The notes under the pieces: model-generated
Database searches by the model: none
What the model was told of the DNA's origin: nothing
The model's input: only the letters and a program-made list of their open reading frames with translations
Shown here: piece after piece, positions 1 through 64,000 of the stretch
Numbering within the stretch: position 1 is the first letter of the stretch
Layout of the letters: each line of letters begins with the position of its first letter
Translations under genes and position numbers: made by a program
Source: Candidatus Nitronauta litoralis
GTDB lineage: Bacteria; Nitrospinota; Nitrospinia; Nitrospinales; Nitrospinaceae
Direction: 5' to 3'
NCBI GenBank assembly: GCA_015698285.1
Contig: CP048685.1
Span: 2,542,001-2,606,000, forward strand
Length of the DNA stretch: 64,000 nt

Positions 1-1
1 T

Positions 2-127
2 GAATTCAATAAGGAATTTGCCTCCACCATGCTGTTAAGAGCAGTGTACTTGATGGAAAAATTAATGGGTTTTAGAGGAAAACCCTGGGCTCAGTTCCGG
101 CTTCCTCAAGAGGTTCTTTCATATTGA
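2..127 (+). CDS. C-terminal end of an upstream gene (partial)
   Basis: An open frame enters from the left edge and ends at TGA 125-127, giving the last 41 residues of a protein (ending ..RLPQEVLSY). Its stop lies 14 bases before the ATG of the next gene, so the two are probably co-transcribed. The tail is too short to identify. In GAK-type loci a CofD-like protein or another GAK member often lies here, but that is only a guess from context. Confidence 0.55.
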   Translation, partial: EFNKEFASTMLLRAVYLMEKLMGFRGKPWAQFRLPQEVLSY

Positions 128-141
128 AGGGAAACAGTATT

Positions 142-1044
142 ATGCAAAAAAAATACTCACCCAAAATCGGGGTTATTGGAATTTCGGGGATGTGGTCTTC
201 TGACCATCTGGCGGATGTAATCCAGGGAAAAACCGGGTTTCGAATGGTAATCAATATGGAAGAGGTTCTTTTCGATATGGAACAGGGCACCGTCACCTTC
301 CAGGGGCAAAGCCTTCTCGATCTTGATGCTTTAATTATTAAAAAACTTGGAGCTGAATACACACCTGATTTACTTAGCAGGCTTGAAGTCCTGAGATATG
401 TTGAAGACTGTGGTGTTCAAATTTTCTCCAGACCCGAAAGCATTAATAAGGTACTGGACCGACTCAGTTGCACCAACCAGTTGTTTCGCTCAGATATACC
501 AATTCCATCTACAGTGGTAACAGAAAGCATGGAATTGGCCGAACAAACTGCCAGAAGCATGGGCAAATGTATTTTGAAGCCCCTTTACACCTCCAAAGCC
601 AGGGGTATGGTTGTGCTGGATGAAAATAATAATATTCGTGAAAAGCTGGAAGCCTACCGTACTTCAGGAAACAGAACTTTTTATCTGCAAAAGTGGATTC
701 AGATACCAGGGAAAGATCTGGGAATCGTTTTTCTGGGGGGAAACTATCTGGCAACTTATGCCCGCGTTGCTAATGCGGACTCCTGGAATACGACTACCCG
801 ATCTGGAGGTCACTATGAACCTTATACACCCAACCCTGAAATAATAGAATTGGCTAAAAAGGCTCAGGAACCGTTCGAACTGGATTTCACTTGTGTTGAT
901 CTGGTTGAAGCACCTGAAGGGCCCCGTATCTTCGAAGTTTCTGCCTTTGGAGGATTCAAGGGATTAAAAGATGCCCATGGAATTGATGCAGCAGAACTTT
1001 ATGTTGACCATGTCCTGGAGGGTTTGCGTCATGGAAAAAATTGA
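142..1044 (+). CDS. GAK-system ATP-grasp family enzyme
   Basis: About 300 residues with the ATP-grasp layout of RimK/glutathione synthetase-like ligases: an N-terminal domain, a central 'KPLYTSKARGM' ATP-binding strand and loop, and a C-terminal 'FTCVDLVEAPEGPRIFEVSAFGGFKGL' strand with the acidic and Asn/Glu metal-binding region. Such enzymes join a carboxylate to an amine or thiol through an acyl phosphate; the substrate here is unknown. A TTG start at 124 overlapping the previous stop is possible. ATG 142 is preferred because GAAGGGA lies about 9 bases upstream. It overlaps the HprK-like gene by 14 bases. The pairing with an HprK-related kinase and an amphi-Trp protein matches the GAK gene set named in TIGRFAM. 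Confidence 0.8.
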   Translation: MQKKYSPKIGVIGISGMWSSDHLADVIQGKTGFRMVINMEEVLFDMEQGTVTFQGQSLLDLDALIIKKLGAEYTPDLLSRLEVLRYVEDCGVQIFSRPESINKVLDRLSCTNQLFRSDIPIPSTVVTESMELAEQTARSMGKCILKPLYTSKARGMVVLDENNNIREKLEAYRTSGNRTFYLQKWIQIPGKDLGIVFLGGNYLATYARVANADSWNTTTRSGGHYEPYTPNPEIIELAKKAQEPFELDFTCVDLVEAPEGPRIFEVSAFGGFKGLKDAHGIDAAELYVDHVLEGLRHGKN

Positions 1045-2113
1045 GTACACCGCGATGGAAATTGCTGAAATTTACAAGAATATGCATAACTTTCCCCATG
1101 AATTGAACCTTAAATTCGGAGATTGCCGTATTCGGGTAAAAACCAACTCCGAGCCACTTTGCGACCACCTCATTCGCTATTTTCAGGATTTCCAGGCTGA
1201 TGAGCTTTCAACTCCTGATATTGAAATTACTGCAGTAGAGACGGAAATTCAGGGTTTCAATGTTGATTTTGAGACCCGTCAACCCGAACCAGGGAAAAGA
1301 AAAATAAAAGAAGAATATTTTGATTTTATTGATGGACGGATTGTTCGCAAGCGACTGACGGGAATGTGCTTCATTTTTGGGAAAGAGTTGAATCTGGCGG
1401 TAGGTCCTTGCTTTAAAAACGACAATCAGGTGATAAATTTTATAAACAACCGATTTATTGAATGGATGCTCAAAAAGGAAATGCTTCTGGCTCATTGCGC
1501 CGGAGTTTCCAAAAATGGCAAAGGTATCGCAATGGCTGGGTTTTCCGGAATGGGGAAATCCACCCTGGCCCTTCATCTAATGAGCCGAGGATTTAATTTT
1601 ATAAGCAACGACCGGCTCCTGTTGGAGCAAAAGGATGGACGGATTAACATGTGGGGGGTTCCCAAATTACCACGCATAAACCCAGGGACAGCCCTGAACA
1701 ACCCAGACCTGCAAACCATTTTGTCACCCTCTGAAAAAAGCAAAGTGGAAAAAATGGATCCCAATAAACTTTGGCACCTGGAACAGAAATACGATGTTTA
1801 TATCGATCAGTGCTATGGATCCAATCGTTTTGAATTACACGCGCCCATAAACCTGATTGTAATCCTGAACTGGGATCATGAATATAAGGATCCTGTTTTT
1901 AATCGTGTAGATCTTTGGAGTCGACGCGATCTACTACCAGCTTTAATGAAAAGTCCCGGGCTTTTCTTTTTGCCAGATTCTGGAAAAAAATCTGATTTTT
2001 CTGAAGACGCTTACTTAAAGTGTTTGCGCGGTTGCCCGGTATTGGAAATTACCGGAGGGGTTGATTTTAATCGGGCGGTGGACACCTGTATTGAACAATT
2101 AATAGGGCTTTAA
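1031..2113 (+). CDS. HprK-related kinase B
   Basis: A protein of 360 residues with a Walker A motif GFSGMGKST at about residue 170, inside an HPr-kinase-like P-loop domain ('LLAHCAGVSKNGKGIAMAGFSG', then 'NFISNDRLLLE', the HprK-type Asp/Asn strand). True HPr kinase phosphorylates Ser46 of HPr; this longer relative belongs to the HprK-related kinases of GAK loci, whose substrate is not established. The start is ATG 1031, inside the end of the ATP-grasp gene, so the two are probably translationally coupled. An upstream in-frame ATG at 971 would embed twenty more codons in the previous gene and is unlikely. Confidence 0.78.
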   Translation: MEKIEYTAMEIAEIYKNMHNFPHELNLKFGDCRIRVKTNSEPLCDHLIRYFQDFQADELSTPDIEITAVETEIQGFNVDFETRQPEPGKRKIKEEYFDFIDGRIVRKRLTGMCFIFGKELNLAVGPCFKNDNQVINFINNRFIEWMLKKEMLLAHCAGVSKNGKGIAMAGFSGMGKSTLALHLMSRGFNFISNDRLLLEQKDGRINMWGVPKLPRINPGTALNNPDLQTILSPSEKSKVEKMDPNKLWHLEQKYDVYIDQCYGSNRFELHAPINLIVILNWDHEYKDPVFNRVDLWSRRDLLPALMKSPGLFFLPDSGKKSDFSEDAYLKCLRGCPVLEITGGVDFNRAVDTCIEQLIGL

Positions 2114-2133
2114 CTTAATTTTTGGAGGACAAC

Positions 2134-2442
2134 ATGGAAAAGCGTGAAGTATCTCTTAAGGCAAAAATCGAACAGGAAAAAGTCATCAGTTATCTGGAAG
2201 ACCTGATTTCCAGCATGAAAGAAGGAACCATATGTGTCCAGCAAGGAACAGATATTGTAACTCTCAAACCTTCCAAGTTTGTGGAAATGGAATTAGAAGC
2301 TTCTATAAAAAAGAATAAAGAGCGATTCGCATTGGAACTGACCTGGCGGGTAGAAAAAGAAGAGGAAGAACCTGAATTCAGTATCTCTTCTTCGGAACCG
2401 GTTGCGGTTGGAGAAAATGAAAATGAAACCAGCGAAAAATGA
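2134..2442 (+). CDS. amphi-Trp domain protein
   Basis: A small acidic protein of 102 residues. Residues 1-75 match the amphi-Trp domain: an amphipathic helix ('KREVSLKAKIEQEKVISYLE'), a strand pair, and the closing 'ALELTWRV' with the characteristic Trp. A Glu/Ser-rich tail follows. The domain is a recurrent partner of HprK-related kinases and ATP-grasp enzymes in GAK loci and may be the protein they modify (inference). ATG 2134 is preceded by GGAGGA at a good distance, so the upstream TTG 2122 is not needed. It lies 20 bases after the kinase gene and is surely in the same operon. Confidence 0.75.
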   Translation: MEKREVSLKAKIEQEKVISYLEDLISSMKEGTICVQQGTDIVTLKPSKFVEMELEASIKKNKERFALELTWRVEKEEEEPEFSISSSEPVAVGENENETSEK

Positions 2443-2458
2443 ACATCTGTAAAGTTAA

Positions 2459-3823
2459 ATGAAGCATAAAGTCAATCCTGCAATATTCAGGGAATCAGAT
2501 ATCCGGGGTGTTGTCGATGTGGACCTCACCCCGGAATCCGTTGAATGGATCGGTCGCGCTGTCGGTACCTATCTTTGCCGAAACAATGGAAAGACGATTA
2601 CATTGGCCTGGGATGTTCGTCCGAGTTCTGTCCGCTATCGGGATATTGTGACCAGGGCTCTCTTGTCAAGTGGATGCGACATCCTCGAGATGGGTTTAGC
2701 TCCATCCCCAGTTTCTTATTTTGCCCAGCATCATTTCAAGTCAGATGGTGGGATAATGATTACCGCCAGCCATAATCCCGCAACCTTTAATGGTTTCAAA
2801 GTCAGTATCAACCGGGAGTGTCTTGTAGGGGATGAAATTCAGTCGTTACGACAACTGGTCGAAAAGCAGGACTTTGATTCTGGCCAGGGTTCCCTGAAAA
2901 AGATTGACGCCATCCAGCCCTATAGAAAATTTCTTCAGGAATCCCTGAAATTTCCTCGACCAATCAAGGTAGTGGTGGATGGTGGAAATGGATGTTTTGG
3001 AGTTGTCGGTCCCAGTGTCCTCCGCAATCTTGGAGTGGATCTTGTTGAACTCCACACACAACCAGATGGAACTTTCCCAAACCATCATCCCGACCCAACC
3101 CTTCCGGAGAACCTAAAGGACCTTGTTGAAAAAGTAAGGCAGGAAGGAGCGGAGGTGGGAATAGGATTTGACGGCGATATGGATCGGATTGGGGTGGTGG
3201 ATGAAAAGGGCAAAATTATCTGGGGTGATCAGCTCATGATACTTTTTGCAAGGGACCTGTTAAAACGATTCCCAGGTGCAAAAATATTAGGCGAAGTGAA
3301 GTGTTCCCAGAGTTTGTTTAAACAGATAGAAGAGTATGGTGGAATTCCCGAAATGACAGCTGTTGGCCATTCCCTGATAAAAAAAACAATGAAATCCACA
3401 GGGGCCCTTCTGGCAGGTGAAATGAGCGGTCATATTTTTTTTGCAGATGAATTTTTTGGATTTGATGACGCCCTGTACGCGGCTTGCCGCTTGCTTAGGA
3501 TTCTCGGGGATTCACCTATACCCCTTTCCCAAATGTTGGCAGATATTCCGGAAACTTCGACCACTCCTGAAATTCGAAGGGACTGTCCTGATGAATTGAA
3601 GTTTGAAGTTGTGGAAAATATGAGAAAATATCTGGAAGAAAGATATGAAATTGTGAATATAGATGGTGTTCGAATCAACTTTGAAGATGGATGGGCTCTG
3701 GTCCGTGCCTCAAACACACAACCTGCACTGACTTTACGTTTTGAGGCTAAGACCCCTCATCGATTAAAGGAAATCCAGGAAATTATTGAAAAACCCTTGA
3801 TGCAATTCTGTCCCAGCATTTGA
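2459..3823 (+). CDS. Phosphomannomutase/phosphoglucomutase
   Basis: A full-length (454 residues) alpha-D-phosphohexomutase that interconverts hexose 1- and 6-phosphates. It has the phosphoserine loop 'TASHNPATFNGFK' at about residue 100, the Mg-binding 'GFDGDMDRIGVVDEKG' near 240, the sugar-binding 'GEMSGHIFF' near 322, and the C-terminal phosphate-binding 'RASNTQPALTLRFE'. 'GEMSGH' is typical of the PMM/PGM ManB/AlgC type. It follows the amphi-Trp gene by 16 bases, so it looks like the last gene of the GAK operon; a polysaccharide or glycogen-related role for that operon is possible but unproven. Confidence 0.9.
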   Translation: MKHKVNPAIFRESDIRGVVDVDLTPESVEWIGRAVGTYLCRNNGKTITLAWDVRPSSVRYRDIVTRALLSSGCDILEMGLAPSPVSYFAQHHFKSDGGIMITASHNPATFNGFKVSINRECLVGDEIQSLRQLVEKQDFDSGQGSLKKIDAIQPYRKFLQESLKFPRPIKVVVDGGNGCFGVVGPSVLRNLGVDLVELHTQPDGTFPNHHPDPTLPENLKDLVEKVRQEGAEVGIGFDGDMDRIGVVDEKGKIIWGDQLMILFARDLLKRFPGAKILGEVKCSQSLFKQIEEYGGIPEMTAVGHSLIKKTMKSTGALLAGEMSGHIFFADEFFGFDDALYAACRLLRILGDSPIPLSQMLADIPETSTTPEIRRDCPDELKFEVVENMRKYLEERYEIVNIDGVRINFEDGWALVRASNTQPALTLRFEAKTPHRLKEIQEIIEKPLMQFCPSI

Positions 3824-3949
3824 ATCGAAAAAAACCGGCAAAAGCTAAATAGTAAATATTTGAGAGAATTGTGATACTGAAATGAACCTTGGTTTTTTTT
3901 TCTCCATCGTTAAAAAAGAATTCAACTACAAGGTATTGCAAAAAATAAA

Positions 3950-4042
<93 letters not shown>

Positions 4043-4359
4043 ATTGTCAGCTTTTATTTTAAATAACTTGCAGAGACGCTCGTTGCGAATTGTGTCAATA
4101 AGAATCAAGAAATTCCTATAGGTATGCCACAAACCTGACGCAGTAATTTAAAGGCCCTAAAGGGGAATTTCGCGGTCAGCCTGTGCGTTATACAGCGTCA
4201 GATTTTGGCGGTAAAACTATTCGCGGACCTCTTTCGCCAATTGTTTTGCCGTTGCTGGCACGTAACGCAAATTCGGCTACTCCTCCAATGATGAGGTTGT
4301 AATCTTTCCTGGAAGACCCGGTTGGGTTTTTAAGAGTCAATTCATAAGCTCCACTCCGG

Positions 4360-4450
4360 TTCATAACGCCTTCCCTCAATAGGAAAGGTTGGCAAAAGTG
4401 TCTCTCAGCTTTTTACCTTTTTGGGTCCAGATTTATCTGACAAGGAACAC
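4360..4450 (-). mobile_element. IS3-type element left-end fragment, inverted
   Basis: Read on the minus strand, these bases align clearly (about four of five identical by eye) with 31564-31655, the leader and start-codon region of the degenerate IS3 element at 31.6 kb. In this copy the frame that begins where orfA should start (about 4364 down to 4188) encodes 58 residues unlike a transposase, so only the element's end is recognisable. Between here and 4043 I see no supported gene. Confidence 0.5.
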
Positions 4451-4566
4451 TCTTTTTTGATTTTCAAAATCAATTTTTTGCACGCTTTTATTTCAACCCA
4501 TAACTAATTGTATTAATTGAGTTTATGGGGTTCTCTTCTGGGGCCAAATAAAATTTTGCTTGAATT

Positions 4567-4581
4567 TGATAATCGTTATCA
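4567..4581. promoter_or_regulatory. Fur box (7-1-7)
   Basis: TGATAAT-C-GTTATCA is a 7-1-7 inverted repeat with one mismatch, close to the consensus Fur half-site GATAAT. It lies about 80 bases before the small basic protein gene at 4659, which suggests iron-dependent repression of that gene. The rest of the 4451-4650 spacer shows only AT-rich DNA. Confidence 0.6.
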
Positions 4582-4658
4582 GTAATATGGCCGTCAATCA
4601 TATCTGAGGCAGGTTTTCTAGTACAGTTTTCGTATCCTGAAAAATTTTTGAGGTGAAT

Positions 4659-5114
4659 GTGTCCCGTTCAGCAACCAATTTAAATGTCTTGAATAAGCTT
4701 GTTGAGCTTTACGACGATGTTTTTGCCCATGATGGTTATGGTGAAATCCGAGTGGAAATCAAGATTCAGCGTCGAGGCCAAAAAGAAGTCATTCTGCATT
4801 GTGGCAAGCAACACCGGTGGGTAGTTGATTTCGACAATAAAGGAGCCATAAAAGGGCGCGAGCGGCATCAGGTGGTTCCCCGAAAACCCTGGCATCAGGC
4901 CGATAAAAATTTTGTCGGGGTTTCAAGACGTGAAGCTGGGCGCCGTATGACCCGGGATCGGCGACTAAAATCCGCAAAGCGTGATTTTAAATTAGAAAGA
5001 CGAATCATGGTTGACAGGCGAATTCATGGAGAAAGAAGATTGATAGAAGAAGCTTCTTCGGCAGAAAAATCTGGGGAAGATGGAATTAGGCAGCGGCGAG
5101 GGGCCGCGCTTTAG
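4659..5114 (+). CDS. Small basic protein, not recognised
   Basis: About 151 residues in two halves. Residues 1-60 look like a compact alpha/beta domain ('LVELYDDVFAHDGYGEIRVEIKIQRRGQKEVILHCGKQHRWVVDF'). Residues 85-135 form a strongly basic stretch with repeated RR-x-x-R/D-RR units ('RREAGRRMTRDRR', 'ERRIMVDRRIHGERR'). I do not recognise the family. GTG 4659 has GAGG five bases upstream; GTG 4653 is the alternative. A Fur box precedes it and a pseudopilin gene follows 90 bases downstream. Confidence 0.55.
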   Translation: MSRSATNLNVLNKLVELYDDVFAHDGYGEIRVEIKIQRRGQKEVILHCGKQHRWVVDFDNKGAIKGRERHQVVPRKPWHQADKNFVGVSRREAGRRMTRDRRLKSAKRDFKLERRIMVDRRIHGERRLIEEASSAEKSGEDGIRQRRGAAL

Positions 5115-5205
5115 AACCCGTTAGGGACAATTATATAAAAAAATACTGGTAACCAGAGCCTCAGGGGTGAGGTCGGGTCCGACACAAACTTTGAGGGAGA
5201 GAAAA

Positions 5206-6219
5206 ATGCTAAAAGCAATTTTTGCTCATTTGCGCAATCGCGCACAAAAAAATGCGGGCAATGAGTCCGGTTTTACCTTGCTTGAACTGCTGGTAGTTGT
5301 CGCTATTTTGGCTGCCATTGCAGGTACTGCCGTTGTGGCGCTTCAGGATACGGACGCTCGTGCTTCTGCTGCAGCTCACGTTGCAATGATGGATGAGCTT
5401 GACAAGGGTATCCGCGAATTCCGTGTACTCAACCGCAACCAGTACCCGAATCGTTTCGATTCAATCATGCAAACTGCAGCTGCCTTGGGGACTACGGGTA
5501 CCGCCCAGCTCAACATTGCAGCCCATGAAGATCTGGCTTTATTGGACCTTGATACTGTCTTTCCTCAGGTAGCTGATGCTGCTGATGATGCAGGCACCCC
5601 TTACGATGAATCAGCTGCTGGCAGCCTGGCTGTTCAGCGGATGGATGACATTGGAATCAACACCCTGCGCGTTGCTTATGATACGACCACCGGTGGTTTG
5701 GACCCTGATGGTACGGGCGATTGCAATGATTATGCTGGTTTGATCGAAGATCGTGGAAACGCGGTTGTTGCAGGTAACATTTACCTGAGCCCGGCTGCAA
5801 ACGGTTGCGGTGGAGATCATACCCTTCTCGAAACCTCCGTTGTAATGGGTTGGGCTGGTGGCTCCGAGCGTGTAACCGGTCAGCCAGTAGCGGGTACTGA
5901 TATTTTCCAAACTGCAGGCGCTTTGGACCTGACTGGTACTGATGCTGATCTTCCTGTCATGATGGCGGTTGGTCTTGGACCGAGCTCTACCTTGTTCGAC
6001 AAGCGCGCGCTTGGTGGAATGAGCACCGTTCCGGTTTACCGCCATGTTGGTCCGCTTGAGTACAATCGTTTCACCGCTTTGTTCCTGGTTGGTGAAACCG
6101 ATGGTGCCGGTGGTGCTGCTCCTGTTGATCAGGTGTTATTGCTCGCGATTGTTGATGGCGCTGGCGACACCAAGGAAGAAGAACTGGGTGAATGGGATGG
6201 TACGCGTAACACCATCTAG
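5206..6219 (+). CDS. Type II secretion/type IV pilin-like prepilin
   Basis: 337 residues. A prepilin peptidase site 'ESG|FTLLELLVVVAILAAIAGTAVV' follows a basic leader of about 22 residues, with the conserved Glu+5. The body is long for a GspG-type major pseudopilin and ends acidic. The start is ATG 5206 with GAGGGAG just upstream; a GTG 39 bases earlier lacks support. The gene has its own spacer and strong hairpins after it, so it is probably transcribed alone and may be the abundant subunit of the machine encoded downstream. No prepilin peptidase gene is in the window. Confidence 0.85.
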   Translation: MLKAIFAHLRNRAQKNAGNESGFTLLELLVVVAILAAIAGTAVVALQDTDARASAAAHVAMMDELDKGIREFRVLNRNQYPNRFDSIMQTAAALGTTGTAQLNIAAHEDLALLDLDTVFPQVADAADDAGTPYDESAAGSLAVQRMDDIGINTLRVAYDTTTGGLDPDGTGDCNDYAGLIEDRGNAVVAGNIYLSPAANGCGGDHTLLETSVVMGWAGGSERVTGQPVAGTDIFQTAGALDLTGTDADLPVMMAVGLGPSSTLFDKRALGGMSTVPVYRHVGPLEYNRFTALFLVGETDGAGGAAPVDQVLLLAIVDGAGDTKEEELGEWDGTRNTI

Positions 6220-6250
6220 TTCTCTGGTAAACGCTTTACCCTCCAATAGG

Positions 6251-6279
6251 ACTGCCGTGCCATTTTATGGCACGGCAGT
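6251..6279 (+). terminator. Terminator hairpin after the first pseudopilin gene
   Basis: A perfect 13-bp stem (ACTGCCGTGCCAT with ATGGCACGGCAGT) and a three-base loop, 31 bases after the stop codon. The T-run after it is weak. Confidence 0.7.
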
Positions 6280-6335
6280 TCGCCTATTTCTAAAACAGAT
6301 TGCCATTCTGGCTCATATTATTTTTTTCAAAACGA

Positions 6336-6395
6336 GAAAGGATCTTGCCCCGGCTAGGGGGGGCAAGATCCTTTCCTGGTTATTTTTTAACCAGG
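6336..6395 (+). terminator. Second and third hairpins, likely strong terminator region
   Basis: A 16-bp stem (GAAAGGATCTTGCCCC at 6336-6351 with its complement at 6360-6375) is followed at once by a second hairpin, CCTGGTTA/TAACCAGG (6375-6395), with T-rich loop DNA. Together with 6251-6279 this isolates the pseudopilin transcript. From 6396 to 6588 I see no gene. Confidence 0.65.
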
Positions 6396-6588
6396 ATGAC
6401 AATAAATATACCCGGTCTTGGCCTGAACTTCATTGGCTTATTCTCAAACAAGAACAGAGGGTAAGCTTTGGAATAAAACTTTTGAAACCCACTTGATTTT
6501 AATAATCAAAAAAGTTTCTGTTTTGCGGATTAAAACGATACTGAAAATCAAAAATTAAATAAAACATTGTTTTACAATTAATTAAGGA

Positions 6589-6618
6589 TTGACACCTGTT
6601 AGATTTACAGTCTATAAT
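6589..6618 (+). promoter_or_regulatory. Consensus sigma-70 promoter
   Basis: TTGACA (6589-6594) and TATAAT (6613-6618) both match consensus exactly with an 18-bp spacer, so transcription should start near 6625. This is about 370 bases ahead of the next gene start, which implies a long leader RNA. Confidence 0.75.
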
Positions 6619-6624
6619 CTCAAT

Positions 6625-6984
6625 AAAATCAATTGTATTTTTGAGATTGTAGGCGGAAAGTTGATAATTGACTTGGGGTGAGGAAGATTGTTTTCTCCTC
6701 CAGGTTGACGAATTGGCTTTTGAGTACCTGTTGAAATTGGAAATGGCTGCTTCGGAGCTTTGAAAATTTAAGGTTTTTTGAGCTTCAAATCATCGCGTTC
6801 AAATTTTTTTAGGTCTCTATTCATAACAGAGGGATCACCGGCGTTGGCTGGTACCAGGTGTCACGGGAATTCGAAAGGGTAGATTGCCAGATATTTGCGT
6901 CGGCCCTTTCAATAAAATATTCCTGTTAAAAAATCTGTTACCGAATCCCCGTCTGGTTTTTTCCTGCGGGGATTTTTCTTTTTT
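6625..6984 (+). ncRNA. Candidate structured leader RNA or small RNA
   Basis: The stretch between the consensus promoter and the terminator holds no open frame that looks coding. It has local inverted repeats, for example the palindrome CTGGTACCAG near 6848-6857, and GAAAGGG (6873-6879) with CCCTTTC (6904-6910). It ends in an intrinsic terminator 12 bases before the next ATG. This layout fits a cis-acting attenuator or riboswitch, or a stand-alone small RNA. I could not match it to a known class; it does not look like GEMM-I. Confidence 0.45.
6944..6984 (+). terminator. Intrinsic terminator directly before a pseudopilin start codon
   Basis: Stem AATCCCCG (6944-6951) with CGGGGATT (6967-6974), followed by TTTCTTTTTT. 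ATG 6997 follows within 12 bases, so transcription must either read through under control or begin again very close to the gene. Confidence 0.75.
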
Positions 6985-6996
6985 GAGGCCAGTCTC

Positions 6997-7833
6997 ATGA
7001 AAAATCACATTGCAAACCCTGATCGTGCTCTAAGTTTAAGCCGACAGGAATCCGGATTTACCCTGATCGAGTTATTGCTCACTGTCACCGTGATGGTAGC
7101 GATTGCCTTCACCGTGACAGGTACTTTTATCGGGGTAGATCAGGATGCCCGCGCCCAATTGACCCGTGTTGAAATGCAGGAAGTCGCTGCCGCCATCCGG
7201 CAATTCCGTCAGGATACCGGCTACTACCCCAAGCAAGGCTTGTTCAATCATGTCGCTGATGGCGGCAGTATCGATCTGGATCCGGGAAACGACCCCGACC
7301 CCGCTGTCGATATTTCCCGGTTTGAATCCCCGGCAAATCTTGAACAACTTTACCAGGAGCCGACAACAGACAACGACATCCCCGCTACCACTACTGGCCC
7401 GTGCGCCAATTGCGTAATGCGGTGGGATCCGGATACCGGCCGCGGTTGGCGCGGACCTTATCTCAAGCGGGAAAGCCTGGTAGATGTCGGAGACGACCTT
7501 GAAGAAGACGGGCTCGGTAATCCCGATACAATCGCAACCGGCCCTCACTTGAATGTATTAGGAGTTGCCGACCCCCAGGAGCAAGCGCCGCAATTCGACG
7601 GGGGGGCAGATGATTGTACAGAGAATCTGGCCAATACGGCCTGCCTGCTCGACTGGAGACCGCGTGCAGGCGATCCGTCTTTTCTGACGCATGGTCGTCC
7701 TTTCTTATACTTCATCATGTCGAGTGCAGATGCCAATGTTACGGGATGCAATTCGCCATGCGTGACTGCTTTTGGTCTCAATGGCAGGTATGACCAGGGC
7801 AATGATGACGACATCGTGGTGAGTGTGAACTGA
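6997..7833 (+). CDS. GspG-like pseudopilin
   Basis: 278 residues. The leader ends 'RQESG|FTLIELLLTVTVMVAIAFTV', a prepilin cleavage site with Glu+5. The next part, 'RVEMQEVAAAIRQFRQDTGYYPKQG', is the alpha1C region typical of GspG-type pseudopilins, and 'GWRGPYLKRE' matches the conserved 'GPYL' segment. The C-terminal part is enlarged and carries paired cysteines (CANC, and others near 206-215). The start ATG has GAGG 8 bases upstream and lies just after a terminator. The stop overlaps the next start (TGATG), so this gene opens an operon running to about 19.5 kb. Confidence 0.85.
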   Translation: MKNHIANPDRALSLSRQESGFTLIELLLTVTVMVAIAFTVTGTFIGVDQDARAQLTRVEMQEVAAAIRQFRQDTGYYPKQGLFNHVADGGSIDLDPGNDPDPAVDISRFESPANLEQLYQEPTTDNDIPATTTGPCANCVMRWDPDTGRGWRGPYLKRESLVDVGDDLEEDGLGNPDTIATGPHLNVLGVADPQEQAPQFDGGADDCTENLANTACLLDWRPRAGDPSFLTHGRPFLYFIMSSADANVTGCNSPCVTAFGLNGRYDQGNDDDIVVSVN

Positions 7834-8330
7834 TGAATAAAAAATATATCGAAACATTCGTTGCTGTTTTCTTTTTGCTGATCGCAAGTGCGGTTACGTC
7901 TTTCGCAGACTCTCCCAAAGCCTCACCCGCGCCGGACCGCACCCGATTCGCGACCATCAATCTGGAAAAGATCATTGCCGCCACCCGAAACCCGGCAGAC
8001 AACAGAAAAATTATTTTGCGTCCCACTCGCCCTGTATTTTTCTCCTCCAAAGTAAAGCGTTTGCCGGAAAAAAGAAAAATTGAATACATCTATACCGCCT
8101 TAAGAGTCGCCGGAGGGTTGGACCCCATGCCGGAAGTCTCTCATCGGATGTTCGTTGAATCCAAAGGCGGCTCCATCATTCCTGTCTACGTCGAAGATAT
8201 GGCCGCAAGGAAGATCAGCCGAAACCTGAGGGTGGACCAGGTTGTCCAGTTTTATGCCTATCACGTATACAACTATTCGAAAGGTCCGGCATTTCTGGTA
8301 GTGGATTATGAAGGGGAAGCCGGACGATGA
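7833..8330 (+). CDS. Periplasmic protein of the pilus/secretion operon, unknown
   Basis: 165 residues with a clear signal peptide ('IETFVAVFFLLIASAVTSFADS'), so it is exported. The rest is a small, mostly basic domain with no motif I recognise. It sits between two pseudopilin genes and overlaps both (ATGA junctions), so it is translationally coupled to them and is probably an assembly or accessory factor of the machine. A function should not be assumed from sequence alone. Confidence 0.65.
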   Translation: MNKKYIETFVAVFFLLIASAVTSFADSPKASPAPDRTRFATINLEKIIAATRNPADNRKIILRPTRPVFFSSKVKRLPEKRKIEYIYTALRVAGGLDPMPEVSHRMFVESKGGSIIPVYVEDMAARKISRNLRVDQVVQFYAYHVYNYSKGPAFLVVDYEGEAGR

Positions 8331-9541
8331 ACAATAATTCGATACGGTTTGACCAATCAGGATTTACCTTGCTGGAGCTTTTGCTCGTCGTCACACTTCT
8401 CTCCACAACCGCATTCATGACCTTGTCCGCCGTAGAAAACAACAGCGACCAAATACGTTTCGAAGACACCCGCAACCGGTTGAGTCTTTTTCGAACAGCC
8501 ATTTTGGGAAGTAACAACCTTGCCCCTGCTCCAGGTGATCCCCTGACCGGATACGTTGTAGACAATGGCGTTCTACCGGGCAATATTGATGCATTAGTGA
8601 ATTTGCCTGCAAACTTTGACCCTTATATTTTAATGGATCCAATTTTTGATCCTAATCCCGATAGCAATGGCTGGAATAACGGCCCTGCTTTGCCTGCCGT
8701 TGGCGGAGAAATTCCACTGAGCAACCCGGCCCAGCAGCTTCTTAAGGGACACCGCAACTTTTATTTACAGGGAGCTTCCAATGGGTTTTACCGGGACGGA
8801 TGGGGAACCACTGGTGTGGGAGGAGGTGGGGGAGGCGGTGTTGATTGTCCGACCGACCCCTTGCCGGTAGGAGGAGGAGAAGGGAACCTTAATGATGCTC
8901 TCAATCACGGTTGGTGCGTGACCACCCAACTTGCCACCGTCGGCCCATTCACGGGACAACCGAACAATTTTTTTGCTGATAGTGCCGGTCGCGACAGTGT
9001 AGCAGGTGCATTGACTGGGGATTTTTACGAACAGGATATTGTGATGCAGGAACCGGTGCAGCAAACTGACTGGCAAACAACAATTCAGGCACTGACCACA
9101 GTGACTATCGTCAATGCCTCTGGAGTAGATATAAACCTAAGTGATGCCACATCACCTCCGGTTCTGAATACCAACCTAAGAGCTGCCCTTCTTTTCTATC
9201 GAAATGATTTCAATGCCGGAACTTCAGGACAATGGCGTCGGGTCTCGACTGATATTTCCTTAGCAGGGTGCCTTGATGGCACGGGAGATGGTTTATGCAA
9301 TGGCAATGCCGCTGCCCCTGCCCCGCCAAAAACAACAGCTGCCTTTCCTGCAAATGTTCAGGGTGTTCCTGCGGGAGAGCATCTTTTAGTGCTTGTGGAT
9401 GATGTGGATGGAACTATCAATACTAATGACGATACAACAACTTTAACAGCCGGGATTGGCACTGCGGGTTTCGTAAATGGAACCCGTGTCAGGTTTTACC
9501 CGCGAGGTGGAACTCCGACTCTTCAATTAACAATCAGGTAA
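8327..9541 (+). CDS. Large pseudopilin (minor pseudopilin-like)
   Basis: 404 residues with a prepilin site 'DQSG|FTLLELLLVVTLLSTTAFMTL' after a short leader. The N-terminal helix is pilin-like, while the long body contains a run of glycines near residue 165 and many Asp/Asn/Gly segments. Its size fits a minor, tip-type pseudopilin such as GspK better than GspG, though no GspK signature is obvious. It overlaps the preceding gene by 4 bases and is 5 bases from the PilM/PilN-like fusion gene. Confidence 0.75.
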   Translation: MNNNSIRFDQSGFTLLELLLVVTLLSTTAFMTLSAVENNSDQIRFEDTRNRLSLFRTAILGSNNLAPAPGDPLTGYVVDNGVLPGNIDALVNLPANFDPYILMDPIFDPNPDSNGWNNGPALPAVGGEIPLSNPAQQLLKGHRNFYLQGASNGFYRDGWGTTGVGGGGGGGVDCPTDPLPVGGGEGNLNDALNHGWCVTTQLATVGPFTGQPNNFFADSAGRDSVAGALTGDFYEQDIVMQEPVQQTDWQTTIQALTTVTIVNASGVDINLSDATSPPVLNTNLRAALLFYRNDFNAGTSGQWRRVSTDISLAGCLDGTGDGLCNGNAAAPAPPKTTAAFPANVQGVPAGEHLLVLVDDVDGTINTNDDTTTLTAGIGTAGFVNGTRVRFYPRGGTPTLQLTIR

Positions 9542-9546
9542 CGTGC

Positions 9547-11274
9547 ATGCTCGGTTTCTTTAAAAAACTCGATAACATCAAAGTCGGCGCTCCCGGTGCG
9601 GTCTTCGCCTGCGAAACCGATGGGTTCAAGCTGCGTGGTGCGATCATCAAGTCCGGAGTCTCAGGTCTTGAAATCGGCGACGTGGTCGAATCGCGTGCTG
9701 TCGATTTTCGGGTCGCGGTCGGGGAACTGGTTGAGCAACTGGAGGAGAAAGGCAAAAAGCCTCCCAAAAAAGCCATACTCTCCACTCCCTCAGTTGTTGG
9801 CACTTTATTGGAGTTGCCGGTCAACCCTTCGAACCCTCGAACCGAAGATCAAATGCAGGAGTTGATCCGCTGGGAACTGGAACCTCTTTTTGGTCAGCAG
9901 AATGATATCTGGTCAGTGGGTGCTCTGTTGATGGGACGCGGCTATCTTTCCACAGAACAACGGGAGCAGGTGGCAAAGGAACAGAGTCTGGGGCAGGACC
10001 AATCAGGAAAACGTAAATCACTTCCCTTTGGTGAGGTTGCGCTGCAATTGGAACTGGTTACGCGGGAGCAGATAGACGAATCCCTGGCTATACAGGAACA
10101 GTTGATTCTGGTGAACGATGACCTCACCTGCGGCTGGGCACCTCAGGTTTCCGAGGAGGAGGCTCATTCGGGACAGGAAGAAATTTTCCCATGGTATGCA
10201 GTAGGAATTGGCAAAGCCATGTCCACAGCATGGGAGAAGGCGTTTCGAATTAACGGCCTGGTTCTGGAATGGATTTATCCTCAACTGGGGAACGTTTTCG
10301 CCGTGACGGACCAGGGTGCAGGAAAAAAAGGTGAGCAGTTGCTGCTTGAAGTTCGTCAGGAACAGATGGCGGTATTTCGGGGGCATGTGGGGCAAATGGC
10401 CGCTGTCCGGGTTTCGCCCGTCGAAAACGGCTCTCCCGACCCCCTGGATGTTTTTGTCATGTGCCAGGAACAATTGCGGCCAGACCTCCGGACACTTCAT
10501 CTTTTCTCTCCACTTTCAAACTCGAAAGAACTTGCGGAGCAGTTGGCTGGGCATACTGGGCGCAAGGTCGAAGTAGTGCAGGTTGATGGAAAAACGGACT
10601 CTTCCGGACTTGGGTCTCTGGCGGGTGCAGCTTCCCATTACCTTGGGCGGGTTCCCGTAAATACACTGGCCAGGCTGAATGCCCAACCCCCAAAACAACC
10701 TGTATGGAAACGAAAGGAATTGTATCCCTATGCAACTGCGGTACTAATCCTGTTCGCAGTGGTTGCATTCGATGCAACCATACGTTTTGAAACCTGGCAA
10801 AACGTAAAAAAAGAAGAAGAGTTGACCGCAAAATTCAAGGAAAAACTTGGAATTAAAAAGAAGGTAGAAAGCGATGCCTCTAAAACTCAGGTCCTTGAAG
10901 AGAAAATTGAGGAAGGCAGAAGGGCAATCGAAAAACTTATTGAGAAAAACCGGCTATTTGAAAAAATTCTATTGGAGCGGCAGGAATCCGTGCCGGGCAT
11001 CCTGCGTGGTTTAGCCAGTGCTATCAGCGATGAAATTATTTTAGACGGAATTTTTGAATCAAAAAATTCTTCCGGAATCAGGGTTACAGGTTGGGCATTG
11101 ACCGATACGGGCGCTGAAATTTTCCTCAACCAGTTGGGAAGAAAATTGGATGAGTGGGGAATGTCAGTGTCTGGAGCCGAGGTGTCTTCCAGCCGTGGAC
11201 GTCTGGGTCTGGACGGTTATGGATTCAGTCTTTGGTTGGTCCCTCAGCTTATCCAGGAGGTTCCTCAAGGATGA
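9547..11274 (+). CDS. PilM-PilN-like inner-membrane platform fusion with GspE-N-like insert
   Basis: 575 residues. Residues 1-120 and 200-385 resemble the actin-like PilM/GspL cytoplasmic domain. Between them, about 125-187, lies a segment like the N-terminal domain of GspE/PilB ATPases ('LLMGRGYLSTEQREQVAKEQ', 'LPFGEVALQLELVTREQIDESLAIQEQ'). A single membrane helix follows near 396-413 ('YATAVLILFAVVAFDATI'), then a coiled coil (about 420-480) and a PilN/GspL-like periplasmic ferredoxin-fold domain. PilM and PilN are usually separate proteins linking the ATPase to PilO. Here they are one chain with an added ATPase-type docking domain. Confidence 0.75.
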   Translation: MLGFFKKLDNIKVGAPGAVFACETDGFKLRGAIIKSGVSGLEIGDVVESRAVDFRVAVGELVEQLEEKGKKPPKKAILSTPSVVGTLLELPVNPSNPRTEDQMQELIRWELEPLFGQQNDIWSVGALLMGRGYLSTEQREQVAKEQSLGQDQSGKRKSLPFGEVALQLELVTREQIDESLAIQEQLILVNDDLTCGWAPQVSEEEAHSGQEEIFPWYAVGIGKAMSTAWEKAFRINGLVLEWIYPQLGNVFAVTDQGAGKKGEQLLLEVRQEQMAVFRGHVGQMAAVRVSPVENGSPDPLDVFVMCQEQLRPDLRTLHLFSPLSNSKELAEQLAGHTGRKVEVVQVDGKTDSSGLGSLAGAASHYLGRVPVNTLARLNAQPPKQPVWKRKELYPYATAVLILFAVVAFDATIRFETWQNVKKEEELTAKFKEKLGIKKKVESDASKTQVLEEKIEEGRRAIEKLIEKNRLFEKILLERQESVPGILRGLASAISDEIILDGIFESKNSSGIRVTGWALTDTGAEIFLNQLGRKLDEWGMSVSGAEVSSSRGRLGLDGYGFSLWLVPQLIQEVPQG

Positions 11275-11945
11275 AAGAATTAAAAAAACGTTGGAGCATG
11301 CTTGCTTCCAAAGACCGGTACCGGCTAATGGTTATCGGATTGGCTGTCATCATCTCCGTCTATACCTTTGTTATTTATCCCCGCACTTCCAAGTCTCTTC
11401 TAGATTCTGAAAATATGATTAAAAGGAGGCTGGATCGAATTGAAAAAAGAACCCAAATAAAAAAGCAGGCTGATGGAGATCTGTTTGGTTTGACTCGGCA
11501 GTTGAGCCTGGTTGAAAAAGATTTGGAAGTCTTACGTGCGCGACTGGCACAAAATATGGAAGGATTCGCTCCTTTAGATTCATCTTCGGTTCAACAACGG
11601 TTGCGTCTTGAAATATCCACCCTTGCCAGGCGTTCAGGGTTGCACGTTAGACAAGCGGCAAGGGTGGGCTCCCAGGTTTCCGGTCAAAATGTTTCAGGGA
11701 AAACCTCTCGGCCACCCGATATATCCAACCGCAATACTTACGGGCGTCCTTTGTATGAAATCAATGCAGAAACGAACTATTGGAGCCTTGTTCGATTTCT
11801 TGAGGATTTAAAACAGCTCACTTATCACGTTTCAGTTGTGAATATTGAGGCAAAGGCCATGGAAGGGGCCGGTAACTCTGGAGGAAATGAACTTCCTCCC
11901 CTGCCTTCAGGGCGGCTGAATGTGAGAATGGTGCTAACCCTGTGA
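11271..11945 (+). CDS. PilO/GspM-like inner-membrane protein
   Basis: 224 residues. It has a short cytoplasmic N-terminus, one membrane helix ('YRLMVIGLAVIISVYTFVIY'), a coiled coil (about 45-90), then a ferredoxin-like domain ending in strands. This is the PilO/GspM layout, the partner of PilN in the periplasmic part of the platform. ATG 11271 overlaps the previous stop (ATGA), and the gene end overlaps the next GTG start. An upstream reading frame exists inside the previous gene but would not be used. Confidence 0.75.
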   Translation: MKELKKRWSMLASKDRYRLMVIGLAVIISVYTFVIYPRTSKSLLDSENMIKRRLDRIEKRTQIKKQADGDLFGLTRQLSLVEKDLEVLRARLAQNMEGFAPLDSSSVQQRLRLEISTLARRSGLHVRQAARVGSQVSGQNVSGKTSRPPDISNRNTYGRPLYEINAETNYWSLVRFLEDLKQLTYHVSVVNIEAKAMEGAGNSGGNELPPLPSGRLNVRMVLTL

Positions 11946-13039
11946 GTCAGCCAATAAAAGACAAGGAAAGCTTTGACAAGTTGCTGGCGGTTTGCGTCAA
12001 GCATGGTGCTTCGGATTTGCATCTCAGCTGCGGTCGGGCGCCGGTGTACCGGGTTCACGGAGAATTGAAATTACTGGATATTGCAAAGGTTGACCAGGAC
12101 GCAATGGAAAAAGTTGCTCTTAGTCTAATGACTCAGGGGCAGCAAAACGAATTTCAAACCCATCAGTCTATAGACCTGGGTTACAGCTCCCCCGAAGGAG
12201 AGCGATTTCGGGTTAACTGCTACAGACAGTTAGGGCAGGTTGCCCTGGCCGTTCGTCATATTGATCAGGATATGTGTGATGTCGAACAACTTTCGCTGCC
12301 TCCACAACTAAAAAAGCTTGCGCACCTGCCTTCCGGGCTGGTTCTGGTTACCGGCGCAACGGGCAGTGGAAAAAGCACCACCCTGGCAGCACTGATTCAT
12401 GAAATAAATGTAAACAGGAATTGTCACGTTTTGACTATTGAGGACCCTGTGGAATTTATCCACGAAGGAAAAGAAAGCCTGATTCACCATAGAGAATTAT
12501 TTACAGATGTCCCGGATTTTCCTTCTGCGGTTCGATCGGCTTTACGCGAGGATCCGGATGTCATTATGGTCGGGGAAATGCGTGATCTTGAAACCATGCG
12601 GGCTGCACTGACAGCGGCTGAAACAGGCCATCTGGTTTTTTCTACCCTTCACACCAGTGATGCTGTTGGAACAGTTGAACGTTTTGTTGGAAGTTTTCCT
12701 GGAGATGAACAATCCGTTGCCCGTCACCGCATCGCGATGAGTTTGCGTGCTGTTGTCTCTCAACATTTAATGCCGACTCTGAATGGAGGCGGCCGCGTAC
12801 CTGCAGTGGAAATTCTAATAGTCACTCTTGCCGTTGCCAATCTGATTGACGCCGCAAAAACCCGTCAGATTTATTCCGCCATGGAAAGCGGATCCGGAGA
12901 GGGGATGCAAACTCGCGACCAGTCCCTGGCCAAGTTAGTGGCAGGTCGGAGAATCAGCCGTGAGCAGGCCAGGTCCTTTTGTAATGATCCGGTAGCCTTT
13001 GACAAATTGCTTCAGATTTCTGTGTTGAGGGGAGCCTGA
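11942..13039 (+). CDS. PilT-like secretion/twitching ATPase
   Basis: 365 residues, the size of PilT/PilU retraction ATPases. The N-terminal PAS-like domain starts 'LLAVCVKHGASDLHLSCGRAPVYRVHGEL'; Walker A GATGSGKST lies near residue 138, the Asp box 'IEDPVEFIH' follows, Walker B is 'DVIMVGEMRDLET', and the His box is 'TGHLVFSTLHTSDA'. The usual PilT C-terminal AIRNLIRE helix is replaced by 'LIVTLAVANLIDAAKTRQI'. It starts at GTG, coupled to the PilO gene, and sits beside a GspE-type ATPase. This suggests a dynamic pilus rather than a plain type II secretion system, which has no PilT. Confidence 0.85.
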   Translation: MSQPIKDKESFDKLLAVCVKHGASDLHLSCGRAPVYRVHGELKLLDIAKVDQDAMEKVALSLMTQGQQNEFQTHQSIDLGYSSPEGERFRVNCYRQLGQVALAVRHIDQDMCDVEQLSLPPQLKKLAHLPSGLVLVTGATGSGKSTTLAALIHEINVNRNCHVLTIEDPVEFIHEGKESLIHHRELFTDVPDFPSAVRSALREDPDVIMVGEMRDLETMRAALTAAETGHLVFSTLHTSDAVGTVERFVGSFPGDEQSVARHRIAMSLRAVVSQHLMPTLNGGGRVPAVEILIVTLAVANLIDAAKTRQIYSAMESGSGEGMQTRDQSLAKLVAGRRISREQARSFCNDPVAFDKLLQISVLRGA

Positions 13040-13041
13040 TC

Positions 13042-14679
13042 ATGGCAGTTAATGAAAACACATTGATAAATGCCGGTTTGCAGTCAGGACTTGTGGACAG
13101 TTCTACAATCAGTCGCCTGAAATTGCAGGCCAGGCGTGAACGAATCGGGTTACTTGAAGCCGTTGCAAGAGAGGGGCGTTTTCCAATCACAGCCCTTTAT
13201 CAGGCGCTAGCTGATCTCCGGGGCATTCCTTTTCTAAATAGTCGAGAACTCCGGCCCGATTCTGAAATTATTGCCAAGCTCCCTCCCAATCTAATGCAGC
13301 GCCGATTGCTCTTCCCGATACAGGTTACGAATGGGGAACGATTACTGGCCATGGCAGACCCTGATGACCAGATTGGAATTGACAGCATTCAGCGTGCCAG
13401 TGGCCAGCATTTCCAAGCAGCTTTGGCTGATCCGGAAGCTCTTGAAGCCGCTATTTTTCGGGAGATGAAGGGAAACAATCCCCTTATAGAAACTCCCGAC
13501 CTGACAACGGATGGGGATTCAGTAACGTTGTTCGATTCTATTATGAAGGAAGCTTATTTGAGGCGTGCTTCTGACGTTCATCTTGAACCCAACAAACAGG
13601 ATTACCGGGTTCGGTTAAGGGTTGACGGGCATCTTCAGGAGTATCCACGGCCCCTGTCTCATGCGGATGGAGAAGCCTTGATGACGCGCCTTAAAGTATT
13701 GGCGGTCCTCGATATTGCCGAGCAAAGAATGGCGCAGGACGGTGGCATGACCTACCGGGTAAGTGACTGGGACATGGGAGAGATGGATATTCGTGTTGCA
13801 ACCGTTCCGACACGTTGGGGAGAAAGGGCAACACTGCGTTTGCTGGGTCAGGAAACAGGCCGTCTGACCCTTGAAGGACTGGGGATGCCAGAGTCGACAT
13901 TGATCCAGCTTCGTGAAGCCATTCATCGGCCTCATGGAATGATTCTGGTCACCGGGCCAACTGGAAGCGGAAAATCCACCACGTTGTACGCGGCGTTGAG
14001 GGAGTTGGATGCCAGCGAAATAAATATTCTCACAGTTGAAGATCCAGTAGAACAGATTATTGATGGAGTGTCCCAGATACAAGTCACAGGAAAACTGGAT
14101 TTTGCGCAAGCCTTGCGCTCATTTCTAAGGCACGATCCCGATGTCATCCTGGTGGGGGAGATTCGCGATCTCGAAACCGCACAAACTGCTTTGAAAGCAT
14201 CCATGACCGGTCACGTTGTCCTTTCGACTCTGCACACTAATGATGCGATCGGCGCTGTTTCAAGACTGGTAGATATTGGTGCGGAGCGTTTCCTGATCGG
14301 CTCAACCTTGATCGGTGTTATGGCTCAACGCCTGGTCAGGCGCCTTTGTCCACATTGCAGAAAATCCCACATTGCGGAAGAACATGAAAGGTTGGCCCTG
14401 GGAGGCAAACTTGATCCTGAAATAGAACTCTGGGCTCCGAGTGGGTGCCCGAATTGCCTTGGGACAGGTTATCTCGGACGAGTGGGATTGTACGAAACTT
14501 TTTGGGTTGATAATCAGATGCGTACATTAATTGCTGAGGGTGCTACGGAATCTGAGATACGAAAGGCCGCGAAGAATTACCACACACTGGCAATGGATGG
14601 GCGTGACAAGGTATTGAGCGGACTTACCAGCATAGATGAGGTTTCCTACTTGAATTTGCAGGGAGATGTTCACGGATGA
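13042..14679 (+). CDS. GspE/PilB-type assembly ATPase
   Basis: 545 residues. An N-terminal GspE-N domain (1-140) is followed by the ATPase domain: Walker A GPTGSGKST near 305, 'LTVEDPVEQI', Walker B 'DVILVGEIRDLETA', and the His box 'TGHVVLSTLHTNDA'. A zinc-binding tetracysteine follows ('CPHC' near 436, 'CPNC' near 470). It powers assembly of the pseudopilus in the cytoplasm and should contact the GspE-N-bearing platform protein encoded at 9547. It sits 2 bases after the PilT-like gene and overlaps the GspF gene. Confidence 0.9.
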   Translation: MAVNENTLINAGLQSGLVDSSTISRLKLQARRERIGLLEAVAREGRFPITALYQALADLRGIPFLNSRELRPDSEIIAKLPPNLMQRRLLFPIQVTNGERLLAMADPDDQIGIDSIQRASGQHFQAALADPEALEAAIFREMKGNNPLIETPDLTTDGDSVTLFDSIMKEAYLRRASDVHLEPNKQDYRVRLRVDGHLQEYPRPLSHADGEALMTRLKVLAVLDIAEQRMAQDGGMTYRVSDWDMGEMDIRVATVPTRWGERATLRLLGQETGRLTLEGLGMPESTLIQLREAIHRPHGMILVTGPTGSGKSTTLYAALRELDASEINILTVEDPVEQIIDGVSQIQVTGKLDFAQALRSFLRHDPDVILVGEIRDLETAQTALKASMTGHVVLSTLHTNDAIGAVSRLVDIGAERFLIGSTLIGVMAQRLVRRLCPHCRKSHIAEEHERLALGGKLDPEIELWAPSGCPNCLGTGYLGRVGLYETFWVDNQMRTLIAEGATESEIRKAAKNYHTLAMDGRDKVLSGLTSIDEVSYLNLQGDVHG

Positions 14680-15917
14680 CATCATTCGCTTACACCGTTC
14701 TGGACAATACCGGCAAAGAGAAGCAAGGCACGATAAATGCTACCGATGCACGTGAAGCGGCGAACCAATTGCGTGCCCGATCACTCTTTGTAGTGGATAT
14801 TAAAGAGGGTGAACAAAAGAAATCACGAACTTCCGGGGGAAAAGCAACCAAAGGGTTTTTGCGGTTTCTTTCACCGTCGCGATATTTGGCGCCAGGTATA
14901 TATGACAGAAGTCTGTTTTTCAGGCAGATGGCTTTGATGTTGCGTTCAGGTTACACGGTTGTTCAGGCTCTTGACGCCTGTAGTGAATTAACAGGAAAGT
15001 TGCGATTGGAAAGAACTCTCGATCGAATGGCCGATTCCATTCGAAAGGGAGCAAATTTCTCTTCCGCCGTAGCGGAAGAAAAGAAAACATTTTCAAAACT
15101 GGAGGCTCAGCTGGTTGCAAGTGGCGAACATGGTGGTGATTTGTCACCGATACTCGAAAGGCTGTCGCAAGATTTATCCAGGAGGCGTGAAGTGCAAAGG
15201 CAGTTTATGGTTTCGATGATTTATCCTGCATTTCTGGTGATCATTGGAGGAGGTGTTCTTTATTTCCTTGTAACGACTGTCATCCCAAAATTTGCTGATT
15301 TTCTGACAGGTCGTGGAGAGGCGCTACCCCCAACGACTCAATTCCTGCTCGATGTTTCGGGGTGGTTTGTTACTTATGGACCTACATTACTGGGAAGTAT
15401 CGGGATAGTGACATTTTCTCTTTTAGTAGCCTACACAACAGCAACCGGAAAACGGGCGATAGACAAAATTCTCATTCGGTTTCCAGTAATAGGAAAGACT
15501 ACGCTCATTGCGGGAATGGCGCAAGCGGGCTGGACAATGGGTATGTTGCTTCGTAGCGGGGTGACTGTTCTGGATTCTTTAAGGATGACGGCCAGTGTCA
15601 TGAATAATCAGGCCCTGGCAGATGTATTTGAATCGTCTGCCAACCAGATTTTGAGTGGGCGGAGTTTGGCTAATGCATTGAACCAATCGGTATTGCCTTT
15701 ATTAATGCAGCATATGGCGGCTGTTGGCGAACGAAGCGGACAGCTGGAACAGGTTATGGAAGAGTCTGGCGAATTTTATCGTAAAGAACTGACTGCCAGA
15801 ATCTCGACTCTGACTGAATGGATGGTGCCAGTTGCCGTCCTCATTATCGCCGTACCCGTCGGGTTGGTGTATTACGCATTTTTCTCAGCTCTTCTAGCCG
15901 TATCAGGTGCCGGGTAA
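14676..15917 (+). CDS. GspF/PilC-type inner-membrane platform protein
   Basis: 413 residues with two GspF domains: 'FFRQMALMLRSGYTVVQALDACSE' near 85 and 'GMAQAGWTMGMLLRSGVTVLDSLRMTA' near 285. Each is followed by hydrophobic helices, including 'FLVIIGGGVLYFLVTTVIPKF' and the last one, 'PVAVLIIAVPVGLVYYAFF'. It is the polytopic base on which pseudopilins are assembled. Its start overlaps the ATPase stop by 4 bases. The length matches the family. Confidence 0.9.
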   Translation: MTSFAYTVLDNTGKEKQGTINATDAREAANQLRARSLFVVDIKEGEQKKSRTSGGKATKGFLRFLSPSRYLAPGIYDRSLFFRQMALMLRSGYTVVQALDACSELTGKLRLERTLDRMADSIRKGANFSSAVAEEKKTFSKLEAQLVASGEHGGDLSPILERLSQDLSRRREVQRQFMVSMIYPAFLVIIGGGVLYFLVTTVIPKFADFLTGRGEALPPTTQFLLDVSGWFVTYGPTLLGSIGIVTFSLLVAYTTATGKRAIDKILIRFPVIGKTTLIAGMAQAGWTMGMLLRSGVTVLDSLRMTASVMNNQALADVFESSANQILSGRSLANALNQSVLPLLMQHMAAVGERSGQLEQVMEESGEFYRKELTARISTLTEWMVPVAVLIIAVPVGLVYYAFFSALLAVSGAG

Positions 15918-15932
15918 AATCGAGAGGGAATT

Positions 15933-16625
15933 TTGAAAAACATATTAAAAAAATTAAAAATTAAGAAGATCACATTGGTGGTGATGGCAGTTTTAATCAT
16001 TTTGGTTTCAAAGGCCTATGCGGATAATAATCAAGGCGCAAAAAAAGAAAAAATATCAGACAACCTCACCCCAAAAGAATCCATTTTGAAGAATATGGAA
16101 ACTATTGGGGATTATTTTGACGAGATCAATGACCGATTGCCTATATTGAGTGGATCCAGTTTGGAAAAAAATAAAAATGGGAAAACATCCACGGAAGCTG
16201 AGAAAAAGCCCCAGAGGAAGAAAGTAGTTAACAGCAATCCGGTTGTTTTGGAGCGGCCATCTGGCCAGGGTTCGGGTGTGCAACGCACAGCAGGTTACTT
16301 TAATGGAAAGCGAGATCCATTTGCTGTCACAAACCGACTGCTAAAAGTCCGGCTTGGGCAGGGAGAGGGTGCCTTGTCCTTTCAGCCTGCGAAACCAGGA
16401 GCAAACTTTCCAGTTATGAAGCTTCGAGGAATTGTAAGGAGGCCGGGGAAAAAAATCGCTGCTTTGCTTGAGGTGGAAGGAGCCGGGACACACGTCGTTC
16501 GGGAAGAAGACACAGTTGGTCTAAACGAGTTGGGGAAGGATGCCGTGGTTCGAATTAAAAAAATCAATCGGCTGAACCTGGTGGTGGAGGTAGGATCACT
16601 GGGGCAGGTGATGATCGTAAGGTGA
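15933..16625 (+). CDS. PilP/GspC-like protein
   Basis: 230 residues from a TTG start with GAGAGGG upstream. A basic N-terminus and one membrane helix or signal ('KITLVVMAVLIILVSKAYA') lead into a low-complexity linker (35-110). A small C-terminal beta domain follows, 'FPVMKLRGIVRRPGKKIAALLEVEGAGTHVVREEDTVG', matching the homology region of PilP/GspC that links the inner-membrane platform to the secretin. It lies between the GspF and secretin genes, the usual place for pilP. Confidence 0.65.
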   Translation: MKNILKKLKIKKITLVVMAVLIILVSKAYADNNQGAKKEKISDNLTPKESILKNMETIGDYFDEINDRLPILSGSSLEKNKNGKTSTEAEKKPQRKKVVNSNPVVLERPSGQGSGVQRTAGYFNGKRDPFAVTNRLLKVRLGQGEGALSFQPAKPGANFPVMKLRGIVRRPGKKIAALLEVEGAGTHVVREEDTVGLNELGKDAVVRIKKINRLNLVVEVGSLGQVMIVR

Positions 16626-16632
16626 AACTATT

Positions 16633-18960
16633 ATGAATCAGAATAATTCAGAACCAAGAATAAGCTTTTCAACAATCGTGTTGTCGATCCTTGCATTGGC
16701 TTTAACGTTGATACCAGTTTCCATTGTCCTGGCCGAAGATAATAAAGAGGATCTTCCCATCGCAGATCTGGAATTTAAAAAGGCTTTGGTGCAGGATGCA
16801 TTTCGCATCATTTCGGAAACGACTGATGTCAATATTGTTGTTACCGCCGGTGCCGGAGAAAAACTGGTAACCGTTTATCTAAAGAACACTACTGTTAAGA
16901 AAGCGATCGATAGTATCTGCAGAACTTCTGGATTGTGGTACCGGTTTAATGAAAAAACTGGAACTTTTATTGTTATGACTACTGACGAATACCGTGAAGA
17001 TATTATTGTGTTTCGCGAAGATATCATCAGAGTTTTCACTTTACGGTTTCAAAATGTGACCGCTGCGGCCCGCATTGTTCAGGATATTTATAACAACAGA
17101 ATTCAATATTCCCAAACAATTGATATTGACCCCTTTCAGTTAAATACAGGCGCCGGAATTGGAGGTGCTGGGGCCGGTGGAGGGCAGGGGGGATTAGGTG
17201 GAGGGTTTGGAAGTCAGAGTGGAGGTTTTGGAAATAGTGGAGGACGGTTTGGAAGTAATCGGGGGTCAAGCGGCATCAACCGCAGTGGAACAAGAGGGGG
17301 GTCCAACCGTGGGTCTTTTCTATCAGGCGGATTTGGTGGAGGATCGGGAACTGGAATATCGCGGGATGAACGGGAATTAGGAACTTCGGTGGATTTAAGC
17401 CCAGAGCGGCTCCGTGCACTCGATCTGGCACGTAAGGGAGGTTCGCGAATTTCAGAGGAAGAAATATCTGCACTGGTGAGTCGCGACAAGGCAATTATTT
17501 ATCTTAGCACCAATCATCTCCACAACCAGCTTCTGGTACGAACTACAGATAAAGAAGCAATGGAGCATATTGCAAAGCTGATCAAAGATCTGGATAAGCC
17601 GGTGCCGCAGGTGCTGCTTGAAATGAAAATTCTGGATGTCACCATAGGGGATGGATTCCGTTCTATTTTAGATCTCAGCTATTCTGGGGCTGGGACAGCT
17701 AATGGTCCACCCACCACAGCACCACGTAATCCTCTTTCTCCAGGAACAGCAGGAGCTGCGCCAAAAGTTAGTCTGGGGTTGGGGAATTTTTTGCTTGCTC
17801 CGGGAAATACGGGAGTTTTTCAAGTGATGAGCAACCAGATCCTGACGCGGCTTCAGTTATTGGAAACACAAAATAAAATCAATGTGCTGGCCACTCCAAT
17901 GCTTCTTGCTTCAAACAACACACCGGCAAGATTGTTTATTGGAGAGGAACGGGTTCTGGTAACGGGTGTCAACAGTGATGTGTTGGCCACTCAAGGGGGT
18001 GGTGGTGTGGTGACAATTACTCCCGAAACAGAAACCAGGGATATAGGGAACACACTCCTAATTGTTCCCAGTGTTAATTCGGACCGAACGGTCACCCTTA
18101 GGATTCAGCAGGATTCATCTACAGTTTCTCCTAACGCTGCAAGGGTCCCGGTTTCCGGAGCTTCAGGGGTGCAAGAGGTTTCCGTTGATACCGTAGACAC
18201 AGCCAATATCCAGGCCACCGTAATTGCACGTGACGGATTGACGGCAGCCGTTGGAGGGATGATCCGAACGACCTCTTCAGATTCTGAAGAACGGGTACCG
18301 ATATTATCTTCAATTCCGGTGCTTGGCCAATTGTTTAGAAGAGATGTTCGTGATTATCGCCGCTCAGAACTGGTCCTTTTGATCACACCTCATGTTTTTA
18401 AGACACCCGAAGAAGCGCAGGAAAATACTATTGAACGAGTGGATGATCTTGTTCAAAAGCCAAACGCTTTGCAAAAATACCTGAAGTCAAAAAAAACTAT
18501 TCCGGATCGCCCGGATTTAGAGCGCCCTCGATGGCCCGCAATGGAGTTTTTTAAGGGTTGGGGCGATCTACCAGAAACGGCGACCGATTCCACTCATGAG
18601 TTTATTGCTTTAACTCGCTTCGCAGTAAAAGCCATGGATAACCCTGATCTGGAATTGCCAGAAGGAATTTTGCCTGTGGATGATTTATCTATTGGTGAAT
18701 CCTCAGGTCTATTTCAGGATAAATCGGTATCGACTAAAATTGTCCGCGCCTGGAAAGGGTTTGGGTATCGAATTTATGCTGTTCGATTAAAGAACATGAC
18801 ACGAGAAAAATACCAAATCGACCAGAAACAGTTTTCCGGGGATTGGCGTGCAGTCACTCTGGAATATAAAGTACTGGCTCCAAAAGGCGAAGAGGGAGAT
18901 ACGGCGTTGTCATACTTGATCGCTTCGGACACATTTGAAGTCGCGAGAAGGGAAAATTGA
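16633..18960 (+). CDS. Secretin (GspD/PilQ/MshL family)
   Basis: 775 residues. A signal peptide ('IVLSILALALTLIPVSIVLAED') is followed by a secretin N-domain (about 40-160). A Gly/Ser/Arg low-complexity linker lies at about 172-243, then another N-domain with 'DKPVPQVLLEMKILDVT'. The secretin core ends with 'VPILSSIPVLGQLFRR...SELVLLITPHVF'. It forms the outer-membrane gate. A C-terminal extension of about 185 residues (590-775), mixed alpha/beta, is not part of standard secretins and could bind a pilotin or partner. The long glycine linker is unusual. The gene overlaps the start region of the lipoprotein gene that follows. Confidence 0.88.
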   Translation: MNQNNSEPRISFSTIVLSILALALTLIPVSIVLAEDNKEDLPIADLEFKKALVQDAFRIISETTDVNIVVTAGAGEKLVTVYLKNTTVKKAIDSICRTSGLWYRFNEKTGTFIVMTTDEYREDIIVFREDIIRVFTLRFQNVTAAARIVQDIYNNRIQYSQTIDIDPFQLNTGAGIGGAGAGGGQGGLGGGFGSQSGGFGNSGGRFGSNRGSSGINRSGTRGGSNRGSFLSGGFGGGSGTGISRDERELGTSVDLSPERLRALDLARKGGSRISEEEISALVSRDKAIIYLSTNHLHNQLLVRTTDKEAMEHIAKLIKDLDKPVPQVLLEMKILDVTIGDGFRSILDLSYSGAGTANGPPTTAPRNPLSPGTAGAAPKVSLGLGNFLLAPGNTGVFQVMSNQILTRLQLLETQNKINVLATPMLLASNNTPARLFIGEERVLVTGVNSDVLATQGGGGVVTITPETETRDIGNTLLIVPSVNSDRTVTLRIQQDSSTVSPNAARVPVSGASGVQEVSVDTVDTANIQATVIARDGLTAAVGGMIRTTSSDSEERVPILSSIPVLGQLFRRDVRDYRRSELVLLITPHVFKTPEEAQENTIERVDDLVQKPNALQKYLKSKKTIPDRPDLERPRWPAMEFFKGWGDLPETATDSTHEFIALTRFAVKAMDNPDLELPEGILPVDDLSIGESSGLFQDKSVSTKIVRAWKGFGYRIYAVRLKNMTREKYQIDQKQFSGDWRAVTLEYKVLAPKGEEGDTALSYLIASDTFEVARREN

Positions 18961-18962
18961 AA

Positions 18963-19478
18963 ATGATTGTTCATAGAGTTTCCTCCAATTTTAAAGCCTT
19001 CACTTCCTTTCTATTGTTTGTTTTTTATGCCATGACATTGTCCGGATGCGAGACGGTACCCAAGACGAAACAAAAGGCCTCTAAACAAATTGTAAGATCC
19101 GAAAGTTTGGTTGACGAAAAAATTCTTGAAAAAAAGAAAAAACCGCCTTTCGATGCTGAAGGAAAGAGAATATTGTTAAAAGATATGCGCCATAAGGGCG
19201 ATCGGTTTGAGATGTTTGTCCGCCCGGAAAAGCAACCTGAATCTAAACTTATCCCAAATGTTCCCAGAAAAGTGGATCCTTCTTCCCCTTTAAAATCTTT
19301 TGATACGGAAATAAGCCATTCAGCTAATAGGAAAAAACCGGTAGACAGAAAGAGACTTGAAAAGCTTTTCAATTCGCTCAAATTAGACAAACCCGTCCTT
19401 AAAAGGGGCAATAGATCGACCACAAAAAAAATTGGAATAAATTTGTCTGGAACGGAATACGACCTGGCTCAGGATTAA
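18963..19478 (+). CDS. Small lipoprotein (possible pilotin-type partner)
   Basis: 171 residues. The lipobox 'MTLSGC' follows a hydrophobic signal, so Cys about residue 29 should be lipidated. The mature part is highly basic, rich in Lys and Pro, and without a recognised fold. ATG 18963 begins 2 bases after the secretin stop; a TTG overlapping that stop is the alternative. Its place after the secretin suggests a pilotin or assembly factor, which is inference. Confidence 0.6.
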   Translation: MIVHRVSSNFKAFTSFLLFVFYAMTLSGCETVPKTKQKASKQIVRSESLVDEKILEKKKKPPFDAEGKRILLKDMRHKGDRFEMFVRPEKQPESKLIPNVPRKVDPSSPLKSFDTEISHSANRKKPVDRKRLEKLFNSLKLDKPVLKRGNRSTTKKIGINLSGTEYDLAQD

Positions 19479-19503
19479 AACGAAAAATTTTGGAGAACAA
19501 AGT

Positions 19504-19971
19504 ATGAAAAAATTTAAATCGCCATTGTTCCAAATATTTTTTGCCATAGGTATGGTTCTCATAAATATTGTTTCCTTAAGCTGGGCTACAGGCGTTATGA
19601 CCAGTCAAGAGCCTGTAAGAATTGCCATGCAGTTGGGAAACAAAGACGGGGACTTGCGGTTTTCCCCGGACTCCCTTGAGCTTGAAACGGGGAGGCTTTA
19701 TCTCCTGAACCTCACCAATCCCAGCGACAAAAAACATTACTTTTCATAGGATATGTTTTCCAGATTCGTGTTTATCCGAAAAGTCCAGATCAATCAAAAG
19801 GATGGTGCCGCCATGGTTGAAGTAAAAAGATCTATCCGGGAAATTGAGGTGTATCCAGGAAGCAGCGCTCAATGGTGGTTTGTTCCGGTTAAAACCGGTG
19901 AAATCTCGGACTTAATATGCACGATCAAGGGTCACGCAAAAAAAGGAATGAGGGGAAAGATTTTAATTTGA
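19504..19971 (+). pseudogene. Cupredoxin-like secreted protein gene interrupted by an in-frame TAG
   Basis: The first 81 codons encode a signal peptide ('FFAIGMVLINIVSLSWA') and a plastocyanin-like start ('DLRFSPDSLELETGRLYLLNLTNPSDKKHYFS'). A single TAG at 19747-19749 is followed without frame change by 'DMFSRFVFIRKVQ..' to '..WWFVPVKTGEISDLICTIKGHAKKGMRGKILI'. Together this is one cupredoxin-like domain with His, Cys and His in copper-site positions. The two pieces are in the same frame, so one base change separates it from an intact gene. It could be a recent nonsense mutation, a sequencing error or readthrough. Confidence 0.7.
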
Positions 19972-20158
19972 TGGGTTGTGATTAGAAAGCCTGTGATTTT
20001 GTTTTTCGGTTAATCCCCCATGTTTCATTTACAAATAGCCTTTGAATTTGAAGAAAACATTCTCATTTCAAGGCCCTAAATGATTATCAAAAATGTGTTG
20101 GATTTATGGAAAAAATGATTAAAACTGCGTTTTTTAATGATTTATATGGCTTTTGATA

Positions 20159-20198
20159 TTGACAATAGAGCCAAATTATAATAATAATTATCATTATC
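20159..20198 (+). promoter_or_regulatory. Promoter -35 with overlapping Fur box
   Basis: TTGACA lies at 20159-20164. A Fur box at 20180-20198 matches 16 of 19 positions of the classical GATAATGATAATCATTATC consensus and covers the -10 region. This predicts iron-dependent repression of the zinc-ribbon gene at 20314. The spacer 19972-20158 shows nothing else. Confidence 0.7.
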
Positions 20199-20218
20199 AA
20201 AATTTAGTAGTTTGATCC

Positions 20219-20256
20219 GGTTCAACTGGCATATTTTATTTTTTGCCAATTGGACC
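20219..20256 (+). other. Leader hairpin before the zinc-ribbon gene
   Basis: GGTTCAACTGGCA (20219-20231) can pair with TGCCAATTGGACC (20244-20256) with one wobble and one mismatch around a T-rich loop. It would form in the 5' leader of the Com-like gene. Its role is not known. Confidence 0.4.
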
Positions 20257-20313
20257 CGAGGCTCCTGAAGCCCTTACCAGAACTTAAACTAGTCGAAGGT
20301 GGGGCTTTTTCTT

Positions 20314-20502
20314 TTGAAAGTCAAGAACACAAAAAATCAAATCAGATGCCGCCGTTGTCAGCGACTGCTGATGGAAGGCAATGTCCGGTTGATTGAAATC
20401 AAGTGTCCTCGCTGCGGTTTCCTTCAGGTTTTTACCAAACCCAATAGAAAAGGCAAAAAAGGGATTCATTTTCCTCCCTCCGAAAATAATATCTCCAATT
20501 AA
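20314..20502 (+). CDS. Com-like zinc-ribbon protein
   Basis: About 62 residues with two CxxC pairs: 'QIRCRRCQRLLMEGN' and 'EIKCPRCGFLQVF'. This is the pattern of Mu Com and related zinc ribbons; Com binds an mRNA stem-loop to turn on translation of mom. TTG 20314 has AAGGTGG about 11 bases upstream; GTG 20299 is the other possible start. A Fur box and a leader hairpin precede it. No phage genes are nearby, so here it is probably a free-standing, iron-responsive RNA- or DNA-binding protein. Confidence 0.7.
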   Translation: MKVKNTKNQIRCRRCQRLLMEGNVRLIEIKCPRCGFLQVFTKPNRKGKKGIHFPPSENNISN

Positions 20503-20740
20503 TTATTTGATAGAAGAAAAGGAAGGGATTTAACAAAAACAAATTTTGGGAGAAATTTTATGTGGGGAGGTTTCTAAAAATTTGTTCCGTTAAAAACCAA
20601 TTGTGAGCATGCCTGTCTGGATCAGGATGTGGTTTGGTTAAGAGTGTTGGGTAATTAATCTGTTTTTTTATGCTGGCGTGTATGCCTGATAAAGATTGAA
20701 TTCCGGCTCTTAAATATTGACCTTGACTTAAGGTGAAAAT

Positions 20741-21595
20741 TTGAACTTTTTTTCGGAGCGCATTTTTAAAGCAGTAACCTGTTTCTCGGTTGTAATGCTC
20801 ATCGGTTTATCGTCTGCCTCCTCCTCTGTTTTTGCCGACAGCTATTCCCTTTTAAATCCGACACCGCGATCTGAAATGCGGGATATGTCTTCTGACCGAC
20901 CTGATATTACCGAAAGCCCTATAACCGTTCCGACCGGGCGTTTCCAGGTAGAGCTCAGTTTTCTTGATTACAGTTTTGACGACGGAATGGGCGTTGAGAC
21001 CGAAGGTCTCCAGGCTATGCAGACCAACTTCAAGGTGGGTCTGGATACAAGGGTTGATCTTCAATTTGTTTTTTCAGCTTATTCAACTGAAGACGTTCGG
21101 GATATTGCCAACCCCGACACGTTTTCTGAAGGGTTCGCCGATGTCCAGTTCCGGCTCAAATATAACCTCTGGGGAAATGATGGAGGCGATCATGCTTTCG
21201 GCATAATGCCTTATATAAAAATCCCAACCGGAGGAGAGCTCAGCAACAATGAAGTTGAGGGTGGAGTCATCATGCCTTTTATGATGGAGCTGGGTGGTGG
21301 GTGGGGTATGGGAGCCCAGGCCGAAATTGATGTCGTATTCGACGATTCTCAAATGGACCACGATGTTGAAATTCTTCATAGCATTGTCGTGGGCCGTGAT
21401 ATCTGTGGGCCTCTCGCCTTTTATCTCGAATATGTTGGTGTCGGGGGAGCCGAGACCGATTACCGCGCTTTAGCCAGCTACGGTCTCACCTATGGATATG
21501 ATGCCGAAACCCAGTTCGACCTCGGGTTTCGGACCGGCATGAATGATGCCGCAGAAGATTTTGGCACTTTCTTTGGAATCACGCGTCGATTTTAA
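20741..21595 (+). CDS. Outer-membrane beta-barrel, MetA-pathway-of-phenol-degradation-like
   Basis: 284 residues with a signal peptide ending 'SSSVFA|DS'. The start 'SDRPDITESPITVPTGRFQVELSFLDYSFD' and the ending 'FGTFFGITRRF' with terminal Phe are typical of the transporter/MetA-like outer-membrane family. Alternating strands run throughout ('FKVGLDTRVDLQFVFSAYST', 'HAFGIMPYIKIPTGG'). The start is TTG 20741 with AAGGTG upstream. The substrate is unknown. It lies between the zinc-ribbon gene and the MoxR operon, with a 70-base gap to moxR. Confidence 0.7.
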   Translation: MNFFSERIFKAVTCFSVVMLIGLSSASSSVFADSYSLLNPTPRSEMRDMSSDRPDITESPITVPTGRFQVELSFLDYSFDDGMGVETEGLQAMQTNFKVGLDTRVDLQFVFSAYSTEDVRDIANPDTFSEGFADVQFRLKYNLWGNDGGDHAFGIMPYIKIPTGGELSNNEVEGGVIMPFMMELGGGWGMGAQAEIDVVFDDSQMDHDVEILHSIVVGRDICGPLAFYLEYVGVGGAETDYRALASYGLTYGYDAETQFDLGFRTGMNDAAEDFGTFFGITRRF

Positions 21596-21665
21596 CAGGA
21601 TGACAAAATGTATTCTGGCTTAAATTTTTAAGACAGGTAATTCATTTTAAAGAAGGTGTCAAGTG

Positions 21666-22619
21666 ATGGAAGAAAAAGTGAAACCGCTAAATGCAGTCCC
21701 TGAAAAAATAACAGGATTGTTGCCCCCTCTGTTTGACCAGTTGGATTCTGTAATCCTCGGTAAGTCTCGGCAGCTTCGTCTTGCCATGGCGTGCCTGCTG
21801 GCCAAGGGACACCTTCTGATCGAAGATGTTCCGGGCCTGGGTAAAACAGTCCTGGCCCATTCGCTGGGAAAAGCTCTGGGGCTTGAATACAAACGAGTCC
21901 AATTCACCAGTGATCTTTTGCCAGGAGACATCATTGGGGTTTCGATTTATGACCGTAATAGCTCCCGGTTTCAATTTAACGAAGGACCTATTTTTACCAA
22001 TTTGTTACTGGCTGATGAAATCAACAGAGCAACTCCCAAAACCCAGAGTGCTTTACTGGAAGGTATGGAAGAAAAACAGGTGAGCGTCGAAGGAAACACG
22101 CGTACGTTATCCGATCCATTTTTTGTCATCGCAACCCAAAACCCTTCCGAACAGCAAGGAACCTTTCCACTTCCCGAATCCCAGTTAGATCGATTTTTGA
22201 TGCGAATTGAAATGGGGTATCCCGACCGTGACGCAGAGATTGAACTGTTTCGCGGCGAAGACCGTCGTGAAATGCTTGAGGGGCTTTCTGCCATGGTCGA
22301 TAAGTCGCAGTTGCTGGCGATGCAAAAACAGGTGGATGAAGTGCATGTAGCAGCCCCAATTTTTGACTACATCTACCGTATTTTATATTTCACCCGTCAA
22401 TCCGGACTATTTCAAAACGGGCTGTCAACCCGGGCGGGATTGGGCCTTCTTCGTGCGTCCCGTGCCTGGGCATTAGTAAATGGTGAGAACAAATTACTGC
22501 CGGGCGACGTTCAGGCTGTACTTCCCTCAGTGGCAGGGCATCGATTGCAACCGGTAGGTGGAAATATGACGCCCGACCAGATTGGTGAAAGGATTATTGA
22601 GTCCATTTCAGTCGAATAA
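21666..22619 (+). CDS. MoxR-family AAA ATPase
   Basis: 317 residues. Walker A 'IEDVPGLGKTVLA', the Walker B region 'LLADEINRATPKTQSALLEGMEE', sensor 1 'FFVIATQNPSEQQGTFPLPESQLDRFLMRIEMGYP' and a C-terminal lid. MoxR ATPases act as chaperones that insert cofactors or metals, usually with DUF58 and transglutaminase-like partners, as here. ATG 21666 with AGAAGGTG upstream. The DUF58 gene follows by 6 bases. Confidence 0.92.
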   Translation: MEEKVKPLNAVPEKITGLLPPLFDQLDSVILGKSRQLRLAMACLLAKGHLLIEDVPGLGKTVLAHSLGKALGLEYKRVQFTSDLLPGDIIGVSIYDRNSSRFQFNEGPIFTNLLLADEINRATPKTQSALLEGMEEKQVSVEGNTRTLSDPFFVIATQNPSEQQGTFPLPESQLDRFLMRIEMGYPDRDAEIELFRGEDRREMLEGLSAMVDKSQLLAMQKQVDEVHVAAPIFDYIYRILYFTRQSGLFQNGLSTRAGLGLLRASRAWALVNGENKLLPGDVQAVLPSVAGHRLQPVGGNMTPDQIGERIIESISVE

Positions 22620-22625
22620 TAGGCA

Positions 22626-23552
22626 ATGCAAACAAAGAACGACCAAGAAAAGCGAAGCGAGAACCCCGGAAGTTTATTTTCGAGTAATCCCGGTTCAATC
22701 AGGACCAGGCTCACCGGCCCCGGATGGGGATTTTTCCTGATGATGGTGTGCGGTTTTTTAATGTCTGTCAACTTCAGCAACAACCTGATTTTTGCCATGA
22801 CTTTTCTATTGTCTGGAATTGCCCTCGTTGGCTGCTGGCAAACCTACTGGAATGTCTCAGGTTTAAACCTGGAGCCCTGGAGGTGTGAACCGGTTTTCGC
22901 CGGCCACGATATCCGTTATCAATGCGGCATTGAAAACAAATCACAACGAGAACGCTTTGGCCTTTTTATCTGTGCCGACAGCACAAAAGAAATTCCTGAA
23001 ATCGAAATCAGCAAACATGATCGGGCAGAGGTTAAACGATGCACCCAGAACCGCGGATTGAAACCACCCGTTCCTGTTGGATTGCAAAGCCGATTCCCTC
23101 TTGGGTTATTTCGCTCCCGACTTTCCTTAAATAACCTGCCGGGATGTCTGGTCTATCCTGCACCTCATGGTGAAGAACCATTGCCGCAGTCATTCGAAAA
23201 GGAACTGGCACATCTTGGTCGGGAGTCCGACAACTTTGCGGAAATGCGACGCTATGCACCCGGGGATCCACTTTCCAGAGTTTCATGGAAGGCCTGGGCT
23301 CGCACGGATGAGCTCTACACAAAAGAATTTGATGGGGCCGAAGGCCATCCTGCCCTTTGGCTTCGCCTGGATCAGGTCCGGGCTCCGGGTTTGGAAAACA
23401 AGATTTCGCAGTTGTGCCGATGGATTCTGGATGCGCATGGCCAGAACCGGGAATACGGATTGGAATTGCCTGGCGTTCGGATTTCTCCTGGAAACGACGA
23501 GAATCACAAACGGCTCTGCTTGAAAACCCTTGCTCTTTTTGGGGAAGAATAA
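22626..23552 (+). CDS. DUF58 domain membrane protein
   Basis: 308 residues. Two hydrophobic helices (about 36-80) precede a beta-rich region and a C-terminal domain with 'FAEMRRYAPGDPLSRVSWKAWARTDELYTKEFDGA', the hallmark of DUF58 (REY..GD..R.I.W..tAR). It is the standard partner of MoxR ATPases, with a vWA-like fold. Its length is near the family norm. It sits between moxR and the transglutaminase-like gene in one operon. Confidence 0.88.
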   Translation: MQTKNDQEKRSENPGSLFSSNPGSIRTRLTGPGWGFFLMMVCGFLMSVNFSNNLIFAMTFLLSGIALVGCWQTYWNVSGLNLEPWRCEPVFAGHDIRYQCGIENKSQRERFGLFICADSTKEIPEIEISKHDRAEVKRCTQNRGLKPPVPVGLQSRFPLGLFRSRLSLNNLPGCLVYPAPHGEEPLPQSFEKELAHLGRESDNFAEMRRYAPGDPLSRVSWKAWARTDELYTKEFDGAEGHPALWLRLDQVRAPGLENKISQLCRWILDAHGQNREYGLELPGVRISPGNDENHKRLCLKTLALFGEE

Positions 23553-23567
23553 AGCGAGGCCGCTTAA

Positions 23568-25664
23568 ATGGGACATGAAAATAAATTCACTGAGCCTCTG
23601 GCATGCGAACGATGGGTCCTGCTGACACTCGTGTTGTCAGGGATGCCGTCACTGGTTCACCTGCCTGGGTGGGTAGCAATAATCGTCGTTATTGGCGGGG
23701 CGCTGCACTTCGCCGGGCATTGGCGAAACGGATGGCAAGGTCGAACAATCAATTCCCTGTTGCTAGTAGCAACAGCATTGGGAATTCATTTCAGTTTTGA
23801 TAGCTGGTTCAGTGGAGATTCGATTCTGAGTTTTTACATTGCCGTCGTGTTTCTTAAATGGGGAGAATCCCGTTCAAACAGGGACTACCTGTTGCTTGTG
23901 TTCGCGTCGGTAATACTTGCAGCAGTCGGAGCGCTTTATTGGGAAACGCTGTTAAGCCTGTTGCACATGTTTGTTGTGATACTTGCTTTGACGGCCAGCC
24001 TTATTGCTATCAACGCGGGCAGGATGTCGTTGTCTTTACCAATTGTCCTGCGGCTTACCGGGCAACTTTATTTCAAGGCTTTACCGGTCATGGTGCTGCT
24101 GTTTCTTACGTTCCCCAGAATTCAGGGACCCTTGTGGGACATCGGGCTTGCTTTTGGTCTGCCAGTAAAAGCGATGCTGGAAAAAGGCCCGAATGATTTT
24201 GGCAAAGCAACAGTTCTGAAACCGGGTGGAATTCACAGGGTGAGTCAAGATAACGGCAATGTGCTGGTGGCTGAATTCAAGGGCGCTGTCCCATTTAAAA
24301 ATCGGCTGTATTGGCGAGGGCCAGTGTTCTGGAACTACGACGGTGAAAGCTGGCATCTTCCGGAAAACTGGGACAACCGCAGTCGGTTACTTAAACGGGC
24401 TATCCGCAAGAAGGCAGATTTAGAACGGGAAATGCGGTGGTCTCGGAATCCGGTTCGATACACATTGCGGGTGATGCCCAATGGAGGAAGATGGCTGTAT
24501 GGCCTGGAAGTACCAGCCGCACCTGCACCGGAATCATTTATTTCGGATGAATATCAACTATTGAGCATCCGAAAAATTGACGACCATGAACCAAAACTGG
24601 AAATGCGTTCCTTTTTGGATTACGGCATTGGAGAGCAGTTAACAGATGAACAACGCAAACTTGGCCTCGCATGGCCGAAGAAGACAAACCCACGGTTACT
24701 TCAAATGGGAAAGGACTTGCGAGACAAATTCAAGGAACCGGAGGAAGTCTTGCAGCAGGCACTCCAATATCTGGCGAAAGAAAAATTCAAGTTCGCCCCA
24801 GGACATCCAACAACTCCCGGTCCGGAATCTCTGGATCATTTCTTTTTTAAAGATAAGGCCGGAGGTGCGGAGACACTAGCCGGAAGTTTTGTATTGCTGA
24901 TGCGTGCAGCTGGAATACCCGCACGGTTGGTGAGTGGCTATCGAGGTGGCACCATTATAGCCTTGACCAACTTCGTCATCGTCAAACAAGCAGATGCCCA
25001 CGCCTGGGTAGAAGTCTGGCTGGATGATAAGGGGTGGCAGCGTGTAGAACCAAAAGACATTGTGCTGCCGCCAGAAAAAGATGATTCAAAAAAAGAAGAA
25101 GTCAAACCGGAAGTAACGCCGGCTGTCCAATTAAAAAAGGATGAGAGTTTTAACGAGGATTCATCCATTTCGAAATCGAGCAAAGGCTCAACAGAAAACA
25201 GGGAAAGCAGCGGTTGGAAACAACCCGACTGGACTCAGCTGATGGGTGGTCTGCAAAAGTGGGTCATTCAATACAACCCGGACAGACAGGTCGAATTGCT
25301 CAAGGGTGTCGGGGTAAAAAAGACAGACTGGCTTGGGCTGCTTTTAAGCACCCTCGCTGGTGTGCTGGTTTTATTTGGAATGTACCTTCTGGTCTGGTGG
25401 TGGAAAACAAAGAAGAACGTTGACCCCGTTCTGAAAGCTTATGCCGGGTTTTGCGATCAACTGGCTAAAAAAGGTTATGAAAGAAAAGCATTCGAATGTC
25501 CCCGTGATTTTTCCCTCCGACTTGGGTTGGAGTGTCCGGAATATGCAGCAGGGGCCACCGACATAACGGAACGTTATATCGAAATTCGTTACGGTCAGGA
25601 GAATTCAAAAGACGCCGTTCTCCTGCTTGAAAAACAAGTCAAAAGATTCACTTCAATGATTTGA
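23568..25664 (+). CDS. TgpA-type transglutaminase-like membrane protein, catalytic Cys replaced
   Basis: 698 residues. N-terminal membrane helices (about 15-200, DUF3488) lead into a periplasmic domain with a transglutaminase core near 430-505, and a last membrane helix near 590 precedes a cytoplasmic DUF4129-like tail. The core has 'AGSFVLLMRAAGIPARLVSGYRGG' and 'ADAHAWVEVWLDDKGWQRVEPKD'. Family members carry Cys in the 'F-C-E-H-F-A' block just before 'SAFVLLMR'; this protein has 'GAETLAGSF', so Cys is Ala. The usual Asp after 'RV' is Glu. The His remains. It is therefore probably not an active transglutaminase and may act as a scaffold in the MoxR-DUF58 complex. Confidence 0.85.
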   Translation: MGHENKFTEPLACERWVLLTLVLSGMPSLVHLPGWVAIIVVIGGALHFAGHWRNGWQGRTINSLLLVATALGIHFSFDSWFSGDSILSFYIAVVFLKWGESRSNRDYLLLVFASVILAAVGALYWETLLSLLHMFVVILALTASLIAINAGRMSLSLPIVLRLTGQLYFKALPVMVLLFLTFPRIQGPLWDIGLAFGLPVKAMLEKGPNDFGKATVLKPGGIHRVSQDNGNVLVAEFKGAVPFKNRLYWRGPVFWNYDGESWHLPENWDNRSRLLKRAIRKKADLEREMRWSRNPVRYTLRVMPNGGRWLYGLEVPAAPAPESFISDEYQLLSIRKIDDHEPKLEMRSFLDYGIGEQLTDEQRKLGLAWPKKTNPRLLQMGKDLRDKFKEPEEVLQQALQYLAKEKFKFAPGHPTTPGPESLDHFFFKDKAGGAETLAGSFVLLMRAAGIPARLVSGYRGGTIIALTNFVIVKQADAHAWVEVWLDDKGWQRVEPKDIVLPPEKDDSKKEEVKPEVTPAVQLKKDESFNEDSSISKSSKGSTENRESSGWKQPDWTQLMGGLQKWVIQYNPDRQVELLKGVGVKKTDWLGLLLSTLAGVLVLFGMYLLVWWWKTKKNVDPVLKAYAGFCDQLAKKGYERKAFECPRDFSLRLGLECPEYAAGATDITERYIEIRYGQENSKDAVLLLEKQVKRFTSMI

Positions 25665-25675
25665 CTGGAGCCCTT

Positions 25676-26914
25676 GTGAATACTGCAATATTTAAATCAG
25701 TAGGTTTGTTGGGCCTTTTCATTTTGCTGGCTTCTATTCCAGCAAAAGCGGACCAGCCTGAACCGGGAAAAAACTACCGCATTGTAGTGGAGAAAATCAT
25801 TAAGAGCGGAGATGCGTTGATGGAAAATTATTCCCCTCAAAATTCGGCGGTGACAGGTAATGGATATTCACGGCTATATTTCGATGTGTTTGAAAGCAGT
25901 GGAATGGAATTCAACCTGGGTTTACAGGACGATTCTTTGAAACAAAAAATCGAATTCAGCTTCAGCCAGATGATCAATCTCAGCATGAATGGAGAAGATC
26001 CGCAGGTGATCCGTAGCACTTGGGATCAGCTAAAGGAGGACCTGGATCTTGCGGTTAAACGCTACGCCGCAGACGATGAACCAAAAGGGTTCTGGGGGTT
26101 GGCTCTGCAGTCATTCTTGATACTGACTCGCGAAGGCATGGAAGCCATCCTTGTAGTTGCCGCTCTGGTAGCTTATTTGCGGCGCTCTGGAAACGGGGAA
26201 AAAGTTCCGGTGATCTGGAAAGGAGTGGGGCTTGCATTGGCGGCCAGCGTAGCCACGGCCTGGGCATTCAACAGCCTGATTGAAGTGAGCGGGAAAAATC
26301 GGGAATCTTTGGAAGGATTCACCCTCCTCCTTGCCGCTGCAATGCTTCTTTATGTCAGCTACTGGCTTTATTCAAAAAGCGGATCCGATCGCTGGCAGGT
26401 TTTTATTAAAGGGCAAATGGACAAAGCCTTAAGTGGTGGAAGCCTGTTCGCCCTGGGGGCTGTTTCGTTCCTTGCTGTTTACAGGGAGGGAGCGGAAACG
26501 ATTCTTTTTTATCAGGCTTTAGTAAGTGGCACCACCAGTGATTTAAATGCCATCTGGGTCGGTGTTGGGTTAGCGGCTTTGACCCTGGCGGTTATTTATT
26601 ATTTTGTCCGGGTGGCTTCCATTCGTCTTCCAATAAGTCTGTTTTTTTCTTTTACTGCATTCCTCCTGTTTCTCATGGCCCTGGTGTTCACGGGTCAGGG
26701 GTTGCTCGAGCTTCAGATCAGTGGTCTGGTTTCGTCTACACCCTTAACCGGTTGGCCTCAAGTGGATTCGCTGGGGCTGTATCCCACACTGGAAACTCTA
26801 TCAGGGCAATTGGTTATGCTCGGGCTGTTTGTGGCTGGATTATGCTGGATGAAAGTGAATAAAAAATCTTCAATTGCCTTAATGAAAAAGTTGTTAGCAA
26901 ATGAAAGCAAGTGA
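25676..26914 (+). CDS. FTR1-family iron permease
   Basis: About 412 residues. A signal peptide ('LLGLFILLASIPAKA') and a periplasmic N-terminal domain (30-135) precede an FTR1 membrane domain with two iron-binding REGxE motifs, 'LTREGMEAIL' (about 152-156) and 'VYREGAETIL' (about 272). FTR1 takes up ferric iron after oxidation of Fe(II). GTG 25676 has ACTGGAG 6 bases upstream; the TTG overlapping the previous stop is less likely. It is coupled to the MoxR/DUF58/transglutaminase-like operon and is followed by redox genes that may be its electron partners. Confidence 0.88.
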   Translation: MNTAIFKSVGLLGLFILLASIPAKADQPEPGKNYRIVVEKIIKSGDALMENYSPQNSAVTGNGYSRLYFDVFESSGMEFNLGLQDDSLKQKIEFSFSQMINLSMNGEDPQVIRSTWDQLKEDLDLAVKRYAADDEPKGFWGLALQSFLILTREGMEAILVVAALVAYLRRSGNGEKVPVIWKGVGLALAASVATAWAFNSLIEVSGKNRESLEGFTLLLAAAMLLYVSYWLYSKSGSDRWQVFIKGQMDKALSGGSLFALGAVSFLAVYREGAETILFYQALVSGTTSDLNAIWVGVGLAALTLAVIYYFVRVASIRLPISLFFSFTAFLLFLMALVFTGQGLLELQISGLVSSTPLTGWPQVDSLGLYPTLETLSGQLVMLGLFVAGLCWMKVNKKSSIALMKKLLANESK

Positions 26915-27136
26915 TCATCAAAATAGTATTTCCTTCTTTTCGGAATATTTGGACGTGTTGAAATCACATGAAAATTGCGACGAGGTGAAGCCGTTCCCGT
27001 CTTTTTTCTGTGGGATATATTTCATACCCCTCTATCCGGGAAGTTTTGATGTGTCTTTTACGCACGGAAAACAGAGCGAGGGGAAATTGACCCCGCCCTT
27101 TTTCTGCAAGTCAACATCTTATAAGGAGCGAGTTCA

Positions 27137-27694
27137 ATGAGTTTTTTTAAACTGACAATTGCCGAAGACCCGGTGGAGAAAAAAACCGAGGGGTACCAGA
27201 ACCGCATCTCCATGTTGTACGGCTTTTCCATTGCCTTTGCCGTCACCCTGGTAAGCGGTTTCTGGTATTACCTTGTTCCTCGTGACATCAATTGGAACTC
27301 CTCCCAAACGGTACTGGTGCTTCACCTGGCAGGAGGAGTAATGACCTTGTTCCTATTTGTCGTTTTTTATTTTCTACACATGAAGGATCAGGCGCAGGGC
27401 TTGTTCACACTCTTCATGCCATGGAAATTGAAACGCAACAAAGATGAGGAAAATCAAAAATTTCGCCAGCGCCAATTGGGCTTTGCTTTGACCTGGGTTT
27501 TTCTGGTCATATTCGCTACGGGACTTGTCATCGCGATTCCGGGCCTGCTTTTTTACTCCGGTTTAGTCTGGATGAAGGGGTATTACAACAGCCAGATTCT
27601 TATTTCAGCCCATTTATTGGCAAGCGTCATTCTGATTCCTGTGATCTTCATCCATATGCTCTGGATTGTCAGGAAGGGAGGGCGACAATCATGA
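27137..27694 (+). CDS. Four-helix cytochrome b-like membrane protein
   Basis: 185 residues with four membrane helices (about 25-45, 58-80, 118-140, 155-176). His63 and His81 lie at the two ends of helix 2, and His159 and His173 in helix 4. This is the spacing expected for two b-type haems ligated by His pairs, as in the gamma subunits of formate dehydrogenase-like complexes. It overlaps the multihaem cytochrome c gene by 4 bases, so the two probably form a membrane quinol:cytochrome c module. Which enzyme it belongs to is not clear. Confidence 0.65.
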   Translation: MSFFKLTIAEDPVEKKTEGYQNRISMLYGFSIAFAVTLVSGFWYYLVPRDINWNSSQTVLVLHLAGGVMTLFLFVVFYFLHMKDQAQGLFTLFMPWKLKRNKDEENQKFRQRQLGFALTWVFLVIFATGLVIAIPGLLFYSGLVWMKGYYNSQILISAHLLASVILIPVIFIHMLWIVRKGGRQS

Positions 27695-29319
27695 AACTGA
27701 ATCTGACTATTACTCGCCCCGTCCTTAGAATCCTTTTGGTTTCTGCCGTCTCGGTTGGTGTCTTTACGGGGATGACAATGATTATTCCCTGGGAAAAAAA
27801 TACCGGTATCGATGTGGCCCTGGACCTTACGGACTATTCCATGCCCTGGACCAATAACAGTCCATTCTACCCTTCCGAATGGAAAACCGAGGGAGACAAA
27901 CTGATTGACTGGCGTGGTGTGCCTTCTGCTACTTTCTGTGCGGAGTGTCACGAGAAGGAATACAAGGAATGGGCCTCTTCAATACATGCCATCACAGGCC
28001 CGGATGTTCTCTATGAAAATACCATCACGAAGAATGAATTGGGAAGTGAGCATGGCGGTGACCTCGCTACAGAAAAAGTGCGTTGGTGCGACGGTTGTCA
28101 CGAACCATTGGGTATTCTTGCAGGTGAAGGAACACCCTTGCCGATAGTGGGTCCTAACGAAGCTCTTGAAGAAGGAACGACTTGTATCGTCTGCCATACC
28201 GCCGTCGCTGCGCGCCCATTGATCGGAAACGGTGCCTTGACGGTCAAGTTTAACGAGATGCACCGATATCTGGACCCAGCCCTCATTATGGCAGCTCCGG
28301 AGGAACATGCAAAGGCCATGCAGGCGAAGTCACACAATCCACTGATGGGTAAATCTGATTTGTGCGGCAGTTGCCATACGGAAATTCGACCCACGAGAGT
28401 GAATGGAAATTTCCCCATGCATTTGCAGGAGACATTTGATGAATGGCGCCTTAGCGATTACGCAGAAGAAGGGATTCAATGCCAGGATTGTCATATGCAT
28501 CCGGATCCTGGGGAATATGTGGAATCCCTTAAGCGCGGGGAAAGACCCAAGAGAGTAGTTTCTCATCGTTTTGTTGGTGTGAACTATGTGTTGACCGCAG
28601 CAGATAGGCTCCGGGAAAAACTGGCCGAATTGCGCGGCGGCTGGGTTCCGGGAAGGAACGTTTTTATAACCGGTGATGAATGGCTGGAAAGTCTTCAGAA
28701 ACAGCAGGACTTGATTGTCAAGCTGCTCAAATCTGCAGGCGATATTAAAATCAATCCTAAATCCTCAATGAACGGTAACGCCCAACTCGATGTTGTCGTG
28801 ACCAATACCGGAGCCGGACATTACCTGCCCACCGGGGTTTTGGATCAGCGTCATATGTGGATAGAAGTTATCGCCAAAAATGCTGATGACAAGGTGGTTT
28901 ATAACAACGGCTGGTTCGATGACAAGAAAGGTGAAATCGACCCAGAGGCTGCCATTTATATCAAGAGACTGGTGAATGACGATGGCAGCGCCAACACCCG
29001 GCATGTTTTGTTCGATGCCAGGGGTGGAACCTATGAACGTCATCCTATACGGCCCAAAGAAAGCGATACGGTGCCGTACAACATTCCGTTACCTCCGGGA
29101 TTCCGTGGGCCACTCAAAGTTGAGGCGAAACTTTGGTACCGAATGGCATTGCAGGACCTCCTGAAAAATACAAAAGAATATCAGGATCCTCCCTTGTCGT
29201 TTGATATTGAAGAATTTATTGTTCCCCGAATCCTTATGGTGGAAACAAGCACTGAAATGGAAGTGTTCACGAAAACCGCCAGCCTGAAAGGAGGAAAAGG
29301 TGATGAACAATACAACTAG
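27691..29319 (+). CDS. Pentahaem c-type cytochrome
   Basis: 542 residues with an N-terminal membrane anchor or signal ('ILLVSAVSVGVFTGMTMII'). Five CxxCH haem motifs lie at 83-87, 133-137, 165-169, 225-229 and 264-268. A beta-rich C-terminal half without haems follows (from about 290), containing 'TGAGHYLPTGVLDQRHMWIEV'. The layout resembles periplasmic multihaem cytochrome c proteins with an Ig-like C-terminal region. It is coupled to the cytochrome b-like gene and overlaps the pseudopilin gene, suggesting a complex whose export or placement might involve the pseudopilus. Confidence 0.88.
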   Translation: MKLNLTITRPVLRILLVSAVSVGVFTGMTMIIPWEKNTGIDVALDLTDYSMPWTNNSPFYPSEWKTEGDKLIDWRGVPSATFCAECHEKEYKEWASSIHAITGPDVLYENTITKNELGSEHGGDLATEKVRWCDGCHEPLGILAGEGTPLPIVGPNEALEEGTTCIVCHTAVAARPLIGNGALTVKFNEMHRYLDPALIMAAPEEHAKAMQAKSHNPLMGKSDLCGSCHTEIRPTRVNGNFPMHLQETFDEWRLSDYAEEGIQCQDCHMHPDPGEYVESLKRGERPKRVVSHRFVGVNYVLTAADRLREKLAELRGGWVPGRNVFITGDEWLESLQKQQDLIVKLLKSAGDIKINPKSSMNGNAQLDVVVTNTGAGHYLPTGVLDQRHMWIEVIAKNADDKVVYNNGWFDDKKGEIDPEAAIYIKRLVNDDGSANTRHVLFDARGGTYERHPIRPKESDTVPYNIPLPPGFRGPLKVEAKLWYRMALQDLLKNTKEYQDPPLSFDIEEFIVPRILMVETSTEMEVFTKTASLKGGKGDEQYN

Positions 29320-29809
29320 GTTAAAAAGCTTTTCTGAAATCAGGGAAGCGGGATTTACTTTCGTAGAAATCATGGTGGTCCTGGTCTTGTTTCTGGTTTT
29401 AGGAGGGCTGACGGCCCGCTTTTTTAAACTGACCCCTTCCATTGAAGACATCAATCTTCAAAAAGCCCGGGAAGGTGTCATGTTTCTTAAAAGTGGACTG
29501 GGAGCCTATTCGTTTGACCTTAAAAAACCACCACCCTCAAAAAAGGACGGCGGTTTAGAAGTTTTAGTAAAGGCTGGTTATCTCTCCTCTGTTCCTACAG
29601 ACCCCTGGGGAAACATCTATCAGTATGATAACCCTGGGAAAGTCAGTGGAAGAAGTTACGACCTGTATTCCTTAGGGCCAGACGGTAAGATCAGTGAAGA
29701 TGACGTTGCTGATTGGAATCTTTACGGAAAAGTCTACCGCGGAACCAGTCGTATAGCGCGTAAGCGGGATCGTGCTCTGGCAAAATATGATCCCAAAGAA
29801 AAGTCCTGA
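29303..29809 (+). CDS. GspG-like pseudopilin of the cytochrome operon
   Basis: 168 residues. Cleavage site 'REAG|FTFVEIMVVLVLFLVLGGL'; the body has 'LKSGLGAYSFDLKKPPPSKKDG..VKAGYLSSVPTDPWGNIYQYDNPG..SYDLYSLGPDGK', which is the classical GspG core including the 'DPWG..Y' and 'SLGPDG' calcium-site blocks. It is therefore a better GspG match than the prepilins near 5-9 kb. It overlaps the cytochrome c gene by 17 bases and lies about 10 kb from the secretion cluster. Confidence 0.88.
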   Translation: MNNTTRLKSFSEIREAGFTFVEIMVVLVLFLVLGGLTARFFKLTPSIEDINLQKAREGVMFLKSGLGAYSFDLKKPPPSKKDGGLEVLVKAGYLSSVPTDPWGNIYQYDNPGKVSGRSYDLYSLGPDGKISEDDVADWNLYGKVYRGTSRIARKRDRALAKYDPKEKS

Positions 29810-29915
29810 CCTTTTGCTATTTTCCCTCCTTGCCTTTGTGGGTAGGAAGGGGGATGTAAAAGTGAAAAATTTTTAACAACCAGGAAACAAGAAAAAAGGT
29901 AATGGATATTGTCGA

Positions 29916-30983
29916 ATGAGTTTTCAGATTTACATCGATAAAGGAAAATCTTCTTTCAATGTGCTACATGAGGAATCCATTTTGGATGGGTCCATAAGAA
30001 ATGGAGTTCATCTTCCACACGGTTGTAGCCACGGTGAATGCGGAAATTGCCGGGCAAAGGTGACAAAGGGGGAATGGAGTTATCTTCATGGTTATTCCCC
30101 GGGGATTTTATCAAAAAAGGAAATTGAGCAAGGGTGGATCATTGTATGTAAGGCCGAACCAAAAAGTGATTTGGAATTGCAAATTCCACGTTCAGGGGAA
30201 ATTAATTTCCAGAGGCAAAAAATTAATTGTTGTATTGAAAAAATTGAAGCAGTGGCCGAAGACGTTTTTAAATTATTAATGAAGATACCGAAGGATAAAA
30301 AATTTTATTTCCACCCGGGGCAGTACGTCAATTTCATCCTTGCTGAAAACCGTAAAAGAGCATTTTCTCTAGCTTCATTGCCAGACGAAAGTGGAGTATT
30401 GGAGTTTCACATTAAACGGATCCGGGGTGGGTTCTTTTCTGAATTTCTATTGGATATTCTTAAAACAGGAGATGAAATATGCATTGAAGGTCCCTATGGG
30501 AAATTCCATTTGGACGAGGAATCAAATAGACCGACTTTATTTATTGCCGGTGAAACGGGATTTGCCCCAATTCGTCCAATGATAGAAAAAAGATTGGAAA
30601 AGGAGGACAGTGCCCCTGTGAGGCTTTATTGGGGGGTCCCGAGTAGCAGACATTTATATTTGAAAGATCAAATTAATAAATGGGAGCGAAGATATCAACA
30701 TTTCAAATTTATTCCCGTTTCCTCCGATTTGAAAGAAACCTGGAATGGTAGAAGGGGGCAGGTCCATAAAGCCGTTGTAGAGGATAACAACGATTTGTCA
30801 CCTTATGATGTCTACATGGCCGGACCATTGGAGATGTTTGAAATTGCGGGCAAAGTCTTGCCTGCCTTTGGTCTAAATGAGGATCGCTGTTTTTCTGAGA
30901 GGTTTTCCTTTGGTAACAATTCCTGTGAACAAAAGAGTGGGTTGATAAAATTGGGGCTGAAACGCCTTTTTGGTAAGCGATAA
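29916..30983 (+). CDS. Ferredoxin-FAD/NAD(P) oxidoreductase (phenol hydroxylase reductase-like)
   Basis: 355 residues. An N-terminal plant-type [2Fe-2S] ferredoxin has 'CSHGECGNC' and a distant Cys ('WIIVC'). An FAD domain follows ('RKRAFSLASLPDES', close to the RxYS motif), then an NAD domain ('LFIAGETGFAPIRPMIE', 'YMAGPLEMF') and a last Cys-containing segment. Such proteins pass electrons from NAD(P)H to a partner oxygenase, ferric-siderophore or CDP-6-deoxyhexose enzyme. No oxygenase lies next to it. It follows the pseudopilin gene after about 100 bases. Confidence 0.85.
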   Translation: MSFQIYIDKGKSSFNVLHEESILDGSIRNGVHLPHGCSHGECGNCRAKVTKGEWSYLHGYSPGILSKKEIEQGWIIVCKAEPKSDLELQIPRSGEINFQRQKINCCIEKIEAVAEDVFKLLMKIPKDKKFYFHPGQYVNFILAENRKRAFSLASLPDESGVLEFHIKRIRGGFFSEFLLDILKTGDEICIEGPYGKFHLDEESNRPTLFIAGETGFAPIRPMIEKRLEKEDSAPVRLYWGVPSSRHLYLKDQINKWERRYQHFKFIPVSSDLKETWNGRRGQVHKAVVEDNNDLSPYDVYMAGPLEMFEIAGKVLPAFGLNEDRCFSERFSFGNNSCEQKSGLIKLGLKRLFGKR

Positions 30984-31052
30984 AAAAACTAATTTAATAG
31001 GAAAATTTAAACAAATAAGCCTGTTTATTTGACACAACTGAAAGGAAAAATA

Positions 31053-31331
31053 ATGACAAAAAGCGAGTTGATTTTTGCCGTCACCAAAAAATGTAAAGGG
31101 GATCAGATTTCAAAACGTCTGGTCCGGGATTGCATCGATGCCACGTTTTCTATTATTGGAAAATCCATCAAGAAGGAAAAGAGATTTGTTTATCCATGTT
31201 TCGGAACGTTTTCGGTTCGGAGTCGAAAAGCCCGAATGGGTAAAAATCCCCAGACAGGCGATCCAATAAAAATAAAGGCAAGTAGAACTGTGGGGTTCAA
31301 ACCGGCACCAACTTTAAAAGGAACTCTTTAG
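31053..31331 (+). CDS. HU/IHF-family DNA-binding protein
   Basis: About 92 residues. It has the HU layout: N-terminal helices ('TKSELIFAVTKKC'), 'FVYPCFGTFSVRSRKARMGKNPQTGDPIKI' (the beta arm with the conserved 'GxGxF..R..R.GRNPxTG' pattern, slightly degenerate) and 'TVGFKPAPTLKGTL'. It bends DNA and packs the chromosome. ATG 31053 has AAAGGAA just upstream; an earlier TTG at 31029 is possible. An inverted repeat CAAATAA..TTATTTG lies about 30-40 bases upstream. Confidence 0.85.
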   Translation: MTKSELIFAVTKKCKGDQISKRLVRDCIDATFSIIGKSIKKEKRFVYPCFGTFSVRSRKARMGKNPQTGDPIKIKASRTVGFKPAPTLKGTL

Positions 31332-31480
31332 ATTGTTTGAAATTCATGTGGAAACTTGATGAAAGAGCACAGAAAAGGATGTTGGCTTTTTATTGTTTTT
31401 AGACAGTAGAGATTGTTTTTCCTGTATTTGAGAAAACTTTATGGAGAACAAAATATTCTAATATTTTGAGGGTTAAAATT

Positions 31481-31546
31481 ATGACAATTCTTGTTGGTGC
31501 GGTGGTTTTTGGGGTAATCGTTATTACCCTTTCAGCCCTATTGTAA
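31481..31546 (+). CDS. Predicted 21-residue membrane peptide
   Basis: A short frame of 21 codons encodes a single hydrophobic segment (MTILVGAVVFGVIVITLS..). It has GAGGG about 8 bases before ATG. It resembles small one-helix peptides of bacterial membranes. It lies in the spacer between the HU gene and the IS remnant; the rest of 31332-31560 shows nothing else. Confidence 0.35.
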   Translation: MTILVGAVVFGVIVITLSALL

Positions 31547-31563
31547 GGTGCGTTTGTTTGAAA

Positions 31564-32090
31564 TGTGTTCCCCGTCAGCCAAATCTGGTCCAAAAAAGGT
31601 AAAAAGTTAAGAGACACTTTTGCTGACCTTTCCTATAGTAGGGAGAGCGTTATGAAGAAGGAAGGTATGGTGAAGGAAATTCGTCGTCGGACGCGGAAGA
31701 AGTATTCGTCTGAAGAGAAGATACGGATCGTTCTGGATGGTCTTAAGAGGTGATGAGAGTATTTCGGAAATCTGTTGGCGTGAGGGGATTCCAGGCAACC
31801 TGTATTACCGCTGGAGCAAGGACTTCCTGGGAGGCCGGTAAGAAACGATTGATGGAAGATACGGCAAGAGAATCCAACTTAACTGAGGTTGTGGATTTAA
31901 AGAAGGAGAATGGGTATCTCAAGCAGTTGGTTGCCGAAATGCCTCTGAAGAACCGAGTCCGTAAAAGTCTGAATGGCACGGATTCAGAGGACATCGATAT
32001 ATGAGATACGGACCATCTTAGAAGCGAGAGATCATCCGGGTTGTTGAGGAGTCGGAGCTATCAGTCGCCGGAGTTTAAGGGGACTGGGAG
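31564..32090 (+). pseudogene. Degenerate IS3-family transposase remnant (orfA and start of orfB)
   Basis: From ATG 31651 the frame reads 'RRRTRKKYSSEEKIRIVLDGLKR', a typical IS3-family OrfA start. It is broken by a one-base insertion near 31745, continues as 'RGDESISEICWREGIPGNLYYRWSKDF', and is broken again near 31830. It resumes as 'AGKKRLMEDTARESNLTEVVDLKKENGYLKQLVAE'. After orfA, 'KREIIRVVEESELSVAGV' resembles an OrfB N-terminus with a stop inside. The rest of orfB is gone. The element's leader (31564-31655) recurs inverted at 4.4 kb. It cannot move by itself. Confidence 0.8.
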
Positions 32091-32211
32091 TCCACGGCTA
32101 AAAACCTAACGCGACAAGTCCATTCTGATCCACATTCGGCTCACGGGAAAAAGATATTAATAATGTAATAAATTAAACACAAAAAGATGTTAAAAGTTGA
32201 TTTTTATCTCG

Positions 32212-32649
32212 TTACTTCGAATTACATTTGGAACAAATCCCGAAAAACTCCAACGAATGAGTGATATCTGAATAGCCCTTATCTCGAATCAATTTTTCAC
32301 TTTCAGATAGAAAACAAAAATTCATTTTAGCGATGCTTTTACAAATGCGGCAAATAATATGATGGTGGTGGTTTTCCATATCTCTGTATTCATACCGTTG
32401 CACCTCGTTACCCAGATAGTGCCTTTCCACAAGTTTCGCATTTTCGAATTGAACAATGCTCCGATAAACGGTCGCCAAATCGCAAGCCTTATTTCCTAAT
32501 CCCTCATGAATCTCCTCAACTGAAAACGGACCATGGTTTTCAAGTAAGAAACCCAATATATTTTTTCTAGGTTCCGTAACGTTTAAATTATTTTTCTTTA
32601 TCAACTGTTCCGCCTTTTTCACTATTTCTTTGTGGACGGTTGTCTTCAT
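32212..32649 (-). CDS. Fur-family metalloregulator (candidate Zur/Fur)
   Basis: 145 residues. A winged-helix DNA-binding domain ('LNVTEPRKNILGFLLENHGPFSVEEIHEGL..DLATVYRSIVQFENAKLVERHYLG') is followed by the metal-binding region 'RYEYRDMENHHHHIICRICKSIAKMNFC' and a C-terminal 'GICSKC'. The two CxxC pairs build the structural zinc site and the 'HHHHI' run the sensory site of Fur/Zur/PerR proteins. Which metal it senses cannot be told from sequence. The surrounding zinc-type genes and the repeated palindromes at 37 and 40 kb make a Zur-like role likely. It follows the sufU-like gene by 34 bases and is probably co-transcribed. Confidence 0.85.
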   Translation of the reverse strand: MKTTVHKEIVKKAEQLIKKNNLNVTEPRKNILGFLLENHGPFSVEEIHEGLGNKACDLATVYRSIVQFENAKLVERHYLGNEVQRYEYRDMENHHHHIICRICKSIAKMNFCFLSESEKLIRDKGYSDITHSLEFFGICSKCNSK

Positions 32650-32683
32650 CAGGTATTCCTCCGAAGCTGCTTCTGTAAAAAGG

Positions 32684-33136
32684 TCATTCCGTATTCACCA
32701 CTTCGTTCTTATCCAGCGCGCCGATCATGGTATGCCAGGAAAGGCTGGCACATTTGATACGTGAAGGAAACTTGCGCACTCCCAGAAATAAGGTCAGTTT
32801 CCCCAAATGGTGTTCGTTGTTTTCAGGCTCGAACTCACCCAGCACCATTTTGTGAAACTCCCCGAAAATCACCCGGGACTCATCGACTTTCTTCCCTTTC
32901 AGGCAGGTAGTCATGAGCGAGGCACTGGCCTTGGAGATGGCGCATCCAGCACCGGTAAAACTAAGGTCCTGGATGACGTTTTCTTCATCCACCTTTAAAT
33001 AAATTTTATAGTCGTCGCCGCACAACCGGTTGTACCCGTGGCAGCAGTGGGTCGAGTCTTCCATTTCTCTGAAATTCCTAGGCTTTTTGTTATGCTCCAG
33101 AATCACCTGTTGGTACAACTCGTTGGAATAAGCCAT
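32684..33136 (-). CDS. SufU-type iron-sulphur scaffold/sulphur-transfer protein
   Basis: 150 residues of the IscU/NifU-N fold with the three conserved cysteines: 'NRLCGDDYKI' (about 39), 'FTGAGCAISKAS' (about 65) and 'SRIKCASLSWHTM' (about 128). The insertion of about 20 residues before the last Cys marks the SufU subtype, which binds zinc and takes sulphur from SufS. No SufS or SufBCD gene is close; its neighbour is a Fur-family regulator. The spacer between this gene and the PepSY gene (33137-33260) shows nothing. Confidence 0.85.
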   Translation of the reverse strand: MAYSNELYQQVILEHNKKPRNFREMEDSTHCCHGYNRLCGDDYKIYLKVDEENVIQDLSFTGAGCAISKASASLMTTCLKGKKVDESRVIFGEFHKMVLGEFEPENNEHHLGKLTLFLGVRKFPSRIKCASLSWHTMIGALDKNEVVNTE

Positions 33137-33260
33137 TTTCCTCCTAAGGATTTCACTCAGTTCACCGGAAACCAGCTATCCGGTATCGCCACTGAACCTA
33201 GTAACAGGGAATCCCAGTTTCGATTTCCCATCAAAAATGAATAAGGTATTGTGGATTCTA

Positions 33261-34766
33261 TTATCTTTGCTCAGTTGCTTTAATGGATACGTAATTGCTG
33301 GAATGAACTTTGATCCTTCGACTATTCCAAAGTTTCTTCCATCCTACGACCACCCCGGTTACGCTTAAGCTAAATCCAAGAATAAGAAAAGAGATTATGA
33401 CGATATCCCAGACAGGGCGATGATTGCTGAATCCAGGGAAATCAAAACTATGCAAGCCGTTGTACAACCAACGGTAAGCTCGTCTACTCTGATCCATTAC
33501 TGAAACGAGAGCTCCTGTTTCCATGTCTACATGGACCCATGTTTTTTCCGGGTCATTTATTTCAACCCGAAGAGTTTTCGGCGGTAAAGAGCCTTCTCTC
33601 AGGTTGGTGTATCTATCAAATTTATCCAATTTATAAACACCTTTTATCTCAAATCCTGACCAGCCTTTTTTCACAGCACTTACTAATTCTTTTTCAGAAA
33701 ATTGAGAAGGAACCAAATTATATTTTTGACCAAGACTCAAAAGCTTTGATTTGTTTTCGGTTCTAATCAATACATAGACTTTCCCGTCTACAGAAAAAAA
33801 TTGGGCTTCTTTGAATGATCCTAAACCGCGGAGCGTAGCGGAGGAAATGTTCGAGACTGCTTGATCTAATGATAATCCACGAAATTTTTCTAAATTAAAC
33901 CTAGAAGGGGTAGGGCTTGAAAAGAGTCGTCCATGGTCCATTGATAACCACCCACTGAAGATCCATGTAAGGGTCACTACGCCGCCCAGGATTCCCAATG
34001 TTTGATGCCACTTTAGCCAGCCTTTGTATGGGTTCAGAAGTGAGTTGCTTTTTCTTCGTTGATTCCACAAAGATGAAAACCCGGTCCATAATCCCGAAAG
34101 AACCATTGCTATTCCAGCAAGTGAGAGCCACCAGACTAAGAAGCTCCAAAGATCGTGATGTTTGCGAAGAATTGTAGGGTATATCCAATGAATCACAGCG
34201 CCCAGATAACCCCAAAAACGCTCATCTTCAAATGTTTGTTGCATGGGCTCACCAGTCCTTTGTGAATAATAAATTTCTTCGGAGCCGGGATCGTTCAGTT
34301 TCAGTTTATAAAACGGTCTATATGAATTAAAACGGTGGTGCACAATCCATTGGTCGAATTCTATTGGGCCTTCAATCTCGGTGACAGGGGTGTTTGAAAT
34401 GGAACTAAAAGAATTGACTATCAAATCCTTTTTTAAAAATTGAACGAGCTCACCATTGTCGGCCCAAACTGCTCGAACCGGCCCTGTATTCGGTTCCAAC
34501 ACATAAACCCCTCGTTCCCCCAAACCAATAATACGCAACCGGTTTAAAGTAGATAGTTTTCCACTCTCAATCGCTTCCGCAGGGGATATATGAATGCGTG
34601 ACGAATCTATAAGTTGGCTATAATCCCACCGCTCAGTATCAGAGAGAGAAGGGAATGGAACGTATAAAAGGACCGCTCCACTTGCAAACCATCCCGCAAA
34701 AAACAGGCAAAGTATTACACCAAACCATCGGTGAATTCTCACAATACCTTTGGTTACCAAACTCAT
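33261..34766 (-). CDS. PepSY-domain transmembrane protein
   Basis: About 501 residues with membrane helices near 10-32, 185-235, 270-290 and 450-475, and PepSY-like periplasmic regions between them. 'GIVRIHRWFGVILCLFFAGWFASG' and 'WLKWHQTLGILGGVVTLTWIFSGWLSM' are the His-containing helices of PepSY-associated membrane proteins, thought to reduce ferric siderophores or act in metal uptake. ATG 34766 lies 4 bases after the TonB receptor stop; an upstream in-frame start at 34790 would overlap that gene. It forms an operon with the receptor. Confidence 0.8.
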   Translation of the reverse strand: MSLVTKGIVRIHRWFGVILCLFFAGWFASGAVLLYVPFPSLSDTERWDYSQLIDSSRIHISPAEAIESGKLSTLNRLRIIGLGERGVYVLEPNTGPVRAVWADNGELVQFLKKDLIVNSFSSISNTPVTEIEGPIEFDQWIVHHRFNSYRPFYKLKLNDPGSEEIYYSQRTGEPMQQTFEDERFWGYLGAVIHWIYPTILRKHHDLWSFLVWWLSLAGIAMVLSGLWTGFSSLWNQRRKSNSLLNPYKGWLKWHQTLGILGGVVTLTWIFSGWLSMDHGRLFSSPTPSRFNLEKFRGLSLDQAVSNISSATLRGLGSFKEAQFFSVDGKVYVLIRTENKSKLLSLGQKYNLVPSQFSEKELVSAVKKGWSGFEIKGVYKLDKFDRYTNLREGSLPPKTLRVEINDPEKTWVHVDMETGALVSVMDQSRRAYRWLYNGLHSFDFPGFSNHRPVWDIVIISFLILGFSLSVTGVVVGWKKLWNSRRIKVHSSNYVSIKATEQR

Positions 34767-34770
34767 CAGC

Positions 34771-36948
34771 CTAAAACCTATAATGAGCATTTAATTGAAA
34801 ACCACGAGGAGCACCCAGCAATACCTCAGAGGTATAGAACGGGTCCTGCCAATAGGCATATTTTTCGTCAAACAGGTTAGTTACTTTAGCGGTAAACTTA
34901 ACTGGCCCCCAAGTGTATGACCCGAAAACATCAGCGACTGTATAGTCTTCCAAAGTAATTATGTTGGCATTGTCTCCGAATCGATCACCGACATAGCGAA
35001 CCGCTGCCCCAACTTCAATAGGCAAATTCGCAATATTTTGATAGCTGGTGATGAAATTTGCCGTCCACTTCGCAACATTCGGTGGTGTATTCCCAGAGTT
35101 GGCTCCAAAAACTCCAAAGTTGGCATTTGTATAGGCGAAATTGCCCCCGATATTCCAATCCTTCGTAATTTCGAATGCGCCATCCACCTCTACTCCATCG
35201 GAAAACTGGCTTCCAATATTCTGAACGGCCCCACCTGGTCCTCCCGGAGATAATATGTTGGTCCGTTCAATGTCGAAATATGCCAATGTAATATGACCTC
35301 GATCCTCTAAAAATGAACCTTTTAATCCGATTTCCCACTGCCGGGCATTGGTCAAATCAAAGTTCTGATTACCATTCACTACAAAAATATTGGACCCTAT
35401 CGGATCCGCACCGGTGCTCCACTGAAAATATCCAGACCAGGCAGGAGTCACATCGTAAACAATGCCAGCCCGCCAACTCAGAGGCTCAAAGTCTCGTTGA
35501 AAAGCATTTCTCGTATTGAAGCTTCCATCCAGATTGAAGCTATCTCGATCAAGGTCAATGTGATCGTAGCGAAAACCCGCGACAGCTCGAAATTTATCAG
35601 TTATCTTCAATGTTTCTTCCATGAATACGGCAATGGTCTCAATGACCGTAGGATTTCGGAATGACGCAGATAGATTGGGGAAACTTCCCGGTGTAGGATT
35701 GAATGGATTAACACTGTCAAAATTTCCGAAGAACCGGCTGTTTCTGACAAAATCAACGTGCTGGTAATCCACCCCCACAAGAGTGCGGTTAGAGCGACCT
35801 AGAATTCTATTATCGAGTTTGGCAGTAAAACGATTTCCCAGAGTAACCTGCTCATGGCCTACGAAAAATCGGTCACGATCAATCAATCCGGTTCCTGAAT
35901 TGAACGAAAAAGTTTCGGAATTGGCCCAAGCTCGTTCGGCATCAAAGTAATAAAAGGTATTTTTTAATTGTATTTCATTCGTAGCTTTAAAACTGATATC
36001 ACCTCGTGTGAAATGCTGGGTTGACTCCGCAAGATGATCGGCAACATTAAAATTGAGGAACCGCATACGCCGATCCAGAGTGCGACCATCCTTTGTTGAA
36101 ATTACGCCCGACAGAGGCTGGGTCGCAAACGCCTGAGAAACCAGCGGGGTTCCCCAATAATTTGCAAGGTCATCGTCAAGAAAATCGTATTGGAATTTCA
36201 CATCAAATCGATCATTGGGCCGCCAAAGGATAGAACCTGTGCTATTGAGAGATCGTGTTCCACCATCGTCTACATAACCGCTGGTGCCGGTTTGACTGAT
36301 ATCTGTTCTGAACCAGATGTTATTTCCAATCGGACCCCCAAAGCCACCAGCTGCCATGTAGTTATCAAAACGCCCATAAGAAGCTAAAACCTCACCAGTG
36401 TACGCTTCATTTTTGACAGGAGATTTTGTAACCATATTTATAACACCGCCGATCACTCCCTGACCCTGAAGGACAGATGCAGGCCCCTTTAACACTTCTA
36501 TTCTGTCTAAATTAAATGAATTAGAGGGTCGGCCCACCATCCCTGCGGGTCCCAACCAGATTCCGTCACGTAAAATATGAATCTGATTTGCAGAGAAACC
36601 TCGCATCGAAAATGACATTTGAGCCGCCGGTGGATTTCCCGCAATAATTCCTGGCATTCGTTCTATTGCTTCGGACGGGGTAAAGTATCCTCGGTTCATC
36701 ATTACCGAATTTTTTTCAATATGGACACTTGCAGGGGTTTCCCGAATGCTAAGACCAAGTCGGCTTGATGTTTCTGATGGAGTTTCAAGAAGTGTTTCCT
36801 TGGCAAAAATAGGAATCTCATCGAGTACTAATTTCGACGAGGTTTTTGAGGAATTTGAATAATCGGTTTTTGAATCGTCAGACATTGCTAAAACAGGGAG
36901 TATCATAATTATGAAAACGGCAAATGTACTGACAACAATTTTATTCAT
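34771..36948 (-). CDS. TonB-dependent receptor, siderophore-receptor type
   Basis: 725 residues. A signal peptide ('VSTFAVFIIMILPVLA') is followed by a plug domain ('IRETPASVHIEKNSVMM', 'ERMPGIIAG', 'SFSMRGFSANQIHILRDG', 'IEVLKGPASVLQGQGVIGGVINMVTKSP') and a 22-strand barrel ending in Phe ('GFQLNAHYRF'). The plug resembles ferrichrome/pyoverdine-type receptors. It imports a metal chelate across the outer membrane with TonB energy; the substrate could be a siderophore or a zinc chelate. Three copies of the island palindrome lie about 330-420 bases upstream. It is co-transcribed with the PepSY gene. Confidence 0.88.
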   Translation of the reverse strand: MNKIVVSTFAVFIIMILPVLAMSDDSKTDYSNSSKTSSKLVLDEIPIFAKETLLETPSETSSRLGLSIRETPASVHIEKNSVMMNRGYFTPSEAIERMPGIIAGNPPAAQMSFSMRGFSANQIHILRDGIWLGPAGMVGRPSNSFNLDRIEVLKGPASVLQGQGVIGGVINMVTKSPVKNEAYTGEVLASYGRFDNYMAAGGFGGPIGNNIWFRTDISQTGTSGYVDDGGTRSLNSTGSILWRPNDRFDVKFQYDFLDDDLANYWGTPLVSQAFATQPLSGVISTKDGRTLDRRMRFLNFNVADHLAESTQHFTRGDISFKATNEIQLKNTFYYFDAERAWANSETFSFNSGTGLIDRDRFFVGHEQVTLGNRFTAKLDNRILGRSNRTLVGVDYQHVDFVRNSRFFGNFDSVNPFNPTPGSFPNLSASFRNPTVIETIAVFMEETLKITDKFRAVAGFRYDHIDLDRDSFNLDGSFNTRNAFQRDFEPLSWRAGIVYDVTPAWSGYFQWSTGADPIGSNIFVVNGNQNFDLTNARQWEIGLKGSFLEDRGHITLAYFDIERTNILSPGGPGGAVQNIGSQFSDGVEVDGAFEITKDWNIGGNFAYTNANFGVFGANSGNTPPNVAKWTANFITSYQNIANLPIEVGAAVRYVGDRFGDNANIITLEDYTVADVFGSYTWGPVKFTAKVTNLFDEKYAYWQDPFYTSEVLLGAPRGFQLNAHYRF

Positions 36949-37272
36949 CCTTTTTAGATCCTTATGAATTTATTTAGTGACGTTTTTTGCCTTTACCCTT
37001 TGAGTCAGGGCAAAAAAATAGAGTTGATTCTCTCCAATGGCTCAGGTTGAATCCTTAGCTGAACTGCGCTTCTTCACTGCATAAAAATATGAGCGTTTCT
37101 ATGAAAGTTGTTTGCCTGCGATGTACAGAGGTATTAGCTTTACTGGAAACCGACCTTTTTTGATGCCCTCAAAACCCGAGACCGGAAGCAGAATCCCCAT
37201 GGAGGAGGTAATGTTCTGAAGAAAACCTTCCGGCCCCGAGAGGCCTGAGAACTTTTAACTCTTGATATTTTT

Positions 37273-37292
37273 TTTGCAAACTATTTGCAAAA
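37273..37292. promoter_or_regulatory. Metalloregulator-type palindrome, site 1
   Basis: TTTGCAAACTATTTGCAAAA: two TTTGCAAA blocks around CTA, so the arms are inverted repeats. It is one of three sites in the 627-bp divergent spacer between the TonB receptor (minus strand) and the 37576 gene (plus strand). The remainder of that spacer (36949-37272) has no supported gene. Confidence 0.6.
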
Positions 37293-37325
37293 TTTAAGCG
37301 ACAAACTATCTCACGAAGGCCATAA

Positions 37326-37343
37326 TTGCAAGTCATTTGCAAA
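37326..37343. promoter_or_regulatory. Metalloregulator-type palindrome, site 2
   Basis: TTGCAAGTCATTTGCAAA, the same pattern with weaker symmetry (GCAAG-TCA-TTTGC). It lies 33 bases after site 1 and just before site 3. Confidence 0.5.
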
Positions 37344-37348
37344 ATTTA

Positions 37349-37364
37349 TTGCAAATAGTTTGCA
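37349..37364. promoter_or_regulatory. Metalloregulator-type palindrome, site 3
   Basis: TTGCAAATAGTTTGCA, the core of which is identical to the site at 40054-40070. TATAGA follows at 37370, so the site would overlap a promoter -35 region reading to the right, consistent with repression of the 37576 gene. Confidence 0.6.
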
Positions 37365-37575
37365 TTTTTTATAGAATGTTCGTGCTTTGGGAGAATAATT
37401 TGAGGATTTAAAAGGTTTCATCTCTGGTAAAACGTCTACTCCCTGTAGAAAGGGAGGTGAATGAAGAAAAAATTGAAGGAAAGTATTGAAAAATAAAATC
37501 TTACCCGGTTCCGAAAAATTCTTATTCCAAGTCAAGCATCGGAAACAAAAAATAGATATCCAGGAGAACAAATAA

Positions 37576-38190
37576 GTGGATTACCGATTTATTCCCATCC
37601 GTAGGGGAACTTGGTGGAAGCATATAAGCACTCAAACGGTTTCAGGCCAATCGCTGGAAGACGCATCGGAAGGTGAGCTTGGCACTGTATTGTCGGTTCT
37701 CAGAGATACATTACTTTTTAATTGGCAGAAGGTTATGTTCGGCCCCTGGATGCAGGGAGTGATTTTCGAAATGGCATTTGACGAAAAGCCAATAATGAAT
37801 TTGAAGAACGGATATTTAACGGTAGGGGCATCATCCAGTTTGTCTCATTTTCATTTCTGTGTAATAAACCCACAGGAATTCCATCGACAAGAAAAGACTA
37901 AGGAGATTGATAATAATAAAGTCTGTAGCAAGATTGGGTTTTTCTCAAAAGAACCGAAACATGAGAACACAATCCTCGAGTATGGAATTCGTTTTTGGAA
38001 TAAAAAAGATGAGGAAATGCTGACGATATTTTTTCCATTTCCAAAACTAAACTCTGATAAAAAACTTATCCGGTTTCAAGACTGGACTAACATTCAGTTG
38101 TGGAATGATCTGATAATAAAATACTCTGGAAGTTCCTCAAATACCATTAGAGCAAGCCAAATTGAACGGTTCAGCTTACTTAAATTTTAA
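37576..38190 (+). CDS. Unrecognised protein with His-rich strand, metal-island gene
   Basis: 204 residues, no signal or membrane segment. The start is GTG with AGGAGAA 8 bases upstream. 'WMQGVIFEMAFDE', 'NLKNGYLTVGASSSLSHFHFCVI' and 'LEYGIRFWNKKDEEMLTIFFPFPK' are alternating strands. The 'HFHFCV' strand, followed by a long gap and 'W/F-x-F' strand pairs, resembles each half of the protein at 44643. I do not recognise the family. It lies downstream of three copies of the palindrome, so it is probably metal-regulated. Confidence 0.6.
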   Translation: MDYRFIPIRRGTWWKHISTQTVSGQSLEDASEGELGTVLSVLRDTLLFNWQKVMFGPWMQGVIFEMAFDEKPIMNLKNGYLTVGASSSLSHFHFCVINPQEFHRQEKTKEIDNNKVCSKIGFFSKEPKHENTILEYGIRFWNKKDEEMLTIFFPFPKLNSDKKLIRFQDWTNIQLWNDLIIKYSGSSSNTIRASQIERFSLLKF

Positions 38191-38343
38191 AAATTAGCCC
38201 GATGGATCAAGGGGCGCTCTTTGTATTTGTATTGTATGACTGCCAAGAAATAGCGCCTGATGATAGTACATTTCATTTTTAACTCTCCATTATTCGCCTC
38301 CAGAACAACTCGCTTTCTATCTCCTTTTCAGATTAAACATTAA

Positions 38344-39576
38344 ATGCTGAAAAAATTTAAACCCACCGAAATGGATGAGCGCATTGATCAATTAGATGCT
38401 GTGCGGGGCTTTGCCTTGATCGGGATCTGCATCGCAAATCTGGTAAGCTTCGCCGGATTTTACGTGATGACTCACTCTCAAAGAGAGAATTTACCTTGGG
38501 CATCAATGGATCCTGGAGTTCTATTTTTTATCGATTGGCTAGTGGAGGGAAAGTTTTATTCAATATTCTCCCTGCTTTTTGGGATGGGATTCTGGCTACA
38601 AGCCACGAGAGCTGACAAATCCATAAGTTCGTTTAAAGTTTTTTGGTTGCGTCGAATGGGAGCTTTACTTCTTTTTGGTGTTGCACACATGTTCCTTATT
38701 TGGCCTGGTGACATTCTGATGCTTTATAGCGCTATGGGAATAATCCTTCTGTTGTTTATAAAAGCTTCGTCCAGGAAATTGCTGTTATGGGTTGTATTGC
38801 TGCTCTCTTTACCCTGGCTGATCCAATGGGTTGCATTTTTTACGTCAGATCATATTTTTTGGAAGTCCCTCGCTCAGCTAAGTGAGCGCTTGAAAGAACA
38901 ATGGGGTTTTGGCGGACGTTCATTGTTTGATATGCAAACGTCTAATTCTGTGTTTGACCATATACTATCTAATTTTTTTAGAGCCGTTGAACGGCCGATG
39001 AGCTATTTAAAATCTGGAAGACCCATGCAAGTATTGGGACAGTTCTTACTGGGTATGTGGATTGCGCGAGAAATATTGTTCAACATGGAAGGAAAGCAAA
39101 CCCTTTTTTATGCCTGGGGAAAATGGATGGGTGGAGTAGGATTATTTACAGGTTTGGTTTATGCGTCTATTAAAGGATTTACCGGCTCTCCATGGTCTCC
39201 AGATGAAACAGGAATATTGCAGTCTCTGGCATATCACATCAGTTGCACTTCTCTCGCCCTTTGGTATATCAGGTTGATTTGGCAAAATTGGCTTTACAAG
39301 AGGTGGCGAAAAATTTTTAGATGGTTGGTCCCGCTTGGACGAATGCCCCTTACAACTTATTTAACTCAAAGCATTATTGGATTGTGTTTGTTTTATGATT
39401 TTGGGCTTGGCTGGAGGGGTTTCATGCCATTTTCAGGATTGATTCCGATAACTCTTTTAATAATTATTCTCCAGCAAAATTTTTCACGTTGGTGGCTAAG
39501 CCGAAGGACTCGGGGACCGCTGGAATCACTTTGGCGACTGCTGGCTTATGGGGATTTACGAGTGAAGCAACCATGA
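38344..39576 (+). CDS. DUF418 (YeiB-like) membrane protein
   Basis: 410 residues. The N-terminus 'DERIDQLDAVRGFALIGICIANLVSF' is the DUF418/YeiB signature (R-G-x-A-x-x-G-I-x-x-x-N). About nine hydrophobic helices follow, and the C-terminal 'WLVPLGRMPLTTYLTQSIIG' is the second conserved block. This fits an acyltransferase-like membrane family of unknown role. It follows the 37576 gene after 150 bases that contain an inverted repeat (GGCGCT..AGCGCC). Confidence 0.85.
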   Translation: MLKKFKPTEMDERIDQLDAVRGFALIGICIANLVSFAGFYVMTHSQRENLPWASMDPGVLFFIDWLVEGKFYSIFSLLFGMGFWLQATRADKSISSFKVFWLRRMGALLLFGVAHMFLIWPGDILMLYSAMGIILLLFIKASSRKLLLWVVLLLSLPWLIQWVAFFTSDHIFWKSLAQLSERLKEQWGFGGRSLFDMQTSNSVFDHILSNFFRAVERPMSYLKSGRPMQVLGQFLLGMWIAREILFNMEGKQTLFYAWGKWMGGVGLFTGLVYASIKGFTGSPWSPDETGILQSLAYHISCTSLALWYIRLIWQNWLYKRWRKIFRWLVPLGRMPLTTYLTQSIIGLCLFYDFGLGWRGFMPFSGLIPITLLIIILQQNFSRWWLSRRTRGPLESLWRLLAYGDLRVKQP

Positions 39577-39640
39577 GTTATGCCAACTTCTTGACGGAGA
39601 TTAATTTAACTTCGGTAGGTATAGAGCGTAGGTGAAATGA

Positions 39641-39988
39641 TCATAGTATAGGACCCGGAGGGTGGGGGATCGAACCCATTTTTAAAACATTAGATGATTG
39701 GAACTCGATTCTCCAGGATTCCTCCCCGGATAATTCTCCGTTACCCCAACGGTTGAATTGCCAAATAGCTTGTCCTCCGGAATCCCCAATTATTGCCTCA
39801 ATATCAGCTTCCCATCTAAAAATCTTATCCAATTCATCAAAACTCAGATATCCGGAATCACTCCTGATCCTGGCTCCATGAAATTCCAGATTCCAATTCC
39901 GACCTGAATTTGTCGAAAAAGCCCGTTTCCTTCCTTCGTCCATTGGATTTCGCCATTTTTCCCTTCGAAATTGCCTATTTGAAGGCAA
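39641..39988 (-). pseudogene. Fragment with IS1380-like transposase N-terminus
   Basis: The open minus-strand frame contains 'NLEFHGARIRSDSGYLSFDELDK', which resembles the start of IS1380-family transposases (..F-D-G-x-R-L-T-S-D-A-G-L-L-L-L-R-E-L-D..). The rest of the enzyme is missing and the remaining residues are unlike it. This is judged by eye; it may be a decayed insertion sequence or a chance frame. Confidence 0.35.
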
Positions 39989-40053
39989 CTCCGCCTGTAG
40001 TAAGCGGGAAAAATGAAACTATTTAATTTGGACAGTAGATATTAAAAAATATT

Positions 40054-40070
40054 TTTGCAAATAGTTTGCA
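40054..40070. promoter_or_regulatory. Metalloregulator-type palindrome, site 4
   Basis: TTTGCAAATAGTTTGCA, the same core as site 3 at 37349, about 80 bases before the 40151 start. Confidence 0.6.
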
Positions 40071-40103
40071 TTTTTTTAAAAAGCATATTATGGTGGCCAT
40101 AAG

Positions 40104-40128
40104 AAATTTGCGAACTATTCGCAAATTT
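40104..40128. promoter_or_regulatory. Metalloregulator-type palindrome, site 5 (best symmetry)
   Basis: A perfect inverted repeat with 11-bp arms: AAATTTGCGAA and its exact complement around CTA. It ends 22 bases before ATG 40151, so a bound protein would block translation-proximal transcription of the COG0523 gene set. Confidence 0.7.
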
Positions 40129-40150
40129 ATGCCTGTTTATTGAGGAAAAA

Positions 40151-40786
40151 ATGCCAATTCAAAATACCCTGGTGGCGGAAGATCGTTCTTCGTTTTCTAT
40201 CGATCCTTCCCCTTATTTTCGGGGGCTGATCAAAGTTAAAAAGTTTGCCGAGATTTTAATGAGCCAGCAGCTTTGGTGTTTTGGAAAGGATATTAAGAAC
40301 CCGGGAAATAATTTACTCATTCGGTACGGCTTGGAAAAGTTTCGCCCACCCAAAAGACTCGACGGCAGCACAAATTATATCGCCACAATAAATGGAGAAG
40401 TCAGATTGATTCTATGGGGTTTTGGAATTTATTTTGGGTGTGGCAATAACAGCGGCGTCTACCTTGGGCGTTTCGATTTTTACCCAAAATTAATTGGCGA
40501 AGTACCGTTGAATCCTCCTTTCTGGTCGTCTTCTGCTCTTCCTGATTTAGTGCCGCCCTCAAACGAAGAAGAATGGGAGCACTCCTTTGGATTGATCTCA
40601 GAGTTTTGTGAATGGGCGACCCGTTATGAGGATTGGGTAAACCAAGTAATGGGTAATTCGTACCGAGTGAGTTGCCTGGAAGATTGGGATCAGCAAACCG
40701 TTTTCAGCGACGACATGGCAGGAGCTTGGAACCGCTTGGCGAATTACTTTGGACAGCACCTCGTGTCAAACAAATTTTCAATTTAA
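40151..40786 (+). CDS. Unrecognised protein heading the COG0523 operon
   Basis: 211 residues, soluble, no signal. Visible features are 'PYFRGLIKVKKFAEILMSQQLWCFGKDIKNPGNNLLIRYGLEKFRPP', a strand-rich middle 'EVRLILWGFGIYFGCGNNSGVYLGRFDFYPKL', and an aromatic C-terminal helix region with many Trp. I do not recognise the family. It is preceded by two palindromes and followed 40 bases later by the small Cys protein, so it is part of the same metal-regulated operon. Confidence 0.6.
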   Translation: MPIQNTLVAEDRSSFSIDPSPYFRGLIKVKKFAEILMSQQLWCFGKDIKNPGNNLLIRYGLEKFRPPKRLDGSTNYIATINGEVRLILWGFGIYFGCGNNSGVYLGRFDFYPKLIGEVPLNPPFWSSSALPDLVPPSNEEEWEHSFGLISEFCEWATRYEDWVNQVMGNSYRVSCLEDWDQQTVFSDDMAGAWNRLANYFGQHLVSNKFSI

Positions 40787-40826
40787 ATGCTGCTCTGTTT
40801 TAAGAAGAAATGGAAAACCTAACCTT

Positions 40827-41087
40827 ATGCAAAATCTTTTTGGCAAAAACCAGGAAAAGAATGTTGCGGCAATTTTGGAAATTAAAAATTGGGTGCGGGA
40901 AGTTTTTAAGTTGAATGAAAACGAAAGCATTCTTGTCACAGAATTGCAATGTCATGAAGAGGGGTGCCCGCCTATTGAAACGGTAATCGTTATTTTGAGA
41001 GAGGGAACCAAAAAAGAACAGTACAAGTTTCATAGGCGGATAAACGAAATTAATTTTGAGGATATTGCTGAACTACCAAAGCGATAA
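40827..41087 (+). CDS. Small Cys-His protein, COG0523 partner
   Basis: 86 residues. The central motif 'TELQCHEEGCPPIETVIVILREG' (C42, H43, C47) and the ending 'KFHRRINEINFEDIAELPK' are, to my knowledge, seen in small proteins encoded next to COG0523 GTPases and WD40 proteins in other proteobacteria. The Cys/His pair could bind zinc. The start is ATG 40827; the longer frame from 40749 would overlap the previous gene. It lies 19 bases before the GTPase gene. Confidence 0.65.
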   Translation: MQNLFGKNQEKNVAAILEIKNWVREVFKLNENESILVTELQCHEEGCPPIETVIVILREGTKKEQYKFHRRINEINFEDIAELPKR

Positions 41088-41106
41088 CGAAAAGCAGAGG
41101 AATGCA

Positions 41107-42462
41107 ATGAGTATTGAACAACCAATCGAAACAGTACCAGTAACCGTTTTAACCGGATTTCTCGGAGCCGGCAAAACAACCTTGTTGAATTACATATTGA
41201 CTGAAAACCATGGGAAAAGAATAGCTGTTATTGAAAATGAATTTGGAGAACTCGGCATTGATAACGATTTGGTTATTAATGCAGAGGAAGAAATCTTCGA
41301 AATGAATAACGGTTGTATTTGCTGCACTGTCCGGGGAGACCTGATTCGGATTCTTGGAAATTTAATGAAGCGGCGAGACAAGTTCGATTACATTTTGCTC
41401 GAAACTACCGGTTTGGCGAATCCAGGCCCAGTAGCTCAAACGTTTTTTATGGACGACGAGATTGGCGCGAAACTATCGCTAGACGGCATCGTGACGGTTG
41501 TTGACGCCAAACATATCAACGACCGGATAGAGGATAGCAGTGAAACGCGGGAGCAAATTGCTTTTGCCGATGTGATGCTTATCAATAAAACGGATTTGGT
41601 TGCGCCTGAAGAGCTCATTGCCTTGGAAACGAGACTCCGAAAAATGAATGGGGCTGCCAAGATTTTTCAAACTAAAAACACAAAGATCGATTTGGAAAAT
41701 ATATTGAATATCTCTGCCTTTGATTTGCAGCGATCCCTGGAGACTAACCCCAAGTTCCTTGAGCCAGAATATCCATTCGAATGGTGTGGAATATTCGAAC
41801 TTGATGCAGGTCATTACCAGTTCACTCTTCAAGAAGGGCCAGATCCCGGAATGAAAGTTTGCCTGGGCCAGGCTTCACAAGCGAACCAAGACGAAATAAA
41901 ACAGTCGATAGAACCCACAGTTCTGACCTTTTCCGAGGAAAAGGAAACTTTGCATTCTGAAGACTCTCTAAAACCAAACGGTAAGCTGTTTTATTTAGAC
42001 CTTCAATCTGATCAGTCTCAGTTTTTCATACATATTCCAATAAAAGGTTCTTACATTTTGTTCTCCGAACACATGCCAGAAGAATTTAACGCTAAGTTAA
42101 AAAATGAAAATGGAGAAACAATCCAGCCCGAAGTCTCGCAAATTTTTAATCCTGACCATGAGCACGACGACGAAGTTTCTTCTGTTGGAATAAGCCTGGC
42201 CGGAGACCTGGATCAGGAAAAGCTCAATCAATGGCTAGGGATTATTCTTCAAACCAAGGCCGTAGATATCTATCGAATGAAAGGAGTCTTAAGTATAAAA
42301 GATCAGCCTAATCGGTTTGTTTTCCAGGGAGTCCACATGCTTTTTGATATTACTTCGGAAAAACCTTGGGGAGACAAAAAGCGGGAAAGCAATCTGATTT
42401 TCATAGGCCGAAATTTGGACCGTAGTTTTTTTGAAGATGGAGTTCGTTCGTGCCTAAGCTAA
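41107..42462 (+). CDS. COG0523 (CobW/ZNG1-like) metallochaperone GTPase
   Basis: 451 residues. Walker A '[15 protein letters not shown]' (P-loop about 18-26), the metal-binding 'GCICC' (C70, C72, C73), '[12 protein letters not shown]' (Walker B/switch), 'INKTDLV' (guanine specificity), and a C-terminal CobW-C domain with '[27 protein letters not shown]'. Acidic and His-rich segments lie before it ('[14 protein letters not shown]'). Such GTPases deliver zinc or cobalt to client proteins under metal shortage. ATG 41107 has GAGGA upstream. It overlaps the WD40 gene by 13 bases. Confidence 0.92.
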
Positions 42463-43496
42463 AAAAAACAAGTCACAAAAAGAACGGCAAACCGCTGTTG
42501 CAGGAATGGTCGCAATCAATAGGAGACTACGTTATTGATCTTTCCTGGTCCCCTGACGGCTCTTCTCTGGCTGCAGCTGAAACCAGTGGGCCCATTACAA
42601 TTTTTGATTCTGAGCATGGAAACAAAATATCCGTTGCTTCTGGCCATAGTTTTGGAACCTCTCAAATTGGATGGAGTTCAGTAGGAGAGAATTTTGCCAG
42701 CGCCGGTCTGGATGGGTTAATTCGATACTGGAATTTGGATGATCAGGCAAAAGAGATTCGCTCCATGGAGGGAGGCTCGTCCTGGGTCGAAAACTTGGCA
42801 TGGCACCCCCATGGTAAATATTTAGCCACTAGCGCAGGAAAGTATTTGCGATTGTGGAATTCGGAGGGTGAGTTGTTGGCTGATTGGAGTGACTATGAAA
42901 GCACCATTGCCGATATTGCATGGTCTCCATCCGGTGATTGTGTGGTTGCCGCAACTTATGGCGGGCTTACCTTCCGCTTCCCAGAGCAACCGGACAGACA
43001 GCGAAAATTTGAATGGCAAGGTTCTTCGTTGAAAATCGCCTGGAGTCCCGATGGAAAATTTATTGCGACCGGTGATCAGGATTCGACGATTCATTTTTGG
43101 GATGTTGAAAGCGGTCAAGACAGTCAAATGTCTGGTTATCCCACCAAAGTACTACCATTAACTTGGAATTCTACAAGTAGATATCTGGCGACCGGAGGGA
43201 GCAATACAGTAATTCTCTGGGATTGTTCGGGGAAAGGTCCTCAAGGCACTGATCCTATCCCACTGGAAAAACATAAAGAACTGATTTCTGCAGTGGCTTT
43301 TCAGAATAATGGACCGCTCCTGGCTTCCGCCGATCAATCAGGGTTGGTCGCAATATGGAATAACGAAGAGTCTAAGAAACCACTAGCCACTGTCAATTTT
43401 GACTCTGAGGTCACTCAACTGGTCTGGGCACCCAACGATGAATCTATCGCCGTTGGCGACAATCTTGGAAACATAATTTCAATGAAACTGAATTGA
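42450..43496 (+). CDS. WD40-repeat beta-propeller protein 1
   Basis: 348 residues, with WD40 repeats starting near 22 ('VIDLSWSPDGSSLAAAETSGPITIFDSE') and recurring about every 42 residues, each with the 'W-S-P-D-G' turn and a closing W/F-D-type strand ('LIRYWNLDDQ', 'STIHFWDVESG'). About seven blades are visible. It would form a cytoplasmic propeller that holds protein partners. GTG 42450 overlaps the COG0523 gene. WD40 proteins next to COG0523 GTPases occur in other bacteria; their job is not established. Confidence 0.85.
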   Translation: MPKLKKTSHKKNGKPLLQEWSQSIGDYVIDLSWSPDGSSLAAAETSGPITIFDSEHGNKISVASGHSFGTSQIGWSSVGENFASAGLDGLIRYWNLDDQAKEIRSMEGGSSWVENLAWHPHGKYLATSAGKYLRLWNSEGELLADWSDYESTIADIAWSPSGDCVVAATYGGLTFRFPEQPDRQRKFEWQGSSLKIAWSPDGKFIATGDQDSTIHFWDVESGQDSQMSGYPTKVLPLTWNSTSRYLATGGSNTVILWDCSGKGPQGTDPIPLEKHKELISAVAFQNNGPLLASADQSGLVAIWNNEESKKPLATVNFDSEVTQLVWAPNDESIAVGDNLGNIISMKLN

Positions 43497-43532
43497 AAAA
43501 ACACGATTCTCCAAATCCTATGGTTCAAAAGT

Positions 43533-44639
43533 ATGAAAATTAAACAAGACCTGATTCAACAGGATGTATTAGACGAATACATTATTGATCTTGACTGGTC
43601 TCTAAGCGGAGATTATTTAGCCGCTGTTACTGGCAGTGGTCAAGTTGCTTTAAGAAACATGAAATCTGATGGCCATTGGATCGAGCTTGGTCGACATAAG
43701 CATGGCATTAATTCCATGCAATGGCATCCTTACGAAGCCTTATTGGCAAGTGCAGGGCATGATGGAAAATTGACTTTATGGGATATATCGTTAATGAGCG
43801 AAGCATGGAGTCAGGATTTGGGAGGGTGGATTGACTGTTTAAGCTGGAGTTCCCTTGGATATTATTTAGCTTCTTCATCAGGAAAAAATTTAAGCATATG
43901 GAGTTATTCGGGAAAACACGAACAGTTTTGGCTCAATCCTAAAAGTTCTATCTCGGACATTGAATGGTCTCCAGATGGTCGTTTTATTGCGTCTACCGCC
44001 AAAGGGGGAATCACGATAAGAGGATATGGGCATTTGGAAACAACTCAATTACTTGAATGGCATGGCTTCCCAGTAAAAATAGCCTGGCAGCCAAATGGAA
44101 AGCATATTGCCATGGGAGACGAAGAAGCAGTTCATTTTTGGGAAGTTGAAACTGGCATGCATCATCCCTTGTTCGGTTACAACTCCAAAGTCTCTAAAAT
44201 GTCCTGGAGTTCCGACGGCAGTTATTTAGCGACTAATGATAGAGAAAACCTGGTGATCTGGGATTGTGGCAGAAAAAAATCTGACAACGAAGAATTGTTC
44301 CCTTTGGTGGATTTGATTTCTAAAGAAAGTTTGGTTGGTCCAGGGTGCAGGGCCCCTATTTTACTTAAACAGCATGCAGGTGCAATAAAATCTCTGGTTT
44401 TCCAAAAGAAGGGAGGATTGTTAGCCTCCGGAGATGAAAGAGGAGAGGTTCATATTTGGAATCTAAAAATATCAAAAGCTCCTGTTGAAAGTATCTCCCT
44501 TGGTTATCCAATTTCAAAAATCGCCTGGTCTCCAGATGGGCAAGGCATGGCTGTAGGCGGAACAGAGGGAACAGTATCAATTTTTTCTTTTGATCTCACC
44601 GAAAAGGCGGGTGCTTCAGTCAGTCTTAAGGAGTTGTAA
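43533..44639 (+). CDS. WD40-repeat beta-propeller protein 2
   Basis: 368 residues with repeats like those of the gene just upstream ('YIIDLDWSLSGDYLAAVTGSGQVALRN', 'SISDIEWSPDGRFIASTAKG', 'EAVHFWEVETGMHH', 'GEVHIWNLKI', 'KIAWSPDGQGMAVGG'). The two propellers are tandem paralogues with the same order of blade variants. One insertion of about 25 residues near 255 ('EELFPLVDLISKESLVGPGCRAP') is unique to this copy. It is separated from the first by 36 bases and from the next gene by 3. Confidence 0.85.
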   Translation: MKIKQDLIQQDVLDEYIIDLDWSLSGDYLAAVTGSGQVALRNMKSDGHWIELGRHKHGINSMQWHPYEALLASAGHDGKLTLWDISLMSEAWSQDLGGWIDCLSWSSLGYYLASSSGKNLSIWSYSGKHEQFWLNPKSSISDIEWSPDGRFIASTAKGGITIRGYGHLETTQLLEWHGFPVKIAWQPNGKHIAMGDEEAVHFWEVETGMHHPLFGYNSKVSKMSWSSDGSYLATNDRENLVIWDCGRKKSDNEELFPLVDLISKESLVGPGCRAPILLKQHAGAIKSLVFQKKGGLLASGDERGEVHIWNLKISKAPVESISLGYPISKIAWSPDGQGMAVGGTEGTVSIFSFDLTEKAGASVSLKEL

Positions 44640-44642
44640 CGT

Positions 44643-45815
44643 ATGCAAAAGGTGTCAGTTACCCGGGGAGGTCCAGCCCCCGACCCAGTAGGCGAAGCCG
44701 ACTCGAAATTCATGGCGGTCATCGCATTTTTTCATGGGGTAATCAATGACTGGATTCAAGACGCGCAAACGACGATTGCCTGCGGCTGCTGGGCCGATGG
44801 AGCCGTCAGCGAGATTATTCCAGCGGGGCGCGCCCAACTACTCCCGGCCCGCTATCAAGGGTGTTTTGCGGGTGTCCGCGAAATCCTATTGGACGACGGC
44901 CCCCATCACCTTCATATCGATTTAGGGCGTGTGCACAGGGTCTGCTATGCCATCGCCCCCAGCGTTTGCCTGGCCTTCAAGCCGGCGCTTGAGGTCCGCT
45001 TTTTGATTGTCGGACCAGGCGGCGCGCCCACTGATCGCTGGGTGCTTTCGCTGATGCCGGACTGCCCTTACCGGGAAGACCAGCTTGATGAAGCAGTGGT
45101 TCATCGTTTCATCGAGCGATTGCGCTTGCACGCCAAACAGGCTCCGGGTTTAGTCGAACTGTCTGTCGACTCTGAAGTCCGAAAAAGTCCTCAAGGTGCG
45201 GCCTTGCTAAGTCAGATGCAAGAGGCGACGGACCAAATTGACACAGGTTGGGACGGTGTAATTAAGGCTCTGGCACCAAACCATAATCACGGTTCGACTG
45301 TTGAAACGATGGATCCGCCATGCTTACCGCTGCTAAGCGAAGCTCTGGACCTGAAAGAGTCCAGTCTCGTTATCTACAGGGAGCGTACGCTTGTGGAATT
45401 TCAGACCGAGAAGATCGACGGAGTTCACCGATATGTGGAACAAGGCCATGTTTCCTGGCAGATCGGCGGGCTGCAGGATCACCACTGCCACCTCGCTCTG
45501 GGATCGGTCCACCGTGTGCTGTTCTCCGCCGAGCCGGTATCCTGCCAAGGGGGAGGCCTTAACTACACCATTTGGTTCTTGACCTCCGGTCCATCCGGGA
45601 ACCCATGGCGCCGCGATGGATACTTTTCGGTGGTGTTGAACCGTCCTTATAGAGGGAATGTCCCCCGGTTGGAGGTCATCAAGCCCATGCTGGACCTTTA
45701 CCAAAGGTATCGCAAGGAACCCTGGGTGCAGGCGGACGAAAGGTTCTTGAACACACTCGAACGGGGTGTGCCCGATCGCCGACAACAGCAACTGGTGTCA
45801 GTAGGGAGTGAATGA
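44643..45815 (+). CDS. Internally duplicated protein with HxH strand motif, not recognised
   Basis: 390 residues, soluble, built of two similar halves. The first has 'HHLHIDLGRVHRVCYAIAPSVCLAF' and 'EVRFLIVGPGGAPTDRWVLSLMPDCPY'. The second has 'HHCHLALGSVHRVLFSAEPVSCQGG' and 'NYTIWFLTSGPSGNPWRRDGYFSVVLNRPYRG'. The shared HHxHxxLGxVHRV block could bind metal. Each half also resembles the 37576 protein. The gene follows the second WD40 gene by 3 bases, yet looks richer in G and C than its left neighbours, which suggests a separate origin. No function is claimed. Confidence 0.65.
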   Translation: MQKVSVTRGGPAPDPVGEADSKFMAVIAFFHGVINDWIQDAQTTIACGCWADGAVSEIIPAGRAQLLPARYQGCFAGVREILLDDGPHHLHIDLGRVHRVCYAIAPSVCLAFKPALEVRFLIVGPGGAPTDRWVLSLMPDCPYREDQLDEAVVHRFIERLRLHAKQAPGLVELSVDSEVRKSPQGAALLSQMQEATDQIDTGWDGVIKALAPNHNHGSTVETMDPPCLPLLSEALDLKESSLVIYRERTLVEFQTEKIDGVHRYVEQGHVSWQIGGLQDHHCHLALGSVHRVLFSAEPVSCQGGGLNYTIWFLTSGPSGNPWRRDGYFSVVLNRPYRGNVPRLEVIKPMLDLYQRYRKEPWVQADERFLNTLERGVPDRRQQQLVSVGSE

Positions 45816-46015
45816 TGCCAAGATTGAATCTCGAGGATGCGCGTGCTGTTGGAGCCGCTGTTGAATACGCACTATCAACACTTCCACAGAATGCACCGCA
45901 GCGCCCGAACTGGGAAAGAGCTTTTGATCGTCTGCATCTTCGACTGAAACTCGCCGAACAGGGGATTCGTCATCAAAGGCGAAAGCATTCGAAACTTGGC
46001 CCAGCCAATGACTGA
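45812..46015 (+). CDS. Small basic helical protein, unknown
   Basis: 67 residues, mostly helix ('NLEDARAVGAAVEYALSTLP', 'WERAFDRLHLRLKLAEQGIRHQRRKH'). It overlaps the previous stop by 4 bases, so it is probably coupled to the duplicated-domain gene. Its base composition is similar to that neighbour. No motif is recognised. Confidence 0.45.
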   Translation: MMPRLNLEDARAVGAAVEYALSTLPQNAPQRPNWERAFDRLHLRLKLAEQGIRHQRRKHSKLGPAND

Positions 46016-46154
46016 GGATTTTACATCACGACATGCCAGGGTTTAAGGCCCGAGCCCTAGCGCAACATCTGGACCAGGTTTCGGAGGGCAAGTCACATTG
46101 CTTGTGTGATGATTACCTGGCACAAGCGACTTAACAAAACAGGGAAAGTATTCA

Positions 46155-46583
46155 ATGAAAACAGCACAAGAGGTAACAGATAAATTGGCCATAGGCTTAT
46201 CGCTGATGTGTGCCATCCATTGCCTGGCTCTAACAACTCTATTGGCATTGCTGCCCAGTTTGGTGGCTTTACAACTGGATAACGAGGCTTTCCATCTCTG
46301 GATGGTCGTGGCCGTAATCCCCAGCAGTGTTTATGCCTTAACTTTGGGGTGTAAACAACACAAGCGATATCGGTTGCTCATCCTGGGTTTCATGGGATTA
46401 ACGCTACTTGTTATGGCGTTAGTTTTGGGAGAAGAGCATATCGGTGAGGCAGGAGAAAAATTACTTACGTTTCTAGGGACCTGTTTCGTTGCGGTTGGGC
46501 ACTGGTTCAATTATCGCCTTTGTCGATCACAAAAAGATAGTGACTGTGTCTGCCCAAACCATAAAAACCAAGGCTTAATATGA
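46155..46583 (+). CDS. MerC-domain membrane protein
   Basis: 142 residues with four membrane helices. The first contains 'LSLMCAIHCLALTTLLAL', the MerC-type C-x-x-H-C pair; Cys-rich C-terminus 'DCVCPNHK'. MerC proteins move mercury, and relatives are found in zinc-starvation loci. It overlaps hisI by 4 bases, so it opens the zinc-sparing gene set. The 140-base spacer upstream holds an imperfect palindrome (TCACA..TGTGA) and no match to the island palindrome. Confidence 0.8.
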   Translation: MKTAQEVTDKLAIGLSLMCAIHCLALTTLLALLPSLVALQLDNEAFHLWMVVAVIPSSVYALTLGCKQHKRYRLLILGFMGLTLLVMALVLGEEHIGEAGEKLLTFLGTCFVAVGHWFNYRLCRSQKDSDCVCPNHKNQGLI

Positions 46584-46999
46584 AACGGGACTATTTTATC
46601 GCTCTCGAGCAACATAAGAACAACAGCTCACTGGCGTTGCTGGAAGTCATCGACCAGCTAGCCTTCAATGACCAGGGCTTAATCCCCGTAATCACTCAGG
46701 ACGCAAATACTAAAACCATGCTTATGTTTGCCTGGATGAATAAAGAAGCGCTCCATAAAACAATTGTAAACAAACGCATGACTTACTGGTCGCGGAGCCG
46801 CCAACAACTGTGGGTAAAAGGTGAAACCAGCGGCCACGTGCAACGGGTGGTCTCCATGTCATTTGATTGTGATGGTGATGCAATCCTCTGCCAGGTAGAA
46901 CAGCAAGGTGCCCCCTGCCATACCGGCAGGCCATCCTGTTTTTATTTAAACGTAGAGGCCGACAATCAACAGGTTGTTGTAAAAGGAGATCACGCCTGA
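46580..46999 (+). CDS. hisI: Phosphoribosyl-AMP cyclohydrolase
   Basis: 139 residues. It converts PR-AMP in histidine synthesis. The conserved core is 'LMFAWMNKEALHKTI', 'TYWSRSRQQLWVKGETSGHVQ' and 'DCDGDAILCQVEQQGAPCHTGRPSCF', with the zinc-ligand cysteines and the DxDxD magnesium site. A leading extension of about 33 residues is longer than in short HisI. It sits with MerC, PyrC-like and FolE2 genes, a grouping known from Zur regulons, where spare copies replace zinc-dependent enzymes. Whether the genome has another hisI is not visible here. Confidence 0.88.
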   Translation: MKRDYFIALEQHKNNSSLALLEVIDQLAFNDQGLIPVITQDANTKTMLMFAWMNKEALHKTIVNKRMTYWSRSRQQLWVKGETSGHVQRVVSMSFDCDGDAILCQVEQQGAPCHTGRPSCFYLNVEADNQQVVVKGDHA

Positions 47000-47001
47000 A
47001 T

Positions 47002-48336
47002 ATGGGAGCAACGCTCATCAAACATGCCCGCGTGGTGAATGAAGGTCAAATCAAAGAAACCGATTTGCGAATTTCCGATCACAAAATCGAAAAAATTGAA
47101 ACCGATATCAAAGGAAAGCAATCAGACCAAATAATTGAAGCTAACGGTTGCTATCTGCTGCCAGGAATGATCGATGATCAGGTACATTTTCGTGAGCCGG
47201 GGTTAACCCATAAAGGCACCATCGCAAGTGAATCCCGAGCAGCGGTGGCAGGTGGGATCACCAGCTATATGGAAATGCCCAATGTTATTCCACCCACGAC
47301 AACAATTGAGGCGCTCGAGCAAAAATACGCCATTGCTGCTGAGCGATCATATGCCAACTATGCATTTTATTTAGGGGCAACCGAAGACAATCTTGAGCAA
47401 ATAAAGCGACTCGACCCCAAGAGGCACTGCGGTGTAAAAGTGTTTATGGGGGCATCGACCGGTGATTTATTGGTTGAGACACCTCACGCGCTTGAGGCCA
47501 TTTTTCGCGAATCCCCCGTACTCATTGTTACTCACTGTGAGAGCGGCCCAACCATTAGTAAAAACCGAGAAACGCTTCTTAACTCGAAACCAACTTTAAC
47601 TATTGAAGATCACCCAATACTTCGCGATACCAACGCTTGTTATGCTTCTTCATCTTATGCTGTAAGTTTGGCTAAAAAATATCAATCCCAATTGCATGTA
47701 CTACATATTACAACGGAAAAAGAACTTGGCTTATTTGAGTCTCTATCCGTAGAGAAAAAGCGAATTACTGCAGAAGCCTGTGTCCACCATTTGTGGTTTA
47801 CCGACAAGGACTACAAGCGTTTAGGTAATTTAATAAAGTGTAATCCATCGATAAAAAGACCGAGTGACCGCGATGCATTAATTCAAGCCTTGCGCACCAA
47901 CCAAATTGACATAATTGCCACCGACCATGCCCCTCATACCTTGTTAGAAAAACAAGTTAGCTACGATCGGGCTCCTGCAGGGCTTCCACTGGTCCAACAT
48001 GCGCTATTGAGTTTGTTAGAACATGTGAAGGATAGGCGCCTCAGATTAGCTCAGGTTGTAGAAAAAACTGCACACAACCCAGCGCTTCGATACGCCATAT
48101 CTGAGCGAGGGTTTGTGCGGGAAGGTTACTACGCAGATTTAGTCCTCATAGACAGCAAAACTTCCACCACCGTCACTCATAAAAATAGTTTATACCGCTG
48201 TGGCTGGACTCCTTTTGATGGGCAGGTGTTTTCTTCGCGAATTAAAGGCACTTGGGTTAATGGTCAGCAGGTTTTTAGCTGTGGCGAAAACGTATCTGGC
48301 AAGCCTTTAGCCTTGCCGCTTGCCTTTAATCGATAA
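47002..48336 (+). CDS. Dihydroorotase, PyrC paralogue type
   Basis: 444 residues of the class I amidohydrolase dihydroorotase family: 'GMIDDQVHFREPGLTHKG' (metal HxH variant 'VHF'), 'GVKVFMGASTGDLL' (carbamylated-Lys region), 'THCESG', 'HVLHITTEKEL', 'IATDHAPH'. In the first motif the usual D-x-H-x-H reads 'DQVHF', with one His only, which hints at altered metal use. It lies 2 bases after hisI and belongs to the zinc-sparing gene set. Confidence 0.85.
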   Translation: MGATLIKHARVVNEGQIKETDLRISDHKIEKIETDIKGKQSDQIIEANGCYLLPGMIDDQVHFREPGLTHKGTIASESRAAVAGGITSYMEMPNVIPPTTTIEALEQKYAIAAERSYANYAFYLGATEDNLEQIKRLDPKRHCGVKVFMGASTGDLLVETPHALEAIFRESPVLIVTHCESGPTISKNRETLLNSKPTLTIEDHPILRDTNACYASSSYAVSLAKKYQSQLHVLHITTEKELGLFESLSVEKKRITAEACVHHLWFTDKDYKRLGNLIKCNPSIKRPSDRDALIQALRTNQIDIIATDHAPHTLLEKQVSYDRAPAGLPLVQHALLSLLEHVKDRRLRLAQVVEKTAHNPALRYAISERGFVREGYYADLVLIDSKTSTTVTHKNSLYRCGWTPFDGQVFSSRIKGTWVNGQQVFSCGENVSGKPLALPLAFNR

Positions 48337-48388
48337 TTATCGAGGGCAAAATCATTTTCTTTCAACTTTTTATTCAGGCGTGATTTAA

Positions 48389-49285
48389 ATGCAGTTTTCC
48401 AGATTACTACCCGATATTACCAATACCCAACATGCACCAGAAAGTTACTCATTGCAGTGGGTGGGAATGGAAGATATTGCCGTTCCCATCCTTTTTAATG
48501 AAGGTGACAGGCAGCAACAGAAAGTGTCGGCTAAGGCCAATGTGTACGTCAGTCTTGATGACACTACCGCCAAAGGCATCCATATGTCTCGCCTTCATGC
48601 CCATCTCAATCAACTTTCCACCCAAACTTGCGACAAAGAGGGGCTCGATTTACTCCTGAAAAATTTGGTCTTCTCTCAAGAAGGGATCAGCCAAAGCTCA
48701 AAGATTGATCTGACCTTTGACTTACTGCTTCCCAAGGAATCTTTGCTCAGCAACGAAACCGGTTTTCAAACCTACCCCATCGAGATAAGGGGTCAACAGT
48801 TAAATGGCAGATGCCACTACGGCTTAAAAATAACCGTTCCCTATTCAAGCACCTGTCCTTGCTCGGCCTCACTTGCGAATCAGTTGTTTGCCAACGCCAT
48901 AGACAATCAATTTTTAGGACAGCGCATTCAAAAACAGGAACTAATTTCATGGGCGCACGCGACGACGGTAGCCACCCCGCATGGTCAGCGTTCATTCGCA
49001 TATTTAAATCTATCACTAGGCGACAATCATTGGCCTTCACTGCCGTCTCTCATTGCACAGATCGAAGAGACAATCGGTACACCTGTGCAAACTATGGTCA
49101 AGCGCAGCGACGAACAGGAATTTGCCCGATTAAATGCTGACAATCTGATGTTCTGTGAAGATGCAGCGCGAAAAATTAAATGCATGCTGGAGCAATCCGA
49201 TTGGGCCCTGGATTACTGGTTCAAAGTGGAGCATCAGGAAAGCTTGCATGCTCATAATGCGGTGGTCATCGATCAAAAATATTAA
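48389..49285 (+). CDS. folE2: GTP cyclohydrolase FolE2 (zinc-independent)
   Basis: 298 residues. GCYH-IB family: 'YSSTCPCSASLANQLFANA' carries the catalytic Cys, and 'SRLHAHLNQ', 'WAHATTVATPHGQRSFAYLNLSL' and 'MFCEDAARKI' are family blocks. It makes dihydroneopterin triphosphate for folate without needing zinc, unlike FolE. FolE2 under Zur control is established in several bacteria, which supports a zinc-starvation role for this set. It starts 50 bases after the dihydroorotase gene, in the same operon or just after it. Confidence 0.93.
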   Translation: MQFSRLLPDITNTQHAPESYSLQWVGMEDIAVPILFNEGDRQQQKVSAKANVYVSLDDTTAKGIHMSRLHAHLNQLSTQTCDKEGLDLLLKNLVFSQEGISQSSKIDLTFDLLLPKESLLSNETGFQTYPIEIRGQQLNGRCHYGLKITVPYSSTCPCSASLANQLFANAIDNQFLGQRIQKQELISWAHATTVATPHGQRSFAYLNLSLGDNHWPSLPSLIAQIEETIGTPVQTMVKRSDEQEFARLNADNLMFCEDAARKIKCMLEQSDWALDYWFKVEHQESLHAHNAVVIDQKY

Positions 49286-49362
49286 GCTGATGAGATAAAC
49301 ACCTAGTCCATACACTACTGTTTGAGATTCTAGGATATTTTTCTTATAAGGAACGAGTAAAA

Positions 49363-50079
49363 ATGGAAATTACTATACCTTATCCATTACTGGGATTTAC
49401 TATTTTTGTAACTATGTTGGGAGGTTGTCTCTCCACCTTTAAATCATGGGCTCCCAGTAAATTCGAATACATTATCAATTTCTCTGCTGGAATTTTTATT
49501 GGAGCCGTTTTATTTCACATGATTCCCGACGCGACCCCTATTTTAGGGTTTCAAATGGTTTTACCGATCATAATCGGATTCTTTTCAATTTACGGGATAG
49601 AAAAAGCGCTGGGACGAAAAGACTACACGACTCAAGAATTGGCTTTTCAAAAAATGGGGCTGACCGCATTGCTGGGCCTTTCCTTTCACGCTTTTGTCGA
49701 AGGCTTTGCAATGGGCGCTGCAACCTTGATGAATTTTGGGTTTGCTGTCGTCGCGGCGATTATTTTTCATAAGTTTCCCGCCGCAATGTTATTAGGCGCT
49801 CTTTTTATAAAAGGAGGGGAGTACGATAAAAAAACCATTGTTTCGGTCATATTTTTATTCGCACTAACCACACCCCTTGGAGTTTTGCTTTCTTTTGGTG
49901 TTTTTAATTTGATCGATAAATATTGGTTGGGTGTCGCCATTGCCGTTTCTGCCGGAACTTTTATTTACTTAGCCTTTTTTGATCTGATGTTGATAGGCAA
50001 CAAAAGAAAAGGTAACAAAACGCTGAACATAATTTTCTTTGGATTTGGAGCATTGGCAATGCTTTTATTTCAAGGCTGA
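49363..50079 (+). CDS. ZIP-family metal transporter
   Basis: 238 residues with about eight helices. The signature blocks are 'SAGIFIGAVLFHMIPDATP' and 'LLGLSFHAFVEGFAMGAA' (H-x-x-x-E helix), then 'IIFHKFPAAMLLGALF' (H-K-x-P). Such transporters bring zinc, iron or manganese into the cytoplasm. Its own spacer (78 bases) has no match to the island palindrome. It follows folE2 and fits the zinc-uptake theme. Confidence 0.9.
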   Translation: MEITIPYPLLGFTIFVTMLGGCLSTFKSWAPSKFEYIINFSAGIFIGAVLFHMIPDATPILGFQMVLPIIIGFFSIYGIEKALGRKDYTTQELAFQKMGLTALLGLSFHAFVEGFAMGAATLMNFGFAVVAAIIFHKFPAAMLLGALFIKGGEYDKKTIVSVIFLFALTTPLGVLLSFGVFNLIDKYWLGVAIAVSAGTFIYLAFFDLMLIGNKRKGNKTLNIIFFGFGALAMLLFQG

Positions 50080-50169
50080 TTTTAAGAGTGTAAAAGTGGC
50101 CATGGAAATCATATCAAGGGTAAGGTCAAACACTGGACCTTGACCACACTGTAGGAGAAACTGATCAAG

Positions 50170-50325
50170 ATGGGCGCGAAGGTTATCCGGCATACCGGTA
50201 GTATTTCTTTTCAAATTGCTGAGGTGGCTGTTTCAAGAGAACTATTCCATGCGGTCTTGCAAAAGGTTATATGGTCTCGGATTTTACCGGTGACTAGAAA
50301 AGTATTAGCCAACAAGCTCGGATAA
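50170..50325 (+). pseudogene. Transposase C-terminal fragment (IS1380-like)
   Basis: A 51-codon frame encodes 'KVIRHTGSISFQIAEVAVSRELFHAVLQKV', which resembles the last segment of IS1380-type transposases (..A-x-x-x-x-L-Q-L-A-E-V-x-V-P-R-x-L-F-x-x-I-L..). The rest is gone. It is judged by eye only. The surrounding 50080-50406 spacer shows no intact gene. Confidence 0.35.
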
Positions 50326-50406
50326 AAAAATTTGGGATTGAATTGTATGAGGTAAATAAAATAAAAATAGAATCTCAACCCAAGACAAATAAAAGGACTT
50401 GGCTAT

Positions 50407-50844
50407 ATGAAAGATCTAAAAAGTATTTTCCTTAACCTCGAAAAAAAACTCAAACAATCAAGTTGGTTTGATGACGGCTGGGAAATATTTAACCGTGGGA
50501 CTTACCTGCAACTCTATAAAGTGAATTGGCACAATCATAATCAAGGCGGAATTCATTTTGAAACTTATATCGAAACGCCTCAGATCAAACAAAAAGCGTT
50601 TCCAGTTTGTATGCATGCAGAAAAAGATTGTCCCTCTCAATCTGAATTTATTGAAAAATTCCTGGAGCTAGAGGGAGATCGCATAAAGAGTTGGAAGGGG
50701 TATCAGACGGTCGGTAAGGGCTACAACATTTGTCAGCGAACACTGCCGCTCAATTTAAAAAAATTGGAACAACGACTTTTTGAGGAATTTAACAATCTTC
50801 GACAGCTGGGACCTAGCGTCGAACAGATATTGAGGGGGCTTTGA
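50407..50844 (+). CDS. Conserved-looking protein of unknown role
   Basis: 145 residues, soluble. Features: 'WFDDGWEIFNRGTYLQLYKVNWHNHNQGGIHFETYIE', a strand pair with several His, then 'VCMHAEKDCPSQSEFIEKFLE' and 'GKGYNICQRTLPLN'. Two Cys and a His cluster might bind metal; I do not recognise the family. It lies between a transposon fragment and the DUF1289 gene. Confidence 0.5.
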   Translation: MKDLKSIFLNLEKKLKQSSWFDDGWEIFNRGTYLQLYKVNWHNHNQGGIHFETYIETPQIKQKAFPVCMHAEKDCPSQSEFIEKFLELEGDRIKSWKGYQTVGKGYNICQRTLPLNLKKLEQRLFEEFNNLRQLGPSVEQILRGL

Positions 50845-50891
50845 TTCCAAGCCAATAAAATGGAGAAAGAGTAAAGGTGAGGGCAAAATAA

Positions 50892-51092
50892 GTGAAACGG
50901 CAAAAAAGTCCTTGTATTGATGTCTGTGAATTCTCAGGGCCTAAGGGATGGTGTCTGGGTTGTGGGCGCACTCGGCCAGAATGTCGAAAGTGGAAGGAAA
51001 TGAAGCCGTATGACAGAAACATCCTTCAAAAAAAGCTAAAAAAGAGAATGTTTCAAATTGGGGCAAAGCAGATCGAAAAAAAATTACTTTAA
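50892..51092 (+). CDS. DUF1289 Cys-rich protein
   Basis: 66 residues. The four-Cys pattern 'SPCIDVCEFSGPKGWCLGCGRTRPEC' with 'KEMKPYDRN' is the DUF1289 signature, a small iron-sulphur or zinc-binding family of unknown role. It starts at GTG 50892 with AAGGTGAGGG upstream and sits 47 bases after the previous stop. A basic tail (LKKRMFQIGAKQIEKK) follows. Confidence 0.8.
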   Translation: MKRQKSPCIDVCEFSGPKGWCLGCGRTRPECRKWKEMKPYDRNILQKKLKKRMFQIGAKQIEKKLL

Positions 51093-51197
51093 TGCATAGT
51101 AGTGAAATTTAGTGGTGACGCGGTACTGACGCCGCATTGATTGTGCTGGACCATCGTTGTGCTTGTATTACCTGTTTTCGAAAGAGGAAAAATCTAG

Positions 51198-51515
51198 GTG
51201 TGCCTGGTGACTTTTATTAACTTGAAAAATAACAATTCCTCTCAACCCTTCTGGCCTGTCCTGCTCTTGACGGTCTGTTTTGGGTTGGTGGCGTTGTTCG
51301 GGGCTCCGCTTCACGAGCATGACCTGGATCCCTCCCATATAGAATTAGACTGCTCTCAGTGCCACCTTCAGCACACCGGCCTCAGTCTGGAGGCCCCCTC
51401 TCCAGAGCTTCCCTATTTGGTTCCAGCCATTTCCTGGATAGCAGAAGCGTTTATCTCTTGGGTTGCCTACGTTTCTCTGATTTATTTTAGCCGTGCCCCA
51501 CCGGTCTTCCGTTGA
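51198..51515 (+). CDS. Small membrane protein with HxHD and CxxC motifs (copy A)
   Basis: 105 residues. One membrane helix ('FWPVLLLTVCFGLVALFG') is followed by 'LHEHDLDPSHIELDCSQCHLQH', a motif rich in His and acidic residues with a CxxC, then a second hydrophobic stretch and 'SRAPPVFR'. The layout recurs at 54682. The motif looks suited to binding zinc or another divalent metal in the periplasm. It precedes the TonB receptor gene by about 110 bases. No known family is claimed. Confidence 0.55.
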   Translation: MCLVTFINLKNNNSSQPFWPVLLLTVCFGLVALFGAPLHEHDLDPSHIELDCSQCHLQHTGLSLEAPSPELPYLVPAISWIAEAFISWVAYVSLIYFSRAPPVFR

Positions 51516-51626
51516 TTATAAAACCTTTTCCCAATTATAAATTACCTCTTTGTTTTCAGGGCTGGGGCTGTCTGATTTGTTTGGAGTCCCGGTTTATGGA
51601 GGAGAGGGGTGTCAACGGAGTGAGCC

Positions 51627-53675
51627 ATGTATCGATACAAATGTCTAATTGCGCTGTTTGTTGTTGCCTTTTTTTCCACTGCCCCGGTAATGGCAGTGGA
51701 TAGGCTAAAAGAACCCGAAAGCCCTAAAAAACGGCATGAAATTCATCTTGACCAGATTATCGTGACTGATCCCGCACAGAAGAAAATTTCCGGGTCGGCC
51801 AAGCCGGTAACCATATTGCACGACGAAGAATTACAGGTAAAACGAGGAGGCACGATAGGCGAAACCTTGAAACTGGAACGTGGCGTCCATGGTCAGTCCT
51901 TCGGCCCGGGAGTGGGGGTTCCGGTGATTCGTGGGCAGAGCGGCCCGCGGGTTCGCGTATTAAGCAATGGTCTGGGCGCCAATGACGCCGCTCAAGCCAG
52001 TCCGGACCACGCTTCGACTGTGGTTCCCCTGCTTGCCGAACAGATCGAAGTCCTGCGCGGACCGGCCACCCTGCAGTATGGGAGCGGCGCGATCGGCGGC
52101 GTGGTTAACGTCATCGACAACCGCATTCCGGAACGCCCCTCCGACAAACTGGTGGGTGGCACCTTGGAGCAAAAGTTTAATTCCGTTGCAAATGAGCATT
52201 CAACGACCTTAAAAATTGAAGGTAGCAAGGACCACTTCGCTTACCACTTTGATGGGTTTTACCGGGACCGGGGAAACACGGATATCGGCGGACAGGCGAT
52301 CGACGTGGCCCGGGCCCAGGTCAGCGAACCCGACCTGGCGGTGACTCAGAATACCACCGGTTTCATCCGCAACACTGAGGGGGATGCCAGGGGCGGTTCA
52401 GCCGGATTTTCTCTGGTGGGAGACGCCGGTTTTATCGGGATTTCGGGAAACCTGCTGAAAGATACCTACGGAATCCCTCCGGAAGGAACGGATGATGGTG
52501 AGCTGGCCCAAATCCGCCTGGAGCAAAATAAATTCGATTTCAAGAGTCAATGGAACAACCCCCTGGGCATCCTGGATTCGATCCGGGCCCGATTGAGCTT
52601 CACTGATTACGAACACCTGGAAGGCGAGGAAGGGTTGTTTCGTAATGACACGTTTGAAGGCCGAATCGAAATTCCGCACAAGCCCATCTTGGGAATTGAC
52701 GGCGTCATTGGGTTCCAGAGCATCAACAGCAAATTCGCTGCTATGGAATTGGAAAGCGGAGAATTTATTGTTCTCCCCACTCGGACCAACAGTTATGGCG
52801 TGTTTGCCACTGAATCGGCGACTGTCGGGCCGGTGGAAGTTGAAGCCGGAGTTCGGGTGGAGAACGTCTCGCTGGACCCGGCCGGTTTCGACCGCCCATT
52901 TAGGAGCTTCACGCCCGTCAGCGCTTCGGCTTCAGGCATCTGGTCAATCAACGAAAACCACCGGGTGAATGTCGCCTACACCCGTTCCCAGCGGGCGCCG
53001 CAGGTACAGGAGTTGTTTTTTGAGGGTTTTCATGAACCCCTCCGCGCCTTTGAGCAGGGCAACCCCGGTTTGGGGCTGGAAACTTCAAACAATGTGGATG
53101 TGGGGTACCGGTTTTTCTCGGACTGGGCGGTGGTCGAGCTTGATGTGTTCCACAACTCGGTGGACGATTATATTTTTGTGGGAAGGACCGGTACCGTCGA
53201 TATGGATGGAAACCCGGTCGTGCTGTATCAACAGACCGAAGCTCGGTTTGTGGGTTATGAGGCCAACCTCATATTTCCGCTGATGGACAATCGAAACGGA
53301 ATTGTCGATCTGACTCTGTTCAGTGATTACACGCGTGGGCGGTTGATCAACCGGGGGGATGTTCCCCAAATGCCTTCACTGCGCTGGGGATTCCAAGTGG
53401 ATTATATACTGGGGCTATGGAGCTCCAACATTCGTCTGACACGGGGGGAGGCTCAGGACCATCCCGGTGCGAACGAAGCCAACACTCCGGACTATGTTCG
53501 TCTGGACCTTTCCACGCACTATCATGTGGACGATTTTCAGGGCGCGGAGGTGATGGTGTACGCCAAGGGCAACAACTTGCTGGATGAAAACATCCGAAAT
53601 TCCACTTCGTTCCTGAGGAACTTTGCTCCCGAAGCCGGGCGCGGGGCGGAGGTTGGTGTCCGGGTCAATTTTTAA
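51627..53675 (+). CDS. TonB-dependent receptor, ZnuD-like type
   Basis: 682 residues. Signal peptide ('LIALFVVAFFSTAPVMA'), plug ('VTILHDEELQVKRGGTIGETLKLERGVHGQSFGPGVGVPVIRGQSGPRVRVLSNGLGANDAAQASPDHASTVVPLLAEQIEVLRGPATLQYGSGAIGGVVNVIDNRIP') and a barrel with terminal Phe ('GVRVNF'). The 'LERGVHGQSFGPG.G.PVIRGQ.GPRV..L.NG' plug is typical of zinc-related receptors (ZnuD type). Its neighbours (small HxHD protein, CDF, ZrgA-like group) support zinc import across the outer membrane. Confidence 0.85.
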   Translation: MYRYKCLIALFVVAFFSTAPVMAVDRLKEPESPKKRHEIHLDQIIVTDPAQKKISGSAKPVTILHDEELQVKRGGTIGETLKLERGVHGQSFGPGVGVPVIRGQSGPRVRVLSNGLGANDAAQASPDHASTVVPLLAEQIEVLRGPATLQYGSGAIGGVVNVIDNRIPERPSDKLVGGTLEQKFNSVANEHSTTLKIEGSKDHFAYHFDGFYRDRGNTDIGGQAIDVARAQVSEPDLAVTQNTTGFIRNTEGDARGGSAGFSLVGDAGFIGISGNLLKDTYGIPPEGTDDGELAQIRLEQNKFDFKSQWNNPLGILDSIRARLSFTDYEHLEGEEGLFRNDTFEGRIEIPHKPILGIDGVIGFQSINSKFAAMELESGEFIVLPTRTNSYGVFATESATVGPVEVEAGVRVENVSLDPAGFDRPFRSFTPVSASASGIWSINENHRVNVAYTRSQRAPQVQELFFEGFHEPLRAFEQGNPGLGLETSNNVDVGYRFFSDWAVVELDVFHNSVDDYIFVGRTGTVDMDGNPVVLYQQTEARFVGYEANLIFPLMDNRNGIVDLTLFSDYTRGRLINRGDVPQMPSLRWGFQVDYILGLWSSNIRLTRGEAQDHPGANEANTPDYVRLDLSTHYHVDDFQGAEVMVYAKGNNLLDENIRNSTSFLRNFAPEAGRGAEVGVRVNF

Positions 53676-53683
53676 ATCCAGCG

Positions 53684-53716
53684 GGTCCCGCCGGAGACAC
53701 CCTCTCCGGCGGGACC
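53684..53716 (+). terminator. Terminator after the TonB receptor gene
   Basis: A perfect 14-bp stem (GGTCCCGCCGGAGA with TCTCCGGCGGGACC) starting 8 bases after the stop codon. T-run weak. From 53717 to 53853 I see no other feature. Confidence 0.7.
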
Positions 53717-53853
53717 ATTGGGGTATTCCAACTAATTGTTTTTTTTATAAGTTCAGGTTAAACTTTTTTGTGTTCCCGCAATTTTGATCTAAACTTAAAA
53801 ATAATCGACTTCCCCAAAAATATAATTAAGTTGACACCCAAGGAAAAAAGGCA

Positions 53854-54012
53854 ATGAAAAAAGCGACTCAGTCAATTTTAGACCGATTTTCAAAAGGCTT
53901 TTCGATTGCTCGCACACTTCACTACACCATCTTCTCCTTGATGTTCACTGCCATTTTAACTTTTTCAAGAAACCCCAAAGTTATGAGTTATGGACGATTG
54001 CTGCTCAACTAA
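53854..54012 (+). CDS. Small hydrophobic frame, uncertain
   Basis: A 52-codon frame with AAGGAAAAAAGG upstream encodes a basic start and a short hydrophobic stretch ('YTIFSLMFTAILTF'). It overlaps the start of the CDF gene by 23 bases in another frame, so it may be translated ahead of it. Coding status is doubtful. Confidence 0.25.
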   Translation: MKKATQSILDRFSKGFSIARTLHYTIFSLMFTAILTFSRNPKVMSYGRLLLN

Positions 54013-54619
54013 CCAAGAGATTTGGGAAAAAATAGCTCAAAAGCATAAAAGCACGCTTTGGGTTGTTCTTTGCCTCAACCTCGGAATGTTTGTAATCGAA
54101 GCCGTTTATGGCTGGTTGGCGCATTCCAACGCCTTATTTGCCGACTCCTTGGACATGCTGGGGGATGGGATCATCTACGGGGTATCCCTGATGGTTTTGA
54201 ACCAGGAAGCGATTTGGCGAAACCGAGCAGCCCTGGCAAAAGGATACTTCATGGCCGCACTGGCCTTCTCCATAATGTTGCTTTCATTTTATCGGTTTTA
54301 TAATCCGGTAATGCCTACCGTGGAAATGATGGGTATCATTGGAATTTTAGCCTTTGCTGCAAATGTAACCTGCCTGTTTCTGCTGACCCGCCATAAAAAT
54401 GACGACATCAATATGCGTTCTGCCTGGATTTGTGCACGCAATGATGTTTTGGCGAACTTAAGTGTATTGGTGGCAGCGGGAGGCGTAGCCTGGGCAAGCT
54501 CCCCTTGGCCGGATCTGGTGATCAGCATGCTCATCTGCTCTTATATTTTAAAATCCTCTTTAGTGATAATAAAAGAAGCGCAGGAAGAATTGAAACCCAC
54601 CATTCTCCCTATTGGTTAG
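53990..54619 (+). CDS. CDF-type cation transporter, short form
   Basis: 209 residues, six membrane helices and no C-terminal cytoplasmic domain. 'NLGMFVIEAVYGWLAHSNALFADSLDMLGDGIIYGVSL' holds the Asp pair of transmembrane helix 2. In helix 5 'ARNDVLANLSVLVAA' has N-D where many zinc CDFs have H-D, which may alter metal choice. The N-terminus starts 'DDCC'. CDF proteins export divalent metals with proton exchange. It lies between the zinc receptor and the second small HxHD protein. Confidence 0.8.
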   Translation: MDDCCSTNQEIWEKIAQKHKSTLWVVLCLNLGMFVIEAVYGWLAHSNALFADSLDMLGDGIIYGVSLMVLNQEAIWRNRAALAKGYFMAALAFSIMLLSFYRFYNPVMPTVEMMGIIGILAFAANVTCLFLLTRHKNDDINMRSAWICARNDVLANLSVLVAAGGVAWASSPWPDLVISMLICSYILKSSLVIIKEAQEELKPTILPIG

Positions 54620-54681
54620 GCAAAGAATCCATTATTTATTGGGTGCGTTTTTGAGAGAAAAAGAGAAGGACCAGCTTCAAA

Positions 54682-54993
54682 ATGCCAACAAATAACATTG
54701 TTAAAAACAAAAGTATCAGTGAAAAATTTTTGGTGCTACTGCTGATATTGAGTTTCGCCGCATTGGCGGGGTTGGAATCTGTTCTCCACAACCACGACTT
54801 CGACTTTGAAGAGGTCCATAGTGATTGTGCGTCTTGTCTTTGGAAACAAAGTAATTCTCAAATTGACACCGCAGTTCCAAATTCCCCGATTTCTTCATTC
54901 ATTCAATCCTTCTCTCGTATATTTTTTAAACCCCCATATATTTCATTTGCTCCTGTTATCTTTGCCAATCGAAGCCCTCCCGAGTTTTTGTAA
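54682..54993 (+). CDS. Small membrane protein with HxHD and CxxC motifs (copy B)
   Basis: 103 residues. Helix 'FLVLLLILSFAALAGLESVLH' is followed by 'NHDFDFEEVHSDCASCLWK' and 'FANRSPPEFL'. The order and motifs match copy A at 51198 (H-D-x-D..H..D-C-x-x-C and a terminal SPPEF/APPVF). The two are diverged paralogues flanking the TonB receptor and CDF genes. A metal-binding periplasmic role is inference. Confidence 0.55.
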   Translation: MPTNNIVKNKSISEKFLVLLLILSFAALAGLESVLHNHDFDFEEVHSDCASCLWKQSNSQIDTAVPNSPISSFIQSFSRIFFKPPYISFAPVIFANRSPPEFL

Positions 54994-55130
54994 ATTTCTT
55001 TTTCATATAACTAATTTCATCCATTTTTGAAAGCAAACCGCTACCCGTGCGTTCTTTCTTTGTCCATCATTGAACGGGATTGGGTTTGTTATTTCTGAAA
55101 ATAATCTGAAACTATTTTGGGGGCATAGCT

Positions 55131-55790
55131 ATGTCTAAGAATGGTTTATTCCGCCCATCAGGATCAAGGATCAATTATCCTCGGATCCTTTTCAGGCTAA
55201 ATATTTTTCTTATTTGGCTTGTCACAGCTCTCATTTTCGTTCAACCGGGAGTGCTAATTTCCGCAGAAAAAAATAACCCCAATGTGAAAAAGGTTGAATC
55301 TGGTTTTTTTAGCAAGTTTAAAAACTTTTTTTTCAAAAAAGCCGAACCGGAGGAGATCGATGAAATCCCCTTTATGAGGGAAATGACCTGGAGTGACCTG
55401 TATCAATTGGACCCGGAAACTCACCAGGCTAGTTGGAATTTGCAAAAGCAGCTCAGTATAGATGTGATGATCAAGGGATTCATCATACCCCTGGATTATG
55501 ATTCGAAACAAAGAATTATCGAGTTTTTGCTGGTCCCTTATATTCCCTCATGCATGCATGTTCCTCCACCACCGCCCAGTCAAATGGTCCATGTCAAACT
55601 CCAAGAAGGAAAAAAGATGAAAGATATTTTTAATCCTGTAGAAGTTGTAGGCCACTTGAAAGTTCTCCAAGCCAAACTTTTGGATGACCGATTGACAACT
55701 TCCTATGCCATGGATGTTCGATCACTGAAAGTTTTGACTGATTCCGGAATGGACCCATTCAATGACTTTTTTGGAAACACAATTCACTAG
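55131..55790 (+). CDS. DUF3299 protein (ZrgE-like group)
   Basis: 219 residues with a signal or anchor segment ('IFLIWLVTALIFVQPGVLISA'). The DUF3299 core is 'VMIKGFIIPLDYDSKQRIIEFLLVPYIPSCMHVPPPPPSQMVHVKL'. DUF3299 proteins occur with DUF2796 proteins and an ABC transporter in zinc-regulated loci such as Vibrio zrgABCDE. It is followed 24 bases later by the DUF2796 gene. Confidence 0.85.
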   Translation: MSKNGLFRPSGSRINYPRILFRLNIFLIWLVTALIFVQPGVLISAEKNNPNVKKVESGFFSKFKNFFFKKAEPEEIDEIPFMREMTWSDLYQLDPETHQASWNLQKQLSIDVMIKGFIIPLDYDSKQRIIEFLLVPYIPSCMHVPPPPPSQMVHVKLQEGKKMKDIFNPVEVVGHLKVLQAKLLDDRLTTSYAMDVRSLKVLTDSGMDPFNDFFGNTIH

Positions 55791-55813
55791 ACAGTTAAAA
55801 AGGATGAGCCGTT

Positions 55814-56458
55814 ATGAAGCAAATAATTTTACTTTTAATTTTAGCGGTTGTATTTTTTTCGCCCCCCGTTTATGCCGAGAGCTCTTTAGCCGCACATCTG
55901 CATGGACATGTCCAGCTCAACGTGGCAGCCGATGGAAAAACTCTTTTTGTTGAAGTTCATTCGCCTTCGGAAAGTTTTTTGGGATTCGAACATCGACCAG
56001 AAACTGACCAACAAAAATCCCTTTGGACTTCGATTAAAAAACAATGGGAAAACAAAACACAGGAACTGATTCAAATTGATCCATCCCTGTCCTGTGAGAT
56101 TAAAAATGCTCATATGGTTATGCATTTTGAGGGAGAGGGAGGACATCACCATGATGACGACCATCATCATGAAGAAACGAGTAAGGCCCATGGTGAGGAT
56201 TTACACCACGAAAATGAGCAACACAGTCATGAGGAGTACCCCAACCATGTTGAGCAAAAAACATTGATGGGAGTGCACAGCGAAATCCAAGCAGATGCGA
56301 AATTTTTGTGTCGTGAAGAGATAAAAGATTCGCAACTGGTCGTATGGTTAAAAAAACATTTTCAAAATATTGAGGAGATTGAAGTCCAGGTGCTTCCCAA
56401 TTCAGGCACACCTTATTCAAAAACCCTGACACGGGATAAGGCGATCCTGGATTTATGA
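55814..56458 (+). CDS. DUF2796/ZrgA-like periplasmic zinc-binding protein
   Basis: 214 residues. Signal peptide ('ILLLILAVVFFSPPVYA|ES'). The start of the mature part, 'AAHLHGHVQLNVAADGKTLFVEVHSPSESFLGFEH', is the DUF2796 signature. A long His-rich run follows ('HHHDDDHHHEE', 'HGEDLHHENEQHSHEEYPNH', about residues 114-150). The His stretch is where ZrgA-type proteins would collect zinc. It belongs to an operon with the DUF3299 gene and the ABC transporter. Confidence 0.88.
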   Translation: MKQIILLLILAVVFFSPPVYAESSLAAHLHGHVQLNVAADGKTLFVEVHSPSESFLGFEHRPETDQQKSLWTSIKKQWENKTQELIQIDPSLSCEIKNAHMVMHFEGEGGHHHDDDHHHEETSKAHGEDLHHENEQHSHEEYPNHVEQKTLMGVHSEIQADAKFLCREEIKDSQLVVWLKKHFQNIEEIEVQVLPNSGTPYSKTLTRDKAILDL

Positions 56459-56486
56459 TTTTACTCCTGGAAAGGATAACTGGAAT

Positions 56487-57167
56487 TTGAAACCGGCCAT
56501 CAACATACAAAACCTGAGTTTCCACTACGAAGAGGCCCATCCCATTCTGGAATTGGATGCATTCGAAGTGAAAATGGGGGAAAAGATTTTTGTATATGGT
56601 CCCAGCGGGTGTGGAAAAAGTACATTGCTTGGGCTGATAGCAGGGATATTTTTGCCGCAGCAGGGAACCCTGGAAGTTCTAGGCCTTGATTTTGGTTCTA
56701 CCTCAAAAGGAAGGAGGGATGAAGTTAGAGGTAAGGAGATTGGCTATATTTTTCAAACTTTCAATTTAATTCCGTACCTGAATTGTCTGGAGAATATTTT
56801 GCTCCCATGCATTATCACTCCCCAGAGAAAAGCCAAAATCACGAGACCTCTGGAGCAAGAGGCTGCCTTGCTGGCCAATCATCTGAACCTTAATGATGTC
56901 TTACATAAAAAAGCTCGCCAGCTCAGTGTGGGTCAGCAACAAAGAGTTGCCGCTGCTCGTGCGTTGATCGGCAATCCTCAACTGGTGATTGCAGACGAAC
57001 CCACATCTTCTCTGGACGGCAAGAATACCAGGGAGTTTTTGCAACTAATGCTGCGGGAATGGGAGGAAAAAAATTTCACTCTGGTATTTGTCAGTCATGA
57101 TGAACGTCTGGCAGAGGAATTCGACCGCAGTGTTTCTCTATCAGAAATGAACAGGATCAAGGAATAA
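56487..57167 (+). CDS. ABC transporter ATPase (ZrgC-like group)
   Basis: 226 residues. Walker A 'GPSGCGKSTLL', Q-loop 'GYIFQTFNLIPYLNCLENI', signature 'QLSVGQQQRVAAARAL' and Walker B 'LVIADEPTSSLDGKN'. It is a LolD/MacB-like ATPase matching the FtsX-like permease encoded next. TTG 56487 is the start. The role is to power the permease, perhaps for zinc uptake. Confidence 0.9.
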   Translation: MKPAINIQNLSFHYEEAHPILELDAFEVKMGEKIFVYGPSGCGKSTLLGLIAGIFLPQQGTLEVLGLDFGSTSKGRRDEVRGKEIGYIFQTFNLIPYLNCLENILLPCIITPQRKAKITRPLEQEAALLANHLNLNDVLHKKARQLSVGQQQRVAAARALIGNPQLVIADEPTSSLDGKNTREFLQLMLREWEEKNFTLVFVSHDERLAEEFDRSVSLSEMNRIKE

Positions 57168-57169
57168 GG

Positions 57170-58429
57170 ATGATGGTCGTTTATCTAACCTGGAAATCCA
57201 TTCAAAACAGAAAAATGACTTCACTGCTTTGTGTGGTTTCAATCGCATTGAGTGTCGCTTTGCTATTAGGAGTCGAGCGGATGAAAAACGGAGCCCGCAA
57301 CGGGTTTACCAATACCATCAGTCAAACCGACCTGATTGTGGGAAGTAAAGGGGGCCCGCTTCAACTGGTACTGTATACGATTTTTCGTATCGGTGCGCCC
57401 ACGAACAACATCCGCTACTCCTCATATACCAAGATCAAGAATCTACCTGAAGTGGACTGGACGATTCCTATCTCCCTGGGCGACGCCTACCGTGGATACA
57501 GGGTAGTGGGGACCGATGAGAATTTATTCAAATACTATCGCTATCGTGGGGATAAAAAAATTGAGATTTTGGAAGGCCAAATTCCCAAGGGTATTTTTGA
57601 TGTGGTTCTGGGCTTTGAAGTGGCGCAAAAATACCAACACAAAACTTCCGATTCGATCGTTTTGTCGCATGGCATTTCCAAAAGATCGATCATGGAGCAT
57701 TCAAACACGCCCTTTAGAGTCGTGGGTGTCTTGAAACCCACGGGCACACCCATCGACCGCAGTGTTTTTATTACTCTCGAAGGAATGGAGGCCCTTCATT
57801 TTGGCTGGGAAGAGGGCGTCCCGCGCAAAGGAAACGACATTTCTCCGGAAAAGCTGAAAAAAGCAAACATACAAATTAGGCAGATCACCAGTTTTCTTTT
57901 AAAGACAAAAAATCGTATCCAGACGCTTAAGTTACAAAGGAAAATTGATTCATTCCCAAAGGACCCTTTGATGGCAGTGATTCCAGGTGTGGCCCTGCAT
58001 GAGTTGTGGAGGACCCTTTCTTATGTGGAAAATATACTTTTTCTGATCAGTCTATGTGTTTTAGTTGTTGGACTGATCAGTGTGATTATCTCTCTTTACA
58101 CATCTCTAAACGAACGTCGCAGGGAAATAGCCATTTTCCGTGCACTGGGTTCAGGAATCGGTAAAGTCGTTTCGCTCCTGATGTTTGAATCGACCCTGAT
58201 CGTCCTTATGGGTATCCTTTTGGGTACCATTTTTCTCTACCTGGGTCTGTTTATTGTTCGACCTATTCTGGAATCCAACTTTTCCCTTTACCTCCCGATT
58301 CAATCCCTATCTTCCACCGAATGGATGTATCTGGGCGGAATCCTTTTGGGCGGCATAATAGCGGGGCTCATTCCTGCCATCAAAGCCTATCGCAATTCAT
58401 TGCAAGATGGTTTAACCATTCAGGCCTAA
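57170..58429 (+). CDS. FtsX/MacB-type ABC permease (ZrgB-like group)
   Basis: 419 residues. One N-terminal helix ('SLLCVVSIALSVALLLG') precedes a large extracytoplasmic domain (about 45-280) and three C-terminal helices ('ILFLISLCVLVVGLISVIISLY', 'LMFESTLIVLMGILLGTIFLYLGL', 'WMYLGGILLGGIIAGLIPAIKAYR'), with 'FRALGSGIGKVVSLLMFES' as the FtsX coupling helix. It begins 2 bases after the ATPase stop. Together with DUF3299 and DUF2796 genes it forms a ZrgABCDE-like set. Confidence 0.88.
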   Translation: MMVVYLTWKSIQNRKMTSLLCVVSIALSVALLLGVERMKNGARNGFTNTISQTDLIVGSKGGPLQLVLYTIFRIGAPTNNIRYSSYTKIKNLPEVDWTIPISLGDAYRGYRVVGTDENLFKYYRYRGDKKIEILEGQIPKGIFDVVLGFEVAQKYQHKTSDSIVLSHGISKRSIMEHSNTPFRVVGVLKPTGTPIDRSVFITLEGMEALHFGWEEGVPRKGNDISPEKLKKANIQIRQITSFLLKTKNRIQTLKLQRKIDSFPKDPLMAVIPGVALHELWRTLSYVENILFLISLCVLVVGLISVIISLYTSLNERRREIAIFRALGSGIGKVVSLLMFESTLIVLMGILLGTIFLYLGLFIVRPILESNFSLYLPIQSLSSTEWMYLGGILLGGIIAGLIPAIKAYRNSLQDGLTIQA

Positions 58430-58929
58430 CTGACCCAACTGGAAATTCACCAACATTTGAAAATAATTCACAGCCATTTTCGGCAAACCTTGACCCACTT
58501 TTTGAATTTGCAAGGTTCGCATATATTGTATTATTTATTCCCTGTTTCAATTTCTTGAAGAGAATGAATTTATTGAAAAAACTTGCTTGTTATTTGGTTA
58601 ATAACTTTAAATTTATATCCGTGCTAAAAAATATAAATTACCAAACTGGAGAAATATTTAAAAAATTAGTGAATAATCTTCCTGATATTCTAAGTGTTTT
58701 ACTTGTTGGCCTTAGAGTTAGCCTGAAGGTAATAATTTAGAAGCGAATTCTCAAGGTGTTGCTTTATTGGAGCTGATGAGTGAAATTAAACCGTTTACCT
58801 ACTGATTACAAATCAGGGGCTTCGGGCGCGATTAATTTAATTCCAATCAAAGCGGTAAGAGTTGATGCTATTTAGGCAGGATCGTTTTTATGGGTAAATG
58901 CTAGCCATAGCGTTAGCCAAAACAAAAAA
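58430..58929. other. Gene-free spacer before tRNA-Pro
   Basis: AT-rich DNA with only short open frames that overlap the permease end or lack start signals; no integrase or recombinase remnant was recognised here, although this is where one would be expected for a tRNA-integrated element. Confidence 0.5.
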
Positions 58930-59043
<114 letters not shown>

Positions 59044-59056
59044 ATTTATTATTCTT

Positions 59057-59953
59057 TTAATGTTGCGAATGTACACCCGCAACTTTCTTCCTTTGCTCTT
59101 CCGTAAGAGCCTTGAGCAGTGATATCTTGGCTTCCACCATGATCTGAACCTTCTGCATTTTGAGCCCGCCGATCAGCTTTGCCAATTCGTGCATCCGGGG
59201 TTCATCAATTGTACCAGAGTGAACCAGGCGGTCCAGTTCCATGTGAGCAATCATGAGATCAGCGCCAAGTTTGATCCGTTGCTTCTCCCAGTTAAATCGC
59301 ATGCGCATAATGGACTTAACTTGCTCCGAGGTCAAGCCCAGTTTTTCACGAAACTTCAAAATATGGCGGAATGGGTTGGATTTGTGCCCCCCATAGCCGT
59401 GTCCGCCATGAGCTGAACCCCGATGAGCGCTATGGCTGCCACCTTTCTTGCCGTGATGCCCACCATAGCTGCCGTGGCCTTTACTGTGTCCGTATCCTTT
59501 TTTGTGGCCGCGCTCATAGCCTTTGCCGCTTCCTTCTTTCCCATGATGTTTTTTCCCATGATGTTTTTTCGCATGATGGGGAGAATGTCCTCCGTAGCTC
59601 TTGCCATGGCCCTTGCTGTGTCCGTATCCTTTGCCGTGCCCGTGGCTGTATTTTTTAGACCCACTTCCTTCCTTGTCTGTTTTCGGGTGGGCACCGGGAC
59701 CGTATCCCTTTTTCGTACTGCCTTCAGTTTTGGTCGAAGGTTCGTCCTTGGTGACGCTTCCCTCTTCAGCAGGAGGGGGATTGACAAACCGAAACCCACG
59801 ATCCATGGGATTGCCCTCATCGGGACCTGGAATTTCAGGGTGGGCATAACTGCCAGAGGTCTCGGCAATGGCGTTCAACGGGCTAATTACCCATCCAGAT
59901 ACAGCTAGCATTGAAAGTGCAAGAACAAGAGCTTTTTGTTTTTCCTTAAACAT
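59057..59953 (-). CDS. His/Gly/Lys-rich CpxP/Spy-like periplasmic protein
   Basis: 298 residues from the ATG at 59951-59953, which has GGAAAGG upstream; the longer frame to 60145 is not needed. Signal peptide ('ALVLALSMLAVSGWVISPLNAIA'). Residues about 75-200 form a low-complexity tract of H, G, K, S and Y (repeated 'HGKGYGHSKGHG', 'HHAKKHHGKKHHGK'), likely metal-binding. The C-terminal 100 residues are helical with 'LGLTSEQVKSIMRMRFNWEKQRIKL', the LTxxQ motif of CpxP/Spy/ZraP proteins. ZraP-type proteins bind zinc or sense envelope stress. It is the first gene right of the candidate island. Confidence 0.7.
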   Translation of the reverse strand: MFKEKQKALVLALSMLAVSGWVISPLNAIAETSGSYAHPEIPGPDEGNPMDRGFRFVNPPPAEEGSVTKDEPSTKTEGSTKKGYGPGAHPKTDKEGSGSKKYSHGHGKGYGHSKGHGKSYGGHSPHHAKKHHGKKHHGKEGSGKGYERGHKKGYGHSKGHGSYGGHHGKKGGSHSAHRGSAHGGHGYGGHKSNPFRHILKFREKLGLTSEQVKSIMRMRFNWEKQRIKLGADLMIAHMELDRLVHSGTIDEPRMHELAKLIGGLKMQKVQIMVEAKISLLKALTEEQRKKVAGVHSQH

Positions 59954-60307
59954 AATATTTTCCTTTCCTGCCTGAAGTTTCCAGGAACTACTGGATAAAG
60001 GTTCACTATGATGACGAGATTCAGAAGCGGAAACAAACCGCCTGATCTTAATAGAGCCTGTCACGGTTGGGAGGACCCAAAACCTGTGTAAAGATTCCGG
60101 GTATTTGCCCATGCATCCGTGGTAAGTGGCAAATGTTTGAGGCACCTTTATTTTACCTGATCGAAAGAACCGAGATCAAAATAAATTAATGGGGGTTTTA
60201 ATATTTATAAACCCTCTCACACCGGCCGAAAAAATGGTTGAAATCTTGTCTTGGAAAAGATGGAGGAGGTTGAGAGATTTAAGATTGTTGAAATGTAGGA
60301 ATTGATG

Positions 60308-61786
60308 TCATGTTCTTCCGGGATAAGTAAAGAAAAAGGTGGTTCCCTCGCCGGGTTTGCTGTTTGCCGTAAGTGTGCCATTATGGCGTTCGACTATTTT
60401 GTTACATATGGCAAGGCCCATACCGCTTCCTTCGTAATCGCTCCTGCCGTAGAGCCTTTCGAAGGGTTTGAGGATACGCTCCAGATTGGTAATATCGAAA
60501 CCGATACCATTGTCCTTGATAGAAAAAAGCCAATCTCCATTCTCTTGTTTTTCGGCGTCAACCTGGATTTCGGGGGGAATACCCTCACGGGTAAATTTCA
60601 GGGCATTTCCCAGAAGGTTCAAGAACAATTGACGCATCTGGGCCTCGTCCGCCATCAGCCGGGGTAGGGCGGTCAGTTTGATGATCGCATTGGATCGATT
60701 GATGAGCAACTCCAGGTCCGAGATGACTTCTGTTAACAGGGCATCCAGGTCAACCGGTGTGAAGGGTCGTGATTCAATAGTGATTTGGGAAAGTTGCAGA
60801 AGATCGTCAATAAGGTTTTGCATTCGTCCACCTGCCATCTGAATCCGGTCCAGAAAATAAAGTGACTGCTCATCGTTTTTCTGGGTGATGCAGGTCATCA
60901 ACCGGTTTCCGAAAGCGGTGATTTTGCGCAGAGGTTCTTTCAGATCATGGGAGGCGATAGTGGCGAAATTCTCGAGATCCTGATTGCTCCTTTTCAGATC
61001 CTGGGTCTGCTTCTCCAGTTGGAGAGCCATTTCCCGGTGCGAAGTGATATCTTCAATAGTTCCAAAAATAATGCGTCCACCATCCTGAAATAACAACCGG
61101 GTTCGAAACTCTACCCAGCGGAATTCACCGTCGGGTCGGCATAACCGACACTGAACAAAGCACTCCTGGTTGTATTTCATATCTTTTTTCCATGTTTCCA
61201 GAAACTGCTCTCGGTCTTCTTCATGGATCAGTGGCAACCAGGATTTTCCAAGAGTTTCCTTAAGAGAATGCCGGGTGATCACTTTCCAATATGTATTCGC
61301 GTAAGTCAGATTAAAATCAGGATCTGTTTGAAATATTCCTATAGGGGCAAAATCCATGATTTGGCGAAGCTGGTTTTCCTGCAAACGATTCAGTTCTTCT
61401 TCCCGGCACTGATTACTGATATTGCGTGCAAAACCCTCTATGAAGCCGGAGTCGCCGTCGGAAGATTCATTTCGTTGTTCGACCATCTCGAACCAGAACA
61501 GACGGCCACATTTTCCGGGAATCTTGCAACGATAGATTTTGAGGTCCCCTAAGACCAGTTCCTGCCCAAGGCGATGAAGACCTCCTGTTTCTTTTGAGGG
61601 GATTGGAGTCCAGGAAGACCATTGATTAATGAATTGCTCGGGAGTCCAGCCCAGCGTGTCGGTGACTTCAGGACTGACAAAAGTAAAATCACCCTTCTGG
61701 GTTCTTTCATAAAAAAAACCAGCTTGTCGCATTAGCATTAATTTGTGCCAGCGGGACTGATATGCTTGTGTTGTTAAATTCGTCAT
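60308..61786 (-). CDS. Soluble PAS-domain sensor histidine kinase
   Basis: 492 residues without membrane helices. Two PAS domains ('FVSPEVTDTLGWTPEQF', then 'APIGIFQTDPDFNLTYANTYW'), a short coiled coil, and a HisKA domain with 'FATIASHDLKEPLRKI', whose His is the phosphoacceptor. The ATPase domain has N-box 'NLLGNALKFT', 'DNGIGFD', 'GSGMGLAICNKIVE' and 'PGEGTTFFF'. The kinase core resembles phytochrome-type kinases. No response regulator lies next to it, so the partner is elsewhere. The spacer 60146-60307 shows nothing. Confidence 0.92.
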   Translation of the reverse strand: MTNLTTQAYQSRWHKLMLMRQAGFFYERTQKGDFTFVSPEVTDTLGWTPEQFINQWSSWTPIPSKETGGLHRLGQELVLGDLKIYRCKIPGKCGRLFWFEMVEQRNESSDGDSGFIEGFARNISNQCREEELNRLQENQLRQIMDFAPIGIFQTDPDFNLTYANTYWKVITRHSLKETLGKSWLPLIHEEDREQFLETWKKDMKYNQECFVQCRLCRPDGEFRWVEFRTRLLFQDGGRIIFGTIEDITSHREMALQLEKQTQDLKRSNQDLENFATIASHDLKEPLRKITAFGNRLMTCITQKNDEQSLYFLDRIQMAGGRMQNLIDDLLQLSQITIESRPFTPVDLDALLTEVISDLELLINRSNAIIKLTALPRLMADEAQMRQLFLNLLGNALKFTREGIPPEIQVDAEKQENGDWLFSIKDNGIGFDITNLERILKPFERLYGRSDYEGSGMGLAICNKIVERHNGTLTANSKPGEGTTFFFTYPGRT

Positions 61787-62192
61787 ATGAATAAAAAAAC
61801 AGGAATTGAAATTATGAAGTTAAGGTAATGGGATTTATATCGATATCAAAATCTTTTTTTATATGAGTTTTTATTTTTGAAATATTTTTATTTCGCCCGA
61901 AAAGTACATTTTATTACAACTATTTGAAAAATATGGAACTGCTTTTTAATAAAAATATTTTGAGGTTATTTTAAATTTCATTTTAATTCTGTTAGGAAAT
62001 TCCTTTCCCTGGGATATTGGACTGAAGGAAAAAGAGACCAAAAATCTCCCGCCCTTACGTCAAAAAAGTGACTTTCCAGGATCGCGCTAAAAAATATCCA
62101 AAGTAGCGCAATACAAGTCTTTTGGAAACAACCCTTTATAAAATAAGTCTTTGGGCGTGTTTAACGAGTTCTGTTAGATGGGTTTCCTGTTT

Positions 62193-62210
62193 CCGGCATA
62201 AGTATTGCTT
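62193..62210 (+). promoter_or_regulatory. Sigma-54 promoter of the flagellar genes
   Basis: CCGGCATAAGTATTGCTT: GG at 62195-62196 and GC at 62207-62208 with exactly 10 bases between, as for -24/-12 promoters (TGGCAC-N5-TTGC). It lies about 80 bases before flgC; sigma-54 control of flagellar structural genes is common. The remaining 61787-62192 spacer is AT-rich and gene-free. Confidence 0.65.
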
Positions 62211-62287
62211 GTCATTCGTCATAGGAGAGGTTGTTTAGAAGGTTGGGTGAGTGACATTTTCAATTTGACTGAAAGAAGAGGGTGGCT

Positions 62288-62725
62288 ATGGATTTCCTGA
62301 CAGCAATGAAAATCAGTTCCTCCGGGTTATCGGCTCAACGCAAACGGATGGAAGTTATTTCCAGCAACCTAGCGAATATTGAAACCACCCGGACACCGGA
62401 AGGGGGACCTTATCGTCGGAAAGAGGTGGTCATCAACGCCTTGCCAGTAGATAACGAGTTCGCTTCTGTATTAAAAAATGAGGTCGGGGATAAATTACGT
62501 GAAGTTGTGGTTACCGGAGTTGTTGAGGATCAGTCGGACCCTATTCTGGTTTACAACCCGGACCATCCCGATGCGGACGAACGCGGCTACGTCAAAATGC
62601 CCAACGTTAATATGGTCAAGGAAATGGTGGATTTGATCAATGCATCCCGATCATTTGAAGCGAATGTTCAATCGATAAATACAGCTAAAGCAATGGCTCA
62701 ACGAGCTATTGAACTTGGAAGGTAG
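62288..62725 (+). CDS. flgC: Flagellar basal-body rod protein FlgC
   Basis: 145 residues. 'FLTAMKISSSGLSAQRKRMEVISSNLANIETTRTPEGGPYRRKEVV' is the FlgC/FlgB rod signature; the C-terminal 'GYVKMPNVNMVKEMVDLINASRSFEANVQSINTAKAMAQRAIELGR' is FlgC-specific. It forms part of the proximal rod. ATG 62288 has GAAGAGGG upstream; a GTG two codons earlier is possible. Unusually, neither flgB precedes it nor fliE follows. Confidence 0.95.
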   Translation: MDFLTAMKISSSGLSAQRKRMEVISSNLANIETTRTPEGGPYRRKEVVINALPVDNEFASVLKNEVGDKLREVVVTGVVEDQSDPILVYNPDHPDADERGYVKMPNVNMVKEMVDLINASRSFEANVQSINTAKAMAQRAIELGR

Positions 62726-62766
62726 CATTTTCTAAAACTTTTTATTAATTGACTCGCAAATAGATT

Positions 62767-64000
62767 ATGGAAAAAATTCTGCAATTCTTTCAAGGCCTGG
62801 GGCAGCGTTTCCAGGAGTTAACCCCGACCAATAAGGCGGTCGCGCTGGGTCTCGTGGCGCTCATCATGGGGTCCTTTATGGCGATGGCGCTGTGGTTGCA
62901 GGAGCCTGACTATCAACTACTCTATGCCAATCTTTCAGAAGAAGATGCAGGCACTATCTTTGAACAATTAAAAACTCAAAATATTGAACCTCAATTAACG
63001 CACAACGGGACTTCCATTCACGTGCCATCTCACATGGTTCACGAACTCCGTCTTAAGCTGGCAAGCCAGGGTCTTCCAAAAGGAAATGAGGTCGGGTTGG
63101 AGTTGTTTGAAGAAATGCCGTTGGGTATGACCGAATTTATTCAAAAACTAAATTTTCAACGAGCCTTGCAGGGAGAACTTGCACGGACGATCACCACTCT
63201 GGATATTGTCGACATGGCAAGGGTTCATCTGGTTATTCCGAAAGATGATGTTTTTATAAAGGAGCAAAAAAAAGGGAAAGCCTCGGTCATGCTTAAATTA
63301 CGGGCGGGTCGCTCCTTAACGGAATCCCAGGTTCAGGGAATTGTCCATTTAGTGTCGAGTAGCGTTGAAGGTGTGGACACCAAAAATGTTGTGCTGGTCG
63401 ATTTCAAGGGCAACATCCTTTCGGGTTCGCAGGGAGCTGCCGAAGGGGCGATCCTGACCGCTACCAACTACAAGCACAAACGCCGGGTCGAACAACAACT
63501 TGAGCAAAGTATCATTCGTATGCTGGAAGATGCTCTGGGACCTGACAAGGTCATCGCCAGAGTGACCGCCGACCTGAATTTTGACAAGGTTGAAAAAACG
63601 GAGGAGATTTTTGATCCCGATTCCCAGGTGGTGCGTAGCGAACAAGCCAGTAATGAATCCGTAACGGGTGCAGTTCCGCCTGGAGGAACTCCGGGGGTCG
63701 AGTCTCTCCTTCCTGGCGCAGATGGGCAGGCTGGAGAGGGCCTTGGGCAACCGGCTAAGCGGAATAATGAAAAAACGACTTTTAATTATGAAATCAATAA
63801 GGTCGTCAAGCACACCACCCAGCCGACTGGTTCCGTAAGAAAACTTTCGGTAGCCGTTATGGTGGATGGGCAGATGGCGGGAGATCCTCCAGCCTATCAA
63901 CCCAGAACGCCGGAAGAAATGTCTCAACTGGAGGCTATTGTAAAATCAGCTGTGGGTTATGACGAAAAACGCGGCGATCTCATAAAGCTTGAAAATGTGG
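62767..64000 (+). CDS. fliF: Flagellar MS-ring protein FliF (runs off the window)
   Basis: At least 411 residues; the frame is open to the window edge. One membrane helix ('AVALGLVALIMGSFMAMALWL') precedes 'YQLLYANLSEEDAGTIFEQLK' and the PDZ-like ring-building domains: 'GLPKGNEVGLELFEEMPLGMTEFIQKLNFQRALQGELARTI', 'VHLVIPKDDVFIKEQKKGKASVMLKLRAG' and 'LEDALGPDKVIARVTADLNF'. It starts 41 bases after flgC with a weak ribosome binding site. FliF forms the inner-membrane ring on which the export apparatus and rod are built; fliE usually lies between flgC and fliF. Confidence 0.93.
   Translation, partial: MEKILQFFQGLGQRFQELTPTNKAVALGLVALIMGSFMAMALWLQEPDYQLLYANLSEEDAGTIFEQLKTQNIEPQLTHNGTSIHVPSHMVHELRLKLASQGLPKGNEVGLELFEEMPLGMTEFIQKLNFQRALQGELARTITTLDIVDMARVHLVIPKDDVFIKEQKKGKASVMLKLRAGRSLTESQVQGIVHLVSSSVEGVDTKNVVLVDFKGNILSGSQGAAEGAILTATNYKHKRRVEQQLEQSIIRMLEDALGPDKVIARVTADLNFDKVEKTEEIFDPDSQVVRSEQASNESVTGAVPPGGTPGVESLLPGADGQAGEGLGQPAKRNNEKTTFNYEINKVVKHTTQPTGSVRKLSVAVMVDGQMAGDPPAYQPRTPEEMSQLEAIVKSAVGYDEKRGDLIKLENV

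Follow-up and report, generated by a model that had tools for sequence, protein, structure and literature searches.

The window, which is the whole 64-kb stretch of DNA analysed here (C1:2542001-2606000 of a 3.92-Mb genome on a single contig), holds five near-identical palindromes of 17-19 bp with the consensus TTGCAAAYWRTTTGCAA, at 37273, 37325, 37348, 40054 and 40104/40107. The flanking genes are those described in the original prediction, a TonB receptor/PepSY operon and a COG0523/WD40 operon, and the Fur-family regulator that it placed nearby is encoded at 32212-32649.

32212-32649, minus strand: Fur-family regulator of 145 aa, the proposed cognate Zur-like repressor (Pfam FUR, E 4e-21)
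32684-33136, minus strand: NifU_N (IscU/SufU-like) protein, the regulator's partner, which in relatives adjoins the operator pair (domain search)
33261-34790, minus strand: PepSY_TM protein, second gene of the TonB operon (domain search)
34771-36948, minus strand: TonB-dependent receptor of siderophore type, proposed target of sites 1-3 (TIGR01783, 217 bits, cut-off 223.5)
37273-37291: candidate operator site 1, TTTGCAAACTATTTGCAAA, 0 mismatches, 27.6 bits with the held-out matrix
37325-37343: candidate operator site 2, ATTGCAAGTCATTTGCAAA, 3 mismatches, 22.9 bits, 52 bp from site 1
37348-37366: candidate operator site 3, ATTGCAAATAGTTTGCATT, 3 mismatches, 23.2 bits, 23 bp from site 2
37576-38190, plus strand: DUF7676 protein, encoded divergently from the TonB operon and perhaps controlled by sites 1-3
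40054-40072: candidate operator site 4, TTTGCAAATAGTTTGCATT, 2 mismatches, 25.0 bits
40104-40128: candidate operator site 5, AAATTTGCGAA-CTA-TTCGCAAATTT, 11-bp perfect arms, 25.1 bits, 53 bp from site 4
40151-40786, plus strand: first operon gene behind sites 4-5, without a Pfam match; homologs lie beside COG0523 or znuA genes in other phyla
40749-41087, plus strand: small conserved protein, second operon gene
41056-42462, plus strand: COG0523 (CobW-type) GTPase, putative zinc metallochaperone (Pfam cobW, E 2e-61; CobW_C)
42450-43496, plus strand: WD40 protein
43533-44639, plus strand: WD40 protein
44643-45815, plus strand: conserved operon gene of 390 aa without a Pfam match, at the same operon position in L051
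46155-46583, plus strand: MerC-family membrane protein (Pfam MerC, E 4e-29)
46580-46999, plus strand: HisI paralog (NF000768, 168 bits, cut-off 126)
47002-48336, plus strand: PyrC paralog (NF006688, 688 bits, cut-off 535)
48389-49285, plus strand: FolE2, a zinc-independent GTP cyclohydrolase (NF010200, 291 bits, cut-off 215)
49363-50079, plus strand: ZIP-family transporter, last of the co-directional run

The 12 co-directional genes from 40151 to 50079 could form a single transcript, with no gap between them exceeding 141 bp. The PyrC paralog carries the motif IDDQVHFREPG, in which Gln60 replaces the first histidine of the usual HxH metal motif.

The five palindromes are the only matches within the window to the pattern TTTGCRAAYWRTTYGCAAA when up to three mismatches are allowed. 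Across 100 dinucleotide shuffles of the window, the mean number of matches was 0.36 and the maximum two; none of the shuffles reached five. To guard against circularity, a matrix was trained on sites of other genomes only. This held-out matrix gives the five sites 22.9-27.6 bits, while the next-best position in the 64 kb scores 9.9 bits and the top score in 30 Markov-simulated 64-kb sequences is 18.8 bits. The TTGCAAA half-sites are near-invariant in the site matrix, and where the half-sites change, at 40104-40128, they change symmetrically (GCGAA/TTCGC). This last repeat has the predicted 11-bp perfect arms, matches TTTGCRAAYWRTTYGCAAA at 40107-40125 without a mismatch, and ends 22 bp upstream of the ATG at 40151. 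All five inverted repeats that had been claimed are present, and beyond chance by both the shuffles and the held-out matrix. A promoter scan around the sites performed no better than on shuffles.

How far does the regulon reach beyond the window? The original prediction counted five sites in just two spacers, which is right for the window but underestimates the regulon, since sites are also present at three or more further loci of the genome. The genome scan that it had proposed was carried out by patterns and a sequence profile. With up to two mismatches, the 17-mer occurs 20 times in the 3.92 Mb as against five times for the reversed control; sites are enriched and not spread at random across the genome. 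Eleven of the 20 are intergenic and stand before metal genes, while the other nine (seven inside ORFs, two at ORF starts) are probably chance matches. The further genomic sites precede only zinc-type loci:

L016:7376, 7387, 7398, 7421 and 7432: ZIP/CDF intergenic array, three sites and two more overlapping
L016:10880: site upstream of genes for a DUF2946-like protein and a receptor of ZnuD type (E 5e-111 with the ZnuD model, under its cut-off)
L017:6953 and 7004: two sites before a second siderophore-type TonB receptor

The znuABC genes have only a weak candidate site of 15 bits (L097:7515), which was set aside because simulation shows that chance can produce such a score. The second zinc block of the window has no operator site: neither its ZnuD-type receptor (51627-53675) nor its second CDF gene (53990-54619) carries one, unlike their homologs in L016. 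Both gaps count against an assignment to zinc.

The contigs of the closest homologs are labelled Nitrospinaceae, except for one record under Thaumarchaeota, seemingly a bin with the wrong label. In three of the relatives (G005, G024 and G057), as well as in the related record L052, a fur gene of the window type is divergent from a homolog of the 40151 gene, and two or three sites lie in the intergenic DNA that they share, the outer pair 52-53 bp apart. A NifU gene lies between fur and the operator pair in G005, G024 and G057; no NifU ORF was called in L052, in a stretch with ambiguous bases. A pair of sites stands directly before hyp-COG0523 or hyp-MerC-ZnuD genes in G005, G024 and a third and fourth relative (L050, L052). 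The genes behind the sites run hyp-COG0523-WD40-WD40-(44643 homolog)-MerC-HemB-PyrC in G005, hyp-COG0523-WD40-WD40-ZIP in L052, and hyp-MerC-DUF2946-like-ZnuD in G057. The gene order in the window is that of the relatives except for a TonB/PepSY/DUF7676/DUF418 block between fur-nifU and the promoter. As the flanking parts are adjacent in three relatives, this block (33261-39576) was probably inserted, or else the regulator moved. In G013, one site precedes a DUF2946-like gene and ZnuD and adjoins a decayed fur copy; this truncated gene (L091:8199-8480) no longer encodes the DNA-binding part at the N-terminus and is short of several cysteines, with the operator surviving alongside.

A site-profile scan of 64 genomes of the order gave matches at E<0.01 only in G000, G005, G024, G057 and G013. 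These are exactly the five of the 64 that have a window-type fur gene (the G013 copy being decayed), and orthologs of the regulator occur only in motif-bearing genomes. A hypergeometric estimate of the co-occurrence is 8e-7, for six genomes when a 50% homolog in G001 is counted; the latter lies inside a znuA-ZnuD-HemB cluster in which no site was found. The profile, termed R1, was trained on sites from the five motif-bearing genomes, so its matches there are obtained by construction; what is informative is the absence elsewhere, together with the held-out matrix. The co-occurrence is also partly plain linkage, since the regulator and two of the sites travel together; the independent part of this evidence comes from those sites of the window's own genome that are not linked to the regulator. 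Most single one-mismatch pattern matches in relatives fall in coding DNA and were discarded. The new observations here are the divergent promoter conserved in three or four relatives, the presence of motif and regulator gene in the same genomes, and the unlinked ZIP/CDF/ZnuD sites.

Could the repeats be AT-rich palindromes that arose by chance, or what is left of a mobile repeat? The sites are AT-rich and a transposase-like remnant lies beside those of L017, but this explanation is extremely improbable. It is opposed by the shuffles, the reversed control, the 64-genome profile scan, the held-out matrix and the symmetrical half-site changes at 40104-40128, and it is refuted by cross-genome conservation, in that position and spacing are kept at the same promoter in three or four relatives. 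The palindromes are almost certainly the docking sites of a Fur-family repressor encoded nearby.

The protein encoded at 32212-32649 matches the Fur family model (PF01475) with 75.7 bits against a cut-off of 23.1. The Tyr-Arg base readers in its recognition helix (ATVYR) and two CxxC pairs for structural zinc, C100xxC103 and C139xxC142, are invariant in the clade alignment. The NCBIfam Zur equivalog NF008646, which was presumably built on enterobacterial Zur, is missed by a wide margin (25 bits, cut-off 167); scores against Fur and PerR models are higher than this, though all below cut-off. Structure-sequence comparison did not serve as an arbiter between Zur, Fur and PerR: the best single PDB sequence match is Mycobacterium tuberculosis Zur, whereas the clade profile fits PerR and Fur structures slightly better than Zur. 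An AlphaFold2 model of mixed confidence (pLDDT 71) was left out of the reasoning. The position of the sensory cysteine in MtZur is occupied by an invariant aspartate (Asp90) in the clade. Cys56 and Cys112 are likewise invariant and, judging from the alignment, could be sensory zinc ligands in a site of two N, one O and one S.

Since the protein itself is not decisive, the metal is inferred from the targets, and zinc is most likely on gene content alone. Taken across the sites, the target set (COG0523 with WD40 genes, HisI, PyrC, FolE2, HemB, ZnuD and ZIP) is that of published Zur and zinc-sparing regulons; operators stand before both zinc uptake and zinc-sparing genes, as expected for Zur. COG0523 genes with WD40 genes are known from zinc-sparing regulons (PMC2770081), and Zur regulons have in common with the present one COG0523 genes by WD40 genes, zinc-independent paralogs and TonB receptors, with COG0523, FolE2, HisI, PyrC, HemB2 and ZnuD as shared members (PMC2770081, PMC6103462). 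Several boxes per promoter are also known there (PMC2770081, PMC6103462). The 32212 protein differs from published Zur regulators in scoring below the Zur equivalog model. The palindromes are probably operators of the 32212 protein, which would act as the Zur of this Nitrospinaceae bacterium. The metalloregulator operator and the Zur-like zinc assignment of the original prediction are both supported; its uncharacterised regulon is uncharacterised for this lineage but not in content, since the genes are those already known for zinc sparing, COG0523 with WD40 among them (PMC2770081).

The operator itself has precedents. As predicted, it resembles neither the gamma-proteobacterial Zur box, for which published boxes differ, nor the classical Fur box GATAATGATAATCATTATC, whose GATAAT hexamers are absent and which the site matrix does not fit. 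Alpha-, Bacillus, actinobacterial and cyanobacterial Zur boxes are also other sequences. However, the matrix does fit the Magnetospirillum-type Fur operator, the inverted repeat TTGCAAATnATTTGCAA. Magnetospirillum gryphiswaldense Fur was co-crystallised on the feoAB1 operator TTAATTGCAAATCATTTGCAATTGC (PMC4506495; PDB 4RAZ/4RB1 series), of which the 17-bp core TTGCAAATCATTTGCAA matches the consensus found here. In both cases a dimer sits, or here would sit, on an inverted repeat, and the base-reading Tyr-Arg pair (ATVYR) is conserved; the Magnetospirillum protein, by contrast, controls iron genes and was studied with Mn/Fe, whereas the targets here are zinc genes and the regulator belongs to another clade. 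A related box of TGCAA type, ATGCAACnnnGTTGCAT, has been predicted as the site of Desulfovibrio Zur (PMC545781). This box, ATGCAACNNNGTTGCAT, is likewise palindromic over about 17 bp, has TGCAA half-sites and stands before zinc genes, but its centre differs (AACnnnGTT here against AAATnATTT), it regulates znuABC-zur, and it is itself a prediction. The suggestion of an undescribed operator class therefore does not hold, because a Fur protein has already been crystallised on TTGCAAATCATTTGCAA.

This precedent raises the alternative that the sites respond to iron or manganese, with either the 32212 protein sensing Fe/Mn as a Fur/Mur-type regulator or canonical Fur binding them, and with TonB/PepSY serving iron-siderophore uptake. 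The identity of the core to an operator bound by an iron/manganese-activated Fur speaks against zinc, as do the two siderophore-type receptors among the targets, and the regulator has no cysteine where MtZur has its sensory one and agrees more closely with Fur/PerR models than with Zur. Nevertheless, this alternative is distinctly unlikely. The other targets are zinc genes (ZnuD, ZIP, CDF, COG0523 with WD40, FolE2, PyrC, HisI and HemB). Fur-family homologs occur in 56 of the 64 genomes of the order, and weaker ones (about 26-34% identical to the 32212 protein) are found in nearly all, yet the motif is present in only five. The motif does not co-occur with the canonical iron fur gene (C1:3480887), and the 6.5 kb around that gene contain no site. 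As an iron-target control, a FeoB search gave generic GTPases only (best E 1e-13), and so offered no feo promoter for comparison. A variant of the zinc reading is somewhat unlikely but conceivable: an Asp90-type zinc sensor of a separate Nitrospinota Fur clade, lacking the cysteine position of actinobacterial Zur, would act on the Magnetospirillum-type operator, and the siderophore-type TonB receptors would import a zinc-chelate (zincophore) instead of iron.

Which of the Fur-family proteins binds the sites? The genome has three: the canonical one, to which the 32212 clade is about 30% identical, the one in the window, and a second paralog (C1:2516917-2517321) that is about 60% identical to the latter and has nearly the same recognition helix. 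This similarity raises the possibility that the second paralog is the main binder, or that both bind, possibly with different metals, and in G005 the second paralog has its own upstream sites (L051:6017-6131). This is unlikely, however, since G024 and G057 have the motif without a second paralog, which makes the 32212 type the better match to the motif. Moreover, G001 has just the 50% homolog, apparently of the second-paralog type, and no motif, while no site lies within 18 kb of the G000 paralog. None of the regulator's plasmid-borne relatives reaches 60% identity, and those among the matches listed stay below 36%.

If the 32212 protein is the regulator, a zinc-bound dimer would occupy each TTGCAAAT-n-ATTTGCAA site and block the promoters. 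Neighbouring sites are 11, 23 or 51-53 bp apart everywhere but at one interval of 91 bp, before the second fur of G005. These spacings are close to whole helical turns, so several dimers can share one face of the DNA; this would apply to the pairs 51-53 bp apart (five helical turns), to the 23-bp pair and to the overlapping 11-bp arrays. A dimer bound at site 5, 22 bp before the ATG at 40151, would hinder the start of transcription. When zinc is short, the sites would be empty and the 12-gene run 40151-50079 expressed, providing the COG0523 chaperone, its WD40 partners, the ZIP transporter, and HisI, PyrC and FolE2 as presumed zinc-independent or back-up enzymes. Outer-membrane receptors (34771 with PepSY, and ZnuD elsewhere) and the ZIP/CDF pair elsewhere in the genome would be expressed as well. 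In the relatives, the regulator is probably autoregulated, since the same sites are found in its own divergent promoter there.

The 11-bp ZIP/CDF array resembles the oligomer-type sites by which Zur reportedly acts on CDF exporters elsewhere. Its arrangement would fit dual control of the kind described for Zur and CDF exporters in Streptomyces coelicolor and Xanthomonas (PMC6103462, PMC5472717), with the difference that here it is known from the DNA arrangement alone.

Among known marine nitrite oxidisers, Nitrospinota are described as the most abundant (PMC10839748, PMC8026999). A literature search found no Zur regulon described in this phylum, which is weak evidence of absence with subscription papers mostly outside its scope. 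The regulon type is familiar, and the novelty lies mainly in the operator used for zinc in a marine nitrite-oxidiser lineage; new in the lineage are the regulator clade and the combination of a Magnetospirillum-type box with zinc genes. An operator familiar from the control of iron genes serves a set of zinc genes here, so the box by itself does not tell the metal specificity. With operator and regulator defined, the genes that respond to zinc limitation become directly accessible, and two siderophore-type receptors as well as several proteins without a name are tied to zinc.

One such protein is encoded by the 40151 gene, whose family has a QQLWCxGxD motif and no Pfam match; further members are L053:7613-8122, L054:8001-8522, L055:8001-8492 and L056:8001-8510. 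The family occurs beside COG0523 genes on two Planctomycetes contigs and near znuA/znuC on one Binatia contig. An AlphaFold2 model of the family (pLDDT 81) had no PDB match at E<=0.001. This is likely an undescribed zinc-starvation protein.

Transposase-like remnants, partly similar to each other in sequence, are found at L017:6500-8800, where they adjoin the L017 sites, and at 31600-32110 in the window, on the downstream side of fur. Small proteins, each of about 100 aa, are encoded ahead of ZnuD genes at L016:10536-10844, at about 51200-51515 in the window and at L050:2419-2727; they have a histidine cluster of the HDHD/HEHD type as well as a CxxC pair and look metal-binding.
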